Below are positions 1 to 64,000 of a stretch of DNA of 64,000 nucleotides, in pieces. The DNA is from Sphaerolaimus hirsutus. Lineage: Eukaryota > Nematoda > Chromadorea > Monhysterida > Sphaerolaimidae. Numbering within the stretch: the stretch's first letter is position 1; each line of letters opens with the position of its first letter. The stretch spans positions 23,639,927 to 23,703,926 of the forward strand of contig OZ038451.1 in assembly GCA_964036195.1 (NCBI GenBank), written 5' to 3'. The notes beneath the pieces are model-generated. The model was not told where the DNA came from. It did no database searches and was given only the letters and a program-made list of their open reading frames with translations. The translations under genes were made by a program, and so were the position numbers.

Positions 1-117
1 TATTCACAAAAAACTGCACATGTGCAATTATGAACTAAAAATAGGGACCTCATATTTTCGGAAAATCCCAACAACTCTGCCATGTACCTCCCTAAAAGTA
101 ACCTCTCTCTGCAGGTA

Positions 118-1578
118 AACACCTGCCCGATCAAGTCCGGCCGCCTATTTTTGTTTTCACTTCGCAGGCCATATCTCCAGTTGTGGGAGGGGTGGAAAAC
201 TAAAACTTGGGTGGTATATAGGCGCAACCCCCCACTACCCCTCATGAATAAATGGGGCAGCGGCGACTCACTATACAGGGGGTCGCCGTATATGTGGAAA
301 AAATTGCGGCGTTTTCACTGTCCCGCACAGGTCCGGCCCCCACTTGATTTCTTACACTGTGGGTGCCGTATATCCATCCAGCGGTGGGAGGGGTATCAAT
401 CTAAAAATTTTGGGGATCTGTCCCCAACACCCTTCCCCTACTATACACTGGCCAGGCAGTTTTTGGCAACTCACCACAGTGTGGGGCACAGCGCTAAATG
501 TTTGTTAAAACATTACGGTCCCACACAAGTCCAGCATTTCAAAAAAATGAACACTTTTGTGTTGTTTTAACACTTATAGGTCAAATAATGTGACATAAAC
601 ATGAAATATCCTCTAAAAATATCTTATCCCACCCAAAACCGCCCACCACATGAACCCCTCCCCCATTTGGCAGACAAAAAATCTCTTTTTACAAGTTTTT
701 TATTAGACACTTGAACAGCTGATTTACAATAAGTTATAGGGGAGGGTTAAATGTCTCAAGTTGTGTAAAAAATCTTACCTCAAAAATGCCTTCATGAGAA
801 AATTTGCTTGGGGTGAATTTCAACTTGTAAAAATGACATCATTGCAGGAACAAAAATAGGCAAAATTTACAATTTTAAATTTACCTCTAGCAAATTTTCT
901 TATGAAGGCATTTTTGAGGTAAGGTTTTTTACACAATTTGAAACCTTTAACCACCCCCTAAAAATAATTGTAAACCAGCAGTTCAAATGTCTGATAAAAA
1001 GTTGTAAAAAGTGATTTTTGTGTCACCCACTTGGGGGGAGGGGTTCATGTGCTGGGCGGTTTTAGGTTAGATAAGATATTTTTAGAGGATATTTCATGCT
1101 TATTTCACATTGTCAACCACATTAGTGTTAAAACAACACAAAAGTGTCCATTTTTTTAAATTCAATTGGATGCTGGACTTGTGTGGGACAGTAACATTTT
1201 AATAAATTTTGATCGTTGCACCCCACACTGGTGAGTTGCCAAAAACCGCCTGGCCAGTGTATAGTAGGGGAGGGGTGTTGGCGACACCCCCCCAAATTTT
1301 AGATTTATAAACCTCCCACAGCTGGAGGTACGGCACCCGCAGTGTAAGAAATCAGTGGGGGCCGGACCTGTGTGGGACACTAAAAAAGCTGTAAATTTTT
1401 TTGCACTCGGCGACCCACCCTGTAGGGGGTCGCCGCGACCCCTTCAATTCATGCAAAGTAGAGGGGGCTTGCGCCAATATCTACCCCAAGTTTCAGCTTC
1501 TGGCGCGTCCTAGAACTGTAGATAGGATGTCAGAAGTAAACTAAAAAATTGGGGGCCGGGCTTGATCGGGCAGGTGTT
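118..1578. mobile_element. Foldback element FB-1, TA target duplication
   Basis: The two halves are inverted copies of each other. The ends read AACACCTGCCCGATC and GATCGGGCAGGTGTT, and each is flanked by TA (116-117 and 1579-1580). Each arm is itself a run of about three related subunits with the order GGTCCGGCC, an ATCTCCAG-like box, a C-rich block near CCCTACTATACAC, then a hairpin GGCGACCCA...TGGGTCGCC. The centre near 840 holds TGACATCATTGCAGGAACAAAA. No coding capacity is convincing; the open frame over 82-570 is subunit sequence. TA duplication fits Tc1/mariner-like MITEs (inference). Confidence 0.8.
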
Positions 1579-1580
1579 TA

Positions 1581-1973
1581 GTAACAGCCTGCAAGTATGC
1601 ACCTGCTCTGCAAGTGCGCTGGCCCTGCAAGTATACACATAGCTAGCATAGAAAAATAGGTGTTTTTAGCTGAAAAAGCAGAGACAGAGAAAGTATAAAA
1701 TATTACTTAGATGTTTTTTATATTTTCTTCTCATTGTTGACCAACTTTGAGAAAATTCAAATCAATATAAGGCATTTTATATTTTGAAAATATACATTCC
1801 ACAAATTTTTCAATGCTCACCCTGGTATGCTTCAGATAGATTTTCCATTATATTTTCATTTTGAAAGATTGTCTGAGACTATATTTAATTCTATTTTCTA
1901 AAAATCTCCCATTTTTCAATGCTAGCTGGGTTGCATACTTGCAGGGCAAGCACACTTGCAGTGCACTCATAGT
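1581..1973. repeat. AT-rich stretch bounded by GCAAGTATGC-type repeats
   Basis: The two edges carry several copies of CTGCAAGTATGC or the inverse GCATACTTGCAG, and similar ACTTGCAGAG units resume at 3305-3345 beyond the next element. The stretch is therefore probably the left half of a foldback element later split by the insertion at 1974-3292. No gene was found. Confidence 0.5.
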
Positions 1974-3292
1974 TAGGGTTGGCACTTGATTTTTTAAAAA
2001 CTGATTAAAACACAATATGATTTAAAAAAATATCACAGGGTGGAAACTAATTTTAATTTAAAAAAATCAAAATGGAAAATTACGGTGGACTTGGGTATTT
2101 TGCAATTTTTTGCATGCAAGCGCGCAATTTCCAATACACATTACCATTGGTGGTGTTTTCATGGGTTTTGGGACATTTTTAGTGTAAAAGATTGTATTTA
2201 TACATGCTACCATGTACGGTTGGGAAAAAATCAATCAATTTTAAATAAAATCAATTTTTTTAAATGATTTAAAAAAAATTAAAATCAGATTTTTTTAAAA
2301 TCGCCCAAAATGGGGGTGTAGAGAAACAAAATATGTATGTTGAGTGTCAGACAATGTATTGTTATGTCTGTTGTGGTCATATTATGACTGTGGAGTCATG
2401 GGATAGTATTATAAGCAGTGATTTCTTTCAAAAATCACCATTTTACATCGACTTATTATGTATATCGCCTTTTGTCGACGTTTTGTGACTTCAAGTGAAG
2501 TTCAGCATGGAATAGTGCTAAAATAAGGTTGTAAGAGAAGGCTAATACATCCACAGTGATGTTACACACTGTAGAAGTATGTGGGAGCACATTGGTTTGA
2601 TATTATATACTACACTAGCATATCATGGCTTTTTATTACACGGTAACATGAATAAATGGAAAATCTCACACTAAAAATGCCCCAAAACCCATGAAAACAC
2701 CACCAATGGTAATATGTATGAGAAATTGCGCGCTTGCCCACAAAAAATGCAAAATACCTAGTGCAAGTTAACCAGAAATTTTGCCTTTTGATTTTTAAAA
2801 TTAAAATCAGTTTCCACCCTTTGATTTAAAAAAAATCAATTAAAAAAACTCAAGTGCCAACCCTACTACCGTGTAATAATAAGCTGTGATATGTTAGTGT
2901 AGTATATAATATCTAGCCTATGTGCTCCCACATACTTCTACCGTGTGTAGCATCACTGTCAATATATTGGCCTTCTCTTACAACCTTATTTAAGCACTAT
3001 TCCATGCTGAACTTCACTTGGAGTCATGTACGTCTGACAAAACACAATATATGTAATAAGTCGATGTAAAATGCATATTTTTGAAAGAAATCACAGCTTA
3101 TAATGCTATCCCATGACTCCACACTCATAATATGAACGCAATATACATAACAATACATTGTCTGATTCTTAACATACACATATTTTTTCTCTATACCCCC
3201 ATTTTGGGCGATTTAAAAAATTCTTATTTTTATTTAAAAAATCAATTTTAAAAAATCAAGGCGTTTAAAAAAATTGATTCTTTTCAACCCTA
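1974..3292. mobile_element. hAT-like MITE, long palindrome (TAGGGTTGG family relative)
   Basis: Ends are TAGGGTTGGCACTTG and the inverse, with a flanking 8-bp duplication CTCATAGT/GTCATAGT (one mismatch). The two arms are inverted copies: both contain the run ACCATTGGTGGTGTTTTCATG or its complement, a TGCAAGCGCGC-type box, and the CCCCATTTTGGGCGATT end block. A close relative forms the host of the nested cluster at 55450-58578. No open frame of note. Confidence 0.75.
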
Positions 3293-4125
3293 GTCATAGT
3301 TACTTTCAGGATGAGACTACTTGCAGAGTAAACTTACTTGCAGAGCTCTATATCAAACATCATTCGCAATGTATTAACATTCTCTTCTAAGCTTATTTGA
3401 GCATTATTCCATGTTCAATTTGAGTAAAGTTGCAACGTTCAACAAATGACAATATGCACAGGGGTCTCCACTTGTGGGGTGTTGGGGGGTCTCACTATCT
3501 TTTTATTTTGTACGCATATTTTTTGGCTACTATCCCCTTAACCCCCCCCCCCCCGGCCCAAATCTAGCTATCCAGACAAATTTTAGAGAAATTTTGCCCC
3601 ATTTTTGCTCCAAATCGCTAATTTTCAGAAATTTTTGCCCATTTACAACATCAAAATCACTAGTTCATGTGTCTTATTTTCAGCTAATTTAGTATTATAT
3701 GTTTTTGTCTACACCCATTTCAGCTATTTTTCAGCTATTTTTTAAAGCGATTTTGCCCTTTTCTGCCCCTTCTACACCTTTAAAAAGCGTGCTATATATT
3801 GAACCCATGACCCCCCCCAATCCCCAAAGAAATTCAGCTATCAATCCCTTCGTAATAGCGATTTATAATCTATCCAATCTTCCAGAGGGTCAAAATCTGG
3901 AATATCCCTGAATATATCCCATAATATATTATGGAATATCCCATAATCAGTTTGACATAACTTTTTGAGAGAAATATCACTTATAATGCTATCCAATGAC
4001 TCCACAGCCATTATAGCCGGAAATGTTCACGGTACACGAAAGGATACATTATAACCTGTGCAGGGATGGCTGGTATTTTGTAAAAGTTTTTCCAAAACGT
4101 TGTTAAAAAATGTGTTTTCGCCCAG
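3293..4125. repeat. Remnant elements upstream of gene 1, incl. CAGGGGTCTCC-family copy (3462-3960)
   Basis: From about 3462 (CAGGGGTCTCC) the sequence has the hallmarks of the C-rich family: poly-C, AAATCTAGCTATC, GAGAAATTTTGCCCC, TTTTTAGC-like boxes and the end block CAATCTTCCAGAGGGTCAAAATC. The rest to 4125 is the intron lead-in to the first visible exon of gene 1. No earlier exon of gene 1 could be identified. Confidence 0.6.
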
Positions 4126-4247
4126 GACCCGCCCGTTACCATCAGCGGTCCCACCACGGGCAGCGGCAGCGTCGCCACCACGGGCGTAGCCGCGAACCCG
4201 CAGGCCACCACCACCGGCCCCAGCTCCAGGACCAGGAGCAAGACCAG
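4126..4247 (+). CDS. Gene 1 exon a (first visible)
   Basis: The acceptor is TTTTCGCCCAG and the donor is CCAG|GTGTCA. The chosen frame reads DPPVTISGPTTGSGSVATTG and then a basic end SSRTRSKT; it is the only + frame that joins the next exon without a stop (the junction codon is AG+G, Arg). The antisense frame is also open, which GC-rich low-complexity sequence often shows. Confidence 0.6.
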
Positions 4248-7200
4248 GTGTCAATTCTGGAGCCTGTAAGGTGCCCTGGAAGGTGGAAAATGTCACCGCA
4301 AAGCGTCAAAAGTCACGTAAAATGCCCGGCAAAATGGCAAACGTACGTTGACGGGCATTTTACGTGACTTTTGACGCTTGGCGTGACATTTGACACTTTA
4401 CAGGGCGTTTTACAGGGTCCGGGACTGCGCCCAGGGCCGCCACCGCCGCGCAGTCGACCGCGCCCGACCACCACGAGGGCGAGCAGGCGGGACCGTCGGG
4501 CAAAAGGGCGTCGTCGGGGGGCCCGGCCGCGTGCACTTCGGTACGTTGTCTGGCGACCGTGTAAATATCTCTGTGGGGCATGAAAAACGAAGTTTTGCAA
4601 TTTTCCAGTTTTGCGAAGTATCAATCTTCATGCAAATAATAATAAATGATTACCTAAATAGAAAAACGTCGTTTTTCAACTACTCTGTTTTTTATAAAAC
4701 ATCGTTTTTGTCCAAAATAAAATGTGGCTGTTCAAAAAATCTCCCAAATATGATTATGTGTGAGCAAAAAAAACAGGTATATCGGTCAAGTGAAAGTACT
4801 TTGTTACGTTGTATTTATACACCGTATTGGCTTGTTTTGAGTACCATGCTTGAATTGAGTACCATGCTCGAATAGAGTACCAGACCAGGGTAACCACGTT
4901 ATGAAAAAATACAATACCATGCTTGAATTGAACCCCCCCCCCCGAACACCTAAATAGAAGCAAACGTAATGTGGGGAACACAATGTTTTAAACGTGACTG
5001 CATGCGAGCGGCACAAGCCCTTCTGTTGTTAAATGTCTAGTCACTGTAGTAATTGTCTAGTCTAGTAATTGTCGCAGCTGATGCATTTATATCCTAATTG
5101 TCGCAGCTGAAATAGATATATCTACTAAATGTATGTATCGTATCTATAATGGAATCAAAATATGTACTAAATCTCTTAAGAAAAAATACAATACCATGCT
5201 CGAATTGAGTCCCACTGTAAGCGCCCTATGAAAAAATACAACCCCCGTGGTTCAAAACAAGCCAATACGGTACCTAGGCATAGAAGGGATGGAGCGATGG
5301 GATATGTGGCTTATATTCTGTCCAGGGATTTTTGTGCGGGGGGGCGTCGCCCCCCCCCCCTAAAATTTGACCCATGGAGAAGGGACGTATCCAGGATTTT
5401 TGAGCGGGGGGGGGGGGGCTGCTTGTTTACGGAGGCCGGCGAACGGGGGGGGGGGGGGCTCAGCCCCCCCCTGAAATTTTTCCCTATATAGGGACGGAAA
5501 GGCGTTTTGGCGCTAGCGCCATACAAAGGCCCCACGCCATGGCACTTTTGGTTTAGGCGCCAGCGCCAGGAACCGCTTTATATGTATGAAAATATGCATA
5601 CATACACAGCGAAAGTCATAAAAATATGTTCATTTCCAAAGATATTGATTTCCAGGGACAGATCCGCTGAAGATACAATACATGGGGAAGGAATTGCGCG
5701 CTTGCGCGCAAAATTTTCAAGAAACATCGAAAAAAATATATAGGAAAAGTTGCATTTTCCGGGACTTTTCAGGTCTCACCCCGGGAAGGGGGGGGCTGCA
5801 GCCCCCCCCCCCGCCCCCCCCCCCCCTGGATACGTCCTTGCCATGGAGTAATGCAATGGAACCAACCCATGGCGCTGGCGCCACTCGTAGGCGCAACGCC
5901 ATGGCGCTATAGGCGTCGGTATAGGCGCCACAGACCGCTCTATATGTATGTATTTTAAATAAATATACACGTTTGAAACGTGGACATGGACACATTTAGG
6001 TCTGTCGCGACCGTGGGATCAAAATACCTGTCGCGCGAAGAAAAAATGCGCGCTTGCGCGCAAAATTTTTGGAAATCACCCCAAAAATCGGTCCCGAAAT
6101 CACGATTCCGTGAGTGTTCATACTATCACCCGCCCCCCCCTCTGGCTACGTTCTTGATTCTGTCAAAAATTCCACTTGTCATGCTTCTCTTTTATTGGAG
6201 GTGTATGGCTTTAAAAAAATTTATACCTTTATATGTTGATTCATAACTATATTTTGGAGCTTTTTAAAAAAAAACGTTGTTTTTAACAAACCGGGTCGTA
6301 AAAAACAACGTTTTCCATCCCTACTCATACTCATGAATGTTTGGGAACTTGACAGTATATTTAGAAATTTTCGGGAATTTCAGTAAAAAAACAGAGTCAC
6401 TAAAAACGTTTTTTTTTATCCCTACTTTAAGCGACAAATTCTGGTGAACCCTGAGTAGCGTTGGCTCCTACCATAGGCGGCGCAAGGTCCCAATTTTTGC
6501 TTGTGACATTCACATTGGCCAAAATTTGACCTTGTGACACTTTTTTACTAGGTATGCTTTTCGCTAGGTATGCTCATTACCGTATTACCTCGAAATACCC
6601 CCATGGGGGTTTATTTTTTCCCCAGCAAAATTTGAGGGGGGGGGGTTAATTCGAGGGAGCGGGGGTTATACGAGGGGGGGGGTTTTATTAATTCGTCGGA
6701 AATTGTCGTAAGGACCATAGTAAAATGTAGGTATTCGCGTACCCAAAGCATGAAATAAATGCGTCCAAACAGGATAGATTTGGACATAAAAACGTAAATA
6801 GCTATACTCCAGCGACATTACACCTTACAACGAAATCTACCATATCCCATCTGAATAAAACGACAAAAATAACAAAATTTCATCATATTTATCAATATGC
6901 TTTGATAAATATAATGGAAAACAAATTATGTTTGTTCTTTTATTCAGATGGGATATGGTAGGTTTCGTTGTAAGGTGTAATGTCGTCAGAGTATACACTA
7001 TGTCCGTGTAGCTGCGATGCAAATTAGCAGTAATAAATACATCATGTAGGTACATTGCATACATTATGTACATCCTTCGAGGGGGGTATTTCGAGGGAGG
7101 TTATTAATTCCCCAGCCCATTTTGAGGGGGGGTTAATTCAAGGGGGTGTGAAGAAAGTGGCAATCTTGATACATATAGACTGGTTTGGTTTGCACAATGG

Positions 7201-10200
7201 AAATCTTAACAATTAATGCAGGCGAATAATTTCAATATTCTTAATTATTTCAATATTTTTCATTCTGCATTAGGCGACAACAAAAATTGCAGCAAATTTA
7301 AAGCAAGCAACAGTGAGAAAAAATCTAAAAACACTGAATTACACAAGCATGCAGAATTTTTGAATTGGCAACCGGTAGAGGCATTAAAAAAATGCTGCCC
7401 CCACCTCACTCCCAGCAAAAGGTGCGCTGTGCGCTGACTGCTGCACACACGTTTGTATGCTATGAATGGTCGTCCTCGATTTGCATTATTTTTGGCGCGC
7501 GCGTACCGATTTCATGGGAAATGCAGCTTTGATTTCGTTCTACTGTATGGAGAATGTTGTATCCTGGAGTAAATTTATGTATGTGGGGACCGTCAGAAAT
7601 TCCGCTTGTGAATGTCACATTGTGACACCCGAATTTCTACTTGTGACACCCAAATTTCCGCTTGTGACATTCACACTGTCACAAGCACTTACGCCGCCTA
7701 TGGCTCCTACCAACTTACTTTACTGGTTGAAACATAATTTTGAATGCAAGAACAGAATAGAAATCATGGAATGGATGGGACTGACAAAAAAATATTTTTA
7801 CCACAGTTTGTCGTTTTATCCATGTCAATGTAAAATGTACATGAACTCCTTTAATGTCCAAATCCTGGCGACCCGTTTGGGCACACCCACTGGACATCTC
7901 GCTCTGTCAACTGACCACAATAGCCTTCAACACGCAGAAGCACCCCCGCCTCGCCGTGGGCGACCAGCCGGGAACGTCGGGCGCGCAGCCGCCGCCGCAG
8001 TCGCCGCCCGTTTCCGATCCGGGCGTGCCGGCGGCCGCGTCCACGCCCATCCTCGATCCGGGCGCTTTCCCGCTGGTGCAGCAAGGGCCAGTCCCGGACC
8101 CTGTCATCGTACGTTTGCCATTTTCCAGGGCATTTTACGTGACTTTTGACACTGTGCTTGACCTTTTCCATCTTCCATGGCGTTTTACATTGCCTTGGAC
8201 TGCCCCGCAGGCGGTGCCCGCGTTCTTCGCGGACTTGTTCGGGCTCGAGGCGTCGGCTGCGGAGGCCAGCTCGCACAGCGAGCCCAGCTCGGCGCCCGAC
8301 GAGCCCGACGAGGACTCGGACGACCCGTTCGCCGAGCCGCCGCTGGAGGAGCAGATCGAGAACGACCACGATCTGCGCCAGTGGCTGCTCGACGAAATGG
8401 CCGAGGTGGGTTGCTTGGAGGGTACGCGGTTGATTTTGAGAGTGCGATGGGTTTTTTTATGGTGGATGTGTCATACAAAAATATGGCGTTTTTTATGTCG
8501 AGTGGTTGTGTTCTAAAAAATAGCGAAAATTGAATATGAATATGTATGTAAATGTGATATAGTGACGTGTTGTATTGTGTCTATTATTTATATTTATGCG
8601 GGAATCGATCACTTTGTCACCTTGGAAAAACTGCAATCTCATCTAACCCCCCCCCTCGGTGTATTTTTTCTTCACACTATCTTTCTCCTACTTTACTGGT
8701 GAATTTGATGCACGACTTTTATTTTACATGTGGCCATTACATTAAACAAATTTTTGGTGCTTTTTACAGGGTGCGGAACTGCTTATTTACGGTACAGATT
8801 TTCAATTCCGAACTTTGGCATCATGGTCTGTCGGTAATTAGAATTTTTATCGACTCGTAGCCAGATAGCTCAATGGCGACGGGATGTACCAAACAAATGT
8901 GAATTGTGCCGTCGATGGTGATGGGATGACACTATGGCGCTGGCGCGAGGGCGCCAAAAGTGGTTGTGAATTGCATGGGTACTGGGGCAAATTCTTAAAA
9001 TGGTAACTGATAAGTGGAGTTCTGTTGTGAGTCAAGGGACGAGTAAATTAGAATATACTGCCCATGCCTCTTACTTGTCATTTCACTACCGTATTTCTAG
9101 TAATAGAACGGCATAACTCCAATAGAACGGCATTTACAATAGAGCGGAAGGTGAGAAAGCTGACGAAAAAATAGAACGGCGCTCTTCTATTAGAAGAAAT
9201 ACGATAATCGTTTTACAAAAAAATTAACTTTTCTCCACACTTTTTTGGCTACATCAGGGCGCCCTTTCTTACGCAACACGATTATTCCGCGCGCGTCATA
9301 CCATCACCAAAACGTGTCCCACCCACTCACAGGCCACCATGGAGCTGCGGGACGAGCTGCACGCGCACAACGGCCGCGCCAACGACCAGCAAGTCCGGGA
9401 CGCCGTGGCGGACTGGTGCGCCGTCATGGCCGACTTGGTCCCGATGTCGGGCGGCTTCCTGCACCGCCTCATCGACCACGAGGGCTGGATCGAGCTTCAC
9501 CAGGGCGTCTTCACCGTCGCGTTCAGCGTGATGGTGAACGAGGCCTCGGGGGAGGTTAGTGAATGGGGGGGGGGGGTAAGTAAGTGATCTGGGGTCAGTC
9601 CCAGACCCTGTAAAATGCTCTGTAAAAATGTCAAATGTCACGCGGAGTGTCAAAAATCGTGTGAAATGCCCGGTAAAATGGCAAACGTACGTTTACCATT
9701 TTACCGGGCATTTCCCATGACTTTTGACACTTTGCATGGCAAAGCAAATGCACGGCATTTCACATTTTTTACTGGGCATTTTACAGGGTCTGGGACTGCC
9801 CCATGGGTCAAGGACGTATCCAGGATTTTGGAGCGGGGGCTGCTTGTTTACGGAGCCCGGCGAACGGGGGGGGGGCTCAGCCCCCCCCCCCTGAAATTTT
9901 TGCGTATGTGGTGGCGCCATTCGTAGGCGCCACGCCATGGCGCCATTGGCATTGGCGCTGGCACCAAAAATCGCTTATATGTATGTGAAAATACGTACAT
10001 ATATAGCGACAACCCCGCCGTTTCATCTATTTAAAGGAAAATTATGTGTACAGGGATTTTTTCAAAATAACCCTGTATGATGGACAAAATTCCTGTTGTT
10101 CCTGTTAAAATTCCTGATGGACAAAATGTATTCCTGCTTGCGCGCAAAATTGTTACAGTACACCTTCAAAAGTTGTTCTAAAAGTTGCATTTTCAGCAAC

Positions 10201-11204
10201 TTTTTTAGGTCTCGCCCGGGAAGGGGCGGGGCTGCAGCCCCCCCCGCCCCCCCCGCCCCCCCTGGATACGTCCTTGCCATGGGTCAATTCCGCAAGTGGA
10301 GAAAGGCGACGTATTTACATCTTTTTACATATTATTGCACTTCTCATTTTACATCTCACTTCTCACATGTTTTTTTCTTCTCCACTTGACATGGAATTGA
10401 CACCATGTTTGATCGCATATTCGAGTGCACGTCGTGCTGCAACGTTTCTGAATTGCAATAAATAGCGTCGGGCATATAAACATCGTTAAAAATGTCTAAA
10501 CGGTGCTTCACTTTTTATCCAATGCAACTTTGATTCACGCCATTTTAATGAATGAGCTGTGAAAAATTTTTGATACAAATGTCTAAGCGAAATTGAAGGT
10601 AAATATGTAACGCGACGATATCACGAAAAGTGTGTGACACGATTTGTCCATTAATCCACCCCCCTCCCCCTCCCCTACCTCGCAGATCGTCCAGTCCAGG
10701 CTGGCGGTTCTGCGCCGCGCCGTGTACGATCAGTTCGGCGTGGCGGCCGCCTCGCGCCCCGTGCTCGGCCGGTGGGTGAACCGGAACATCGCCGCGCTGC
10801 AGGCGGATTGGCACCCGCCCGCACCGGTGCCCGACAACCCGCTGGCCGGGCCCGCCCCGCCCGCCGGCCCCTTTGTCAACATGGGCCCGTCGCCCCCGGC
10901 CACGCCGCCGCACGTCTTGCAGCCGTCCAACGACTCGGCGGCGTCGGGCTTGGACGGGTCGCCGGGGCCCGAGGAAGTCTTCGAAGCGGTGGCCGGGCCG
11001 CTGGCGGTCGCCATGGCCAACCACCTGGGCCAGATCGCGTTGGCACCGCCGCCGCTGCCCGTCGCGCCCGCGCCCGGACTGGCGCCCGGCCGCCCGCTCA
11101 CGAGGCTTGTGATGCGCCGGCACCCGGACCTGGCGTGGCAGCAGTTGACCAAGGAGGATGTGTGGCGGCAAGCTGACGCGTACGTGCGCGCCCTGCGCGT
11201 TTAG
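4126..11204 (+). CDS. Gene 1: unrecognised Ala/Pro-rich acidic protein, six visible exons, 5' partial
   Basis: Proposed coding exons are 4126-4247, 4435-4540, 7938-8108, 8211-8405, 9333-9554 and 10686-11204, with TAG at 11202-11204. All junctions are GT-AG and all codon phases agree (2, then 0 throughout), giving 444 residues. The N-terminal part is Thr/Ser/Gly- and Ala/Pro-rich and looks disordered. Next is an acidic segment (SSAPDEPDEDSDDPFAEPP), then a denser, probably folded part (MELRDELHAHNGRANDQQVR... and LAVLRRAVYDQFGV), and a Pro-rich tail ending ADAYVRALRV. I do not recognise the family and see no signal peptide or membrane segment. The exons are strongly GC-rich against AT-rich introns. 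Two introns are made almost entirely of one transposable element. The start codon lies upstream, in an exon I could not find. Confidence 0.7.
4248..4434 (+). mobile_element. Intron 1 of gene 1, composed of a palindromic introner-like MITE (INT family)
   Basis: This 187-bp intron is almost entirely one copy of the element whose ends elsewhere read CAGTCCCGGACCCTGT and ACAGGGTCCGGGACTG. The arms contain CAAAAGTCACGTAAAATGCC and its complement, meeting at GGCAAACGTACGTTG. The donor GTGTCA lies at the element's left edge. The acceptor CAG follows its right edge and repeats the CCAG that ends the upstream exon. Confidence 0.75.
4435..4540 (+). CDS. Gene 1 exon b
   Basis: 106 bp between acceptor GCGCCCAG and donor TTCG|GTACGT. 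The frame gives AATAAQSTAPDHHEGEQAGP followed by SGKRASSGGPAACTS, a low-complexity hydrophilic segment. The length and phase make a clean join to both neighbours. Confidence 0.65.
5380..5840. mobile_element. hAT-like MITE, family CAAGGACGTATCCAGG
   Basis: Ends AAGGGACGTATCCAGG and CCTGGATACGTCCTTG, flanked by an exact 8-bp duplication CCATGGAG (5372-5379, 5841-5848). Inside are poly-G and poly-C tracts at both edges, a GGCGCTAGCGCC-type box and the motif GCGCGCTTGCGCGC at 5696-5709. Confidence 0.85.
6472..7702. mobile_element. hAT-like MITE, family CATAGGCGGC
   Basis: Inverted ends CATAGGCGGCG and CGCCGCCTATG with an exact 8-bp duplication GCTCCTAC (6464-6471, 7703-7710). Subterminal repeats of CTTGTGACA occur at both edges. 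A second element is nested at roughly 6583-7145, recognisable by CCTCGAAATACCCCC and its complement with G-runs; its two internal arms at 6840 and 6950 pair over CCATCTGAATAAAA. Confidence 0.8.
7938..8108 (+). CDS. Gene 1 exon c
   Basis: Acceptor CAACACGCAG, phase 0 at both ends, 57 residues beginning KHPRLAVGDQPGTSGAQPPP. The last residues, QGPVPDPVI, would be encoded by the left end of the element that forms the following intron. An alternative donor, CTG|GTGCAG at 8076, removes them and leaves the frame unchanged. Confidence 0.65.
8109..8210 (+). mobile_element. Intron 3 of gene 1, internally deleted introner-like MITE
   Basis: The left end CCAGTCCCGGACCCTGT (just upstream, 8088-8104) runs directly into the central CGTACGTTTGCCATTTT box and then the right arm, ending TTGGACTGCCCCGCAG at the acceptor. 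The left arm of the palindrome is missing. At 102 bp (or 135 bp with the alternative donor) the segment is a multiple of three and has no stop in frame, so an unspliced transcript would still be translatable. Confidence 0.7.
8211..8405 (+). CDS. Gene 1 exon d, acidic
   Basis: 65 codons, phase 0/0, donor GAG|GTGGGT. Reads AVPAFFADLFGLEASAAEAS, then an acidic Ser/Asp/Glu/Pro run and IENDHDLRQWLLDEMAE, which can form an amphipathic helix. Confidence 0.75.
8406..9332 (+). repeat. Intron 4 of gene 1
   Basis: AT-rich. It contains a solo right end of the INT element near 8763 (TTTTTACAGGGTGCGGAACTG), a GGCGC-rich remnant at about 8930-8960, and a foldback at 9091-9206 whose ends read CCGTATTTCTAGTAATAGAACGG and the inverse. 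A relative of that foldback lies at 19595-19704. No exon is seen. Confidence 0.55.
9333..9554 (+). CDS. Gene 1 exon e
   Basis: 74 codons, phase 0/0, between CCACTCACAG and GAG|GTTAGT. This is the most protein-like segment: ATMELRDELHAHNGRANDQQ, then VADWCAVMADLVPMSGGFLH and IDHEGWIELHQGVFTVAF, with alternating hydrophobic and charged residues typical of a folded helical domain. The internal ATG at 9339 sits in a GCCACCATGG context, so a shorter product could start here. Confidence 0.8.
9591..9806. mobile_element. Best-preserved copy of the introner-like MITE (INT family)
   Basis: About 215 bp, starting 36 bp after the donor of intron 5. Ends are GGTCAGTCCCAGACCCTGT and ACAGGGTCTGGGACTGCCCC. 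The centre (9666-9712) is a near-perfect palindrome of GCCCGGTAAAATGGCAAACG and its complement. Arms contain repeated GTGTCAAAA(A/G)TC blocks. Confidence 0.85.
9809..10276. mobile_element. hAT-like MITE, family CAAGGACGTATCCAGG
   Basis: Perfect 16-bp ends CAAGGACGTATCCAGG and CCTGGATACGTCCTTG and an exact 8-bp duplication CCATGGGT (9801-9808, 10277-10284). It abuts the INT element, and its left duplication reuses the INT terminus. It contains CTTGCGCGCAAAA, GGCGCC boxes and long C-runs. Confidence 0.88.
10277..10685 (+). repeat. End of intron 5 of gene 1
   Basis: Contains a small foldback at about 10284-10397 (CAATTCCGCAAGTGGAGAA against TTCTCCACTTGACATGGAATTG); the same sequence type recurs at 22098-22165. 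It ends in a good acceptor, CCCCTACCTCGCAG. No exon. Confidence 0.6.
10686..11204 (+). CDS. Gene 1 terminal exon
   Basis: 172 codons plus TAG. It starts IVQSRLAVLRRAVYDQFGVA and RWVNRNIAALQADW, then a Pro/Ala/Gly-rich linker, a helix-like part (EEVFEAVAGPLAVAMANHLG), another Pro-rich run, and a C-terminus with LTRLVMRRHPDLAWQQLTKE. Phase 0 from exon e. Very GC-rich compared with its flanks. Confidence 0.8.
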   Translation: MVQSRLAVLRRAVYDQFGVAAASRPVLGRWVNRNIAALQADWHPPAPVPDNPLAGPAPPAGPFVNMGPSPPATPPHVLQPSNDSAASGLDGSPGPEEVFEAVAGPLAVAMANHLGQIALAPPPLPVAPAPGLAPGRPLTRLVMRRHPDLAWQQLTKEDVWRQADAYVRALRV

Positions 11205-13260
11205 TTTTGCAGTCACACTTGAATTTGACTGAGGCGTTTCGCTCGCTTTTATGATTGTGGATTTGAGTTGTGTTGTTGGATATTTTTTGGACTTACGTAT
11301 TTTTTGCGAGCAAAACGCCTCGGGCCAGATGTGGGCGAGTGCGCGCTTGCGCGATTGTGGCACTTTTTTGTCACTTGCGAATTCAACTCTTCGCAGAGTT
11401 GAATTCATGAATTTTGCATTTGCAAAATTCATACGGAATTTAGAGCAAATGTGGGAAAACTGTTGCGTAGCGATCATTTTTTGGAAATATAAATATGATA
11501 CTCATTATATCGTCAAAACATGCTTCTCGCAACACACGTCCAGGGTATTACCCATGTAAATAGGGATGTCAGTATTCTTTGTTTTGCAGCCTCATGTGAA
11601 TGGTCTTTTAGAATTACATTGAACTCTGAAATGGTACTATTTACAAAATGAAATGAGTTTTCAAGAACCCTCAAGTTATTTTTCAGCGTGTAAAATGGGT
11701 TTGCTACAGCTGATTTCTAGCCCAGATTTCTACGTTTTTGAGTGAATGCATTTCATGCCCACTTGTAGGAATTCTTAATTGGCCATTGGATTTCTATTTG
11801 TCCTACCTATTTATTAACTTAACAAGGACAAAAAGGGTTCGTCTACCTTTGCTTGCATTTAGCAAGCATCCCAGCCCAACTATTGCAAAATGCAAGCAGA
11901 TATGATTATTTCACCTTTATTCCCTATTTAATTGAAAAATTCAATAGAAACCTACCCCTCTACCCCTTGATTTTTTTCATAACAGTGGTAAAGTGGTTTA
12001 CTATTTATTGTACTATTGTTAAATGGGTTCTCTGCGGTTTAATGGAATCTTTCATACCTGGAAACTAATAAGAACCAGTAGAATGCAGACATATTCAGAC
12101 ACTTTTCATATAGTTCTCACCGCTGACTGATTCAGAATGACAGTAATTTTTTGCTTTTTTTCTGTCACCCTAGAAGTTGTAGAGTGCAGTCATATTTTGA
12201 TATACCTTTTTAGTTAATCCAGCTGCCAAAGCTTTATGCATCAAATTGCTTCCAATTACCTGCCTAAATTGGATAATTTAGTCGCTGCACTTTCAATCTA
12301 GCATCTTCAAATAGCTCTATGCAATTTGTTCATCGTTTTAGTGTGTGCCTCAAAACCTATAGTTCACTGCCCCCAAGATACCCCTCAAGTATAGATAGCA
12401 TCACACCCATCTACTGAGCACACCACAGTGGTCCACTTTATGAAACAGGTGCCACATAAACTGCATGTCGTGGTAGGTGTGCAGTCTGTGACACCTGTCC
12501 ACATAGGTCGGACCCCACTGTGCTGGTGTGCTTTCCATCTAGATACCTAGTTTTTGGCTGAACTTGCGCGTTTGTTGTTTGATTTGACTGGCTTCTAGCC
12601 CCACTTGTGGTTGTGCAAATGGTTTAGTACATGCGCATTCTGTTCTACCTTAGAGATGACTAAATATTTATTGGTGCAAAAGTGTGTAAATTTCATAAGC
12701 ATTATTTCAACTCATTCCAAGCAACTGCATGTGCAGTGGTTCACTTGAAATCATGGGTGTTACATTCCTGTGTGTTGTGGTAGGCACATGGACAATGCAA
12801 CACTCATTGACTCGAGTTGAACCCCACTGTGCTCATGTGCTTGCAGTGGGCTGTGTATACATGCTGCTTAGCTAGTTGGTCTTGCATGGAGTTGCACTAG
12901 TGTTGTACAGTTTGTCAGTGCCGCTTGCAGTAGCACAGTAGATCAGCAGTGTTTGGAAGTGTTGTAATTGTGGATGTGTAAATTGCGCCACAGAACACAG
13001 TGCACATGACATTTATTTGAACGTAGCCGCAGCGGCGCACACTCTAGTATTATAGCTCACATAGTTTCCTATGCCATCTGTTTTTTTTACATGCACGTTG
13101 AGATGATCTCATGTAGTGCCCTCATATATGCACCCTAGTGCTACGCACACATCTGTCTAAGACAAAGTATTAGGTGTCTCGCTTAGTTGTATTGTTATTA
13201 TGGTCCCCAGTTTTTCTATGATAGGTGTACTCACCGTGTAGACACTCTACAAGCGCAAAT
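11205..13260. other. 3' flank of gene 1 and intergenic sequence
   Basis: Just after the gene is a GCGCGCTTGCGCG box (11341-11353), followed by two adjacent perfect hairpins (11380-11405 and 11407-11432). From 11560 to 13260 I recognise no transposon end and no exon. There are loose direct repeats: ACCCCACTGTGCT(G/C)(G/A)TGTGCTT occurs at about 12515 and 12823, and GTGGTAGG(T/C)(G/A)CA at about 12470 and 12778. This is the longest stretch of plain sequence in the window. Confidence 0.5.
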
Positions 13261-14410
13261 CTCCCTTCTATTTTTACTTGATTTCAGTTGACGGTTGATG
13301 ATGCCATCTACGCATTTGAAACATTTTCAGCGTCCGTGCTAATTTCACTACTTGGCAAGGGGCCAACGGTCACTTTGCATTTAATTAACCTTCTCTATTC
13401 TAGCACGAACAGTATTCAGATTTCTATGGCGGATGCACACTGTGTGCATAAATGCTTTTATGTGATTGTTAGTGCTGATTTGAATATGGCTACCAATGTA
13501 GTACGACTGGGAGAGCAATGCTTATCAAAGTTCAGAGACACTTGGTTAGTGCAGTCGTAGTTTGAGACTTGGATCAATGTTCTTTTATCGTATCTAGTTC
13601 ATCCTTAAAAAATGTTAGAACATCTATGACATGAACATGACAATCACTATGGATGGAAAAAATGTTTTTTTACAACCCTGTTTAAAAAAACAAACATAAA
13701 AAATAAAACATTTAAAAAATCCCAAATATGGTTATGACTCAGCTATGTCGGACTTAGGGTGTCAAAAAATTTTTTTAACGGAAAACGGAAAGGTAAAAAT
13801 CTTTTAACTTCACGGAAAACGGAAAATGAAGAAGTAAAAAAAATTATCGGCCGGAAAACGGAAAACGGCAAGGTAAAAATTTGTCAGCTGCCGGAAAACG
13901 GAAAATGGAAAGGTAAAAAATTTTCCTGCAGAAAAGCGGAAACTGAAAATGGAAATGGAAATTTGACACCCTAATAAGTACAAAAATTTTTGCCAGCACT
14001 TTTTTGGGACCCTAGCTCTTTTTAAAAAAAAGTAGAGTTCTTTTAAAAAAAGTGCTTGAAAAAAAGTGCTGGCCATCCCTATTCAATACCTTTGTTTAAA
14101 AATAAAATAAAATAAAACCATTTAAAAACATTGGTAATCTCTAACTATCACATCCAATATTTCCCCCTCCATTTTTCAGCATGTGGGTGCATCAAGCCAT
14201 ACTCTGGTGCCGTGACAGTGTCTACAGTCGGCAAAACTTGTCACATGTGATTCAGCCCACATGTCTGGTGAAAGTGACACTGCACTCTCTGCCGTTGTCA
14301 TACATGAGTGTCTTGCTGTTTGAAGTTAGTCACACCCAGAAATTGAATTTAAATTTATACAAAAAACATATTTTTTATTTCAACTCTTGTGTGCAGAAAT
14401 ATGTATGCAC
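13261..14410. repeat. Long-unit copy A (blocks a-c), split by a MITE
   Basis: 13285-13600 and 14150-14410 match 33121-33640 and 34190-34420. Recognisable blocks are GATACGCATTTGAAACA-type sequence, TTTCTATGGCGGATGCACAC, GCTACCAATGTAGTACGACT and CCCCCTCCATTTTTCAGC. Between them, about 13645-14090, sits an element with ATGGATGGAAAAA and CCATCCCTA ends. Nested in that is 13755-13973, with ends TAGGGTGTCAAA and TTTGACACCCTA around four CGGAAAACGGAAA repeats. A coding origin is possible but no frame survives. Confidence 0.65.
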
Positions 14411-16726
14411 TAGGGATGGCACAAAATTTTTTTTGTTATAAATAAATCAAGTGGCAATTTCGAGCCTGTGCCTTAATGCACGTAAACTCCCAGTGCATGT
14501 GGGCTCCCAGTGTACGTAGGTCTACTCTCAGTGCACACTGACTCCCAGTGCACGTAAAAGCCCCCAGTGCACATAAACTCACAGTACACATAAACTCCCA
14601 GTGCATTTATGCAGCCTGTTAGCAGTGCAACACAACTGCAAATTTGCCCCCCCCCTTGCAGTTGTGTGAAATTTGGTATTTGAAATTTTGATCCACATTT
14701 TGACATTTTTCCAACACTGGTTCAGAATTACCAACCAGTGTTCACATTTTTAAAATATTTTTTGTATTTTTATGCAAATCAAAATTTTTGGTTTTCAATT
14801 TTCAAAATTTTCATTTTACATAGAAATACAAAAATATTCACAAATGCACACAGCCCATGGCTGGGGGAAGGTGTGGCTGCATTGCACAGTGAACAGGGTG
14901 CATACATGCACTGGGAGTTTATGTGCACTGGGGGTTTACGTGCACTGGGGGTTTACATGCACTGGGGGTTTACGTGCACTGGGAGTCAACGTGCACTGGG
15001 AGTAGACTTACGTCTAAAGGGAGTTTACATGCACTGGGAGTTTGCGTGCACTGATAGTTTCAGCTGTGATTTCTACAAAAAAAATTTTTTGTTATTTTTT
15101 GACTTGTTATGTAATCACCTTTTGTCGAATGTTTGTGACTTCAAGTCAAGTTTTGCATGGAATAGTGCTTAATAAAGGTTATAAGAAAAGGCTAATACAT
15201 TGACAGTGATGTTTCACACTGTAGAAGTAAGTGAGAGCACATTGGCTGGATATTTTATGCTACACTTACATATCACAGCTTATTATTGCACAATAGCATG
15301 AACAAATGGAGGCCTTCACACTAAAAATGCCTCAAAACCAATGAAAACAACCACCAATGGTAATGTGTATATGAAACTGCGCGCTTGCGCGCAAAACGCT
15401 TGTCTACAGTCGGCACGCACGCTTGTCTACAGTCGGCAAAACTTGTCACATGTGATTCAGCCCACATGTCTGGTGAAAGTGACACTGCACTCTCTGCCGT
15501 TGTCATACATGAGTGTCTTGCTGTTTGAAGTTAGTCACACCCAGAAATTGAATTTAAATTTATACAAAAAACATATTTTTTATTTCAACTCTTGTGTGCA
15601 GAAATATGTATGCACTAGGGATGGCACAAAATTTTTTTTATTATAAATAAATCAAGTGGCAATTTCGAGCCTGTGCCTTAATGCACGTAAACTCCCAGTG
15701 CATGTGGGCTCCCAGTGTACATAGGTCTACTCTCAGTGCACACTGACTCCCAGTGCACGTAAAAGCCCCCAGTGCACATAAACTCACAGGGCACATAAAC
15801 TCCCAGTGCATTTATGCAGCCTGTTAGCAGTGCAACACAACTGCAAATTTGCCCCCCCCCCCTTGCAGTTGTGTGAAATTTGGTATTTGAAATTTTGATC
15901 CACATTTTGACATTTTTCCAACACTGGTTCAGAATTACCAACCAGTGTTCACATTTTTAAAATATTTTTTGTATTTTTATGCAAATCAAAATTTTTGGTT
16001 TTCAATTTTCAAAATTTTCATTTTACATAGAAATACAAAAATATTCACAAATGCACACAGCCCATGGCTGGGGGAAGGTGTGGCTGCATTGCACAGTGAA
16101 CAGGGTGCATACATGCACTGGGAGTTTATGTGCACTGGGGGTTTACGTGCACTGGGGGTTTACATGCACTGGGGGTTTACATGCACTGGGAGTCAACGTG
16201 CACTGGGAGTAGACTTACGTCTAAAGGGAGTTTACATGCACTGGGAGTTTGCGTGCACTGATAGTTTCAGCTGTGATTTCTACAAAAAAAATTTTTCGTT
16301 ATTTTTTGACTTGTTATGTAATCACCTTTTGTCGAATGTTTGTGACTTCAAGTCAAGTTTTGCATGGAATAGTGCTTAATAAAGGTTATAAGAAAAGGCT
16401 AATACATTGACAGTGATGTTTCACACTGTAGAAGTAAGTGAGAGCACATTGGCTGGATATTTTATGCTACACTTACATATCACAGCTTATTATTGCACAA
16501 TAGCATGAACAAATGGAGGCCTTCACACTAAAAATGCCTCAAAACCAATGAAAACAACCACCAATGGTAATGTGTATATGAAACTGCGCGCTTGCGCGCA
16601 AAAAAATTATTAAGTACCTAGTGCATCAGTACAAAAACTTTTGGCTGATGTTTTTTTTAAAACGATTTCGATGACTGTTTTTTTTAATAAAAAAAGACGG
16701 TTCAAAAAACACGCGTGCCATCCCTA
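14411..16726. mobile_element. hAT-like MITE TAGGGATGGCAC with internal tandem duplication
   Basis: Ends TAGGGATGGCAC and GTGCCATCCCTA, with exact 8-bp duplications GTATGCAC at 14403-14410 and 16727-16734. A third GTATGCAC-TAGGGATGGCAC junction lies at 15608, because about 1.2 kb (flank plus left part of the element) is duplicated head to tail. The unit starts near 14214 and again near 15421, with nearly identical copies. Each unit has two minisatellite blocks of GTGCACTGGGAGTTTAC in opposite orientations (for example 14475-14600 and 14905-15050). Confidence 0.82.
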
Positions 16727-16734
16727 GTATGCAC

Positions 16735-17305
16735 GATTGTTTTTCTATCGTAGTTATGATCCGAGATACAAATTTTCGTCCCCGCTTGCTAATATCAATT
16801 ATCATAAACGGTTTTTCTTTACCGCGCAGATTCGACGTGCATTACGCGATCGTTGTTGCCCGTAACGTCTACAATAATTTTTGGCATGCTGCCAAGTCTT
16901 GATTGCACTCAATTCGTTCACACTGAGAGATGGCTACCAATGTGGTGCAACAAGAAGAGCGATGCTTATCAAAGTTGAGAGACTCGCGGTTAGTGCAGTC
17001 ATAGTTTGAGACTTGGATCCAAGTTTTTATTGCATCTAGTTCAACCTTAAAGTTGTGAGAGCCTTGTGATGCCCTATCATTACCCCCTCCATTTTTCAGC
17101 TTGTGGGTGAATCAGCCACACTCTGGTACCGTGACAGTGTCTACAGTCGGCAAAACTTGTCACATGTCTGGTGAAAGGGACCATCCACGCTGTTCCTTTG
17201 TCGTACTTGGCTGTCTTGCAGTTTGCAGGTTAGTCACACCGATAAAATTAAATAAAAATATGCACAAAATACTTTTTATTTTTTAACACTTGTGTGCATA
17301 AATAG
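16735..17305. repeat. Long-unit blocks d, b, c (copy A continued)
   Basis: Contains the TGCACGATTGTTTTTCTATC start and the block ending GTCTACAATAATTTTTGGCATG, which recur at 18345, 34430 and 37268, then ATGGCTACCAATGTGGTGCA and CCCTCCATTTTTCAGC. The decayed frame after TTTACCGCGCAG reads like DVHYAIVVARNVYNNFWHAA, so it may be an old exon. Confidence 0.6.
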
Positions 17306-18345
17306 CGCACCGTACACTGAAACTTTACGTTCAGCGTTCGAACGTTTTTGCACGCTGAACTACAAACGCTGAAATAAAAATCTAAAGAACACAAAGTGTT
17401 CGAAGCGTAAAAAATCGGCTCGCATGCAAAATGCGCGGAATATTACAAATTTCGAATTAATTACGCTTCGAAAACGTTGTGTTCTTTAGATTTTTATTTC
17501 AGCGTTTGTGGTTCAGCATGCAAAAATGTTTGAATGCTGAACGCAAAATTTCAGTGTGCGGTGCGCCATTGTTGCACGGCACACTCGAATTTTCAGTTGC
17601 AGTTCGAACACTTTTTCAAGGGCGGAATTCAAAAGGGCGGAATTAAAAACGGGGGCGGAGTCCAAAAACGTTCGAACTGCCCTCGATTTCAATTCCGCAC
17701 ATGAAACGTTCGAACACTTTGCACGATGGTGAAATTGCCCCGGATTGTGCATGGGCGGAATTATTTCAGACAGGTAGGAAAGTGCACAATGTCTGAACCA
17801 CCCTTGGAATTCCGCCTTGGCAGAACTCAAAAACGTCCGAACCGCACTTGACAATTTTGAGTGTCAGTGCGCCATCTAGGCAAGAAAACATTCGGACACT
17901 TTCTAGAGGGTGGAATTCAGTTTCGGTTTTCACAAATATGCCACATGGTGAACTTCAATATCTTTTAAACAAGTGGATATTAGAAAAAAATTTCTCTATT
18001 CATTTTTGAAGACAAAGCCTAGATCTACCTATAAATTTTTTTTCACAAATATGCTTGGTAAGATAAATAAGATGTGTTTCCCATAACAACCTTCTCTAAA
18101 GGGCGTATCTCTTAAGTCAAGGGCGGAATTGAAAGTGTCCCAATGTTTTTGAAACGTTTTGTTATGATATGCAATTGGACAAAAACTGTGTGAATTCATC
18201 CGGATTCGTGTGAACTTCATCCGAATGTCCCAAAAATGCCACATTTTTTCTAAATAAAAATGTTCGAACCGCCCTTGGAGTTCTGCCTTGGCGGAACTCA
18301 AAAACGTTCGAACTGCCCTTGAAAATTGTGAGTGTGCGGTGCGCC
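17306..18345. mobile_element. Foldback elements with GGTGCGCC ends
   Basis: 17306-17567 is a foldback whose arms contain AACGCTGAAATAAAAATC and its complement. A relative lies at 62262-62521. It is followed by a second element that ends GAGTGTGCGGTGCGCC near 18342 and is full of TTCGAAC and GGGCGGAATT repeats. 38900-39100 contains a related block (CGGTTCGGACG, CCGAACCGCCCGTGCC). No coding sequence. Confidence 0.65.
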
Positions 18346-19275
18346 AATGTGCATGATTGTTTTTCTATCGTAGTGATGATCCGAAATACAAATTTTCTTC
18401 CCCGCTTTCTGACATCAATTGTCATAAACACTTTTCCTTTTCCACACAGATTCGACATGCATTACGCGATCGCTGTTGTCCGTAACGTCTACAATAATTT
18501 TTGGCATGCAGCCAAGTCTTTATTGCACTCAATTCGTTCACACTGAGGAAAGAACGCTTATCGCCGGAGAAACGACCCAAAAGTTTTGATGAATTTGGTG
18601 AGTTGCTGTAAATTGTGTTCGTTGTTGGACTGCCGGAGATTGTAAATATGAGATACATTTTATTGGTTCGATTGATTCGGGCAGCCAGGTTTTAAGGGAT
18701 ATAAATATAAAAAGCTCCAGTGAGAGTTTACAATTTGTGTGTTTACAGGAATCTTGTAGATTTGTAAGACCTCTGCGGGTGTTTAGATAGATAGTAAATT
18801 GATCCAAAGGTAAAATTTGGCAAAAACTTATGAAAATCAGTGATTTTGTGCGAAAATTGAGGCAAAGCTACATAAAAATTGCCCCATATCTGATCGATGG
18901 AATTTATACGTCATTTGGCCTAATTTTGTCACTTGGCAGGGTTCAGGCGGGCAAATTGTCAATTATCGTGGTGTTGAATTCCAATCACACCACAATTCGC
19001 AAATGTTTGACGTCGTCGCAAATAATGCCAAATCAATACTGTTCCATCTCAGGGTCCGGGGTATTTCATGATAGACCCAAATTGGCGCCGGACGTCCAGC
19101 TCGGGGTTCACCGACATCGTCCTGTTCAATTTGGCCAGCGCTGTGATCCGAGATTCAACTCGCTTCAAACAATATTTGGTTGAATGGTGACATGGCGGCA
19201 AGGGTCTGGATATGAGTAGGTAAGTCGCTGACCCGCAATTCCACTGGTCCGCTCCTCCTGACTATTGTAATGTCG
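18346..19275. repeat. Long-unit copy B (blocks d, e, f)
   Basis: Matches 34430-35360 and 37268-38490 in order and orientation. Block f (about 19050-19220) has an exon-like frame SSSGFTDIVLFNLASAVIRD then STRFKQYLVEW and TGA. The same TGA follows in all three copies, and CATGGCGGCAAGGGTCTGGATATGAGTAG|GTAAGT follows that. I do not recognise the peptide. Confidence 0.65.
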
Positions 19276-20935
19276 CTCAACACACATAAATAAAATAAAA
19301 AACAGTTCTAACACTTTGTTTTCAGGGTAAATAAGAACCATAATAAAACTCGAAAATTTGTATGGCTTCCCCTTTTGAAAAAATTTGAGTTCATGTTTTA
19401 AGTTCTTACTTTTATACAGTTCATGCCCAGCACCTACTTAAATTGTCATCTGAGTAGGTGCTTAGCATGAACTGTGTAAAGTACAAACTGAAAACATGAA
19501 CTCAACATTTTTCATAAGGGGAACCGATACAAATTGGCGCTCCACACACAGCTATTTTAAAAATAAGTTCGAACGTTTTTTGGCAAAGTATGAATACCGT
19601 ATTTCTTCTATCCGTTCTATTTTTTCGTCAACTTGTATACCTGCTGTTCTATTGGAGGTTGACGAAAAAATTTGAACGATGTTCTTTATTAGAAGAGATA
19701 CGGTATGCATACTTTGCCAAAAAAACGTTCGAACTTTTTTAAAAATGGTTGTGTGTGGAGCGGCATTTTCTAATTTTATATGGGTTCTGATTTTGAAAAA
19801 AGCGTTCGAACTTATTTTTAAAATTGCTGTGTGTGGAGCCGCAGGGTGTACGAGGGTTTAGCGGGCGTTTAGTAAACGCGGCCGTAATGTAGACCTGGCC
19901 GTAATGTAAGCCTACCCAGCCGTAAAGTAGGCCCAGCCATAAATTAGGGGGTGCTACATTACTGCCGGGCATCATTACGGCTGGGTTTACTTTACGGCCG
20001 GGTTTACATTCCGGCCGAGTGGGGGGATTAATGTTTTTAGCTATTTTTCTAGCTAAATAGCTATTTTTTAACGTTTTTTCCACTTTACACTTTTTCAAGT
20101 GATTTTTGGATTTAAGTAAAATGAAAAAAAGTTGAGCAATGCCATTGGTCAACTTTTTTTCACTTCACTCAAATCCTAACATCACTGGAAAAAGTGTGAA
20201 GTGAAAAAAACTTTCAAAAATAGCTATTTTTCAACGTTTTTTTTTTACTTGACACTTTCAAGGGATGTTTGGATTTGAGTAAAGTGAAAAAAAGTTGACC
20301 AATGGCATTGCTCAACTTTTTTTCAATTCAACTCAACTCCAAAGATCACTTGAAAAAGTGTTAAGTGAAAAACGTTGAAAAATAGCTAAAACACTAATCC
20401 CCCCACTCGGCCGGAATGTAAACGTCAAGGGTTTTTTAAATAAAAAAACGTTTTTTTCAAAAGCTCACCAGATATGGTCATGAGTCAACATATACAGGTA
20501 AATCAGACATGTGACAGTACTTTATGGTGTTATAAATAGCCATATGATGGCTGTAGAGTCATACGATATCATTATAAGTGGTGATTTCTGTCAAAAATAT
20601 CCATTTTATGTCGGCTTATTACGTATATTGGCTTTTGTCGAACGTTCGTGACTTCAGGGCCGTATCTAGGGGGGAGCTGCAGCCCCCCCTCCCGGGGCGA
20701 GACCAGAAAGTGACCGACAATTCGACTTTTTCAACGTCAGCATAAAAAATTTTGCGCGCAAGCGCGCATTCTTCACCAGAAATACGGTATTATCATTCGA
20801 TTTGCTCCATGTGGCTTTTGCTCCATGTGGCGATTTGCTCCACGGTTTAAATGGTCGTTTTTTTAAAAATAGAACGTTTTTTATTTTAAAAAAACCCTTG
20901 GTCATCCCTACCGCCGATATTCACCCTCGTTTCAG
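19276..20935. repeat. Upstream flank of gene 2: foldbacks and GGCCGTAA repeats
   Basis: Holds a foldback at about 19335-19530 (AAGGGGAACC-type arms), the 19595-19704 foldback (ACCGTATTTCTTCTA ends) and tandem 20-bp variants of CGGCCGTAATGTAAGCC at about 19875-20010, with a twin block at 31116-31262. A palindrome spans about 20005-20420 (CCGGCCGAGTGGGGGGATTA against its complement). An element at about 20425-20910 ends TCATCCCTA and carries GCGCGCAAGCGCGC at 20754. No first exon of gene 2 was identified. Confidence 0.6.
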
Positions 20936-21206
20936 GTCGGCCCGTGCAGCGCGCAGTACTGGTACTGCGGCGGTGGCCAGTGGGTGCATACTTCGTGCCA
21001 GTCGGGCACCATCTACAGCCCCTCCAATAGGCAATGTGAAGAGCCTTCTTGGGTTCCTGGCTGCGTGCCTGCAACTCAACCACCCCCGCCGAGCAATCCA
21101 CCGCCAGCCGCGTGCCAAGATGGAGCGAAATACCCCGCTGCGCCGTGTACTGACGTGTTCTGGGTGTGCAGCCAGAATACATGGTTCCAGAAATGGTGCC
21201 CTGGCA
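20936..21206 (+). CDS. Gene 2 exon 1 (end of CBM14-1, start of CBM14-2)
   Basis: Acceptor CCTCGTTTCAG, donor GGCA|GTGAGT (phase 1). Encodes VGPCSAQYWYCGGGQWVHTS, closes the module at WVPGC, has a Pro-rich linker, and opens CQDGAKYPAAPCTDVFWVCS followed by WFQKWCPG. Confidence 0.85.
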
Positions 21207-21290
21207 GTGAGTTTGGCATTTTTTGGACTGAAAAGTGTGTCTATGCTAGCCCCGTCCCATATTTACGTGCCCTTTTTCACGCACAACCAG

Positions 21291-21415
21291 GCACCATATT
21301 CAACCCGTCGAATGGGCAGTGCGAAGAGGCGTCCTGGGTTCCTGGCTGTGTGCCAAATATGACCCCGGTGCCCAGCAATCCACCGCCACTGTGCCAGGAG
21401 TCGACGACTTACCAG
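21291..21415 (+). CDS. Gene 2 exon 2 (end of CBM14-2)
   Basis: After an 84-bp intron. The junction codon A|GC gives Ser. TIFNPSNGQCEEASWVPGC completes the module and CQESTTYQ opens the next; donor ACCAG|GTTGGC, phase 0. Confidence 0.85.
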
Positions 21416-21621
21416 GTTGGCCATTATTTTTGACACTCCACCGACTATCCGTGGTCTAGGCTGTTTTTAACGGTTTTATTTTTAAAAGTGTGTGTTTTTT
21501 AAAACATGGGCATCGAAACCGTCTTTCAAACGAGCCAAAAAATTTTTTACACTTTCATCTTGTCGCTAAATCATAAATAAGTGCACAATTCACGCCCCGC
21601 CCCCCCCCCCCCCGCCCGCAG

Positions 21622-21810
21622 GTGGGCCGGTGCTCTGCGCAGTTTTGGTTCTGCAACGGGGGCCAGTGGGTGTTGACATCGTGCGGGGCTGGCTCGATCT
21701 ACAACTCCAACAATGGGCAGTGCGAGGAAGCTTCGTGGGTGCCCGGCTGTGCGCCGACTACCACCACCACGCAGGCGGCACCGCAGTGTTAGGAAGGGCT
21801 GACGCACCCG
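21622..21810 (+). pseudogene. Gene 2 exon 3, with in-frame TAG
   Basis: Phase 0/0, 63 codons. VGRCSAQFWFCNGGQWVLTS is followed by NGQCEEASWVPGC and a TTTTT linker, then PQC and TAG at 21790-21792 where every sibling module has CAG (Gln of CQEG). It continues EGLTHP to donor CCCG|GTAAAT. A single C-to-T change explains the stop. The exon length is a multiple of three, so skipping keeps the frame. Confidence 0.8.
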
Positions 21811-22287
21811 GTAAATTTGGGTGACGCAAGTACAAGTACCTCCACTTTTGTATGAAGAGCTAGGACACTATTTAACTACCCCGTTTTTGTAAAGTATAGA
21901 TACTATTTTTACGGCATGATTGAGATCAATGAGCACTGAACTCCATACCATTAGACTGAAGTCCGGTGCACCCTACTTTGAATTTGCAGCAACGATTTTG
22001 GCTTCTTGAATTAATATTTTGTCCAAAATTGCTTATAAAACGTCAAAAATGTGCAGTACTTTTTGTGAAGAGTAGATATCTTATTTGATGCTCCGCGGTC
22101 AATTCCGCAAATGGAGAAGTGAAAATTTCACATCTGAATTGTGTTTTTACTTCATTTGCGGAATCGGTACCTGATCTGAGCTTATCGTGAATGTGTGCTG
22201 GGCAAACCGGCAACTAATTTGACGAGACGTTAAAAAATAGTAAGTAGGCTTTCTGACCATCTAATTTGATATACTCGTCTCTTTCAG

Positions 22288-22473
22288 GCAGGCACGTGCG
22301 CGCCTTAATATTGGTACTGCGGCGGCGGCCAGTGGGTGCTGACCTCCTGTGCACCGGGAACGATTTTCAACCCATCCAATGGGCAATGTGAAGAGGCTTC
22401 GCGGGTACCCGGCTGCGCGCCGTCGACGCCACCTTCGAACCCGCCGCAATGCCAGGATGGCACCACTTACCAG
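22288..22473 (+). pseudogene. Gene 2 exon 4, with in-frame TAA
   Basis: Phase 0/0, 62 codons. AGTCAP, then TAA at 22306-22308, then YWYCGGGQWVLTSC. The corresponding position is Gln (SAQYWYC, SSQYWYC) in other modules, so CAA-to-TAA is the simple explanation. The rest of the exon is intact through CQDGTTYQ. Confidence 0.8.
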
Positions 22474-22775
22474 GTGGGTTCATCCGGCGGCAAATGTTCT
22501 CTGCATGTTTGCTACTTTGTGCGACAAGGTCCAAGGCTAGATTTTGAGAAAAATTGTTTTTAACTGCCATAATTGCAAAAGAAAGCACGAATTGACATTT
22601 TAAGGCATAAAAATTAATAACCATTAAGTTGTAATGATTATGAGGGATGTGAACATAAGGGTATTCGAATTTTACCCACTGCATCCGTTCCAATATGTTT
22701 GTTCATGGTTAATTTCAGAAACTTGAATTGCCGCTTAAAAATATTCGAACAATTCAAATTAAAACTCATTCGCAG

Positions 22776-22958
22776 GGCGGCGCGTGCAGCTCTCAGTACT
22801 GGTACTGCAACGGCGGCCAGTGGGTGCTGACATCGTGTCAAGCTGGAACTGTGTACAACCCGGCTAATGGGCAGTGCGAGGAGGCTTCATGGGTACCTGG
22901 CTGCGTGCCAACCACCACTGCTCTGCCGCCACAATGCCAGGAGGGGACTACATATCAG
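22776..22958 (+). CDS. Gene 2 exon 5 (CBM14)
   Basis: 61 codons, phase 0/0: GGACSSQYWYCNGGQWVLTS, QAGTVYNPANGQCEEASWV, a TTTALPP linker and CQEGTTYQ. The 3' half is nearly identical at DNA level to exon 6. Confidence 0.87.
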
Positions 22959-23383
22959 GTTCTTGTAGATATTACGCTCATTGTGATTTAATCTATTCTG
23001 CGACGTTAAATTACATAAAAGCACCCATTACCTGCCGAACAGATATTGTTTTGGTTGGTGTTCTTCTGAGCTGCGAAGAGATTGTAAAATGTATTCCCAG
23101 CGTCACATGTATTCAACGTGCGCCGATGACGCCCTGGCGTGGCGTCCAGAAATGTAATTTATATTTTTCAAATATAAGAAAATATGAAAAAGTAATCATT
23201 TTTCCCTAAATTTTTCTAGATTTATTATATTTCTTTCGTAGTAAGAAAGTATAAAAAAATCTCAACTGTGCGCTAAAAAAAAAATGTATTTTATTTTTTT
23301 AATTCCTTTTTAATACCTATTTTTGAATCCTTAAAAATTCCTATTTTTAGCACGTTATTTCATCGTGTTCCATGCATTCTCAG

Positions 23384-23566
23384 GCCGGTGCGTGCACACC
23401 ATCTTATTGGTACTGCAGCGGCGGCCGGTGGGTGCAAACTTCTTGCCAGGCTGGTACGATCTACAACCCGGCTAATGGGCAGTGCGAGGAGGCTTCCTGG
23501 GTACCTGGCTGCGTGCCAACCACCACTGCTCTGCCGCCACAATGCCAGGAGGGAACTACGTATCAG
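23384..23566 (+). CDS. Gene 2 exon 6 (CBM14)
   Basis: 61 codons, phase 0/0: AGACTPSYWYCSGGRWVQTS then the same YNPANGQCEEASWVPGC, TTTALPP and CQEGTTYQ as exon 5. The last 100 bp differ from exon 5 at only a few sites, while the introns are unrelated. Confidence 0.87.
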
Positions 23567-23918
23567 GTCGATTCAGGGTCTTAAGATTTATATCTTCTCT
23601 TGCTGCGTTTATTTACGCAAAAATTGCTTATCAGGGTGGGCATAACTAGAAAATAACATTTGCAATGTTTAGCATTTTTGTTTAATGTGAGAAAATTTTT
23701 TCTCGTTTACCATTTTGCAGGGCATTTTCCATGAAAATCAAGCGAAAATTCTTTTAAGCGGGATTCTTAAAAAAATTTGCCACGCCTGGGTAACGAAGGA
23801 AGCTGAAGGATCAAGTGTGGCATGGTAACTAACATTTTCGCTTTTCGCTAGATAGCAGCTTAGCATGTGTAGTGTATATTGATAACTAAGCGATTTTTTA
23901 TCCTGTGATCTTTCTCAG

Positions 23919-24117
23919 GCCGGTGTGTGCACGCCAGTTTATTGGTACTGCAGCGGCGGACGATGGGTGCAAACATCCTGCCAGGCTGGCACCATCTACA
24001 ATCCCAGCAATGGACAATGCGAGGAGGCTTCGTGGGTGCCCGGCTGCGCGCCGGTTACGACGCCAGTGCCCAGCAACCCACCGCCTCAATGTCAAGAGGG
24101 GACTACCTATCAAGTAG
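23919..24117 (+). CDS. Gene 2 exon 7 (CBM14)
   Basis: AGVCTPVYWYCSGGRWVQTS followed by SNGQCEEASWVPGC, a linker with VTTPVPSNPPP and CQEGTTYQV. Two donors overlap: CAA|GTAGGT (phase 0, after 24113) and GTAG|GTCCTG (phase 1, after 24117). Only the second matches the phase of exon 8. Confidence 0.78.
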
Positions 24118-24233
24118 GTCCTGGGGTATTCTAGATGCTAACTTTTCTGATGCGTTTAAAGAAGTAAAGACGCAGAAAATAAGCGATAAATCACATAAAC
24201 TAGTGATTTTGAAAGTGGAAATCTAAAATTTTG

Positions 24234-24375
24234 TATAAAAATGTAGCGTTTCTCTGAAATTTCGCTTGGCGGTTTGGGGGGTTGCCCCCCAACCCCCCAC
24301 TTTCCTACCCCTGAGCCATTTCGCTTGGCGGTTTGGGGGGTTGCCCCCAACCCCCCACTTTCCTACCCCTAAAAT
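24234..24375. repeat. Tandem duplication of about 64 bp in intron 7 of gene 2
   Basis: Two head-to-tail copies of a unit starting TTTCGCTTGGCGGTTTGGGG and ending CCACTTTCCTACCCCT, each with a G-run and C-run able to pair. The copies differ by one C. Confidence 0.8.
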
Positions 24376-24561
24376 ACCATACTTGCTATATCCATGCGAC
24401 TATCCGTTTGTAAAACTGCGCGCTTGAGCACAAAAAAATGCAGAATATATAGTGAATACGCACTGATTGTTGCTTTTGAATGTGTTGCAGTTGTTTAAAA
24501 ATGTGTTTTTGATGCTTGTTTTTAAAAACTGTTGAAAAATGTGTCAACCATAACCTCACAG

Positions 24562-24741
24562 GCTGCGGCGGTCCCACCACCCCCGGTGACCCCTGCCGGG
24601 GGCGGAGCAAATTGCCGCTGGGCCCTTGCCAAGAAGAATACCTCAACTGCGCCAATGGCCAGAGCTTCCGGCTGTGGTGCCGCTACGGCACCGTGTTCGA
24701 CCCGAATGTGGGCGTCTGCAGGCCACCCTCCGTTGTGCCCA
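24562..24741 (+). CDS. Gene 2 exon 8 (divergent CBM14)
   Basis: The CBM14 frame starts in phase 1: (G)CGGPTTPGDPCRGRSKLPLG, then CQEEYLNCANGQSFRLWCRY, TVFDPNVGVC. Donor CCCA|GTGGGT, phase 1. Another frame is open over the same bases but has no domain pattern. Confidence 0.8.
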
Positions 24742-24762
24742 GTGGGTACTTTGGATTCTGAC

Positions 24763-24915
24763 TAGAGATGAAAGTTTTTTCAACTACCTGGTTTTTTAAA
24801 ACCTTTTTTCAAAAGTGTTTGAATAAAAAACCTACGCAAATTTTTAGGATTTTGAAAGAAATGGAGTCAACATGGGTTTAAAAAAAACCTTTTAAAAAAA
24901 CTCCGCCCATCCCTA
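24763..24915. mobile_element. Short hAT-like MITE (TAGGGATG family) in intron 8 of gene 2
   Basis: 153 bp, ends TAGAGATGAAAG and CATCCCTA, flanked by ATTCTGAC and CTTCTGAC (8-bp duplication, one mismatch). Mostly A/T tracts. Confidence 0.65.
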
Positions 24916-24965
24916 CTTCTGACAGCTGGGTTCTCCTCAACAATGTGGAAAATAACCCGTTTCAG

Positions 24966-25150
24966 GCTGCGCTGGTACGCCGAACCATACGCCGCCAACC
25001 CTGCCGTCGGTGTGCACTGACGGTGTGAAAATTCCCGCTGGCGCCTGCACCAATGAGTTCTACGTGTGCATCGGGCGGCGGTTTGGCAAGAAATGGTGCC
25101 CCAGCCCGACTGTGTTCGACGCCAGCACGCTCACGTGCAGGAAACCAAAG
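24966..25150 (+). CDS. Gene 2 exon 9 (divergent CBM14)
   Basis: (S)CAGTPNHTPPTLPSVCTDGV, KIPAGACTNEFYVCIGRRFG, KKWCPSPTVFDASTLTCRKPK. Starts phase 1, ends phase 0 at CAAAG|GTTCGA. Five to six Cys in CBM14 order. Confidence 0.8.
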
Positions 25151-25438
25151 GTTCGATATTGGGCAGGTTGTCTTACGGAGTTATTTATTTTGCGGAATAA
25201 AATATTATTTATTTTGAAAACCTTTTAAATGGGGTGAATAGCAAGAATGAATGACAAAAATTGTAATATGCGCATTTGCATCCGGAATATTGCAAAATAC
25301 ATAGTGCTCAAGACCTACGAAAAATAGTTCTCTGAAGCTATCTGTTCCTGAATCTCAAACCTCAGATTTTTAAAATAAGAAACCGAAATATTTAAAATAA
25401 AAATTCAAAATAATCGACCAAGTCGCTTCGACATTCAG

Positions 25439-25632
25439 CACGTGGACGACTGCGACGCGGACGACACTGACTCCGATTCCGACTCCGGCGCCAGCGACTT
25501 CGAGCTGGAGCAGCTGTTCGACGAAGCCGACGGCGCCGACTCGTTCGGTTGCCTGCTGACTAGCGCCCTCGCCAAGATGATCAACACCGTGGATGACGAT
25601 TTCTGTGAAGGCAAGGACAATGGCTCTTACGA
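25439..25632 (+). CDS. Gene 2 exon 10 (acidic linker)
   Basis: Acceptor CGACATTCAG. HVDDCDADDTDSDSDSGASD, then FELEQLFDEADGADSFG, AKMINTVDDDFCEGKDNGSY. The final C-EGKDNGSYE is the opening of the next CBM14 module. Ends phase 2 at CGA|GTGAGT. Confidence 0.8.
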
Positions 25633-25967
25633 GTGAGTGGTCATTTTCTGAGTGGGGGTGTGCAGGCTGTCGGTAGCAAAACTGATTTGACGTAACTTCG
25701 CGATTTTCACGTGATTCAAATTAAGAAACTCGAAGTGCAGAGTGAAATGAAAAATTCAAGTGTACAATTGACATGAAAAAGTGCCAAGTGTAGCATGAAT
25801 TTGCTAATTAGTTGCCTGTGCTAAGTTACGCAAAAAGTGACGTTATCTTTACGATATTTACTTTTCACTTCACTGGTCTGCATCGCGTAGTTTAGGGTTT
25901 AGCGTTTAAATGGGACGGTTCCTTCAACCGGCTTCCTGCAACGTAACCCCCATATACACTTTTGCAG

Positions 25968-26106
25968 GTTGTCCAAGTGCCAGGCGATGTTCGTCACGTG
26001 CGCCAACGGCAAGGTGCATCGGCGGTGGTGCAACGAACCCTGGCTGAGTTACAATGCCAAGCGGGGTGAATGCGTTTTCCGCCCCTGGTGCTACACCAAT
26101 GTGGAC
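25968..26106 (+). CDS. Gene 2 exon 11 (CBM14 core)
   Basis: Joins as E|LSKCQAMFVTCANGKVHRRW then CNEPWLSYNAKRGECVFRPW and C. With exon 10 it forms a classic six-Cys CBM14 module. Donor GGAC|GTGAGT, phase 0. Confidence 0.82.
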
Positions 26107-26606
26107 GTGAGTTCACGTCATGGCGGTCATTTTTCATTTTCTCGGCTGATGAAACTGTAGATCCATCCACGAAATCGCGCAATAAGTTGTTCTCAGCGAT
26201 CAATTCCGTAGATAAGTCTTTGGCATGTTATCTCTGCGGAATGAGTAAAAGTAGTGCCGTTATAGTGGCATGTTTACAGGGATCGTCATGAAATTTCACC
26301 AACTAACAGAAATACGCGACAGCACAAATTATCCTCACTTGGCATAAGTAGCAATTGCAATCAAATATAAGAATGGACCGACCAGTGAATTGGGTCAGTA
26401 AAAACCAATGCGTAGTAATAATTTTCCGCACTTACCGTAAATTTTCCGTGAGATATATTATATCTGTGTGTAGCCCTAATCCGGATTTCTATAGCGGATT
26501 TCTATTTCTGCGATCTTTATAGGTCCGGATCCGGGCCCTCGGATATCTATAGTGTCTCACGTCCTCACGCGAGTAGAGCATACTTTTAAAAGCCTATCAC
26601 ATTCAG

Positions 26607-26737
26607 ACGGACTCATCGCATGACGTTGACGAATTGGTGCCGAGCGATTTGCGCTGCAAGAATTTGCCAGACGGACTGAATGCCATCGAATGCACCCCCT
26701 TCTACGTTCGCTGCGAGGATGAGCGAGTCGTTGAGAG
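26607..26737 (+). CDS. Gene 2 exon 12
   Basis: TDSSHDVDELVPSDLRCKNL, PDGLNAIECTPFYVRCEDER. C-x-N-L-PDG...C...F-V-RC is the first half of another divergent CBM14. Ends phase 2 at AGAG|GTGAGT. Confidence 0.75.
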
Positions 26738-27131
26738 GTGAGTTTTCGTTAGCAATTTTTAGGCTATTTTCCAGCTGTTTCTGTTGTGTAATGGCCATTT
26801 TTGATGTCATTCAAGCGTGTTCTTTTTCCTCAGGTTTCCGCCGTTCTAGATATTAGATGAAAGACAAAAATATTTGAGAGAAATATTCAAGTTTACGGTT
26901 ACAAAGGTATTTTAAAAGTACCACGTTTTAGTATTTATACTTCCAAATTGTATCAATACTTCTATACGTAAATACTTTAATTTTCTATTAGAAACGTGAA
27001 CGTTTTCCCAAAATACCAGTATTTTGCATCACTCTGGCTTCTTGTCCCGGTGGTGTATGGCAAAATATTTGGTGGGGGGCTAGCTTGGATGCAATACATA
27101 GTTTGCAATGCTTAACTGACTTACTGTTAAG

Positions 27132-27309
27132 GTTCGTGTGTCCGTGGCCCTTCTACGTGTACAACGAGCCGTGGGACAAGCGCGAGTACTCTAGCCGACG
27201 GGCGTACAAATGCCGCAACTCGCCCTTCTATCTCAGTCCCAAGCATTCAGAGTGCACCAGCGGTTGGAACAAGACAAACTGGACAAATATGGCGGCAGCG
27301 ATGATCCGG
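27132..27309 (+). CDS. Gene 2 exon 13
   Basis: Phase agrees with exon 12: R|FVCPWPFYVYNEPWDKREYS, then YKCRNSPFYLSPKHSEC. The donor is weak: CGG|GTTCGT (phase 0) or GTTC|GTGTCT four bases later (phase 1, needed by the next exon). Confidence 0.65.
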
Positions 27310-27802
27310 GTTCGTGTCTCGTGCTTTTTGAGACTTGAAAACTTCAGGAAACCAAAATCGAGACACTTGAAAACTTCTGGAAACCAAAATCATTTGGAAA
27401 GCCTTTTTTGAAATATTATTTCGGAAAACACTAGAAAATATTTGATAAATTTTTTTGAAAATGCTTTATGGAAATATTTTATTTTGAAAATACTTAATGA
27501 ATTGAATGAAATTCTTGATCATCATATTGTGCCTACACGCACAAAAATGCTAATTAAAATCTGAAAATTTGAAAACTAAAACACCAAGCACACAATAGTA
27601 GGCTGGATGTCGCCATGTCGTTATTTCAGTTTCCACAAATGTCACGGTGAAAACTAGTGTGTGTAGGGCCAATATTGATCTCTCACTAACGCCCCTGCGT
27701 TCTAAGTTGCTGCTGTTTGTTACTGCACATTTTTTGTGGTATTACTGTTTACAGTGTATTTATTTTGCTGTCCAAATTAATTTCTCATTTTAAATATTGC
27801 AG

Positions 27803-27929
27803 ATTCTGTGGAAGCGTTGCTGGCCGGTGTCGGCTGATCAAGTGATGACGACATTTTTGATTTCTCCGACTTGTCCGATTTTGGTGTTGCCGAATTCTCG
27901 TCGCTGGATGATGTTCGCCGATTTGGCTG
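27803..27929 (+). pseudogene. Gene 2 exon 14, acidic linker with probable in-frame TGA
   Basis: In the frame that yields a linker like those around it, it reads SVEALLAGVG, TGA (27835-27837), SSDDDIFDFSDLSDFGVAEF, SSLDDVRRFG. The phases at both ends need non-standard donors, so this exon may be decayed or no longer used. Confidence 0.5.
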
Positions 27930-28208
27930 GTTCCAGTGCGTTTTCTTGAATAGTTTCTGCTTGTCCTACACACGCTAGTTTACATCGCAAATTCGTGTCA
28001 ACTCAAAATCACCAAAAAATCTTTAAAAGAATCACATTAAACAGAAACAATGAAAATAAAGTGTCATGATATATAATTGACTATGCTCTTTCAGATAGGA
28101 ACATTGAAATCACATAATTCACTAAAATTTAGTTGACACGAATTCAGTTGACATCAATCGTGTGGCGCCTTTATCCAGTTGCGTGCATTGACGCGCGTAC
28201 TTGCGCAG

Positions 28209-28467
28209 CGCTGCGCCGTAAGCGGTCGCTGTCGCTGGTCGACTCCGACGTCGGCGGCAGCGGTGGGTCGAACTCTGATTTGTTCAATGATCTACTGCGC
28301 GGCGGCGAACGATCCAACTTTGACCTGTTCGATTTGGCGGGTGTCGCGGGACAGGATTTCAACTTCCCGATCGGTGGCTTCAATGGATTGCTTGATGGCT
28401 CTTACAGTGGATACGACGCGGACCCGTACAGCATCGCGCTGACGCTGCGAGGTAACAGCTTGGAAAA
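28209..28467 (+). CDS. Gene 2 exon 15 (Asp/Gly/Phe-rich linker)
   Basis: LRRKRSLSLVDSDVGGSGGS, SDLFNDLLRGGERSNFDLFD, FNGLLDGSYSGYDADPYSIA, ending NSLEK. RRKR could be a proprotein-convertase site (inference). Donor AAAA|GTGAGT, phase 2. Confidence 0.72.
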
Positions 28468-28887
28468 GTGAGTTTTTGCGGGGTCCCGCGGGCGACGCTC
28501 ACCTATTACTGTTTGGTGTAACTAGGGGTGGAAAAAATTGTTGAAATGCAAATCAAGTCGATAAATTCAAGGAGAAAAGAAATGCAGCAACAAATCACTA
28601 AAAATGCCATAAAATCAGGTAAAACAGACACCAATGTAAAAAAAACACCTCAGGAAAAATGTTGCAAAATACCTTCTTAGGTACTAAAAATTCAGACAAC
28701 GGTTTCTGAAAAAATGTTGCGATACCTGTTTTTATTGTATAAAAAACCGTTACCGGCAATAATTGTAATAATATAATAATAATTATCACCCGGCGCATAT
28801 TGAACACATTTGCAATACATCCCGTGTCAAATCACACGCGGGGGGGGGGGGGTGTGTTCTCCGAGAATACAACCCATACACTTGCAG

Positions 28888-29220
28888 CGTGTTCGGCGAC
28901 CTGTCGCCGGACCAGCGTGACTTCGGCAGAAAAAAACCCGTGCGGCATCGTGGGCGAAGGTCGGGTCATCCCCGGCCACCCGCCCTGCTCCAACACGGTG
29001 TTCCTGTGCGTGGGCGGCAAGCCCTACCGCAAGCAGTGCCCCGCCGGACACATCTTCATGGACAGCGGGTTTTCGCCCGGCGGCGACTGCTTCCCGCCCA
29101 GCTACGACAACCGGTGCAAGGACGGCCCCGTGGACAGTGATTATGGATATGCGTTTGTCAACGACCTCGGCACGTTCTCGTTGAGCGACGCCAGCGACGC
29201 GTTGGGCTTTTTCAATTTTG
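28888..29220 (+). pseudogene. Gene 2 exon 16, CBM14 with a +1 frameshift in an A tract
   Basis: The spliced frame enters as N|VFGDLSPDQRDFGRK, but the CBM14 module NPCGIVGEGRVIPGHPPC, NTVFLCVGGKPYRKQCPAGH, GGDCFPPSYDNRC is in the next frame. The switch falls in A7 at 28930-28936, where six A would keep one frame. An acidic linker, VDSDYGYAFVNDLGTFSLSD, follows. Ends phase 1 at TTTG|GTTGGT. An assembly error cannot be excluded. Confidence 0.72.
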
Positions 29221-29393
29221 GTTGGTTTCCTTTTGTTATTGCGATGATTGACAAAAGCTTGGAATGGGGCGTGGTTTTTTCCTGTCGGGTGCCAGGAGTC
29301 GTGTCTGGTCGCACCAGGTACCCGAAAATCTGTTTCTGAATAAACACAAAATCATTTGCTTAGAGCTTAGCTGTTGAAATGCAGATGGTTTGA

Positions 29394-29514
29394 TGGTCTG
29401 GGGCAGTCCCGGACCCTGTACAAAGTCAAATGTCATGCAAAGTGTCAAAAATCGTGTAAAATACCCTGGAAAATGTGTTTGACATTTTACTGGGTATGGG
29501 ACTAGCACCAGCCT
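29394..29514. mobile_element. INT-family MITE copy in intron 16 of gene 2
   Basis: GGGCAGTCCCGGACCCTGT at the left and GGGTATGGGACTAGCACCAG at the right. The right edge shows the CAC-CAG terminus expected of the element followed by an AG acceptor-like trinucleotide. Confidence 0.7.
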
Positions 29515-29606
29515 GACTTTTTATGCGTCCAAAAAATTACCACTTTACAAATTGTTGAACGATGTCCAAAAAACCTACAAAAATACTAAAAACACTGAAT
29601 CCAAAC

Positions 29607-30251
29607 TAGGGTTGGCCGATGTTTTTTTTTAAACGTTTTTTTTTTTAAAAAACATGACGTCCGAAATGTTTTTTTTTTTTTAAAAAACATCGGCCGAAAT
29701 TTTTAGTACTAAGCACTAGGTATTTTGCAAAATTTTTGCGCGCAAGCGCGCAATTTCACACACAAATTGACATTGGTGGTTGTTTTCATTGGTTTTGTTG
29801 CATTTTTAGTATCAAAACATCCATTTCTATGTGCTACCATGGGTGAATAAGCCGACATATGTTGCTGTAATATATAATATTGAGGTAATGTGCTTCCATG
29901 TACCTCCACAGTGTGTAACTTCACTCCCAAAGTAACAACCTCCTTTTATAACCTTGTTTGATGACCATTCCGTGCCAAACTTTACCTGAAGTCACGAACA
30001 TTCAACTATAAGGCGATATACAAACAATATGTTGACGAAAAATGGATATTTTTGACACAAATCACCACTTATAATGCTATCCCATGGCTCCACAGCCATT
30101 ATATGGTCATATTTAACATCACAGAGTATTGCCAGTGTCTGATATACCTATATATGTTGACACTAGGTCATATCTGGGAGCTTTTAAAAAAAACGTTTTT
30201 TTTATATAAAAAAACATCGAGTTAAAAAAAAACGTTTTTTTTCCAACCCTA
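29607..30251. mobile_element. hAT-like MITE, TAGGGTTGG family, in intron 16 of gene 2
   Basis: 645 bp, ends TAGGGTTGGCCGATG and CCAACCCTA, exact 8-bp duplication ATCCAAAC (29599-29606, 30252-30259). Carries GCGCGCAAGCGCGC at 29738 and TCCATGTACCTCCACAGTGT. No coding frame. It ends only 26 bp before exon 17. Confidence 0.9.
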
Positions 30252-30277
30252 ATCCAAACTGCCTATCGCTCGCCTAG

Positions 30278-30525
30278 GCGGTTTCGCCCCTCCGCCGACC
30301 GACGCGGTCTCGTGCGCCGGCAAGCCCGACGACTACGAGCACGCCGTCGGCAAGTGCCAGCAGATCTATTGCCGCTGCGTGGGCGAGAAGCCAATCTTCA
30401 AGCGCTGCTACGGCGATCGGGTGTTCGACGACGACAAGAAACAGTGCGTCCGCAGGGAGGAGTGCACTGACGATGACAGTCAGTTCGTGGGTGGTTTTCA
30501 CGTGAAGGGGACTTTAAAATTTTGA
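30278..30525 (+). CDS. Gene 2 terminal exon 17 (CBM14)
   Basis: The acceptor TCGCTCGCCTAG joins phase 1 (G|GC). GFAPPPTDAVSCAGKPDDYE, VGKCQQIYCRCVGEKPIFKR, CYGDRVFDDDKKQCVRREEC, then DDDSQF and either a stop at 30523-30525 or a donor, TTC|GTGGGT, at 30487. This exon is the template of the decayed copies at 31.9, 39.2, 47.7 and 52.1 kb. Confidence 0.82.
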
Positions 30526-30584
30526 GGGTGAAGGTGAAGTGAAGTATTTGCGATTTTGCGAGTGAAGCGATTTTGCTTTATGGC

Positions 30585-31064
30585 AGGGGTCTTCTAGGGG
30601 GGGGCTGCCCCCCCCCCAAAATCCGCCAGCTATCTATCTATCCCGAGGCAAAATTTTTGCCTACTACCCCCAAAGACCCCCCCTCCCCAAATCGCTCAGC
30701 TATATCTCTATCTGGAGTCGTTTTTGAGAAATTTTGCCCCAATTTTCGCTCAAAATCACTAATTTTTGCACTTTTTTATAGTTTTTCACCTTCAAAATCG
30801 TGCTCTCCGGCTATATGCATGGTTTACCTGTTTTTAGCCATTTTAAACCTACTTTTGGCCACTTTTAACTGATTATTGGCGATTTTTTTCCCCTTTCGGC
30901 CTTCTATGCACTGGAAAAGCCTATATATTTTGCCCCCGCGAGCCCCCCCCCAAGCCTCCCCCAGCCCCCCCTGAAAATTTTTTCAGCTATCTATCCCTCC
31001 GGAGGAGCGATTTCCTATCTATCCAGCCCCCGCGAGGGCCAAAATCTTGGATACCCATGTATTA
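30585..31064. mobile_element. C-rich MITE, CAGGGGTCTCC family
   Basis: Starts CAGGGGTCTTCTAGGGGGG and ends near CAAAATCTTGGATACCCATG; flanks TTTATGG and ATTATGG suggest an 8-bp duplication. Internal boxes are AGCTATCTATCTATCCCGAGG, GTCGTTTTTGAGAAATTTTG and GCCTATATATTTTGCCCCCG. Relatives lie at 3462, 33638, 37695, 48812, 49945, 50806 and 55258. Confidence 0.7.
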
Positions 31065-31104
31065 TGGCGCACACATACACACGTTTTCCACAAAAATTTC
31101 GAAA

Positions 31105-31265
31105 ATAAAAGAGCTCCCCCGGCCGTAAAGTAAACCCAGCCGTAATGAAGCCCGGCCGTAATGTAGCATCCACTACTTTACGGCCGGGTCTACTTTACGG
31201 CCGGGTAGGCTTACATTACGGCCAGGTCTACAGTACGACCGGGTTTACTTTACTGCCGGGCCCCC
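31105..31265. repeat. Tandem GGCCGTAA(A/T)GTA repeats
   Basis: About seven units of 18-20 bp such as CCCGGCCGTAATGTAG, on both strands around a centre near 31175. The twin block is 19875-20010. Confidence 0.75.
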
Positions 31266-32099
31266 GCCCAATTTTACACCAATATTTTAAGCGATCGCTT
31301 CAAAGTGACTTTTTCTGACAACCTAAACTTCTAAAAATCTTTTTTCTAAAATGTCCATAAATAAGTTGCATAAATCTGTTTTGAACACATTCACCAAATT
31401 GAATTATTTTTGATATCAGACAGTCAACAGTTTCTGTAAGAGTCCTAATTACGGTAAATTCAAGTAAATGATAAAAATACAATAATTTTTTACGAGACCA
31501 TTATTTTCATGAAATAGGGGTGGGGACTCTTACCCCTCACCTGAACAACTTGTGGTTGCCTTTGGCTAGGCACTAGTTGGAATTAAGGTAAAATGAGGTT
31601 CTGCAGGTGGTGCCTCGCGGACCTTAAGCGCTTTGCCCTATGGACAACTCAATGTACAGCCAAAGGTGACTTGCAAAAATCAATTTTGGTCCAAAAACAC
31701 TCAAAAACGTAAACACCAAAACCTAAACTTCAATGTGTTCAAAACTGATATTTTTATATCAATTTTGTGAAAATCGGTTGTCAGCTGATGTATCTGGCCA
31801 AAAGCATATAACAAAACTGTCAGTTCATGATTCTGATCGACACACAATTAATTTCGCGCCACAGCCAACTGCGCGGCCGAGTGCGCCAACCAGCCCGACA
31901 ACTTTGTGTACGCGCAAGCAACCTCCAGCCGAGTTTTTGCCGCTGCAGCCGATTTTCCGATTTTCCTGAAGAGAAGTCCATTTTCAAGGGGTTTCACGGC
32001 AATCGGATTTTACAATGGCGAATAGGAATTGTGCGTGGGGGGGGGCGACGGCTGTCAGTGTTGTAGTTATTAAACGCGACTTATTTACACCATCACAAC
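31266..32099 (+). pseudogene. Long-unit block g with decayed CBM14 exon (copy C)
   Basis: Starts ACACCAATATTTTAAGCGA. The CBM14 remnant at about 31860-32015 reads in pieces as NCAAECANQPDNFVYAQ, FCRCSRFS, EEKSIFKGFHGNRI, matching the exon 17 order C-xKPDDYEH...YCRC-GEKPIFKRCYGDR, with frameshifts. It is followed by CAGTGTTGTAGTTATTAAACG. Confidence 0.7.
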
Positions 32100-32786
32100 T
32101 AGGGATGGCCAAGGGTTTTTTCAAAGGTTTTTTTAAAATAAAAAACGTTTTATTTTTAAAAACAACCCGACTTTCGAAACCGTTTTTTTTTTACCTTGGC
32201 CGAATATTTTAGTACGAAGCACTAGGTATTTCGCAATTTTTTGGTGCGCAAGCGCGCAATTTCCCATACCCATGACCTTTGGTGGTTGTTTTCATTGGTT
32301 TTGAATCATTATTAGTGTGAAAGCTTCCATTTGTTCATGATATTGTGTCCTAATAAGCCTGTGATATGTTAGTGTAGTGTATAATACTTAGTCAAGGTGC
32401 CTGCATATACTTGTACAGTGTGCAAAATCACTGCTAATAGATTAGCGTTCTATTGTAAAGTAATTTAAACACTATTCAATAGCCTACTTCACTTGAAGTC
32501 ATGAATGTTCGACAAAAGCCATACGTGATAAGTCGACATAAAACGGATATTTTTGACAGAAATCACTACTTATAATGATATCCCATGGCTCCACAGCCAT
32601 TCTATGGCTATATATAAATCACAAAGTACTGTCACCTGTCTGATTTACCTGTATATGTTGACTCATGACCATATCTGGGAGCTTTTGAAGAAAACGGTTT
32701 TATAAAAATAAAACCGTGTTGTTGAAAAAACGGGTTTTATTTTAAAAAAAACGTTGCGTTGAAAAATTATTTTTCGACTATCCCTA
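32100..32786. mobile_element. hAT-like MITE, TAGGGATGG family
   Basis: 687 bp, ends TAGGGATGGCCAAGG and ACTATCCCTA, flanks ATCACAAC and ATCACAAT (one mismatch). The paralogous site at 39420-39440 has no insert. Contains GTGCGCAAGCGCGC. Confidence 0.8.
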
Positions 32787-33637
32787 ATCACAATAAGTAA
32801 AAGGTGAAACGGCAAATTAGGAGTTCCCGAAACCTTCATTATTTGCATGTTTCCAAGCTTTTTATTAAAAATTCATGTTTAAAACTCAATTTTCAGAAAA
32901 GTACCAACCCGCACCACATACAAACTCCTGGTAGGCAAATACTCACCTGGTAAATATCACGTGTCATGTAGAAGACCCTGCAAAACGTCAGCTGTCATGT
33001 AACAAACCCTGCAAAGTGTCAAATGTCATGAAAACCTCTGTTAAGTGTCATGATATCCAAGTCTTACTGCACAGTATCCAAATGTTATGTCCAAAAGTAA
33101 GATTATGTACAAAAACATAAGGTTTGGATACGCATTTGAAACACTTTCACTACTTCAGCTGATCACATCAATTATCAATAGTCAATGATCACATTTCATT
33201 TAAATCCTCTTTCCTATTCTAGCACGAACAGTAATCAGATTTCTATGGCGGATGCGCACTGTGCATCAATGCTTTTATGCGACTGTTATACTCCAGTTAG
33301 ATTGTCCAGTTACTTTACACCCTGCACGCGTGGTTCCATCTGGAAGCGTGCCAACTATTTTTTTACGCATGCGATTTTCATAAAAAGTTGAAAAAAGTCA
33401 TAATGCTACACGTGAACTTATTTACAACAAAGATTTATTCATCATTTATACAAAAATCGCATGCTTGGCATCATTGGCACGCTTCCAACGTGAGACATAC
33501 GTGAGTGCGAGGGCAGAGTATCATGTCAGCCGAGTATACTGCTGATATTGAATATGGCTACCAATGTGGTGTGACAAGGAGAGCGATGCTTATCACAGTT
33601 CAGAGACTCGCGGTTAGTGCAGTCGTAGTTGGGGACA
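32787..33637. repeat. Long-unit blocks h, a, b (copy C)
   Basis: Contains GTGAAACGGCAAATT and TTATTAAAAATTCATGTTTAAA (shared with 39440-39540), degraded INT-element pieces at 32960-33050 (AGACCCTGCAAAACGTC), then GGATACGCATTTGAAACAC and ATGGCGGATGCGCACTGTG. Confidence 0.6.
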
Positions 33638-34124
33638 GGGGTCTCCAAGATTTTGGCCTTCGCGGGGGCTGGATAGATAGCAAATCGCTCCTCTGGCGGA
33701 ATAGATAGCTGGAAAATTTTTCTGGGATGGGGGCTTGCGGGGGCAAACTATATAGGATTTTCAGTGCATAGAACGCAGGAAGGAGGAAAAATCGCTAACA
33801 AACAGGTTAAAAGTACCCAAAATAGGCTAAAAATGGCTAAAAATAGGTATATAAACATGTGTATGAGTGAAAGTCGCGATTTTGAAGGTGACAAAATATA
33901 AAATGGTGGGAAAATTAGTGATTTTGAGCGAAAATTTGGGCAAATTTTTTCAAAAGTCGCTCCAGATAGGTGGATAGCTCGCCGATTTTGGGGATAGATA
34001 GCCAAAAATTTTGCCTCCGGGATGGATAGATAGATAGCTGAGCGGCCTCCGGGATAGATAGATAGCTGGCGGATTTGGGGGGGGGGCAGCCCCCCCCCCC
34101 CCCAGCACCCCCCTAGGACCCCTG
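33638..34124. mobile_element. C-rich MITE, CAGGGGTCTCC family (inverted copy)
   Basis: Inserted in block b. CAGGGGTCTCCAAGATTTTG at the left and CCTAGGACCCCTG at the right; flanks GTTGGGGA and GTTATGGA. Repeated GGATAGATAGATAGCTG and terminal G15/C15 runs. Confidence 0.75.
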
Positions 34125-35640
34125 GTTATGGACTTGGATCCAAGTTTTTTATTGCATCTAGTTCAGCTTTAAAAATGTGATAATTTTGTGATGCACTATC
34201 ATTACCCCCTCCATTTTTCAGCGTGTGGGTGCATCGAGCGACACTGGTGCCTTGGCACTGTGTCTGCAGTCGGCAGGCAATCCGTGTCACATGTGAAAGT
34301 GACAATGTACTCTCTGCCTTTGTCATACATGAGTGTCTGAGTGGCAGTTTGAAGTTAGTCACACCTACAACATTTTATTAAAAAATATACAAAAGACTTT
34401 TTTATTATAATTCTTGCGTGCAGAAATATGCACGATTGTTTTTCTATCTAGTGATGATCTGAGATACAAATTTTCTTCCCCGATTTATGACATCAATTAT
34501 CATAAACAGTTTTCCTTTACCGCGCAGATTCGACGTATGCATTACGCGCTCGCTGTTATCCATAACGTCTACAACAATTTTTGGCATGCTGCCAAATCTT
34601 AATTGCACTCGATTCGTACACCAAAAGGGAAGATTATGCCTATCCATACTCCCGGAGAAACAGCCCAAAATTTTTCATGAATTTGGTGAGTTGCCGTAAA
34701 TTGTGTTCGTTGTTTGACGACCGGAGATGTAAATACCAGGTACATTTTATTGGCTCGATTGATTCGGGCTGCCAGGTTTTCAGGGATATAAAAATTTAAA
34801 CGCTGCAGTTACAGTTTACAATCAGGGTGTTTACAGGAATCTTGTAGATTTGTAAGATCTCTGTTGGGGTTCAGGTAGATAGTAAATCACTCCAAAGGTG
34901 AAAGTGGGCAAAAACGTATGAAAATCAGCGATTTTGTGCAAAAATTGACCCGAAACTACTCAAAAATTGCCACAAAACTGATCGATGGCATTTGTACGCG
35001 ATTTGGCCAAAATTTGTCACTTGGCAGGGTTCAGGCGGGCAATTTGTCAATTATCTGGTGTTGAATTCCAATCACTCCACAATTCGCAAATGTTTGATAT
35101 CGTCGCAAATTATCTCCTAATCAATACTGTTCCATCTCAGGTAAGGAGTATTTCATGATAGACACAAATTGTCGCCGGGCATCCAGCTCGGGGTTCGCTG
35201 ACATCGTCCTGTTCAATTTGGCCAGCGCTGCGATCCAAGATTCAACTCGCTTATAACAATATTTGGTTCAATGGTGACATGGCGGCAAGGGTCTGGATAT
35301 GAGTAGGTAAGTCACTGAGCCGCAATTCCACTGGTCCGCTCCTCCCGACTATCGTAATTTTTACCCCAATATTTTAAATGACTGCTTCAAAGTGAATTTT
35401 TTTGACAATCGAAACTTCCCAAATCTTTTTTTCTAAAATTTCTTAAGTTTCATCAATCTGTTTTAAACACATTCACCAGCAAATTGAATGATTTTTTATA
35501 TAACGGCAGTCAACAGTATTTGTATGAGTACTCATTACAGATATTTTTATATCAATTTTGGAAAATTTGGTTGTTCACTAGTGTATCTGAACCAAATGAA
35601 TGAAAAGCAATGAATTGCATTGTAAATACATTTATTTTAC
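34125..35640 (+). repeat. Long-unit blocks b-g (copy C/D junction)
   Basis: The longest uninterrupted copy: c (CCCTCCATTTTTCAGCGTGT), d, e (GCTCGATTGATTCGGGCTGC), f (SSSGFADIVLFNLASAAIQD-like frame) and the start of the next g (CCCCAATATTTTAAATGACT). Shows that the units are joined head to tail. Confidence 0.7.
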
Positions 35641-35749
35641 AACAACTAGAATTGTAATTTGGAATATTTAAATATTTTCAAACATTTCAAAATCAGCTAA
35701 GACAAAATCACAACCCCCCGCCCCACCCTGAACGATGTTTTTGGCCGGT

Positions 35750-36975
35750 GGCCGATGTTTTTTTAAACGTTTTTTAAAAACAACGTTTTTTTTATAAAAA
35801 AAACATGACGTCCGAAATGTTTTTTTAAAAAAACATCGGCCGAAATTTTTAGTACTAAGCACTAGGTATTTTGCAGAATTTTTGCGCGCAAGCGCGCAAT
35901 TTCCCACACAAATTGACATTGGATGTTGTTTTCATTGGTTTTGTTGCATTTTTAGTATCAAAACATCCATTTATATGTGCTACCATGGGTGAATAAGCCG
36001 ACATATGTTGCTGTAATATATAATGTTCAGTTCTATATAATATACAGGGGTGGGCATCTTCAGTTACCGCTGGAAAAATGCGATAGATTGAGCTACGGTT
36101 GAGCTATCACAATGAAATTTTAACACAATGGAGTAGACTCCATAGGACACCTATTCTGAAGTTTGCAACCCAAACGGCCACATTTTGGGTGAGTTGTGGA
36201 ACACACGGTTTTTAGTGTAATTTTGTGACTTGGCGTCACCCATAGGATAAATCGAGGGTGGCATTTGAGGGGGGGGGGGCATCGGTCTTTGGTGTCGTCC
36301 CATTCTGTCGTACATCGGCCGATTTTGATGCCCTTTGAGTATGTTGTGGTCGCGCCTACTACCAAATTCTTTTTTTACTCGAATAGTCCCCCAGTCCCGA
36401 GATAAGGGGGGTGAAGTCACAAAATTACACTAAAAACTGTGTGTTCCACAACTCCTCCAAACTGTGGCCGTTTGGGTTGCAAACTTCAGCATAGGTGTCC
36501 TATGGAGTCTACTCTATTGTGTTAAAATTTCATTGTGATAGCTCAACTGTAGCTCAAGCTATCGCGTTTTTCCAGCGGTAACTGAAGATGCCCACCCCTG
36601 TATAATATATAATATGTACCTCCACAGTGTGTAACTTCACTCCCAAAGTAACAACCTCCTTTTATAACCTTGTTTGATCACTATTCCGTGCCATACTTCA
36701 CCTGAAGTCACAAACATTCGACTATAAGGCGATATACGAACATGTCGACAAAAAATGGATATTTTTGACACAAATCACCACTTATAATGCTATCCCATGG
36801 CTCCACAGTCATTATATGGTCATATTTAACATCACAGAGTATTGCCACTGTCTGATATAACTATATATGTTGACAGAAGGTCATATCCGGGAGCTTTAAA
36901 AAAACGTTTTTTATCTAAAAAAACGTTGTTTTTTTTAAACATCGAGTTAAAAAAAAACGTTTTTTTTTCCATTAC
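35750..36975. mobile_element. TAGGGTTGG-family MITE split by a foldback element
   Basis: The left part has GGCCGATGTTTTTTTAAACG and GCGCGCAAGCGCGC (35884); the right part ends AACATCGAGTTAAAAAAAAACG. The terminal TAGGGTTGG is degraded here, and no duplication is readable. Confidence 0.7.
36045..36600. mobile_element. Foldback element with 9-bp target duplication
   Basis: Ends CAGGGGTGGGCATCTTCAGT and the exact inverse. The arms stay nearly identical for about 180 bp. Flanked by TATAATATA (36036-36044, 36601-36609). The long inverted repeats and 9-bp duplication fit Mutator-like foldbacks, but the AT-rich target weakens the inference. Its core (ATCGGCCGATTTTGATGCCC, CCCCAGTCCCGAGATAAGGG) is shared with 39840-42110. 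Confidence 0.75.
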
Positions 36976-37694
36976 AGTTTTTTACAGTATATTTTACATG
37001 TCACATGATATTTTACAGGGTTATTTACAGGCAGTCATGTGCCAGTATCAGACCCTGTAAAATGTCAAATGTCATGCAAAGTGTCAAAAGTCATGTAAAA
37101 TGCCCGGTACAATGGCAAACAAAATCGTGATATCGATCATCAACGCCGTTCCTGTCATCATACACGGCTGTCTTGCAGGTTGAAGTGAGTAACTTCCAGA
37201 AATTTTAAAAAATTGATTAAATGTAATTAATTTAAAAGAAATTTATCGTTTATCTTGTGTGAGGAGTAATATGCACGATTGTTGTCCTATTGTAGTGATG
37301 AATCGAGATATTCCTTACAGATTATTCATAAATACTTTTATACAATTTTCCTTTACCGCTCAGATTCAAGGCGCATTACGCGTCGCTGTTGTTCGTTACG
37401 TCTACAACAATTTTTGGCATGCTGCCAAGACTTGAAATCTATTCGCACAAACTGTGAGAAGGGTACGCTTAGCCATACTTCCGGATAAAGAACCCAAAAG
37501 TGTTCATCAATTTTGTGAGTTGCTATTAACTTTGTTTTTTGTTAGATTGTCGGGGATTGTAAGTTACAAGCAAATTTTTATTGGCTCGATTGATTCGGCA
37601 GCCAGGTTTTCAGGGTTATAAATATTTTAGCGCTGCAGTGAGAGTTTTCAATCGGGTGTTTACAGGAATATTGTGGTTTTGTGAGACCTATGCG
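36976..37694. repeat. INT fragment and long-unit blocks d-e (copy D)
   Basis: 37037-37130 is an INT left half (GTGCCAGTATCAGACCCTG onward). 37130-37690 matches blocks c-end, d and e (TGCACGATTGTTGTCCTATT, GTCTACAACAATTTTTGGCA). Confidence 0.65.
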
Positions 37695-38010
37695 GGATGT
37701 TGGGGGGGGGGGTAACCCCCCCCCCCGAACCGCCCAGCTATCTATCTATCCCGGAGGCCGCTCAGCTATCTCTCTCCCGGAGGCAAAATTTTGGGCTACT
37801 ACCCCCTAACCCCCCCCCAAATCGCCCAGCTATCTTTTAGCGATTTTTCTCCCTTTTCTTCCTTCTATGCCCCGAAAAAGCCTAATATCGAATCACCACA
37901 ACCCCCCCCCCAACCCCCCCCCAGAAAATTTTTCAGCTATCTATCCCTCCGGAGGAGCGATTTGCTATCTATCCAACCACTTGGAGGGTCAAAATTCAAG
38001 ATACCCCTGG
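37695..38010. mobile_element. C-rich MITE remnant
   Basis: G8-11 and C8-12 runs, AGCTATCTATCTATCCCGGA, GCCTAATATCGAATCACCA. Shorter than full copies. Confidence 0.6.
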
Positions 38011-39620
38011 CGGGGGTTCAGATAGTAAATCGTTCTAAAAGTTGGGCAAAATCAGCGATCACCTATGAAAATCAGCGATTTTGTGCGAAGAAGCAAAACT
38101 ACAAAAAAAAGCCCCAAAGCTGATTGATTGGATTTGTATGCGATTTGGCCTCAATTTGTCACTTTGGCAGGGCTCAGGCGGGCAAATTGACAATTATCTG
38201 GTGTTGAATTCCAATCACTCCACAATTCACAAATGTTTGAAATCGTCACTAATAATCCCAAATCAATACTGTTACATCTCAGGGTCCGGGGTATTTCATG
38301 ATAGAGCCTAATCGGCGCCGGACGCCCAGCTCGGGGTTCGCTGACATCGTCCTGTTCAATTTGGCCAGCGCTGCGATCAAAGATTCAACTCGCTTATAAC
38401 AATATTTGGTTCAATGGTGACATGGCGGCAAGGGTCTGGATATGAGTAGGTAAGTCGCTGACCCGCAATTCCACTGGTCCACTCCTCCCGACTACCGTAA
38501 TTTTTACACCAATATTTTAAACGACTGCTTTGAAGTGAATTTTTCTGACAACTTCAACTTCTAAAATGTCATAAGTTCCATTTATCTGTTTTGAACACAT
38601 TCACCAAATTGAATCATTTTTTATATCAATGACAGTCAACAGTATTTGTAAGAGTGCTCATTCTGGTAAACTCAAATGTGTGTCCAAAACTGTTTTTATA
38701 TCTATTTTGGAAATTCAGTTGTTAACTAGTGTATCTGGCCAAAAGCAAATAACATTGAGGACTGAATTCTCAGTTCATAATTGTGATCGGGCACACAATT
38801 GATTTCAGGGGTAAGCAAGCGGGGGGACCTTGGAAAAGCCTATATATTGAACCCCCGCGAACCCTCCGCCAACCCCCCCCCCAAAAAAAAAAAAGTGGCA
38901 CGGACGGTTCGGACGTTCTTAATTTCCGCCCGGGTGGAATTGTAAAGTCGGTTCGGATGATTTTATTTACGACAAGACAGAAAAACTACTTGAATTTGGG
39001 TCGGTTCGGACGATTTTGAATTCCACCCCTCTTTTTTATTCCGCCTTTTAATTCCGACCATGCAAAAAAACGTCCGAACCGCCCGTGCCACTTTGCAGTG
39101 TGCGGTGGGCCATATCCCTCCGGATGAGCGATTTGCTATCTATCCAACCCCCAAGAGGGTCAAAATCCTGAAGACCTCTAATTGATTTCGCACCGCAGCC
39201 GACTGCGCGGCGTCAACCAGCCCGACAACTTCGAGTACGCGCAGGGCAACCTCCGGCTATTTTTTGCCGCTGCAGCCGATTTTCCAGGGAGAGAAGCCCA
39301 TTTTCAAGAGGTGTTACGGCAGTCGGAATTTACAATGGCGGGTAGGAATTGTGCGTTATGGGGTGGGGGTGGAGTGGTTACGACGGCAGTCAGTGTTGTA
39401 GTTATTATCTGCAACTTATTTACAGCATAATAACAAATAAAAAACGTGAAACGGCAAATTTAAAGTCACTGAAACCTTTATTATTTTTAGGTTACAAAGA
39501 TTTTATTAAAAATTCATGTTCAAAACTCAATTTTTGCAAAAGGTTTTCATGTGCGAGGTGTTATTTTCTGACGACAAATCAATTTGGCGCTGAGGCCATG
39601 AAATAAATTTATCGCCGTGT
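38011..39620 (+). pseudogene. Long-unit blocks f-h with decayed CBM14 exon (copy D)
   Basis: Block f at 38060-38490, block g at 38495-38800 and 39180-39440, and h after it. The CBM14 remnant near 39195-39345 has NQPDNFEYAQGNLRLFFAA and, in other frames, GEKPIFKRCYG-like codons. A C-rich MITE tail and a CCGAACCGCCC element piece (38900-39100) interrupt it. Confidence 0.65.
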
Positions 39621-39839
39621 CATTGCATGCAAATTGATTTTATGGTCTCAACGTCATTTTCGATCATATGGTGTTCATTCAATTTTGGAAATAACATATC
39701 CCACATGATAATTTCTTCTCTCGAAAAATAGTGTTTTGAATTTTGAATAAAAAGCCTGAAAACATTTAAATAATAAATATTTCGGTGACTTTTAATTAGT
39801 TGTTTCACCTTTGATTTGACATTATGCTGTAGTCGCGCC

Positions 39840-42110
39840 AAGGACGCACGGGGGGCATAGCATCAATCGAGTGTGGCGTTTTAGGTGGGGGTCACCAAAA
39901 TTGTTGTACATTGGCCGATTTGAATGCCCTTCGAGTATGTTGGGGTTTGGGGTCGGGGCAACGACCAAATTTTTTCATTTTCTCGACTAATACCCCAGTC
40001 CCGAGATAAGGGGGGTCTATAAAAAGATGGTCATTTTACATGGCCGATCCGGCCGATCGAATTTGAAAATTCAAAATTCTTGGCCCGATTTTGACGGTTC
40101 AACACTTAAAATGATCGGCACGACTTGTAGATTCCATTTTTGAGGTCGGATTAGTGATGTCTATAGTTCTTTGCCGATTTGACCCGGTTTTTATACACGA
40201 AAACAAATTTTTTCTGAACATGCTATCGTATACTTTAGACAACGAGGATTCATATAAAAATAAAAATAAGTTCAATATCTCGTTCCAATCAAAAGTTATG
40301 GCGCTTCGAACTTTTTCCTCCCATCCTTATAAATTACCCGTACATGCAACTTCAAAACACCATATCTCGACCACTTCTCTGCCGATTTTCACCAGTGAAC
40401 AGTTAAAATGATCAGGATGACATGGAGATTTCATTTTTATTTCCATATTATCCGTATATTGTATCAGATGTCCCATACATTAAAATAATGCGAACTCGTG
40501 CATGAAATTATCATAATGAAAGTGCACACAAATAAACGATATCTCTATTATTCTGATCATTTTAAGTGTTCATTGGTGAAAATCGGCTAAGAAATGGTCG
40601 AGATATGGAGTTTTGAATTTGCATGCATCGTTCTTGATGTGGTTATTTATGTGGATAGGAGGGAAATGTTTGAAGCGCCATAACTTTTGATTGGAAAGAG
40701 ATATTGAACTCATTTTTGTTTTATATGAATCCTCGCTGTCTAAAGTATACGATAGCATGTTTAGAAATTTTTTGTTTTCGTGTTTAAAAACCGGGCCAAA
40801 TCGGCATAATAACTTTAGACATCACTAATCCGGCCTCAAAAATGGAATCTCTAGGTCGTGCCGATAATTTTAAGTGTTGATTAGTCAAAATCGGCTCAGA
40901 AATGGCCGAGATATTAACCTTCAAATTCGATCGACGGGATCGGTTATGTACATGGTCGGGCTGAAAAGTCCCCGGGCAGTGCTCGCCATTCACGCTAGGG
41001 GTACGCTACGGTTATAAAATTTTAACACGTTAATATATCAGGTGTTTTGAGTTTTCACCCAAAATTTCACCCCTCTAGCTCCACCCACTGCGGAACTGTG
41101 GGGGTTACAATTCCTGTAATTTTGTACTGATGTACAGATGGTGCTCTAGCTCAACGCTGCTTTAAGTTGTAATCATGAAACTTTGGCTAGTGTAAGCCAG
41201 TGTGTTGGCAATGTGTTGATAGTATTCAACATTTTCATCAACATCATTGCTATTAAGGTAAAATTAATTTGCAGATCGGGGTGATGTGCAAGAAACGTGG
41301 GAACTGTGATGGATGTTTTTGATGATCATCTGAGATCATGTTGTATTGCAGTGATTTTAATGTTGTTTTGAAATGTGCAGTAAATTATTATGTCAATTAA
41401 ATTTCATTTGTGTTTCATTACTAATCTGTAGTGGACACATTACCTGTGTTCAACAGCAGTGTGCATGAAAAACGCCTCCTGTATTAACCTGTATTGACCA
41501 ACCGTAGAGGCAGAATGATGAATTTGGTAGTGAGAGTAGTGACAGTAATGGCAATATGGACTATGCTTATGATATCATAGCTAATGTTGGTTAGTGCTGG
41601 CACATTGCCAACACTGGTGGCTTACACTATCCATAGTTTCATGATCACAACTGAAAGCAGCATTGAGCTAGAGCACCATTTGTACATCAGTACAAAATGA
41701 CCGAAATTGTAACCCCCACAGTTCCGCAGTGGGTGGTGCTAGAGGGGTGAAATTTTGGGTGAAAACTCAAAACACCTGATATATTAACGTGTTAAAATTT
41801 TATAACCGTAGCTTACCCCTAGCGCGAATGGCGAGCACTGCCCGGGGACTTTTCAGCCCGACCATGTAAAATGGCCATCTTTTTAAAGAATCCCCTTATC
41901 TTGGGACTGGGGGATTATTCGAGAAAACAAAACAATTTGGTCGTTGCCCCGACCCCAAACCCCAACATATTCGAAGGGCATCAAAATCGGCCAATATACG
42001 ACAGAATGGGATCACATCAAATTTTGGTGACCCCCCTAAAATGCCACCCTCGATTTATGCAACGGGCAAGGGGCCGCCCCCCCCCCTTCCCGCGCCAAAC
42101 GCAGGAGTGA
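39840..42110. mobile_element. Nested foldback complex of about 2.3 kb
   Basis: Outer arms at 39860-40050 and 41865-42060 are inverted copies (GAGTATGTTGGGGTTTGGGG). Inside them, 40060-40440 and 40560-40925 form a second pair. A third foldback, about 40950-41860 (CATGGTCGGGCTGAAAAGTC and inverse), sits at one side. The peptide-like frames here are symmetric on both strands and are not genes. Confidence 0.75.
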
Positions 42111-42258
42111 CAAGAAATGGATCTTTTGTATAGAGGTAAGTAGGCAGCGTGCCAAATTTGTGCGCTCAAGCGTGAATTTCCCCACCAAACAATGTTTTTA
42201 TTATAATTTTTTGTTAACACGGTGCCACTGCCCGATACCTATTTTTGGTCCGGATATA

Positions 42259-43733
42259 AACAGGGTGCACGCCAGGTCCGCCACCCAAATTCTGAGTCGG
42301 TGCCGGACGCCATATCTCCAGTTGTAGTGGGGGGATTTATTCGAAATTTTGAGGGCATATACTCGAAACCCACCCACTACTATACACGGGCTGGGGAAGG
42401 TCGGCGACCCACCTGAGTGTGGGTCGCCGTATAAATGAATGTTTTTTTTTGAAAAAATCGCTGTCCACGCGAGGTCCGCCACTCGTTGTTTTTTTGATAT
42501 AACGGGCTGCCAAACTAAAACTGTCTTGGGGAATTGATCGAAATTTTGAGGGGGTGTACACGACACCCCCACTACTTTTCACGGAAGGTTAGGCGCCCTG
42601 GCGACCCCCCTGAGAGTGGACCGCTGGAAAATAAAATGATATTTTTGAGAATTTGCTGTCCAGGTTTAGCACTGGACAGCAAAAATAAAAATTACATTAG
42701 AATGTCCCTTGGAGGACAATGTATACCACTGTAAAAAGTGTGTATTCAAAAAGCAAATTTTAAAATGAAAATTTGATCTGGTATGAAAGTGTATTTGACA
42801 CTCATACACAAGTTCCAGATTAAATTTCGATTTAAGTCGAATCCTTAATACACACTTTTAAAGCTGGTTTACGATGCCTTCTAGGAGATGATTTAAGCTA
42901 AAAATTCGCGTAAACAACATTGCCCCAAATCAACCATGGAGGAGATTTGATGGGGTCACTGTAATGATGTCATCGATGACATCATTCCAGGAACAAAATT
43001 CGCCTTGTGGGACAGCTTTTGTGTTGACCCCCATCAAATCTCCTCTATGGTTGTTTTTTGGGGGTAATGTTGTTTACGCAAATTTTTACCTCAAATCATA
43101 TCCTAGAAGGCATCGTAAACCAGCTTTAAAAGTGTGTATTAAAGATTCGACTTAAATCGAAATTTAATCTGGAACTTGTGTATGGGTGTCAAATACACAT
43201 TCGAACCAGATCAAATCTTCGTTTTAAAATTTGCTTTTTGAATACACACTTTTTACAGTGGTATACATTGTCCTCCAAGGGACATTCTAATGTAATTTTT
43301 ATTTTTGCTGTCCAGTGCAGTACCTGGACAGCGAATTCTCAAAAATATCATATTATTTTCCAGCGGTCCACTCTCAGGGGGGGTCGCCAGGGGGCTCAAC
43401 CTTCCGTGAACAGTAGTGGGGGGGTGTCGTGTACACCCCCTCAAAATTTCGATCAATTCCCCATGACAGTTTTAGTGTGGCAGCCCGTTATATCAAAAAA
43501 ACAACGGGTGGTGGACCTCGCGTGGACAGCGATTTTTTCAAAAAAAAAACTATTCATTTATACGGCGACCCACACTCAGGTGGGTCGCCGACCTTCCCCA
43601 GCCCGTGTATAGTAGTGGGTGGGTTTCGAGTATATGCCCTCAAAATTTCGAATAAATCCCCCCACTAGAACTGGAGATATGGCGTCCGGCACCGACTCAG
43701 ATTTTGGGTGGCGGACCTGGCGTGCACCCTGTT
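42259..43733. mobile_element. Foldback element FB-2, TA target duplication
   Basis: Ends AACAGGGTGCACGCCAGGT and inverse, each followed by TA. The centre is near 42985 (ATGATGTCATCGATGACATC). It has the same subunit order as FB-1, with a perfect hairpin CGGCGACCCAC-N6-GTGGGTCGCCG in both arms. Confidence 0.85.
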
Positions 43734-43735
43734 TA

Positions 43736-43866
43736 GTAGTCGATGGGGCCAAAGCAAACGCAAACCCCGTCGTGGCGCGGCACCTACAACTGGCCCCAGC
43801 GCCATGATACCATTTCGCTATTACATCTATCCCGTCTACATCTATCCCGTCTACATCTATCCCGTC
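43736..43866 (+). other. GC-rich possible exon and triple 15-mer
   Basis: 43745-43810 is GC-rich and exon-like (one frame reads SKRKPRRGAAPTTGPSAM), but I could not fix splice sites. It is followed by three exact copies of TACATCTATCCCGTC (43822-43866) that stop where an INT left end (TCAGACCCTGTAAAATG) starts. Confidence 0.35.
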
Positions 43867-44189
43867 TCAGACCCTGTAAAATGTCAAATGTAATGCAATG
43901 TCATATGTCCACTTGTTTACTGGACTTCTTCCTGGAATGTTTTGCGTGCTTTTTTCCGAAAGCCAGCACTATATCTGGCAGTATACCTTGATAGCGACGA
44001 AATTTGATACATTTATCAATATTTAAGATTTTATCATTATCGGTAAAGCCCATTGAAAATGGCTCACTGGCGAAGAATTGGAAACAACTTAAAATTCAAA
44101 AACTTTCCCAAATAATCAAGTTTGCTTTAACATCTTTTTGGGACTCCTCATATATGTCTCCCCATTCTTCATAGTGGGGCTTTTCTAGT

Positions 44190-44274
44190 TAACATCTACA
44201 AGCCGCTGCAGGCGGCGGACGCGGTGGGCAGCCGCGCGGCTCTCGCGGAAATCGACCCGGTGTGCCTTTGTCCA
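44190..44274 (+). CDS. Isolated exon ahead of an INT element
   Basis: Acceptor CTTTTCTAG just upstream (44180-44188). The frame NIYKPLQAADAVGSRAALAE, IDPVCLCPG runs to donor TCCAG|GTGCCA. The donor is immediately the left end of an INT element. GC-rich, unlike its flanks. Partner exons were not found, and I do not recognise the protein. Confidence 0.5.
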
Positions 44275-44405
44275 GGTGCCAATCCCAGACCCTATAAAAT
44301 GTCAAATGTCATGCAAAGTGTCAAATGTCATGAAAATTACCGGTAAAATGGCAAAAGAAATAGAGTTGCTGTAAATTTTGTTCTTTGTTACACTGCCGGG
44401 GATTG
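44275..44405. mobile_element. INT left half joined to long-unit block e (copy E)
   Basis: GTGCCAATCCCAGACCCTAT, then TCAAATGTCATGCAAAGTGT. The element stops after GGTAAAATGGCAAA, and block e (GAGTTGCTGTAAATTTTG) follows. Confidence 0.7.
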
Positions 44406-44413
44406 TAAGTATG

Positions 44414-45514
44414 TAGTGATGGAAAAGCGCCAGAAAAAAGGGCGCCAGGCGCCAATGGCGCCATGGCGCCATTGAGAAAGTGGGCGCCAAGCGCCAAGGG
44501 CGCCACAGAAAAAGGGCGCCATGGCGCCATTCAAAAAGTGGGCGCCAGACGCCAGGGGCGCCACGGAAAGAGGGCGCCAAGCGCCAAGGGCGCCAGGCGC
44601 CAAAGGCGCCAGGATGATTAAGTGCGTACGATACTCTGTGTGCGCTAAAAATGTTTCTCCGGTGCTGCAATAAATTTTGAGGGGGGGTTAAACGAGGGGG
44701 GGGGTATTTCGAGGGGGGGTTATTATTTCGCCAGAAATTTTTTGAAAACCAAGTACTAAATTAGTCGTTTTTAACGTGTGTTTTGCATTACCCAGATGAC
44801 AAACCGCAGCCTTTGTCATTTACGTTCTCTATACACTAAATTTGTGGGGGGGGGGTTTATAAGTTCACAGTGTCCATTTTGAGGGGGGGGGGGGGGTATT
44901 TCGAGGGGGAAAGGGGGGGGGGTATTTCGAGGGGGGGGTGGTATTTCGAGTAAATACGGTACATAACACAATGAATTTGTTATTTGATAAAACGATGTAC
45001 CTATTCACTTGGAATAGATTTTTCCAATGGCTGTTTTCTTGAAGTGGATGAAAATGGAATTGCGACGATTTGAATCCATACATTCACAAGTTTGCAAATG
45101 TATGCACCAAATGTATAAATTCAACGGTTCATCATTCTCAGCTTCTTAACCATCAGACGGCGTCCGATGAACCGTTGAACGAGATATTTTCATCCACTCG
45201 CATCCGTTCGTCCACTTTTATTGTGTATTTCGATTATTCGCGGAAACACTGTTTTATTCTTTCATTCACGCAGCACTCACCTTGAAAACATGCTGGCGCT
45301 ATTTTGGCGCCATTTCAGGGCAGGGCGCCAGGCGCCGAGGGCGCCACGGGAAAATGGCGCCAAGCGCCAAGGGCGCCATGGCGCCTTTCAAAAAGTGGGC
45401 GCCAGGCGCCAAGGGCGCCACAGAAAAATGGGCGCCAAGCGCCAATGGCGCCATGGCGCGGCGCCCTTTGGCGCCCTCAAATGGCGCCAGCGCCATGGCG
45501 CCATTCCATCACTA
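44414..45514. mobile_element. hAT-like element with GGCGCC palindrome clusters
   Basis: 1101 bp. Ends TAGTGATGGAAAAGCGCC and GGCGCCATTCCATCACTA, exact 8-bp duplication TAAGTATG (44406-44413, 45515-45522). About 200 bp at each end is a dense series of GGCGCC and GCGCCAAGGGCGCC. The centre holds a second element with TATTTCGAGGGGGGG repeats. Paralogous empty sites exist at 18645, 34725 and 37560. Smaller relatives lie at 52395-52440 and 53170-53345. Confidence 0.88.
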
Positions 45515-45873
45515 TAAGTATGTACAAGCCAAATTTTATTGGCTCGATTGATTGGGCAGCCAGGTTTTCCGGGATATAAGTATTTTAGCGCTGCAGCGAG
45601 AGTTTACAATAAGCCTTTTATCAGATAATGGAAAGTTCAAGGGTGGTATTCAAAAGCGACGCACTTGCACACATTCATACGCAACGCAGTTTTGTGACAC
45701 GAGTCGACTAGCACTTCGCTGTTACGAATTGAAGCAACGTTTATCAGAGGCGACGGGACGTTCATCGAAAGAGAGTATGGATCGCCATGAAGATATTCCA
45801 AAGGTTCGTTATTCTATGTAGTCTTTTCGACAGCACCGTGGTTCTATTTAGAATTCCTAGGATTGAATACCAC
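45515..45873. repeat. Long-unit block e end and unassigned sequence
   Basis: 45515-45605 continues block e (GGCTCGATTGATTGGGCAGC). From 45605 to 45873 I see no repeat or exon that I can support. Confidence 0.5.
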
Positions 45874-46058
45874 CCAGAGGCCGTGGCGGCAATTGGAACG
45901 GCGGCGGTCGCGGTGGATTCCGTGGCGCCGGGCGTGGTGTCGGCGGACGGCGTGGCGGCGCGGCCAGCATCGTGCTTGGTCGCAGCGCGGCGGGCAAAGG
46001 CTTGGCGCGAAATGTCCGAATGATTCGCCGGGCGTATAGAGCGGCCCACGCAAACGCG
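45874..46058 (-). CDS. Gene 3, downstream exon (Pro/Arg-rich)
   Basis: Read on the minus strand. Acceptor TTGATTAG, donor CTGG|GTGGTA. Encodes (G)AFAWAALYARRIIRTFRAKP, LPAALRPSTMLAAPPRRPP and PPRPPPFQLPPRPLG. It begins with one base that completes the codon left by the upstream exon, and ends in phase 1. The plus strand is also open as an RGG-type reading (GGGRGGFRGAGRG); the phase match favours minus. Confidence 0.5.
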
Positions 46059-46958
46059 CTAATCAACGGGTCAGGGAAATCCAGAGTTTTTCAAAGGTTA
46101 TTTTTAAATCGCTTCAAAGGTCAAAACAAACAAATTTCAAAATACCTAGTACATAAGTGAAGACTTTCATTCCAAATGTGCAAATGACCACATTTTTTGA
46201 TTTTTCAAAATCGCGTGTCAAAGTTTGGCAGTGGCCCGACAGCGCCATGTTTGGGCGACAAAGCTTGCCCCGCACTTTTCAGATACCTTGAACATTTGTC
46301 TACATTTTTCTATTCTACAAATTTTGTCGACTGGCAAATGAATATTTATGTCATATTTTGGAAAACATCCAAAATAGGGAGTAAATCTGAATATTTACAA
46401 TTCGTAGCGAAATAAATGCTAAACTATGCATCGTGGTCCAAAACTGAGTCTGGTACCACTGTATCTCGGGAACGAAATGGACTATAACCCTAATTTTTGT
46501 TCGAAAATGTGAAAAACTATACATGGAAGTCAAATCCACGCTTAACTCGATTTTTCTGGATTTGGCGCTTGTGCATTTTTGGAATGAATCAAGTACTAAA
46601 AATTTTGGCTGGTGTTTAAAAAAACAGTTTCGATACCCGTGTTTAAAAAACAACAACAAAAAAACGTTAAAAAACATTGGCCATCTCTCACTATCACATC
46701 CAACATTACCCCCTCCATTTTTCAGCGTGTGGGTGCATCGAGCGACACTGGTGCCTTGGCACTGTGTCTGCATTCGGCAGGCAATCCGTGTTACGTGTGA
46801 TCCACATTTAGGGGTATGGTAAACCTCCAAAAATTCAAACAAGTGTGAATGGCCGGTGCCTCGCACCTGGCTATAGCGCTTGCCTTTCACTTCGGTGTAC
46901 CACATAGATCTAGACTAGGTAAAGGTATCAAGCATAATATAGGAGAAAAATCGCTCAC
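46059..46958 (-). repeat. Intron of gene 3 and embedded remnants
   Basis: About 900 bp. 46690-46810 is long-unit block c (CCCTCCATTTTTCAGCGTGT). About 46600-46690 is a TAGGGATGG-type MITE piece with A/T tracts. The rest is unassigned. Confidence 0.5.
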
Positions 46959-47129
46959 CCGAAATTTTCCCCATCGTTGCTTTTGTTGACCAGTAAATAA
47001 ATGTTCCTATGCACGTGGTCCAGGAATACTAGCAGCGTGTGCGGCTCCACCACGCCCTCCGCCCTGCGCACCTCCGCGTCCGCGTGCAGCGTGCGCCATG
47101 CAGATCGCGAATGCCAGTTAAGTTGACGC
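46959..47129 (-). CDS. Gene 3, upstream exon
   Basis: Minus strand, acceptor CAACTGACCTCAG, donor TTCGG|GTGAGC. (x)RQLNWHSRSAWRTLHADAEV, RRAEGVVEPHTLLVFLDHVH, RNIYLLVNKSNDGENF(G). The mix of hydrophobic and charged residues and the good splice sites argue for a real protein. I do not recognise it. It is the only minus-strand gene evidence in the window. Confidence 0.65.
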
Positions 47130-47439
47130 CTGAGGTCAGTTGTGTAGGTTGAACAAAAATATTCGGAAATCATTGATTATCAATTATTTGATAAGGTTAA
47201 AGCCTTTTGATGTTGCTCAACATCATTATTTTTGGGCTGAGCAATGTGCATTTTCATCGTGTCGTCAATTTTTACCGTTTTGTTTTGTGTCCAACTATCC
47301 GAATTTTTATTTAAAATCCCCAGCGAAAATTGTTTTACGAAAATTGTTTTTAGTTGAGCGCTGCATTTGCAGTCAATTTGGTTTACAGGGTTACATTGAA
47401 AAGTGAACTGTAAAGTACTTTGCCACTTTGCGGAATAGG
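47130..47439. other. Unassigned AT-rich sequence
   Basis: No repeat family or exon recognised. Earlier exons of gene 3 would lie in this direction or beyond. Confidence 0.4.
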
Positions 47440-48210
47440 CCCCTTTTCTCTAAAATTCCATAAGTTTTATCAATCTATTTCGAACACATTTGAGGTCACC
47501 AAAAAGAATCATTATTCACATCAACAGCAGTCAACAGCAGTTGGCAGAGTCCTCATTCTGGTGAACTCAAATGTGTTCAAACCTAATATGTTGGAAAATT
47601 CGGTTGTCAACTGATGGGGCACAATTGATTTCGCGCCACAGCCGACTGCGCGGCCAAGTGCGTCAACCAGCCCGACAACTTCGAGTACGCGCAGGCAACC
47701 TCCAGCCCAGCTGATTTAGGTTGCAGCCGAATTACCGATTTTCCAGGGGGAGAAGCCGATTTTCAAGAGTTGTTACCAGGGACGTGTATCCAGGATTTTT
47801 GAGCGGGGGGGGGGCTGCTTGTTTACGGAGGCCGGCGAGGGGGGGCTCAGCCCCCCCTTAAATTTAAGCTACATAGTGGCGGAATGGCAACATGGCGCTG
47901 GCACCATTAGTAGGCGCCACGCCATGGCGCCATTGGCGTTGGCGTTAGCGCCATGGAACACTGTATATCTATGTAAATATACATACAAAACAGCAAAAAC
48001 ACAACATTGAGTGTATTTACAATGATTTGTGGCCACATGGAGCAAATCGGATGATAATACCTATGTCTGGTGAAGTCGTTGAAAAAAGTCGCTGACGTTG
48101 AAAAAGTCAAATTTTCCGGTCACTTTCTGGTCTCGCCCTGGGAGGGGGCCGCCCCCCCCTGGATACGGCCCTGGTTGTTACGGCAATCGGCAAATAGCAA
48201 TTGTGCATAA
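47440..48210 (+). pseudogene. Long-unit block g with decayed CBM14 exon (copy E), split by a MITE
   Basis: ATTCCATAAGTTTTATCAATC and TTTCGCGCCACAGCCGACTG lead into a remnant (NQPDNFEYAQATS). It is cut at GTTGTTAC by the 47777 element and resumes GGCAATCGGCAAATAGCAAT at 48182. Confidence 0.7.
47777..48173. mobile_element. hAT-like MITE, CAAGGACGTATCCAGG family
   Basis: Ends CAGGGACGTGTATCCAGG and CCTGGATACGGCCCTG, exact 8-bp duplication GTTGTTAC (47769-47776, 48174-48181). Uninserted paralogues read GAGGTGTTACGGCAATCGG. Confidence 0.87.
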
Positions 48211-48229
48211 GGTGGGGGGCGAGGCAAGG

Positions 48230-48400
48230 ACTCCGTGCGCATCTAAACTCGTTACCCATGTAGACCCGGTGCCCATCCAGCGCTAACCCGGTGCCCATGT
48301 AGACTCGGTGCGCATGTGAAGCCCGCTAGATGGGCACCGGGTAACATGTGCACTAGGTTTAGATGCGCACCGAGTTGTAGCGATACTTGGGCACTGGGCA
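48230..48400. repeat. Minisatellite of CCCGGTGCCCATGTAGAC units
   Basis: About seven units on both strands, alternating GTGCCCAT and GTGCGCAT. The same family recurs at 50128-50265. Confidence 0.65.
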
Positions 48401-48940
48401 CATTTGCAAAACCGTATTTCTGTTTACCCGAAATACCCAGGTATTTGGGTATTTATACGTATGTTTACATTTACGTTTTCCAAAAATGCCATTACGTTTT
48501 GTTACGTCTTCCTGGCACAATTACCCGTGTATCAGAGAAAACGTAAAAAGTAAGTTACCAACGCGGGACCGTAATTGTATACCTCACCCTTGGTAAATAT
48601 TACTTAAAATATCATAGCACTTCTCGAATTTTCTTTACGTTTACGTTTTATTTTACACTTACCTAGGTATTTTAGAAATATAAATACGTTTTAGAATTTA
48701 TACTTGAAATTTGGAAAAGTTATTTATGTTACTGTTTACGTTTTCCAGAAATACCAGTGTTTTAACATCACCGCATTGTACTCGTGCATGGGTATGGGTG
48801 TGCATGTACACCCAGGGGTCTCGAATGGGGGGGGATGGGTTGGGGGGGGGGGGTTACCCCCCAAACCGCCCAGCTATCTATCTATCCCGGAGGCCGCTCA
48901 GCTATCTATCTATCCCGGAGGCAAAATTTTGAGCTACTAC
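48401..48940. repeat. AT-rich block and C-rich MITE start
   Basis: 48430-48780 repeats ACGTTTTCCA(A/G)AAAT and ACGTTTAC motifs. 48815-48940 is the start of a CAGGGGTCTC-family copy (AGCTATCTATCTATCCCGGA twice). Confidence 0.5.
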
Positions 48941-49642
48941 TAGGGTTGGAAAAAAAACGTTTTTTTTTAACTCGATGTTTTTTTTAAAAAAACAACGTTT
49001 TTTTTTAAAAAAAAACGTTTTTTTTAAATAAAAAACGTTTTTTTTAAAAGCTCCCAGATATGACCTTGTGTCAACATATATAGGTATATCAGACAGTGGC
49101 AATACTCTGTGATGTTATATATGACCATATAATGTCTGTGGAGCCATGGGATAGCGTTGTAAGTGGTAATTTGTGTCAAAAATATCCATTTTTCGTCAAC
49201 ATATCGTTCGTATATCGCCTTATAGTCAAATGTTCGTGACTTCAGGTAAAGTTTGGCATGGAATAGTGATCAAACAAGGTTATAAAACGAGGTTGTTACT
49301 TTGGGAGTGGAGTTACACACTGTGGAGGTACATGGAAGCACATTACCTCAATATTATATACTACAGCAACATATTACGGCTTATTAACCCATGGTAGCAG
49401 ATAGAAGTGGATACTTTGATACTAAAAATGCCACAAAACCAATTAAAACAACCACCAATGTCAATTTGTGTGTGAAATTGCGCGCTTGCGCGCAAAAATT
49501 TTGCAAAATACCTAGTGCTTAGCACTAAAAATTTCGTTCGATGTTTTTTTTTAATAAAAAAAACATTTCGGACGTCATGTTTTAAAAAAAAAAAAACGTT
49601 TTTTTAAATAAAAAACGTTTAAAAAAACATCGGCCAACCCTA
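48941..49642. mobile_element. hAT-like MITE, TAGGGTTGG family (inverted)
   Basis: 702 bp, exact 8-bp duplication GCTACTAC (48933-48940, 49643-49650). Carries GCGCGCTTGCGCGC at 49480. Inserted in a C-rich MITE. Confidence 0.9.
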
Positions 49643-51479
49643 GCTACTACTATATCTCCTCAACTTATTATTACATGATACCATGCAGGAATAGAAGCAA
49701 TGCCACTAAAATGCTACAAAATCAATGAAAACAACCACCAATGGCAATTTGCATGTGAAATTATGTGCTTGCGTGCAAAAATTTTGCAAAGTACGTGGTG
49801 CATGAGTACAAAAATTTTTGCCAGCGCTTTTTTTTTATTAAAAGCGCTGAAAAAAAGCGCTGGGACCCTTGCGCTTTTTTTTTATAAAAGCGGCGTTTTT
49901 AAAAAAAAGCGCTTGAAAAAAGCGCTTGCCATCCCTACTCTTGTATACTCATTTTGAGCTATTTTACACCTACTTTTAGCGATTTTTCTCCTTTTTCTTC
50001 CTTCTATGCCCCGAAAAAGCCTATATATCGAACCACCACAACCCCCCCCCCCAACCCCCCCCCCAGAAAATTTTTCAGCTATCGATCCCTCCGGAGGAGC
50101 GATTTGCTATCTATCCAACCACTCTGCATATAAACCCAGTGCCCATGTAGACCGGTGTCCATGTACGGTTGAACAACATGCGCACCGAGTCTACATGGGC
50201 ACCGGGTTGAAATACATGGGCACCGAGTATACATGCACACCGAGTTTACATGCGACCCGGCACAGACCCAAAAAGTTGTGCACCTTTTATTTGTCGTTAT
50301 GCTGTAATTCTCGCCAAGTACGTAGCCGGGGGTGGGGAGCCCGCCCCCAGCCCATTGGCGCAGAAGCCAAAGCGCCATTATTTTATCACAGGGCTCCGTA
50401 TACAATCCACCTCCCCCACCTCAAAAATCCTGGCTACGTCCCGGAGTCCAGCCTAATATAAGCACACTGATCGGAATAAATGCAATCACAGACATATCCA
50501 AGATTTTTGAGCGGGGAGCTGTTTGTTTACAGAGCCCGACGAACAGTGGGGCGGCGGTTACCAAAGATACTTTTAGTAGCCCAAAAGATGGGACTATGAA
50601 AAAGCGGAACTCTTACAAATTGTACAATTTTGTTTGCGTTCCGATTTTTCAATGAGCGTTTGTATGATTTTTTAAATTTCTGTGTGGTGCGCCTTTACGT
50701 ATTAGTACTTTAGTACTATTTCATAAATTACACCACCCTCCGCCGTAGTGAAGCGCACACTTCTCTGTAAAGGCGCATGCTGTTTGTCGTGTTGCCTATT
50801 GTATTCAGGGGTCTCCTAGGGGGGGGCTGGGGGGGCTGCCCCCCCCCCCCAAATCCCCCAGCTATCTATCTATCCTGGAGGCAAATTTTTTGGCTATCTA
50901 TCCCCCAAATCGGCCGGTTATCCACCTATCCGGAGCGATTTTTGAGTAATTTCAACCCAATTTTCACTCAAAATCGCTAATTTTCGTACCTTTTTAAAGT
51001 TTTTCACCGTCAAAATTGCCGCTTTCGTCCATACACATGTTTATATGCCTATTTTTAGCCAGTTTTAGCTACTTTTAACCCGTTTTTAGCTATTTTTCCC
51101 CTTTTTGCCTTCTATGCATTGAAAAAGCCTTTATATTTTGCCCCCGAGAGCCCCCCCCCCAAGCCCTACCAGAAAATTTTTCAGCATCTATCGTCATTTT
51201 TACGCCATGTTTAAGCTTTAAACCACGTGTTGTTGTTTACGCCTTGTTTAAAAGTACAAACGTACCTGGTTGACAACCGAAATTTCCAAAATCTGGGAGC
51301 AGCTCCGCAAGTGGCAAAGTAAAGAGTAAAGTTATAAGTAAACGGAAGAATGAAGATTAAAGAGTCAAATTAAAAAATAAAGTAAAATAATAAATAGAAA
51401 ATTAAAAGTACATAAAAGAGTAACGTTAAGGTAAATTGCAGAGTAAAGTGTAAAGTACTTTGCCACTTACGGAACAAAG
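49643..51479. repeat. Mixed remnants
   Basis: A TAGGGATGG-type right part to about 49938 (GCGCTTGCCATCCCTA); C-rich pieces at 49945-50125 and 50806-51190; a minisatellite at 50128-50265; and a CAAGGACGTA-family piece at about 50315-50445 (AAAATCCTGGCTACGTCCC). No exon. Confidence 0.55.
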
Positions 51480-52258
51480 GCCCAAACTTTTATCTTAAAT
51501 GTCATAAGTTTCATTAATCTGTTTCGAACACACTTGAGGCCACCGAAATAGATCATTTTTTCATATCAAAAGCAGTCAACAGCAGTTGGCAGAGTCCTTG
51601 TTCTGGTAAACTCAATAGTGTTCAAAACTGATATTTTGGAAAATTCAGTTGTAGGTGTCAAAAAAGCGCTTTTTCCAATGGCCCTGTTTTAAAAAAACGC
51701 GCTATTTCGCTTTTTTTCTTGAAAATGTAAAGTGATTTTCTAAAAAATCTCAAATATGGTACTGAATCAATATATATACAGGTATATCAGACAAGTGGGA
51801 CTACTTGTGACGATATATAGCCATAGAAAGGCCGTGGAGCCATGGCTGTGGAGCCATGGATATTTCTGGCTTCTGCCAAAATTGCCAGCGCTCTTTTTTC
51901 AAGCGCTGGCACCCTTTCGCTTTTTTAAAAAAGCGCTTGAAAAAGCGCTAGCCATCCCTATTCGGTTGTCAACTAGTGTATCTGAACCAAATTAAATAAC
52001 ATTGGAGACTGAATTGTCAGTTCTGATCAATTAATTTCGCGCCACATCAAACTGCGCGGTGACGTGCGCCGACTAGCCCGACAACTTCGAGTACGCGCAG
52101 GGCAACCTCCAGCCGATTTATTGCCGCTGCAGCCCATTTTCCAGGGAGAGACGCCGATTTTCAAGAGGTGTTACGGCAATCGTATTTTACAGTGGCAAAT
52201 AGGAATTGTGCGTTGTGGGCGGGGGGGGGGGGGCGTGGCGACGGCAGTGAGTGTTGTA
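51480..52258 (+). pseudogene. Long-unit block g with decayed CBM14 exon (copy F)
   Basis: 51480-51655 and 51960-52258, split by a TAGGGATGG-type piece (AAAAAGCGCTTTTTCC to GCTAGCCATCCCTA). The remnant around 52040-52190 has PTTSSTRRATSSRFIAAAA-like codons out of frame, and GTGTTACGGCAATCGTATTT. Confidence 0.65.
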
Positions 52259-54348
52259 AACCCCTGCCCACCCAAGTCCGGCCCCCAATTTTTGATTTCA
52301 TTTCAGATGCCCTATCTCCGGGTGGTATATAGGGGTGTGTGTCGACGCACAAGTAGACCCGGTGCACACGTAGCAAAAGTAGTGGAAGGGCGCCATGGTG
52401 CGGCTTACTTTGGCGCCCTCAAAAGGCGCCATTCCATCACTAATCATGTGTATATTTGATATTCTTGGAGGGGGGTCGCAGCGGTTCAATATATGGGGTT
52501 TTCCAGCTTTAGAATGAAAACGGAGAAAAATCGCTTGATACAGATGTAGATAGCTGGAGCGTTTGGAGGGTAACCTAGCCCCCCATACTGAAACCCTGCA
52601 GCGCCCTTGAGGCACCCAGTGCTCGATTATGGGGGCTGTACCTAAGCACCAGCAAGGACGTAGCCAGGGGGGGCCGGGGGCGGCCGCCCCCCCCTTCCCG
52701 GGCCGGACCAAAAAAATGTGCCAGAAATGGCACTTCCAGAAGACGATTTTGTAGACAGTTTGAAAAAATTTTGCGCGCAAGCGCGCATTTTCCGTTCGCA
52801 GCATTTATTTTTGGCTGACTGGTCTCTGCGGCCTCAAAACCAGTGAAAATGGACCCAATTCCTGTCCATGTCGCTCTATATGCCTGTAAAAACTGGTGTT
52901 TTGAAAACTGGTGTAAAGACGTATACTGGTGTTTTGGCGCCAATGCCAACGCCAGTGGCGCCATGGCGTGGCGCCGTTCGTCAGGCTCCGTATACAATCC
53001 GCCCCCCCCCCCCCCCGCTCAAAAATCCTGGCTACGTCCCTGAGCACCAGGTCTACATTGGCACCGGACATTGTTACATTTTCTCCCTTTTTTTCTTCTA
53101 AAGCTTGGAAAACCCCATATATTGAACCCCTGCGACCCCCCCCTCCAAAAATATCAAACATACACATGATTAGTGATGGAATGGCGCCTTTTGAGGTGCG
53201 AAAGTAAGCAGCACCATGGTGCCCTTCTACTTCTTTTGCTACTTGTGCACTGGGTTTATTTCTGCACCGACACCCCCCCCCCCCCCGCCACCAATGCGTG
53301 GCACCCTTTGGCACCCTGAAATGGTGCTAGCGCCATTCCATCACTTATCTTGAGACCTCCCCCCTAAGCAGCAGAATTTTTTTTGCAAATTTTGAAATTC
53401 ACTTTTAGCTTTTATTTTTTTTACACACTTGACACGTTGGTTTAGGATGTTTTATAGAGGAGGGTTTAATGTTCAAAGTTGTGTAAAAACATAACCTCTA
53501 AAATGCCTCCATTAGAAAATTTACTGGGGGTAAATTTAATGTTGTAAATGTTGACAATTTTTGTTCCTGTAATGACATCATTGTGCCTGCGCACACTAGT
53601 TTTCACACGAAATTTTGAAAACTCACAAATCAGCTTGGAACGCATTTGAGTTTTCTACAATGAGGTGGCTGTCAACTACAGTTGGCGGAGATTTAGATGA
53701 TCTATTGTTGAAAACTCAAACACGTTAAAAACTCTTTTACGAGTTCTCCAAATTTCGTGTGAAAACTAGTGTGCGCAGGGCCATTATGATGTCATAAGAT
53801 TCACTCCAAGTAAATTTTCTAATGGAGGCATTTTAGGGGTTATTTTTTACACAATTTTGAACCTTAAACCCTCCTCTATAAAACATCCTAAACCAGCATG
53901 TCAAGTGTGTAAAAAAATAAAAGTGAAAAATGAATTTTCAAATCTGCATAGGTAATTATATTGTCTGCTGCTTAGTGGGAGGCCACAAGATTAGCGATGG
54001 GATCGCGCTGGCACCATTTGAGGGTGCGAAAGGGTGCCACGCTATGGTGCCCTGTCCCTGTGGTGCAATTGGTGCATGGCGCCCCTTTTCCAAACCAAAG
54101 TATAACAAATAGCCGTCCAAAACACAAAAAGTGGGGGCTGTCCTGGGTGGGACAGCAAAAATGCCAAAATTATTTGACTGTGGCGACCCACCCTGTAGCG
54201 AGTCGCCTATCTATCCCTTTCATGAAGAGTAGAAGGGGTGACACCTATAACCCACCCAATTATTAGCTTTCCACCCTGCCCACAGCTTGAGAAAGGGCAT
54301 CCGATATGAAATATAAAATAGGGGGCCAGACTTGGGTGGGCAGGTGTT
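52259..54348. mobile_element. Foldback element FB-3 with TA duplication and nested insertions
   Basis: AACCCCTGCCCACCCAAGTCC at the left, inverse at the right, TA at both sides (52257-52258, 54349-54350). The uninserted paralogues at 32060 and 39402 read GTGTTGTAGTTATTA, which shows TA was duplicated. The inner part (53390-53900) is a perfect-looking pair around TGAAAACTAGTGTGCGCAGG. GTGCGAAAG/GGCGCC element pieces lie at 52390-52445, 53170-53345 and 53990-54110. Confidence 0.82.
52653..53042. mobile_element. hAT-like MITE, CAAGGACGTAGCCAGG variant
   Basis: Exact 8-bp duplication AGCACCAG (52645-52652, 53043-53050). GCGCGCAAGCGCGC at 52773, G/C-runs at the edges. Confidence 0.87.
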
Positions 54349-54350
54349 TA

Positions 54351-54774
54351 GTTATTAGACGCGACTAGGGACGGAAAAAACGTTTTTTCAACGACCCCGT
54401 TTTGAATAAAAACAACATTTTTATAAAGCTGTTTTTTCAACACCTCCCAGATACGTGTCCAAGATGTCTCTGTGTCCCAGACAAGTTTCCGTGTCCGTAT
54501 GATAAGTTGGCAGCAGGCCAAAAATTATTTCGAAATCACTACAAAAAAAGTGGGCTATGAATAGGCATATTACCAGGTATACCGACGAAAAAAGCGATTA
54601 TGATGGTGAAAGTGGGCAAGATAGAGCTAATTTCAGCACTTTCAGCGTTTTTACTCTCGTTGTATAATACGCAAGCGGTAACTTGGATTGGGGCCAACTT
54701 AAAAATGGCCCGATCCATCCATCTTTTCCAACGTTTTTACCGAAAAGAAAAGACTCCGCCCTTCGAGCGAGGAG
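54351..54774. repeat. Gap before gene 4, with MITE remnant
   Basis: TAGGGACGGAAAAAACG at 54367 opens a TAGGGATGG-type remnant. No exon is supported before 54775, although the frame from 54600 is open. Confidence 0.4.
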
Positions 54775-54935
54775 TTGTTGCAGCGATGCGTTTCACTGTC
54801 GCCTGTCTGCCCCAAGTTGACACCAGCGCTGGCGATTTATTCAACTATTTTGGCTCGTTTGAATCCCGGGAACACTGGTCACTTGTTATCGAATTTATGG
54901 TGTGCGTTTCGTGGTAGTGCTTTTGTTGGCACTCG
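54775..54935 (+). CDS. Gene 4 exon candidate 1
   Basis: Frame LLQRCVSLSPVCPKLTPALA, IYSTILARLNPGNTGHLLSN, LWCAFRGSAF to a phase-0 donor TTT|GTTGGC. The start is uncertain: the frame is open upstream to 54704 with KKRLRPSSEE, and no good acceptor is seen. Confidence 0.4.
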
Positions 54936-57900
54936 GCCAATTCCACAAATTCATGCATGTTGAGCAATCTTTTCATTCAGGCATTTGCGGCGGTGCTCCG
55001 CCGATCGTTCAACCAAAATATACTGCCGATCTTGCTGTCTGCAGCATTCGAATGGGTGCTCGATGCACTAAAGGTTTGTCCACTTTTTGATTTTTTGTGG
55101 GCTTTGCCTGAACCCTGAATGCGCTGATTGTGAATACGGTGGTTTGTTGCTTGCGGTAACAGTTGCTGTTTGTTAACTTTGTCCGTGATATCTTTTTTTC
55201 TGTGGATGAAGTAAGTTCTTTCCAGTAACTTTGGCGAGGATTTGGCTTTGTAGTTGCAGGGGTATTCTAGATTTCGGCCCTTCGATTTTGAGAGAAAATG
55301 GGGTATAGTCTCTTAAAAATCACTCCAGATAGATAGCTGGCCGATTTGGGGGGGGGGGGTTAAGGGATAGTAGCCCAAAATTTTGCCTCCGGGATAGATA
55401 GCTGAGCGGCCTCCGGGATAGATAGATAGCTGGGCGGTTTTTGGGGGGGTAACCTTTTGAAAAAAATCTAAAAAAAAGAAAAAATTAAAAGGTGGAAATA
55501 GGGTTCAAACGGGATTGACTTTTCGGGATCGGGATCGGGATTCACTTTTTGAGATTTCGGGATCGGGATCGGGATTGGGGTTTCGGGATCGGGATCGGGA
55601 TTGGTAATTTGAGATTTCGGGATCGGGATCGGGATTGGCCGGGATTGGGGTCACGGGATCGGGATCGGGATTGGGATAGGCATTTTTCCGGGATCGGGAT
55701 TGGGTTCTAGGGATAGAGATTTTGGCCATTTTTCTGGCATTCACAGTTGTTCATAAAGGTCTCAAAACACTGTTGGATGCCAGAAAAGTGGCATAAAATT
55801 GATGCTGGGGGTTTGCATCCACTTTTTTGCATGCAAAAACGTCATTATTTCATTTTTTATAATTTCCACTAATTTTTCCGGGATCGGGATCCCGGACTTG
55901 GGAGTTTCTCGGGATCGGGATCGGGATTTGAAAACTTTCGGGATCGGGATCGGGATTGGTATATTTGAGATTTCGGGATCGGGATTGGGGTTTCGGGATC
56001 GGGATCGGGATCGGGACTGGTAAATCCCGGAATTTCACGGGATCGGGATCGGGATCCCGTTTGAACCCTAGGTGGAAGCTGATTTTAATTTAAAAAAATC
56101 AAAAGGCAAAATTTCTGGTAGACTTGCACTAGGTATTTAGCATTTTTTTGCGCGCAAGCGCGCAATTTCTAGTACATATTACCATTTGTGGTATTTTCAT
56201 GGGTTTTGGGGCATTTTTAGTGTAAAATCTTCCATTTATTCATGTTACCATGTAATAATAAGCCATGCTATGCTAGTGTAGTATATAATATCAAACCAAT
56301 GTGTTCCCACATACTTCTACAGTGTGTAACATCACTGTCAATGTATTAGCCTTCTCTTACAACCTTATTTGAGCACTATTCCATGCTGAACTTCACTTAA
56401 AGTCATGAACGTCACGAATGAAGGCGATATACGTAGGGTTCAAACGGGATTGACTTTTCGGGATCGGGATCGGGATTCACTTTTTGAGATTTCGGGATCG
56501 GGATCGGGATCGGGATTGGGGTTTCGGGATCGGGATCGGGATTGGTTTTTTGAGATTTCGGGATCGGGATCGGGATTGGCCGGGATTGGGGTCACGGGAT
56601 CGGGATTGGGATTGGCATTTTTCCGGGATCGGGATTGGGTTCTAGGGATAGAGATTTTGGCCATTTTTCTGGCATTCACAGTTGTTCATAAAGGTCTCAA
56701 AACACTGTTGGATGCCAGAAAAGTGACATAAAATTGACGCTGGGGGTTTGCCTGCACATTTCTGCATGCAAAAACGTCATTATTTCACTTTTTATAATTT
56801 CCACTAATTTTTCCGGGATCGGGATCCCGGACTTGGGAGTTTCTCGGGATCGGGATCGGGATTTGAAAATTTTCGGGATCGGGATCGGGATTGGTATTTT
56901 TGGATTTCGGGATCGGGATCGGGATTGGGGTTTCGGGATCGGGATCGGGACTGGTAAATCCCGGAATTTCACGGGATCCGGGATCGGGATCCCGTTTGAA
57001 CCCTAGATATACGTAATAAGTAGACGTAAAATGGATATTTTTGAAAGAAATCAATGCTTATAATGCTATTCCATGACTCCACAGTCATAATATGACCATA
57101 ATAGACTAGGGATGGATAAAAAGTGCTTTTTTTAACGGCCCCGCTTTTTTTAAATTGCGCTTTTTTCGCTTTTTTTCAAAAAATGTCAAGACATTTCCTA
57201 GAAAGCTTCCAAATATGGTTCTAAGTCAATATATACAGGTGTATCTTACAAGTGGCAGTACTTGTAATGATATATAGCCATAGAATGGCTGTGGAGCAAT
57301 GGGATAGCATTTTAAGTGGGGTTTTCTGTCAAAAATCCACTTTTTATGTTGAATCGTTTAGGGTTGGAGAAAAAAAACGTTTTTTTTACTTGATGTTTTA
57401 AAAAACAACAACTTTTTTTTAAAAAGCTCCCAGATATGACCTTGTGTCAACATATATAGGTATATCAGACAGTGGCAATACTCTGTGATGTTATATATGA
57501 CCATATAATGTCTGTGGAGCCATGGGATAGCATTATAAGTGGTGATTTGTGTCAAAAATATCCATTTATCATTGACATATCGTTCATATATTGCCTTATA
57601 GTCGAATGTTCGTGACTTCACGTAAAGTTTGGCACGGAATAGTGATCAAACAATGGTTATAAAAGGAGGTTGTTACTTTGGGAGTTAAGTTACACACTGT
57701 GGAGGTACATGGAAGCACATTACCTCAATATTATATACTACAGCAACATATTACGGCTTATTAACCCATGGTAGCAGATAGAAATGGATACTTTGATACT
57801 AAAAATGCTACTAAACCAATGAAAACAACCACCAATGTCAATTTGTGTGTGAAATTGCGCGCTTGCGCGCGAAATTTTTGCAAAATACCTAGTGCTTAGT

Positions 57901-60900
57901 ACTAAAAATTTCGGCCGATGTTTTTTCTTCAAAAAACAGATTTCAGACGGCATGTTTAAAAAAAAAAACGTTAAAAAAATCATCGGCTAACCCTAGACTC
58001 GTTATGTAAATTGTTATTTGTTAAATGGTCATGAGTTCAAGTGAAGTTAGAGATGAAATAATGCTTAAATAAGGTTAAAAGAGAAGGCTAATACATTGAG
58101 ACGGATGTTTTCCACTGTAGAAGTATGTGGAAGCACATTGGCTGGATATTTTTTATTACACTAACTCATCACAGCTTTTTATTATATGAAAGCATGCAGG
58201 AATAGAAGCTAAAAATACACAAAACCAATGAAAACAACAACCAGTGGTAATGTGCATGTGAAATTGCGTGCTTGCGCGCAAAAAAAGTACAAAATACCTC
58301 GTGCATAGGTGCCAAAAAATTTTGCCAGCGCTCTTTTTTAAAAAAAAGCGCTGCGACCCTTGCGCTTTTTTTAAAAAAAGCGGTGGCCATCCCTACAATA
58401 GACATAACAATACATTGTCTGACACTCTTAACTTACATATATTTTTTCTCTATACCCCCATTTTGGGCGATTTTAAAAAAATCTGATTTTAATTTTTTTA
58501 AATCAATTTTTTTAATTAAAATTGATTTTTTTTTAAATCAAGGCGTTTAAAAAAATTGATTTTTTTCTAACACTAGTTGTCACCCTAAATTCACCCTTCC
58601 ATAAGGTTTTTTTTGACACTAAGGAGGAGGGCTGCTCGTCAGATTACCGCCAGCAAAAACCAATGGAGTATTCTATCAATTTGAGATGCCTGAGTGTTTA
58701 CGTACATTCAAATATCGCTTGTGCACTGATCCATTGTCTCCTTTTTCAATCCTGATTGTGTTTCAGCTGGCTGCAAAGATGTACCTGCGGCTTTTCTCCA
58801 GTTCATCACTCGTATTTTGCTGATATTGGATGTATCTGCGTCCCGCTTGCAGAGGTGCGTTTTTCCACCACACTCCCTCCTTGTGCGTTCGGCTTAATGC
58901 ATGTGGCTTTGGGCTCCGGATAGTTGCTCCGAAAATTTTGGGAACGGGACCACAAATTACCGATCTTTTGCCATACATTGAACCCTCGAAACGTTATTTT
59001 AGTGTTAATGTCCGATAATTGTATCGTTTCCAAACTATTTTTATCGATGCAAGTACGTACGCAGGGGGGGGTCCATTCCCACCTTCCGGGGTCGGACAAA
59101 TAATATTTCCGGAATTAGGGTGGCAGACGGTACGGCCTTGCGGTAAACCGTACGGTAAAATTTCCATTTTGCGGTAAACGGTGCGGTAAATCTTCAGTTT
59201 TGCGGTAAATCTGAAAAGTACGGTTTGCGGTACGGTACGGTAAATTTCCGTTGTCAAAAATGTATCAATGCGGGACTACAAACAACCTTTAGTTCATAAA
59301 TTGATGCCAAAATCGGGTCAGCCGCCCTGGACTAGGGTTGGCCGATGTTTTTTTTTAAACGTTTTTTTTTTAAATACATTTTTTTTTATAAAAAAAACAT
59401 GACGTCCGAAATGTTTGTTTTTTTTAAAAAACATCGGCCGAAATTTTTAGTACTAAGCACTAGGTATTTTGCAAAATTTTTGCGCGCAAGCGCGCAATTT
59501 CACACACAAATTGACATTGGTGGTTGTTTTCATTGGTTTTGTTGCATTTTTAGTATCAAAACATCCATTTCTATGTGCTACCATGGGTGAATAAGCCGAC
59601 ATATGTTGCTGTAATATATAATATTGAGGTAATGTGCTTCCATGTACCTCCACAGTGTGTAACTTCACTCCCAAAGTAACAACCTCCTTTTATAACCTTG
59701 TTTGATCACCATTCCGTGCCAAACTTTACCTGAAGTCACGAACATTCGACTATAAGGCGATATACGAACGATATGTCGACGAAAAATGGATATTTTTGAC
59801 ACAAATCACCACTTATAATGCTATCCCATGGCTCCACAGCCATTATATGGTCATATTTAACATCACAGAGTATTGCCAGTGTCTGATATACCTATATATG
59901 TTGACACTAGGTCATATCTGGGAGCTTTTAAAAAAAAACGTTTTTTTTATAAAAAAAAACGTTTTTTAAAAAAAAAAACATCGAGTTAAAAAAAAAACGT
60001 TTTTTTTCCAACCCTACCCTGGACATCAAACACCCCTGGACATTAGCGCTCATAGCACATCTACAGGCACACAGAGAGCCGCAGACACCACTGTTCACAG
60101 ACACCGCATACTGTTTAACCTCGAATGCATAAATTTTCGGCGAAATTTTAACCGCATACTGTTTAACCTCGTTTTTCGGCGAAATTTTCTGTTTTTCCAC
60201 TTTTTTCCGTTTCCATTTTTCTCCAAGTGCAAAATTTTTCCGTTTTCTGGCAAGTCCAAAAAATTCCGTTTCCGTTTTCCAAAAAAAAATATTTGACACC
60301 CTAATAAATAGATACCTGAATAGTAGGCGTTTGCAGTAATATTGGCGTATTTATTTAGCTACAAATAGCGCCAACGCTTTGGCTCCATTCCTTCACCACA
60401 GGCACAGGGTTTAATTTTAAGGAGGTGGTGGCGCCACTAGGGTGGCAGAATTTACCGTACCGTACCGTACCGCATTTTTGGAAAATTTACCGTACCGTAC
60501 CGTACCGTTTACCGCACTTTTAGAAATTTACCGTACCGCACCGCGTACCGCATTTTCCAAAATTTACCGTACCGTACCGCGTACCGCACTCATTTACCGC
60601 AGAAAATGCGGTAAATTTCACTCAGACTGACCCTAAAAACTCACCTTAAAATTGACTTTAAGATGTGGTGTTCTGCAAATTTTTTGCGCGCAAGCGCGCA
60701 AATTTGACACCATTGTTTTTGACTGATTTGAAACCCTTCCATTTCCACATGCAATATTGCTGTAACTCTTCATTTACATTAGTATAATGTGTTTTTAAAA
60801 TCAAGCCATGTGCTTCAAATCGCACAGTAGTTGTTTTACATCATCTACAATGTTTTGAGCTTATTTGTTGTAGGTACATATGTATGCACTTATATACTTT

Positions 60901-63047
60901 TTACCATTTTCACCCACTTAGCAATTTTTCACCCACTTTTAGCAATTTTTCTCCATTTCTTCCTTCTAAACCTTAAAAAAGCCTATATATTGAGCCACTG
61001 CATTGTGGTTAATGTAATTCTATGTTATCACAGTGTTATTGTTCGAAGTCCATTAACACATTGCATAATTCAATTTTCTGTCAATCCATGAAGTAAAAGT
61101 TGTCTGTAGTCCGGCACTGGTACATTTCTGACAAGCGAAAATTTACCGTACCGTACCGTACCGCGAACCGCACTTTTCAGATTTACCGTACCGTACCGTT
61201 TACCGCAAAATGAAGATTTACCGTACCGTACCGTTTACCGCAAAAGAGAAAATTTACCGTACCGTACGGTTTACCGCAAGGCCGTACCGTCTGCCACCCT
61301 AGGCGCCACCCCCCTCCCCGTTTGCCGGGCTCCGTATACAATCTGGTTCTCGCTCAAAAATACAGCGTACGTCCCTGTATCGATGTGATATAGTGAGATA
61401 CACCCTAGTTGTCAAGCCCGAGCCAATTGTCTTTGGCGCATTCACCTGTACCGGTGTTTAATTTCTTATGCGTCTGTCGCAGCTGACGGGCGGCAGGGCT
61501 GCGACTGGCGCCGTGTCTTGGCACCTGTCCAATCGGTGGGCGGGTTTGCAGCTGTACCTGCGCACCGGTGCGTCTGATCCCTGTCCCCCGATTGCAAAGG
61601 TTGGTTTGGAGATACTTATCAAGCTAGCCTGGGATTTCTTAATATGCTTCATTACTTCCACTTGGTTTTCGCGGTATCGGTTAGGGTTCAGACGGGATTG
61701 ACTTTTCGGGATCGGGATCGGGATTCACTTTTTGAGATTTCGGGATCGGGATTGGGGTTTCGGGATCGGGATTGGTATTTTGAGATTTCGGGATCGGGAT
61801 TGGCCGGGATTGGGGTCACGAGAACGGGATCGTTATTGGCATTTTTTCGGGATCGGGATTGGTGTCTAGGGATAGAGATTTTCGTCACTGTTCTGGCATT
61901 CACAGTTGTTCATCAAGGTTTCAAAACACTATTGGATGCCAGAAAAGTGACATAAAATGGACGCTGGGGGTTTGCGTTCACATTTTTGCATGCAAAAATG
62001 TCATTTTTTCACTTTTTATAATTTTCACTAGGACTTGGGAGGTTCTCGGGATCGGGATCGGGATTTGAAAGTTTTTGGCATCGGGATCGGGATTGGTATT
62101 TTTGGATTTCGGGATCGGGCTTGGGGTTTCGGGATCGAGATCGGGACTGCTAAATCCCGGAATTTCACGGGATCCGGGATCGGGTGAACCCTAGTATCGG
62201 TACTCTGGTAAAATGGTAATGTGGTTTGAGATTTGAATTCTGGCACAACTGTGATGGTGCCGCACCGCACACTGAAATTTTGCGTTTAGCATTCGAACGT
62301 TTTTGCATGCTGAACTACAAACGCTGAAATATAAATCTTATGAACACAACGTTTTTGAAGTGTAAAAGATTCAGATTTAGCAATATTTCGCACAATCTGC
62401 ATGCGAGCCGAATTTTTTATGCTTCAAAAAGGCTGTGTTCTTTAGATTTTTATTGATTTGGCTGTTTGTAGTTCAGCGTGCAAAAACGTTCTAACACTGA
62501 ACGCAAAATTTAGGTGCGCCAATAAGTCGGGTGCCGATCCTGTGATTAGTCGAGTGCTCAGGGGTAGGAAAGGGGGGAGGGTTGGGAGGACGGGTTTGTG
62601 ATTTTTCTTCCACACCCTGAAACGACTGTTGGTATCAAATTTTCAACATGTGCCAAAATTTTGCGCGCAAGCGCGCATGTTACCCCGAGACACATATCGT
62701 CTTTTGTTCTAACCCATAATCACAAATCAATGAAATTGTGTCCAATCATGTACCTCTCGCTGTATATATATACGCAGGGGTTGTGGGAGGGGTTACCCCC
62801 CAAATCCGGTTTCCCCACCTACATTAGGTAGAGATTGCAAACGTTTGGCAAATTTCTCACAAGCATTGTTTTCCAGGTTGCAGTCGCGGCTGGGATTGGT
62901 GTCTTTTCTTGGCGCCTCTCCAAGTTCCTGCAACCGTTCACCACTGCGCGGTTGCCTCCTGCTGCTATTGCAACCTGCCTGTTGGTTGGTTCTGCTGTTT
63001 GTTGGCTGTACTTTCAGGGTTCGCCGTTTTTATGTAGGATCGGTTAA
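54775..63047 (+). CDS. Gene 4: probable multi-pass membrane protein, fragmentary model
   Basis: Exon candidates are 54775-54935, 54981-55073, 58767-58854, 61483-61599 and 62877-63047 (TAA). Joins at 54935/54981 (TTT|GTTGGC to CATTCAG|GC) and 61599/62877 (AAAG|GTTGGT to TTTCCAG|GTT) are phase 0. The protein pieces are rich in hydrophobic helices: AFAAVLRRSFNQNILPILLS and AAFEWVLDALK; VAVAAGIGVFSWRLSKFLQP; AAIATCLLVGSAVCWLYFQG. The arrangement resembles TMEM135/Tim17-type proteins, but this is a weak impression from memory. The phases around 58767-58854 do not close, so an exon is missing or decayed. Introns hold nested transposons. Confidence 0.45.
54981..55073 (+). CDS. Gene 4 exon 2
   Basis: 31 codons between TTTTCATTCAG and AAAG|GTTTGT. 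AFAAVLRRSFNQNILPILLS, AAFEWVLDALK: a likely membrane or amphipathic helix. Confidence 0.55.
55258..55455. mobile_element. C-rich MITE piece (CAGGGGTATTC start)
   Basis: CAGGGGTATTCTAGATTTCG followed by GATAGATAGCTGG repeats and G9-10 runs. Confidence 0.6.
55499..56070. mobile_element. hAT-like MITE with GGGATC hexamer arrays, copy 1
   Basis: 572 bp, ends TAGGGTTCAAACGGGAT and ATCCCGTTTGAACCCTA, flanks GGTGGAAA and GGTGGAAG (one mismatch). Two arrays of TTCGGGATCGGGATCGGGATT surround a unique centre with ATGCCAGAAAAGTGGCATAA. The RDRDRD-type open frames are array by-products. Confidence 0.87.
56434..57005. mobile_element. hAT-like MITE with GGGATC arrays, copy 2
   Basis: 572 bp, exact 8-bp duplication GATATACG (56426-56433, 57006-57013). 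Inserted in the same host as copy 1 and very close to it in sequence. Confidence 0.92.
57107..58395. mobile_element. hAT-like MITE, TAGGGATGG family, hosting another MITE
   Basis: Ends TAGGGATGGATAAAAAG and CCATCCCTA, flanks TAATAGAC and CAATAGAC (one mismatch). Contains the next element. Confidence 0.8.
57359..57995. mobile_element. hAT-like MITE, TAGGGTTGG family (inverted), nested
   Basis: 637 bp, flanks GAATCGTT and GACTCGTT (one mismatch). GCGCGCTTGCGCGC near 57857. Confidence 0.85.
58767..58854 (+). CDS. Gene 4 exon candidate 3
   Basis: Good splice sites: TTGTGTTTCAG and GCAGAG|GTGCGT. Frame 3 (phase 1 start) gives GCKDVPAAFLQFITRILLIL, DVSASRLQR. The phase-0 frame that would follow exon 2 gives LAAKMYLRLFSSSSLVFC and then TGA. 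Neither links cleanly to both neighbours. Confidence 0.4.
58855..59332. repeat. Intron sequence and solo CAAGGACGTA / TACCG pieces
   Basis: About 59050-59100 has ACGTACGCAGGGGGGG. 59117-59260 is a one-ended copy of the TACCG element (TAGGGTGGCAGACGG then runs of CGGTACGGTA). No exon. Confidence 0.5.
59333..60016. mobile_element. hAT-like MITE, TAGGGTTGG family
   Basis: 684 bp, exact 8-bp duplication CCCTGGAC (59325-59332, 60017-60024). Nearly identical to 29607-30251, so both moved recently. GCGCGCAAGCGCGC near 59482. Confidence 0.92.
60120..60303. mobile_element. Piece of the TAGGGTGTCAAA minisatellite element
   Basis: CGGCGAAATTTT and TTTTCCGTTT repeats end TTTGACACCCTAATAA, as at 13755-13973. 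Confidence 0.6.
60438..61301. mobile_element. hAT-like element with TACCG pentamer arrays
   Basis: 864 bp, ends TAGGGTGGCAGA and TCTGCCACCCTA, exact 8-bp duplication GGCGCCAC (60430-60437, 61302-61309). Both edges are arrays of TTTACCGTACCGTACCG. The centre has GCGCGCAAGCGCGC near 60685 and a C-rich MITE piece (60890-60995). Confidence 0.9.
61483..61599 (+). CDS. Gene 4 exon 4
   Basis: 39 codons, phase 0/0, the only open frame between TGTCGCAG and AAAG|GTTGGT. LTGGRAATGAVSWHLSNRWA, GLQLYLRTGASDPCPPIAK. Confidence 0.6.
61682..62193. mobile_element. hAT-like MITE with GGGATC arrays, copy 3
   Basis: 512 bp, exact 8-bp duplication GTATCGGT (61674-61681, 62194-62201). Shorter arrays and more substitutions than copies 1 and 2. 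Confidence 0.9.
62262..62521. mobile_element. Foldback element, GGTGCGCC family
   Basis: Begins GTGCCGCACCGCACACTGAA and ends TTTAGGTGCGCC. The arms match 17306-17567. Confidence 0.7.
62522..62876. repeat. Intron before gene 4 exon 5
   Basis: Contains GCGCGCAAGCGCGC near 62662 and short G/C-rich pieces (GGGGTAGGAAAGGGG, GGTTACCCCCCAAATCC). No exon. Confidence 0.5.
62877..63047 (+). CDS. Gene 4 exon 5, terminal
   Basis: Acceptor TTGTTTTCCAG, 56 codons, TAA at 63045. VAVAAGIGVFSWRLSKFLQP, FTTARLPPAAIATCLLVGSA, VCWLYFQGSPFLCRIG. Two hydrophobic helices separated by a basic/polar loop; phase 0 from exon 4. Confidence 0.6.
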   Translation, partial: VAVAAGIGVFSWRLSKFLQPFTTARLPPAAIATCLLVGSAVCWLYFQGSPFLCRIG

Positions 63048-63373
63048 GATGTAAATTTGGTGCTGTTTTCTGGTCCAACCCGGTAAGAAGGCCATGGCTC
63101 TAGAGTTGGGATGATATGACCTTTGAAGTTGATATTCTACGGTTGGGACGATATGACTTTTGAGTTGATATTGTATGTAAATTTAGAAAAATTTTGGTAT
63201 CAATATTGATATTAAAAAACAGTCGATATCCGATGTTCGATATGATATATCGTCCCAAACCTACATGGCCCTACAGTCTAATTCCAATCACGTGATTTGT
63301 GATTGCGTTGTTAAGTACGTCACTGTGCTATCTACGTTTCATCGTTGTTCTGACTGTGTGCCCGCATTTATCA
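63048..63373. other. Unassigned sequence, short direct repeats
   Basis: GGGA(C/T)GATATGAC(C/T)TTT(T/G)(A/G)AGTTGATATT is repeated at 63110 and 63150. Ends in an acceptor-like TTTATCATCTGCAG. Confidence 0.45.
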
Positions 63374-63381
63374 TCTGCAGC

Positions 63382-63709
63382 AGGGACGTAGGCAGGATTT
63401 TTGAGCGGGGGGGGGGCGGATTGCATACGTAGGCGCCAGCGCCATGGCAGTATTGGCGTTGGCGGTGGCGCCAACGTCTATGCTATAGGTAACTATCTAT
63501 ACCTATATATCGTACTAGGACCATGTTGGGCACGTTTGTAATGCTGCTCAACTCATGAGACATACATATTAAATAGAGGGGTCGGGATTTGCGCGCTTGC
63601 GCCCAAAAATTTTTGAAAGTGTACCGAAAATCGCTTTAGAAAAGTGCTATTTCAGGCAAATGTTTATGTTCGGCCGGGGAACGCGGCCCCCCCCCCTGCG
63701 TACGTCCCT
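63382..63709. mobile_element. hAT-like MITE at a splice acceptor (AGGGACGTA family)
   Basis: 328 bp, ends AGGGACGTAGGCAGG and CCTGCGTACGTCCCT, flanks TCTGCAGC (63374-63381) and TCTGCAGG (63710-63717). Contains GCGCGCTTGCGCCC and a GGCGCCAGCGCC box. Confidence 0.83.
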
Positions 63710-63716
63710 TCTGCAG

Positions 63717-63851
63717 GACACAATTTTGCGTATTTGTCCGTTTTGTGTATATAAACCTATAAAGAGTGATAAACCTTGGTCTGACGGCGCACTTGACAGG
63801 GAATTCTACCATATTTTGTTGAATATCACTGATGAAGTTGATGCGATGTGA
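63717..63851 (+). CDS. Terminal exon of an unassigned + strand gene
   Basis: Acceptor CCTTCTGCAG, phase 0, 44 codons and TGA. DTILRICPFCVYKPIKSDKP, WSDGALDREFYHILLNITDE, VDAM. It reads as real protein; CPFC could be a redox or metal pair. It cannot follow gene 4 exon 5 in phase, so it is a separate gene or a missing exon intervenes. Confidence 0.55.
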   Translation, partial: DTILRICPFCVYKPIKSDKPWSDGALDREFYHILLNITDEVDAM

Positions 63852-64000
63852 AAAAACTTATATTGGTTCTTGGATGAGTGCGGTAGACTTCACTGGAAAG
63901 GATGCGGTCGGCAGATGAAAAAATGTTCCTACTCAATGGTTGTTTGTGCGTGAATCTGCTTGGTATTTGATTTCATTTCTGTTGGCTGGATTTGCTTTGG

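Follow-up and report, generated by a model that had tools for sequence, protein, structure and literature searches.

The window, a 64,000-nucleotide stretch of the genome of the nematode Sphaerolaimus hirsutus, contains a candidate gene (gene 1) on the plus strand and copies of a repeated element, INT, within and beyond it. The first putative exon, E1 (4126 to 4247), ends in CAG in phase 2 and continues in open frame into the putative exon E2 (4435 to 4540; donor G^GTACGT, carets marking borders). The interval between them had been described as an intron made of almost nothing but INT, and 4248 to 4434 is indeed filled by the element from end to end with CAG at each border. On the plus strand the left CAG of a 3-bp target duplication (4245 to 4247) precedes a 184-bp copy, INT1 (4248 to 4431; locus L006, class CAG/CAG), with left end GTGTCAATTC, the putative 5' splice site, and right end GGGACTGCGCC, and the right CAG of the duplication (4432 to 4434), the putative 3' splice site, follows it. 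Joining E1 to E2 without INT1 gives an open frame (...RTRSKT^R^AATAAQ...), and the unspliced reading stops after 7 codons. E1 is of low complexity, its codon score is weak and its strand ambiguous: the best phases to the left and right of the element disagree and the minus strand scores equally well or better. In E2 the sense-strand frame score is positive, with the minus strand close. The INT1 donor, CAG^GTGTCA, scores only moderately with a donor matrix by which 9.6% of GTs do as well. An intron at 4248 to 4434 fits by its borders and open frame, the codon scores being ambiguous; among the coding examples of INT insertion gene 1 makes the weakest case, and none of its pieces reaches the Pfam cut-off.

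Exon E3 (7938 to 8084, plus strand) ends in CAA, where the paralogue of gene 1 at locus L011 has CAG, and is followed by a decayed copy, INT2 (8085 to 8206, plus strand), in which the donor GTG has become GGG and the left arm is mostly deleted; the right CAG of its target duplication lies at 8208 to 8210. These borders do not agree with the clean INT intron that the preliminary description had placed at 8109 to 8210 (or 8076 to 8210). INT2 and its flanks are stop-free in frame for 43 codons (8082 to 8210), and this copy may be either spliced from an inner GTACGT or translated. At the same site the L011 paralogue carries an intact INT (2917 to 3112 of that locus), bordered CAG^GTGCCAG...CCCCCAG^G. 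Exon E4 (8211 to 8405, plus strand; donor GAG^GTGGGT) precedes an intron with a decayed INT half on the minus strand (8686 to 8782; half-element profile, E 0.0011), and exon E5 (9333 to 9554, plus strand; donor GAG^GTTAGT) precedes one with a full-length INT (9592 to 9802, plus strand) that has CTG on its left and ATG on its right and does not have the GTG end.

Elsewhere in the window are a short form on the minus strand (29400 to 29508), which starts CTG^GTGCTAGTCCC and which, on the assumption of a CWG duplicate at its other end, lacks one base there, and, on the plus strand, a left half preceded by CAT (37039 to 37120; GTGCCAGTATC), a left fragment found by the half-element profile (43861 to 43920) and a left half bordered CAG^GTGCCAATCCC (44276 to 44355), which closes a GC-rich, possibly exonic stretch. 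An exon at 44190 to 44274 with its donor at this last INT end had been proposed. The CAG^GTG end is present, with GTG starting one base later, at 44276; the start at 44190 does not hold, as the nearest acceptor-like CAG gives 44212, and the INT copy is a left half only. The segment from 44212 to 44274 has a weakly coding score.

That INT is a genuine repeat is borne out by its 17-bp end motif, which has 9 matches in the window at up to 3 mismatches against 0.08 expected, and by the half-element profile, which finds copies at 4243-4438, 8079-8212, 9586-9808, 29399-29516, 37032-37119, 43860-43920 and 44268-44355, with pieces at 8686-8782, 23705-23734 and 32968-33047 recovered more weakly; the further copies reported near 9591, 29394, 37037 and 43867 were all recovered. 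The consensus, built from 49 of 70 distinct copies selected for a length of 170-200, a left end GT- and a right arm G-, is a 192-bp palindrome whose arms differ at positions 2 and 4 only (GTGC versus GGGG), the T at position 2 being there by construction, since a GT start was demanded of left ends. The right arm, GGGGCAGTCCC, begins GGG, and the left arm deviates with GTGC. The GTGC/GGGG pair is exact in 34 of the 70 copies, and none of the 70 has GGGG at both ends. GT(G) does belong to the left end, as the preliminary description had it, through two bases at which the arms of the consensus, a perfect palindrome elsewhere, differ; the position-2 asymmetry creates the putative 5' splice site. 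The RNA of 4248-4434 is predicted to fold into a hairpin of -119.9 kcal/mol (z -15.4). IMG/VR and GTDB were tried as sources of INT relatives and set aside: end-motif patterns gave 0 and 5 matches, and with about 4 expected in GTDB by our own estimate the five (L001-L005) were put down to chance.

Target-site duplicates were read at 92 loci (L006-L097), with both ends in 80 and 70 copies distinct by left flank. Their duplicates are CAG/CAG in 24, CTG/CTG in 14, CTG/CAG in 8, CAG/CTG in 0 and other in 24, so that 24 of the 70 do not have CWG on both sides. The distinctness filter also removed the paralogues L007, L010 and L021 and kept the paralogues L006, L008, L011 and L012, as well as L023 and L029; L063 and L064 are one element counted twice; L026, L033 and L034 repeat L022, L014 and L015 as read from the second strand and were omitted from the border and codon-score tables; and L019 and L069, whose right ends are one base out of register, are CTG/CAG by eye and stand outside the 8 counted. 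Exact-end pairing on contig C1 below 29.1 Mb gave, among the matches listed, CAG/CAG 25, CTG/CTG 16, CTG/CAG 4 and CAG/CTG 0 (P 7.5e-9); a few pairs span more than a single element (598 bp at most), and the two sets share some CAG/CAG copies and none of the CTG/CAG copies. By these borders INT duplicates a 3-bp target, CAG or CTG (CWG), upon insertion. A paralogous empty site lies inside a repeat: L067 reads ...GATAGCTG^INT^ATG^GAGCGTTTGG, and positions 52526-52566 of the window read GATAGCTGGAGCGTTTGG, with 34 of 42 positions identical. Among the genomic loci sampled, no empty exon site was found.

Several observations place INT in coding exons. Among 46 distinct copies (62 loci, drawn from the leading 100 of the 282 places listed for an internal INT 23-mer, contigs C1-C4), both 75-bp flanks have a GC content of at least 0.55 in 23, compared with 140 of the window's 1,676 CWG sites and 345 of the 2,945 in the sampled loci (P 2e-10 versus the latter); the other half do not have GC-rich flanks. 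When copies that have CWG duplicates and lie between GC-rich flanks were excised together with one duplicate, this offset was the best of three in 33 of 38 (one a tie) with 90-bp flanks, and in 30 of 39, 31 of 37 and 33 of 38 with 60, 75 and 120 bp, a test of frame consistency only. A six-way test of strand and phase (chance 1 in 6) is weak because GC-rich DNA blurs the difference between sense frames and antisense ones; it gave agreement in 7 of 20 CAG/CAG, 3 of 6 CTG/CAG, 5 of 10 CTG/CTG and 0 of 10 other copies with GC-rich flanks, and in 4 of 24 outside them.

Nineteen open reading frames, hand-picked one per locus out of 255, were compared with Pfam. A known protein was matched across the INT junction in 10 of the 19 joined peptides, and the other 9 had no match across it. 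Pfam matches over the junction are Ig, Aa_trans, Sec23_helical, I-set, Es2, Cyclin_N, KH_1 and Col_cuticle_N, the last marking a cuticle-collagen gene, as fits a nematode host, with LamG barely over the junction; at the junction the Sec23 and I-set alignments contain no extra residues. Na/Ca exchanger 1 is matched in the PDB at E 1.6e-10, with a two-residue gap just before the junction. A reading of L019 as innexin-like received no support from Pfam. In most loci examined, unspliced reading into INT meets a stop after 7 or 23 codons; in L011 it runs for 131 and in L024 for 70. The duplicates of exon copies adjoin coding sequence on either side, and many similar putative introns occur in unrelated coding loci, their likeness reaching both borders, CWG^GTG and CAG^G, as placed by frame and domains. 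By these results INT inserts in coding exons and not in older introns; the restored frame speaks for such insertion, not for splicing.

Splicing from an inner GTAAAATG donor was considered and rejected: it is in frame with the outer acceptor, yet five domain scores fall. Any six-residue insert would lower them, so that the result only favours exact excision of INT.

The CTG copies bear on the origin of the acceptor. Discordant CWG pairs all have CTG on the left and CAG on the right (8 of 8 among the 70 copies; 4 of 4 in the contig C1 pairing, among the matches listed). Genome-wide (348 Mb), exact GTG ends are preceded by CAG 1,009 times and by CTG 842 times, against 1,190 and 806 at right ends (P 0.0015). 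In the Na/Ca exchanger and in one Ig domain the left CTG belongs to Leu and Trp codons, residues common to solved relatives, so in these copies CAG is derived from CTG. This bias of right CAG with left CTG suggests selection for an acceptor. Five CTG/CTG copies (L028, L035, L044, L061 and L087) are coding-like on the sense strand and have an exact 3' end without AG; three of the five have Pfam matches, and L035 has its better score in a shifted frame. Such copies would require GT-TG splicing or alternative splice sites, with gain or loss of codons at the junction, or else are unspliced.

Introners of the DNA-transposon type were reportedly described by Huff et al. in 2016. The survey of Gozashti et al. 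2022 (PMC9860276), in its available part, records introners in two animal groups only and names copepods. Like INT, the DNA-transposon introners there are repetitive, have inverted ends, are flanked by short target duplications, affect many genes and favour GC-rich, coding DNA, and one type (its Fig. 2C) carries one splice site and co-opts the other. INT differs from those described in that part of the survey in its nematode host, in a consensus that is one palindrome broken at the donor only, in its CWG duplicate, and in the many copies that start without an AG acceptor, some of which gained one by point change. In Amoebophrya dinoflagellates, hairpin-forming introner elements likewise have direct repeats of 3-5 nt at their borders, and the intron is folded by inverted repeats (PMC7789003, in part); their inverted repeats are 8-20 nt and their splice sites very varied and non-canonical, whereas INT is palindromic throughout and has GT-AG borders in its CAG/CAG and CTG/CAG classes.

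The duplicates and ends of INT resemble those of NuwaI transposons, a group of PHIS (PIF/Harbinger-ISL2EU-Spy) with CWG target duplications, ends that are usually GGG- and animal hosts (PMC4482050); INT has the 3-bp CWG duplication, and the terminal inverted repeat beginning GGG is found in its right arm. The hosts given are bony fish, beetle, crustacean, mollusc and anthozoan, and the available part of that account mentions neither a nematode NuwaI nor introns. Unlike NuwaI, INT is a non-autonomous element whose palindrome takes in its full length. DDE_Tnp_4 occurs in at least 163 places in the genome. At the three such loci examined (L098-L100) we found no INT end, one different end and no transposase with INT ends; the family of these three loci was set aside as the parent of INT.

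Taken together, these observations lead us to propose, with a probability of roughly 0.86, that INT is an introner: a palindromic, non-autonomous, MITE-like DNA transposon that inserts in coding exons and is removed as a spliceosomal intron. A transposase acting in trans would mobilise it, a NuwaI-like (PHIS) element being the likeliest source. The CAG duplicate would serve on the right as the 3' splice site and on the left as the end of the upstream exon; at the left end U1 would recognise CAG^GTG, U2AF would recognise CCCCCAG, formed by the right end and the duplicate, and the hairpin may draw both splice sites together. Insertion at CAG on the coding strand with the GTG end upstream would yield a canonical intron at birth, and insertion at CTG a 3' end CTG, from which a T-to-A change in the right duplicate would produce CAG. 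The earlier proposal that INT carries one splice site and takes the other from the target duplication agrees with GTG at the left end and a CAG duplicate at the right border, splicing being predicted from the sequence. Its companion, that INT inserts at CAG and is spliced out, gains from matched duplicates elsewhere, from exact removal restoring frame and domains and from the one-way change, and has to be widened, as the target is CWG and not CAG alone.

An ordinary MITE in GC-rich DNA, exons included, whose exon copies are often unspliced, young or located in damaged genes, could have GT and CAG as by-products of its end and target motifs. NuwaI combines CWG targets with GGG ends without a splicing role in the available account (PMC4482050), half of the 23-mer copies are outside GC-rich flanks, and the five coding-like CTG/CTG copies do not have the exact acceptor. 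We nevertheless consider this explanation improbable, as INT copies interrupt conserved domains where the unspliced frame usually stops early, the palindrome breaks at the donor only, and the one-way discordance of CTG and CAG (in contig C1, among the matches listed) would go unexplained without splicing. It is very unlikely that INT landed in pre-existing introns and replaced most of their sequence without having created them: the copy at 9592-9802 does sit in an intron with other sequence on either side, but the duplicates of exon copies adjoin coding sequence and in two genes CWG lies within codons of conserved residues. Reverse splicing, the route proposed for fungal introner-like elements, by which INT would have spread as RNA and not by DNA transposition, is scarcely credible: we found no point in its support, and it is at odds with the 3-bp CWG duplicates, the inverted terminal repeats, the CTG/CTG class and the presence of copies outside coding-like DNA.

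There is an even chance that the whole element has been shaped by splicing, its 192-bp palindrome being symmetric save at the 5' splice site and the 3' site being left to the target. Because CAG and CTG are targeted at similar rates, one nematode genome would then hold three classes of intron, those born canonical at CAG, those born with CTG and tolerated, perhaps with help from the hairpin, and those repaired by one T-to-A change, in a series of birth and maturation. How introns are gained has long been debated, and few introner families are found in animals; the sequence of INT shows where each of its putative splice sites comes from, and its CTG copies offer a natural before-and-after test for the repair of a missing 3' splice site. 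The nematode host would place an engine of intron gain in a phylum for which a survey, in its available part, gives 4,070 intron losses and 2,291 gains (PMC9169325). The link to NuwaI, if true, would trace introners to a definite parent transposon, pre-adapted by its choice of target to the making of introns.

The palindromic introner-like element INT is represented in the window by two full copies (4248-4431 and 9592-9802), a truncated copy (8085-8206) and a short form (29400-29508), together with further left halves and decayed pieces, all mapped by self-comparison and a half-element profile. Its end motif occurs nine times in the window against 0.08 expected, and the RNA of 4248-4434 is predicted to fold into a single hairpin (-119.9 kcal/mol, z -15.4). 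When 49 full-length copies, a set filtered for a GT end, are combined into a consensus, the result is a 192-bp palindrome mismatched only at positions 2 and 4 (GTGC versus GGGG), from which the copies diverge by a mean of 8.5% (3.1 to 14.6). Among all 70 distinct copies, before that filter, 34 have exact GTGC/GGGG ends and none has GGGG at both.

The element is abundant in the host genome (348,482,957 bp in 762 contigs; the window is the 64 kb at G000:C2:23639927-23703926). Similarity search returned at least 82 matches, from 40 scored of 2,700 first-look candidates, and an internal 23-mer is present at 282 places, 137 of them forward and 145 reverse. Exact left ends number 1,009 for CAG followed by GTGCCAGTCCCRGACC and 842 for CTG followed by GTGCC...; exact right ends number 1,190 for CTG followed by GGGGCAGTCCCRGACC (right CAG) and 806 for CAG followed by GGGGC... 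(right CTG). Reversed controls for the 23-mer and for each of the four ends gave 0. At L108 (G000:C1:27179349-27179769) an INT copy apparently lies in or beside another INT-like copy, and its left flank resembles an INT arm.

The preliminary description took CAG to be the insertion target; CAG/CAG pairs bear this out in part, but CTG is also used. With the GTG end set on the left, the duplicates of the 70 distinct copies are CAG/CAG in 24, CTG/CTG in 14, CTG/CAG in 8, CAG/CTG in 0 and other in 24. Paired exact ends on contig C1 below 29.1 Mb, where an exact partner lies within 600 bp of 25 of 88 left-CAG and 20 of 79 left-CTG ends, number 25, 16, 4 and 0 in the four CWG classes (Fisher P 7.5e-9). 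A paralogous empty site in a repeat at window 52526-52566 has one CTG where locus L067 reads CTG-INT-ATG. Judged by these matched duplicates and the single CTG of the empty site, the target duplication of INT is 3 bp, CWG.

Insertion into coding exons was assessed from flanks, reading frame and protein similarity. With GC-rich DNA serving as a stand-in for coding DNA, 23 of 46 copies found with the 23-mer, among the matches listed, are GC-rich on both flanks; the corresponding share of CWG sites is 8.4% in one background and 11.7% in another (P 2e-10 for the comparison with the latter). Eight further copies with CAG before the GTG end have both flanks at GC of at least 0.54 in five cases and not in one, the right end being out of reach in two. 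When 90-bp flanks (GC at least 0.5, both duplicates CWG) are scored by codon usage learned from exons of the window, the frame-consistent join after excision of INT plus one duplicate outscores both shifted joins for 33 of the 38 copies (P 1.3e-11), the 33 including one three-way tie, some winners below 0 and several paralogous loci; restriction to loci from the 23-mer search leaves 15 of 18. Read unspliced, INT usually runs into a stop at 7 or 23 codons, according to the phase, and stays open longer at two loci (131 codons in L011, 70 in L024).

Ten of 19 submitted joined peptides match a known protein across the INT junction, while nothing matched across it in the remaining nine. The matches are Na/Ca exchanger 1 (E 1.6e-10 against PDB, the alignment having a gap of two residues directly ahead of the junction), the nematode cuticle-collagen N-terminal domain Col_cuticle_N (locus L091, E 1.5e-12), LamG, which crosses by nine residues, and Ig, Aa_trans, Sec23_helical, I-set, Es2, Cyclin_N and KH_1, which span it; length is unchanged in the alignments of Sec23_helical (79/79) and I-set (90/90). 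Retaining the six codons up to an inner GTAAAATG donor lowered the scores of collagen (47.9 to 33.1), Sec23 (73.3 to 59.4), I-set (81.9 to 69.2), KH (45.2 to 39.4) and Cyclin (31.4 to 19.1). At L105 an EGF-like cysteine pattern is restored, by eye, across the join.

Gene 1, in which two introns had been proposed to consist almost entirely of INT, presents a mixed picture. The interval 4248-4434 appears to be such an intron, being bordered by CAG/CAG duplicates with the frame open on either side of the element, and INT occupies the same site in the paralogous loci L007, L008, L010, L011 and L012. Gene 1 by itself would nevertheless not prove the case, and the exon frame is ambiguous: the left exon is of low complexity, the best phases left and right of INT differ in the window locus (L006), L007, L008 and L010, concurring in L011 and L012, and the best codon score of L006 is on the minus strand. 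The second interval, ending at 8210, did not hold up as a clean INT intron. That copy is decayed, with a GG donor, a left exon ending in CAA and most of the left arm missing; its remainder is open and in frame, and its intact counterpart is present in L011. It may once have acted as an introner and now be read through as coding sequence; alternatively, it may be spliced from GTACGT at 8109, the centre of the palindrome. The gene 1 region is duplicated in rearranged form at L007 (G000:C1:9886728-9889937), on a different large contig; the five largest pieces of the duplicate, of up to 2 kb, share 86-95% identity with it. Elsewhere in the window, near-identical 162-aa open frames at 14684-15172 and 15891-16379 probably represent a recent tandem duplication, since they lie only ~1.2 kb apart, and several stretches of 20873-30525 (+) carry chitin-binding Peritrophin-A (CBM_14) domains. 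Together with the cuticle-collagen domain at L091, these few genes suggest that the host is a nematode or a near relative of one.

A 2025 introner survey reportedly comes from the same group as the earlier survey of DNA-transposon introners. Introners with DNA-transposon features are already established, and in some types the element itself brings one splice site and the duplicate provides the other, as proposed here for INT (PMC9860276, available portions). The INT family does not appear in titles and abstract openings on introner-Harbinger, nematode intron gain and palindromic introners, nor in the accessible parts of PMC9169325, PMC7789003 and PMC13326754; it may be described in subscription papers or preprints outside this search. 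The stated marks of NuwaI, of the PHIS superfamily, are CWG duplicates and ends starting GGG (PMC4482050, in extract). INT has both and structurally resembles a NuwaI-type MITE, which would make it a putative member of that group. A PIF/Harbinger-like DDE_Tnp_4 transposase family is abundant, occupying at least 163 places: L098, L099 and L100 (G000:C47, C12 and C7) and at least 160 others. L098 is 97-98% identical to L099 and L100 across ~2.5 kb. No INT end was found in these three loci, which have one different end, GGCCCCACGCACACTAG, preceded by ATT, ATA and ATT, respectively. Another DDE_Tnp_4 group has an open 257-aa frame.

The CTG-flanked copies bear on how the 3' splice site is supplied. 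Five CTG/CTG copies (L028, L035, L044, L061 and L087) look coding on the sense strand, L035 only weakly and with a shifted best frame in the frame test. Those in L044 (an amino-acid transporter), L061 (Es2) and L087 (Sec24-like) lie in conserved genes and have no AG exactly where the 3' border falls. A candidate GT-AG pair close to the ends, which would preserve the frame by keeping or deleting codons, is present in four of the five; L061 has one only with deeper sites. Among CTG/CAG copies, the left CTG contributes to a Leu codon (within ELGGP) in the exchanger and to a Trp codon in an Ig domain; since it belongs to those residues, CTG is the original target and the right CAG is derived from it by T to A. 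The reverse discordance, left CAG with right CTG, occurs in 0 of 46 CWG pairs in the distinct-copy set and 0 of 45 on C1 below 29.1 Mb, and genome end totals lean in the same CTG-to-CAG direction (P 0.0015). Of the DNA-only evidence, this one-way change points most strongly to a role of the right duplicate as the 3' splice site.
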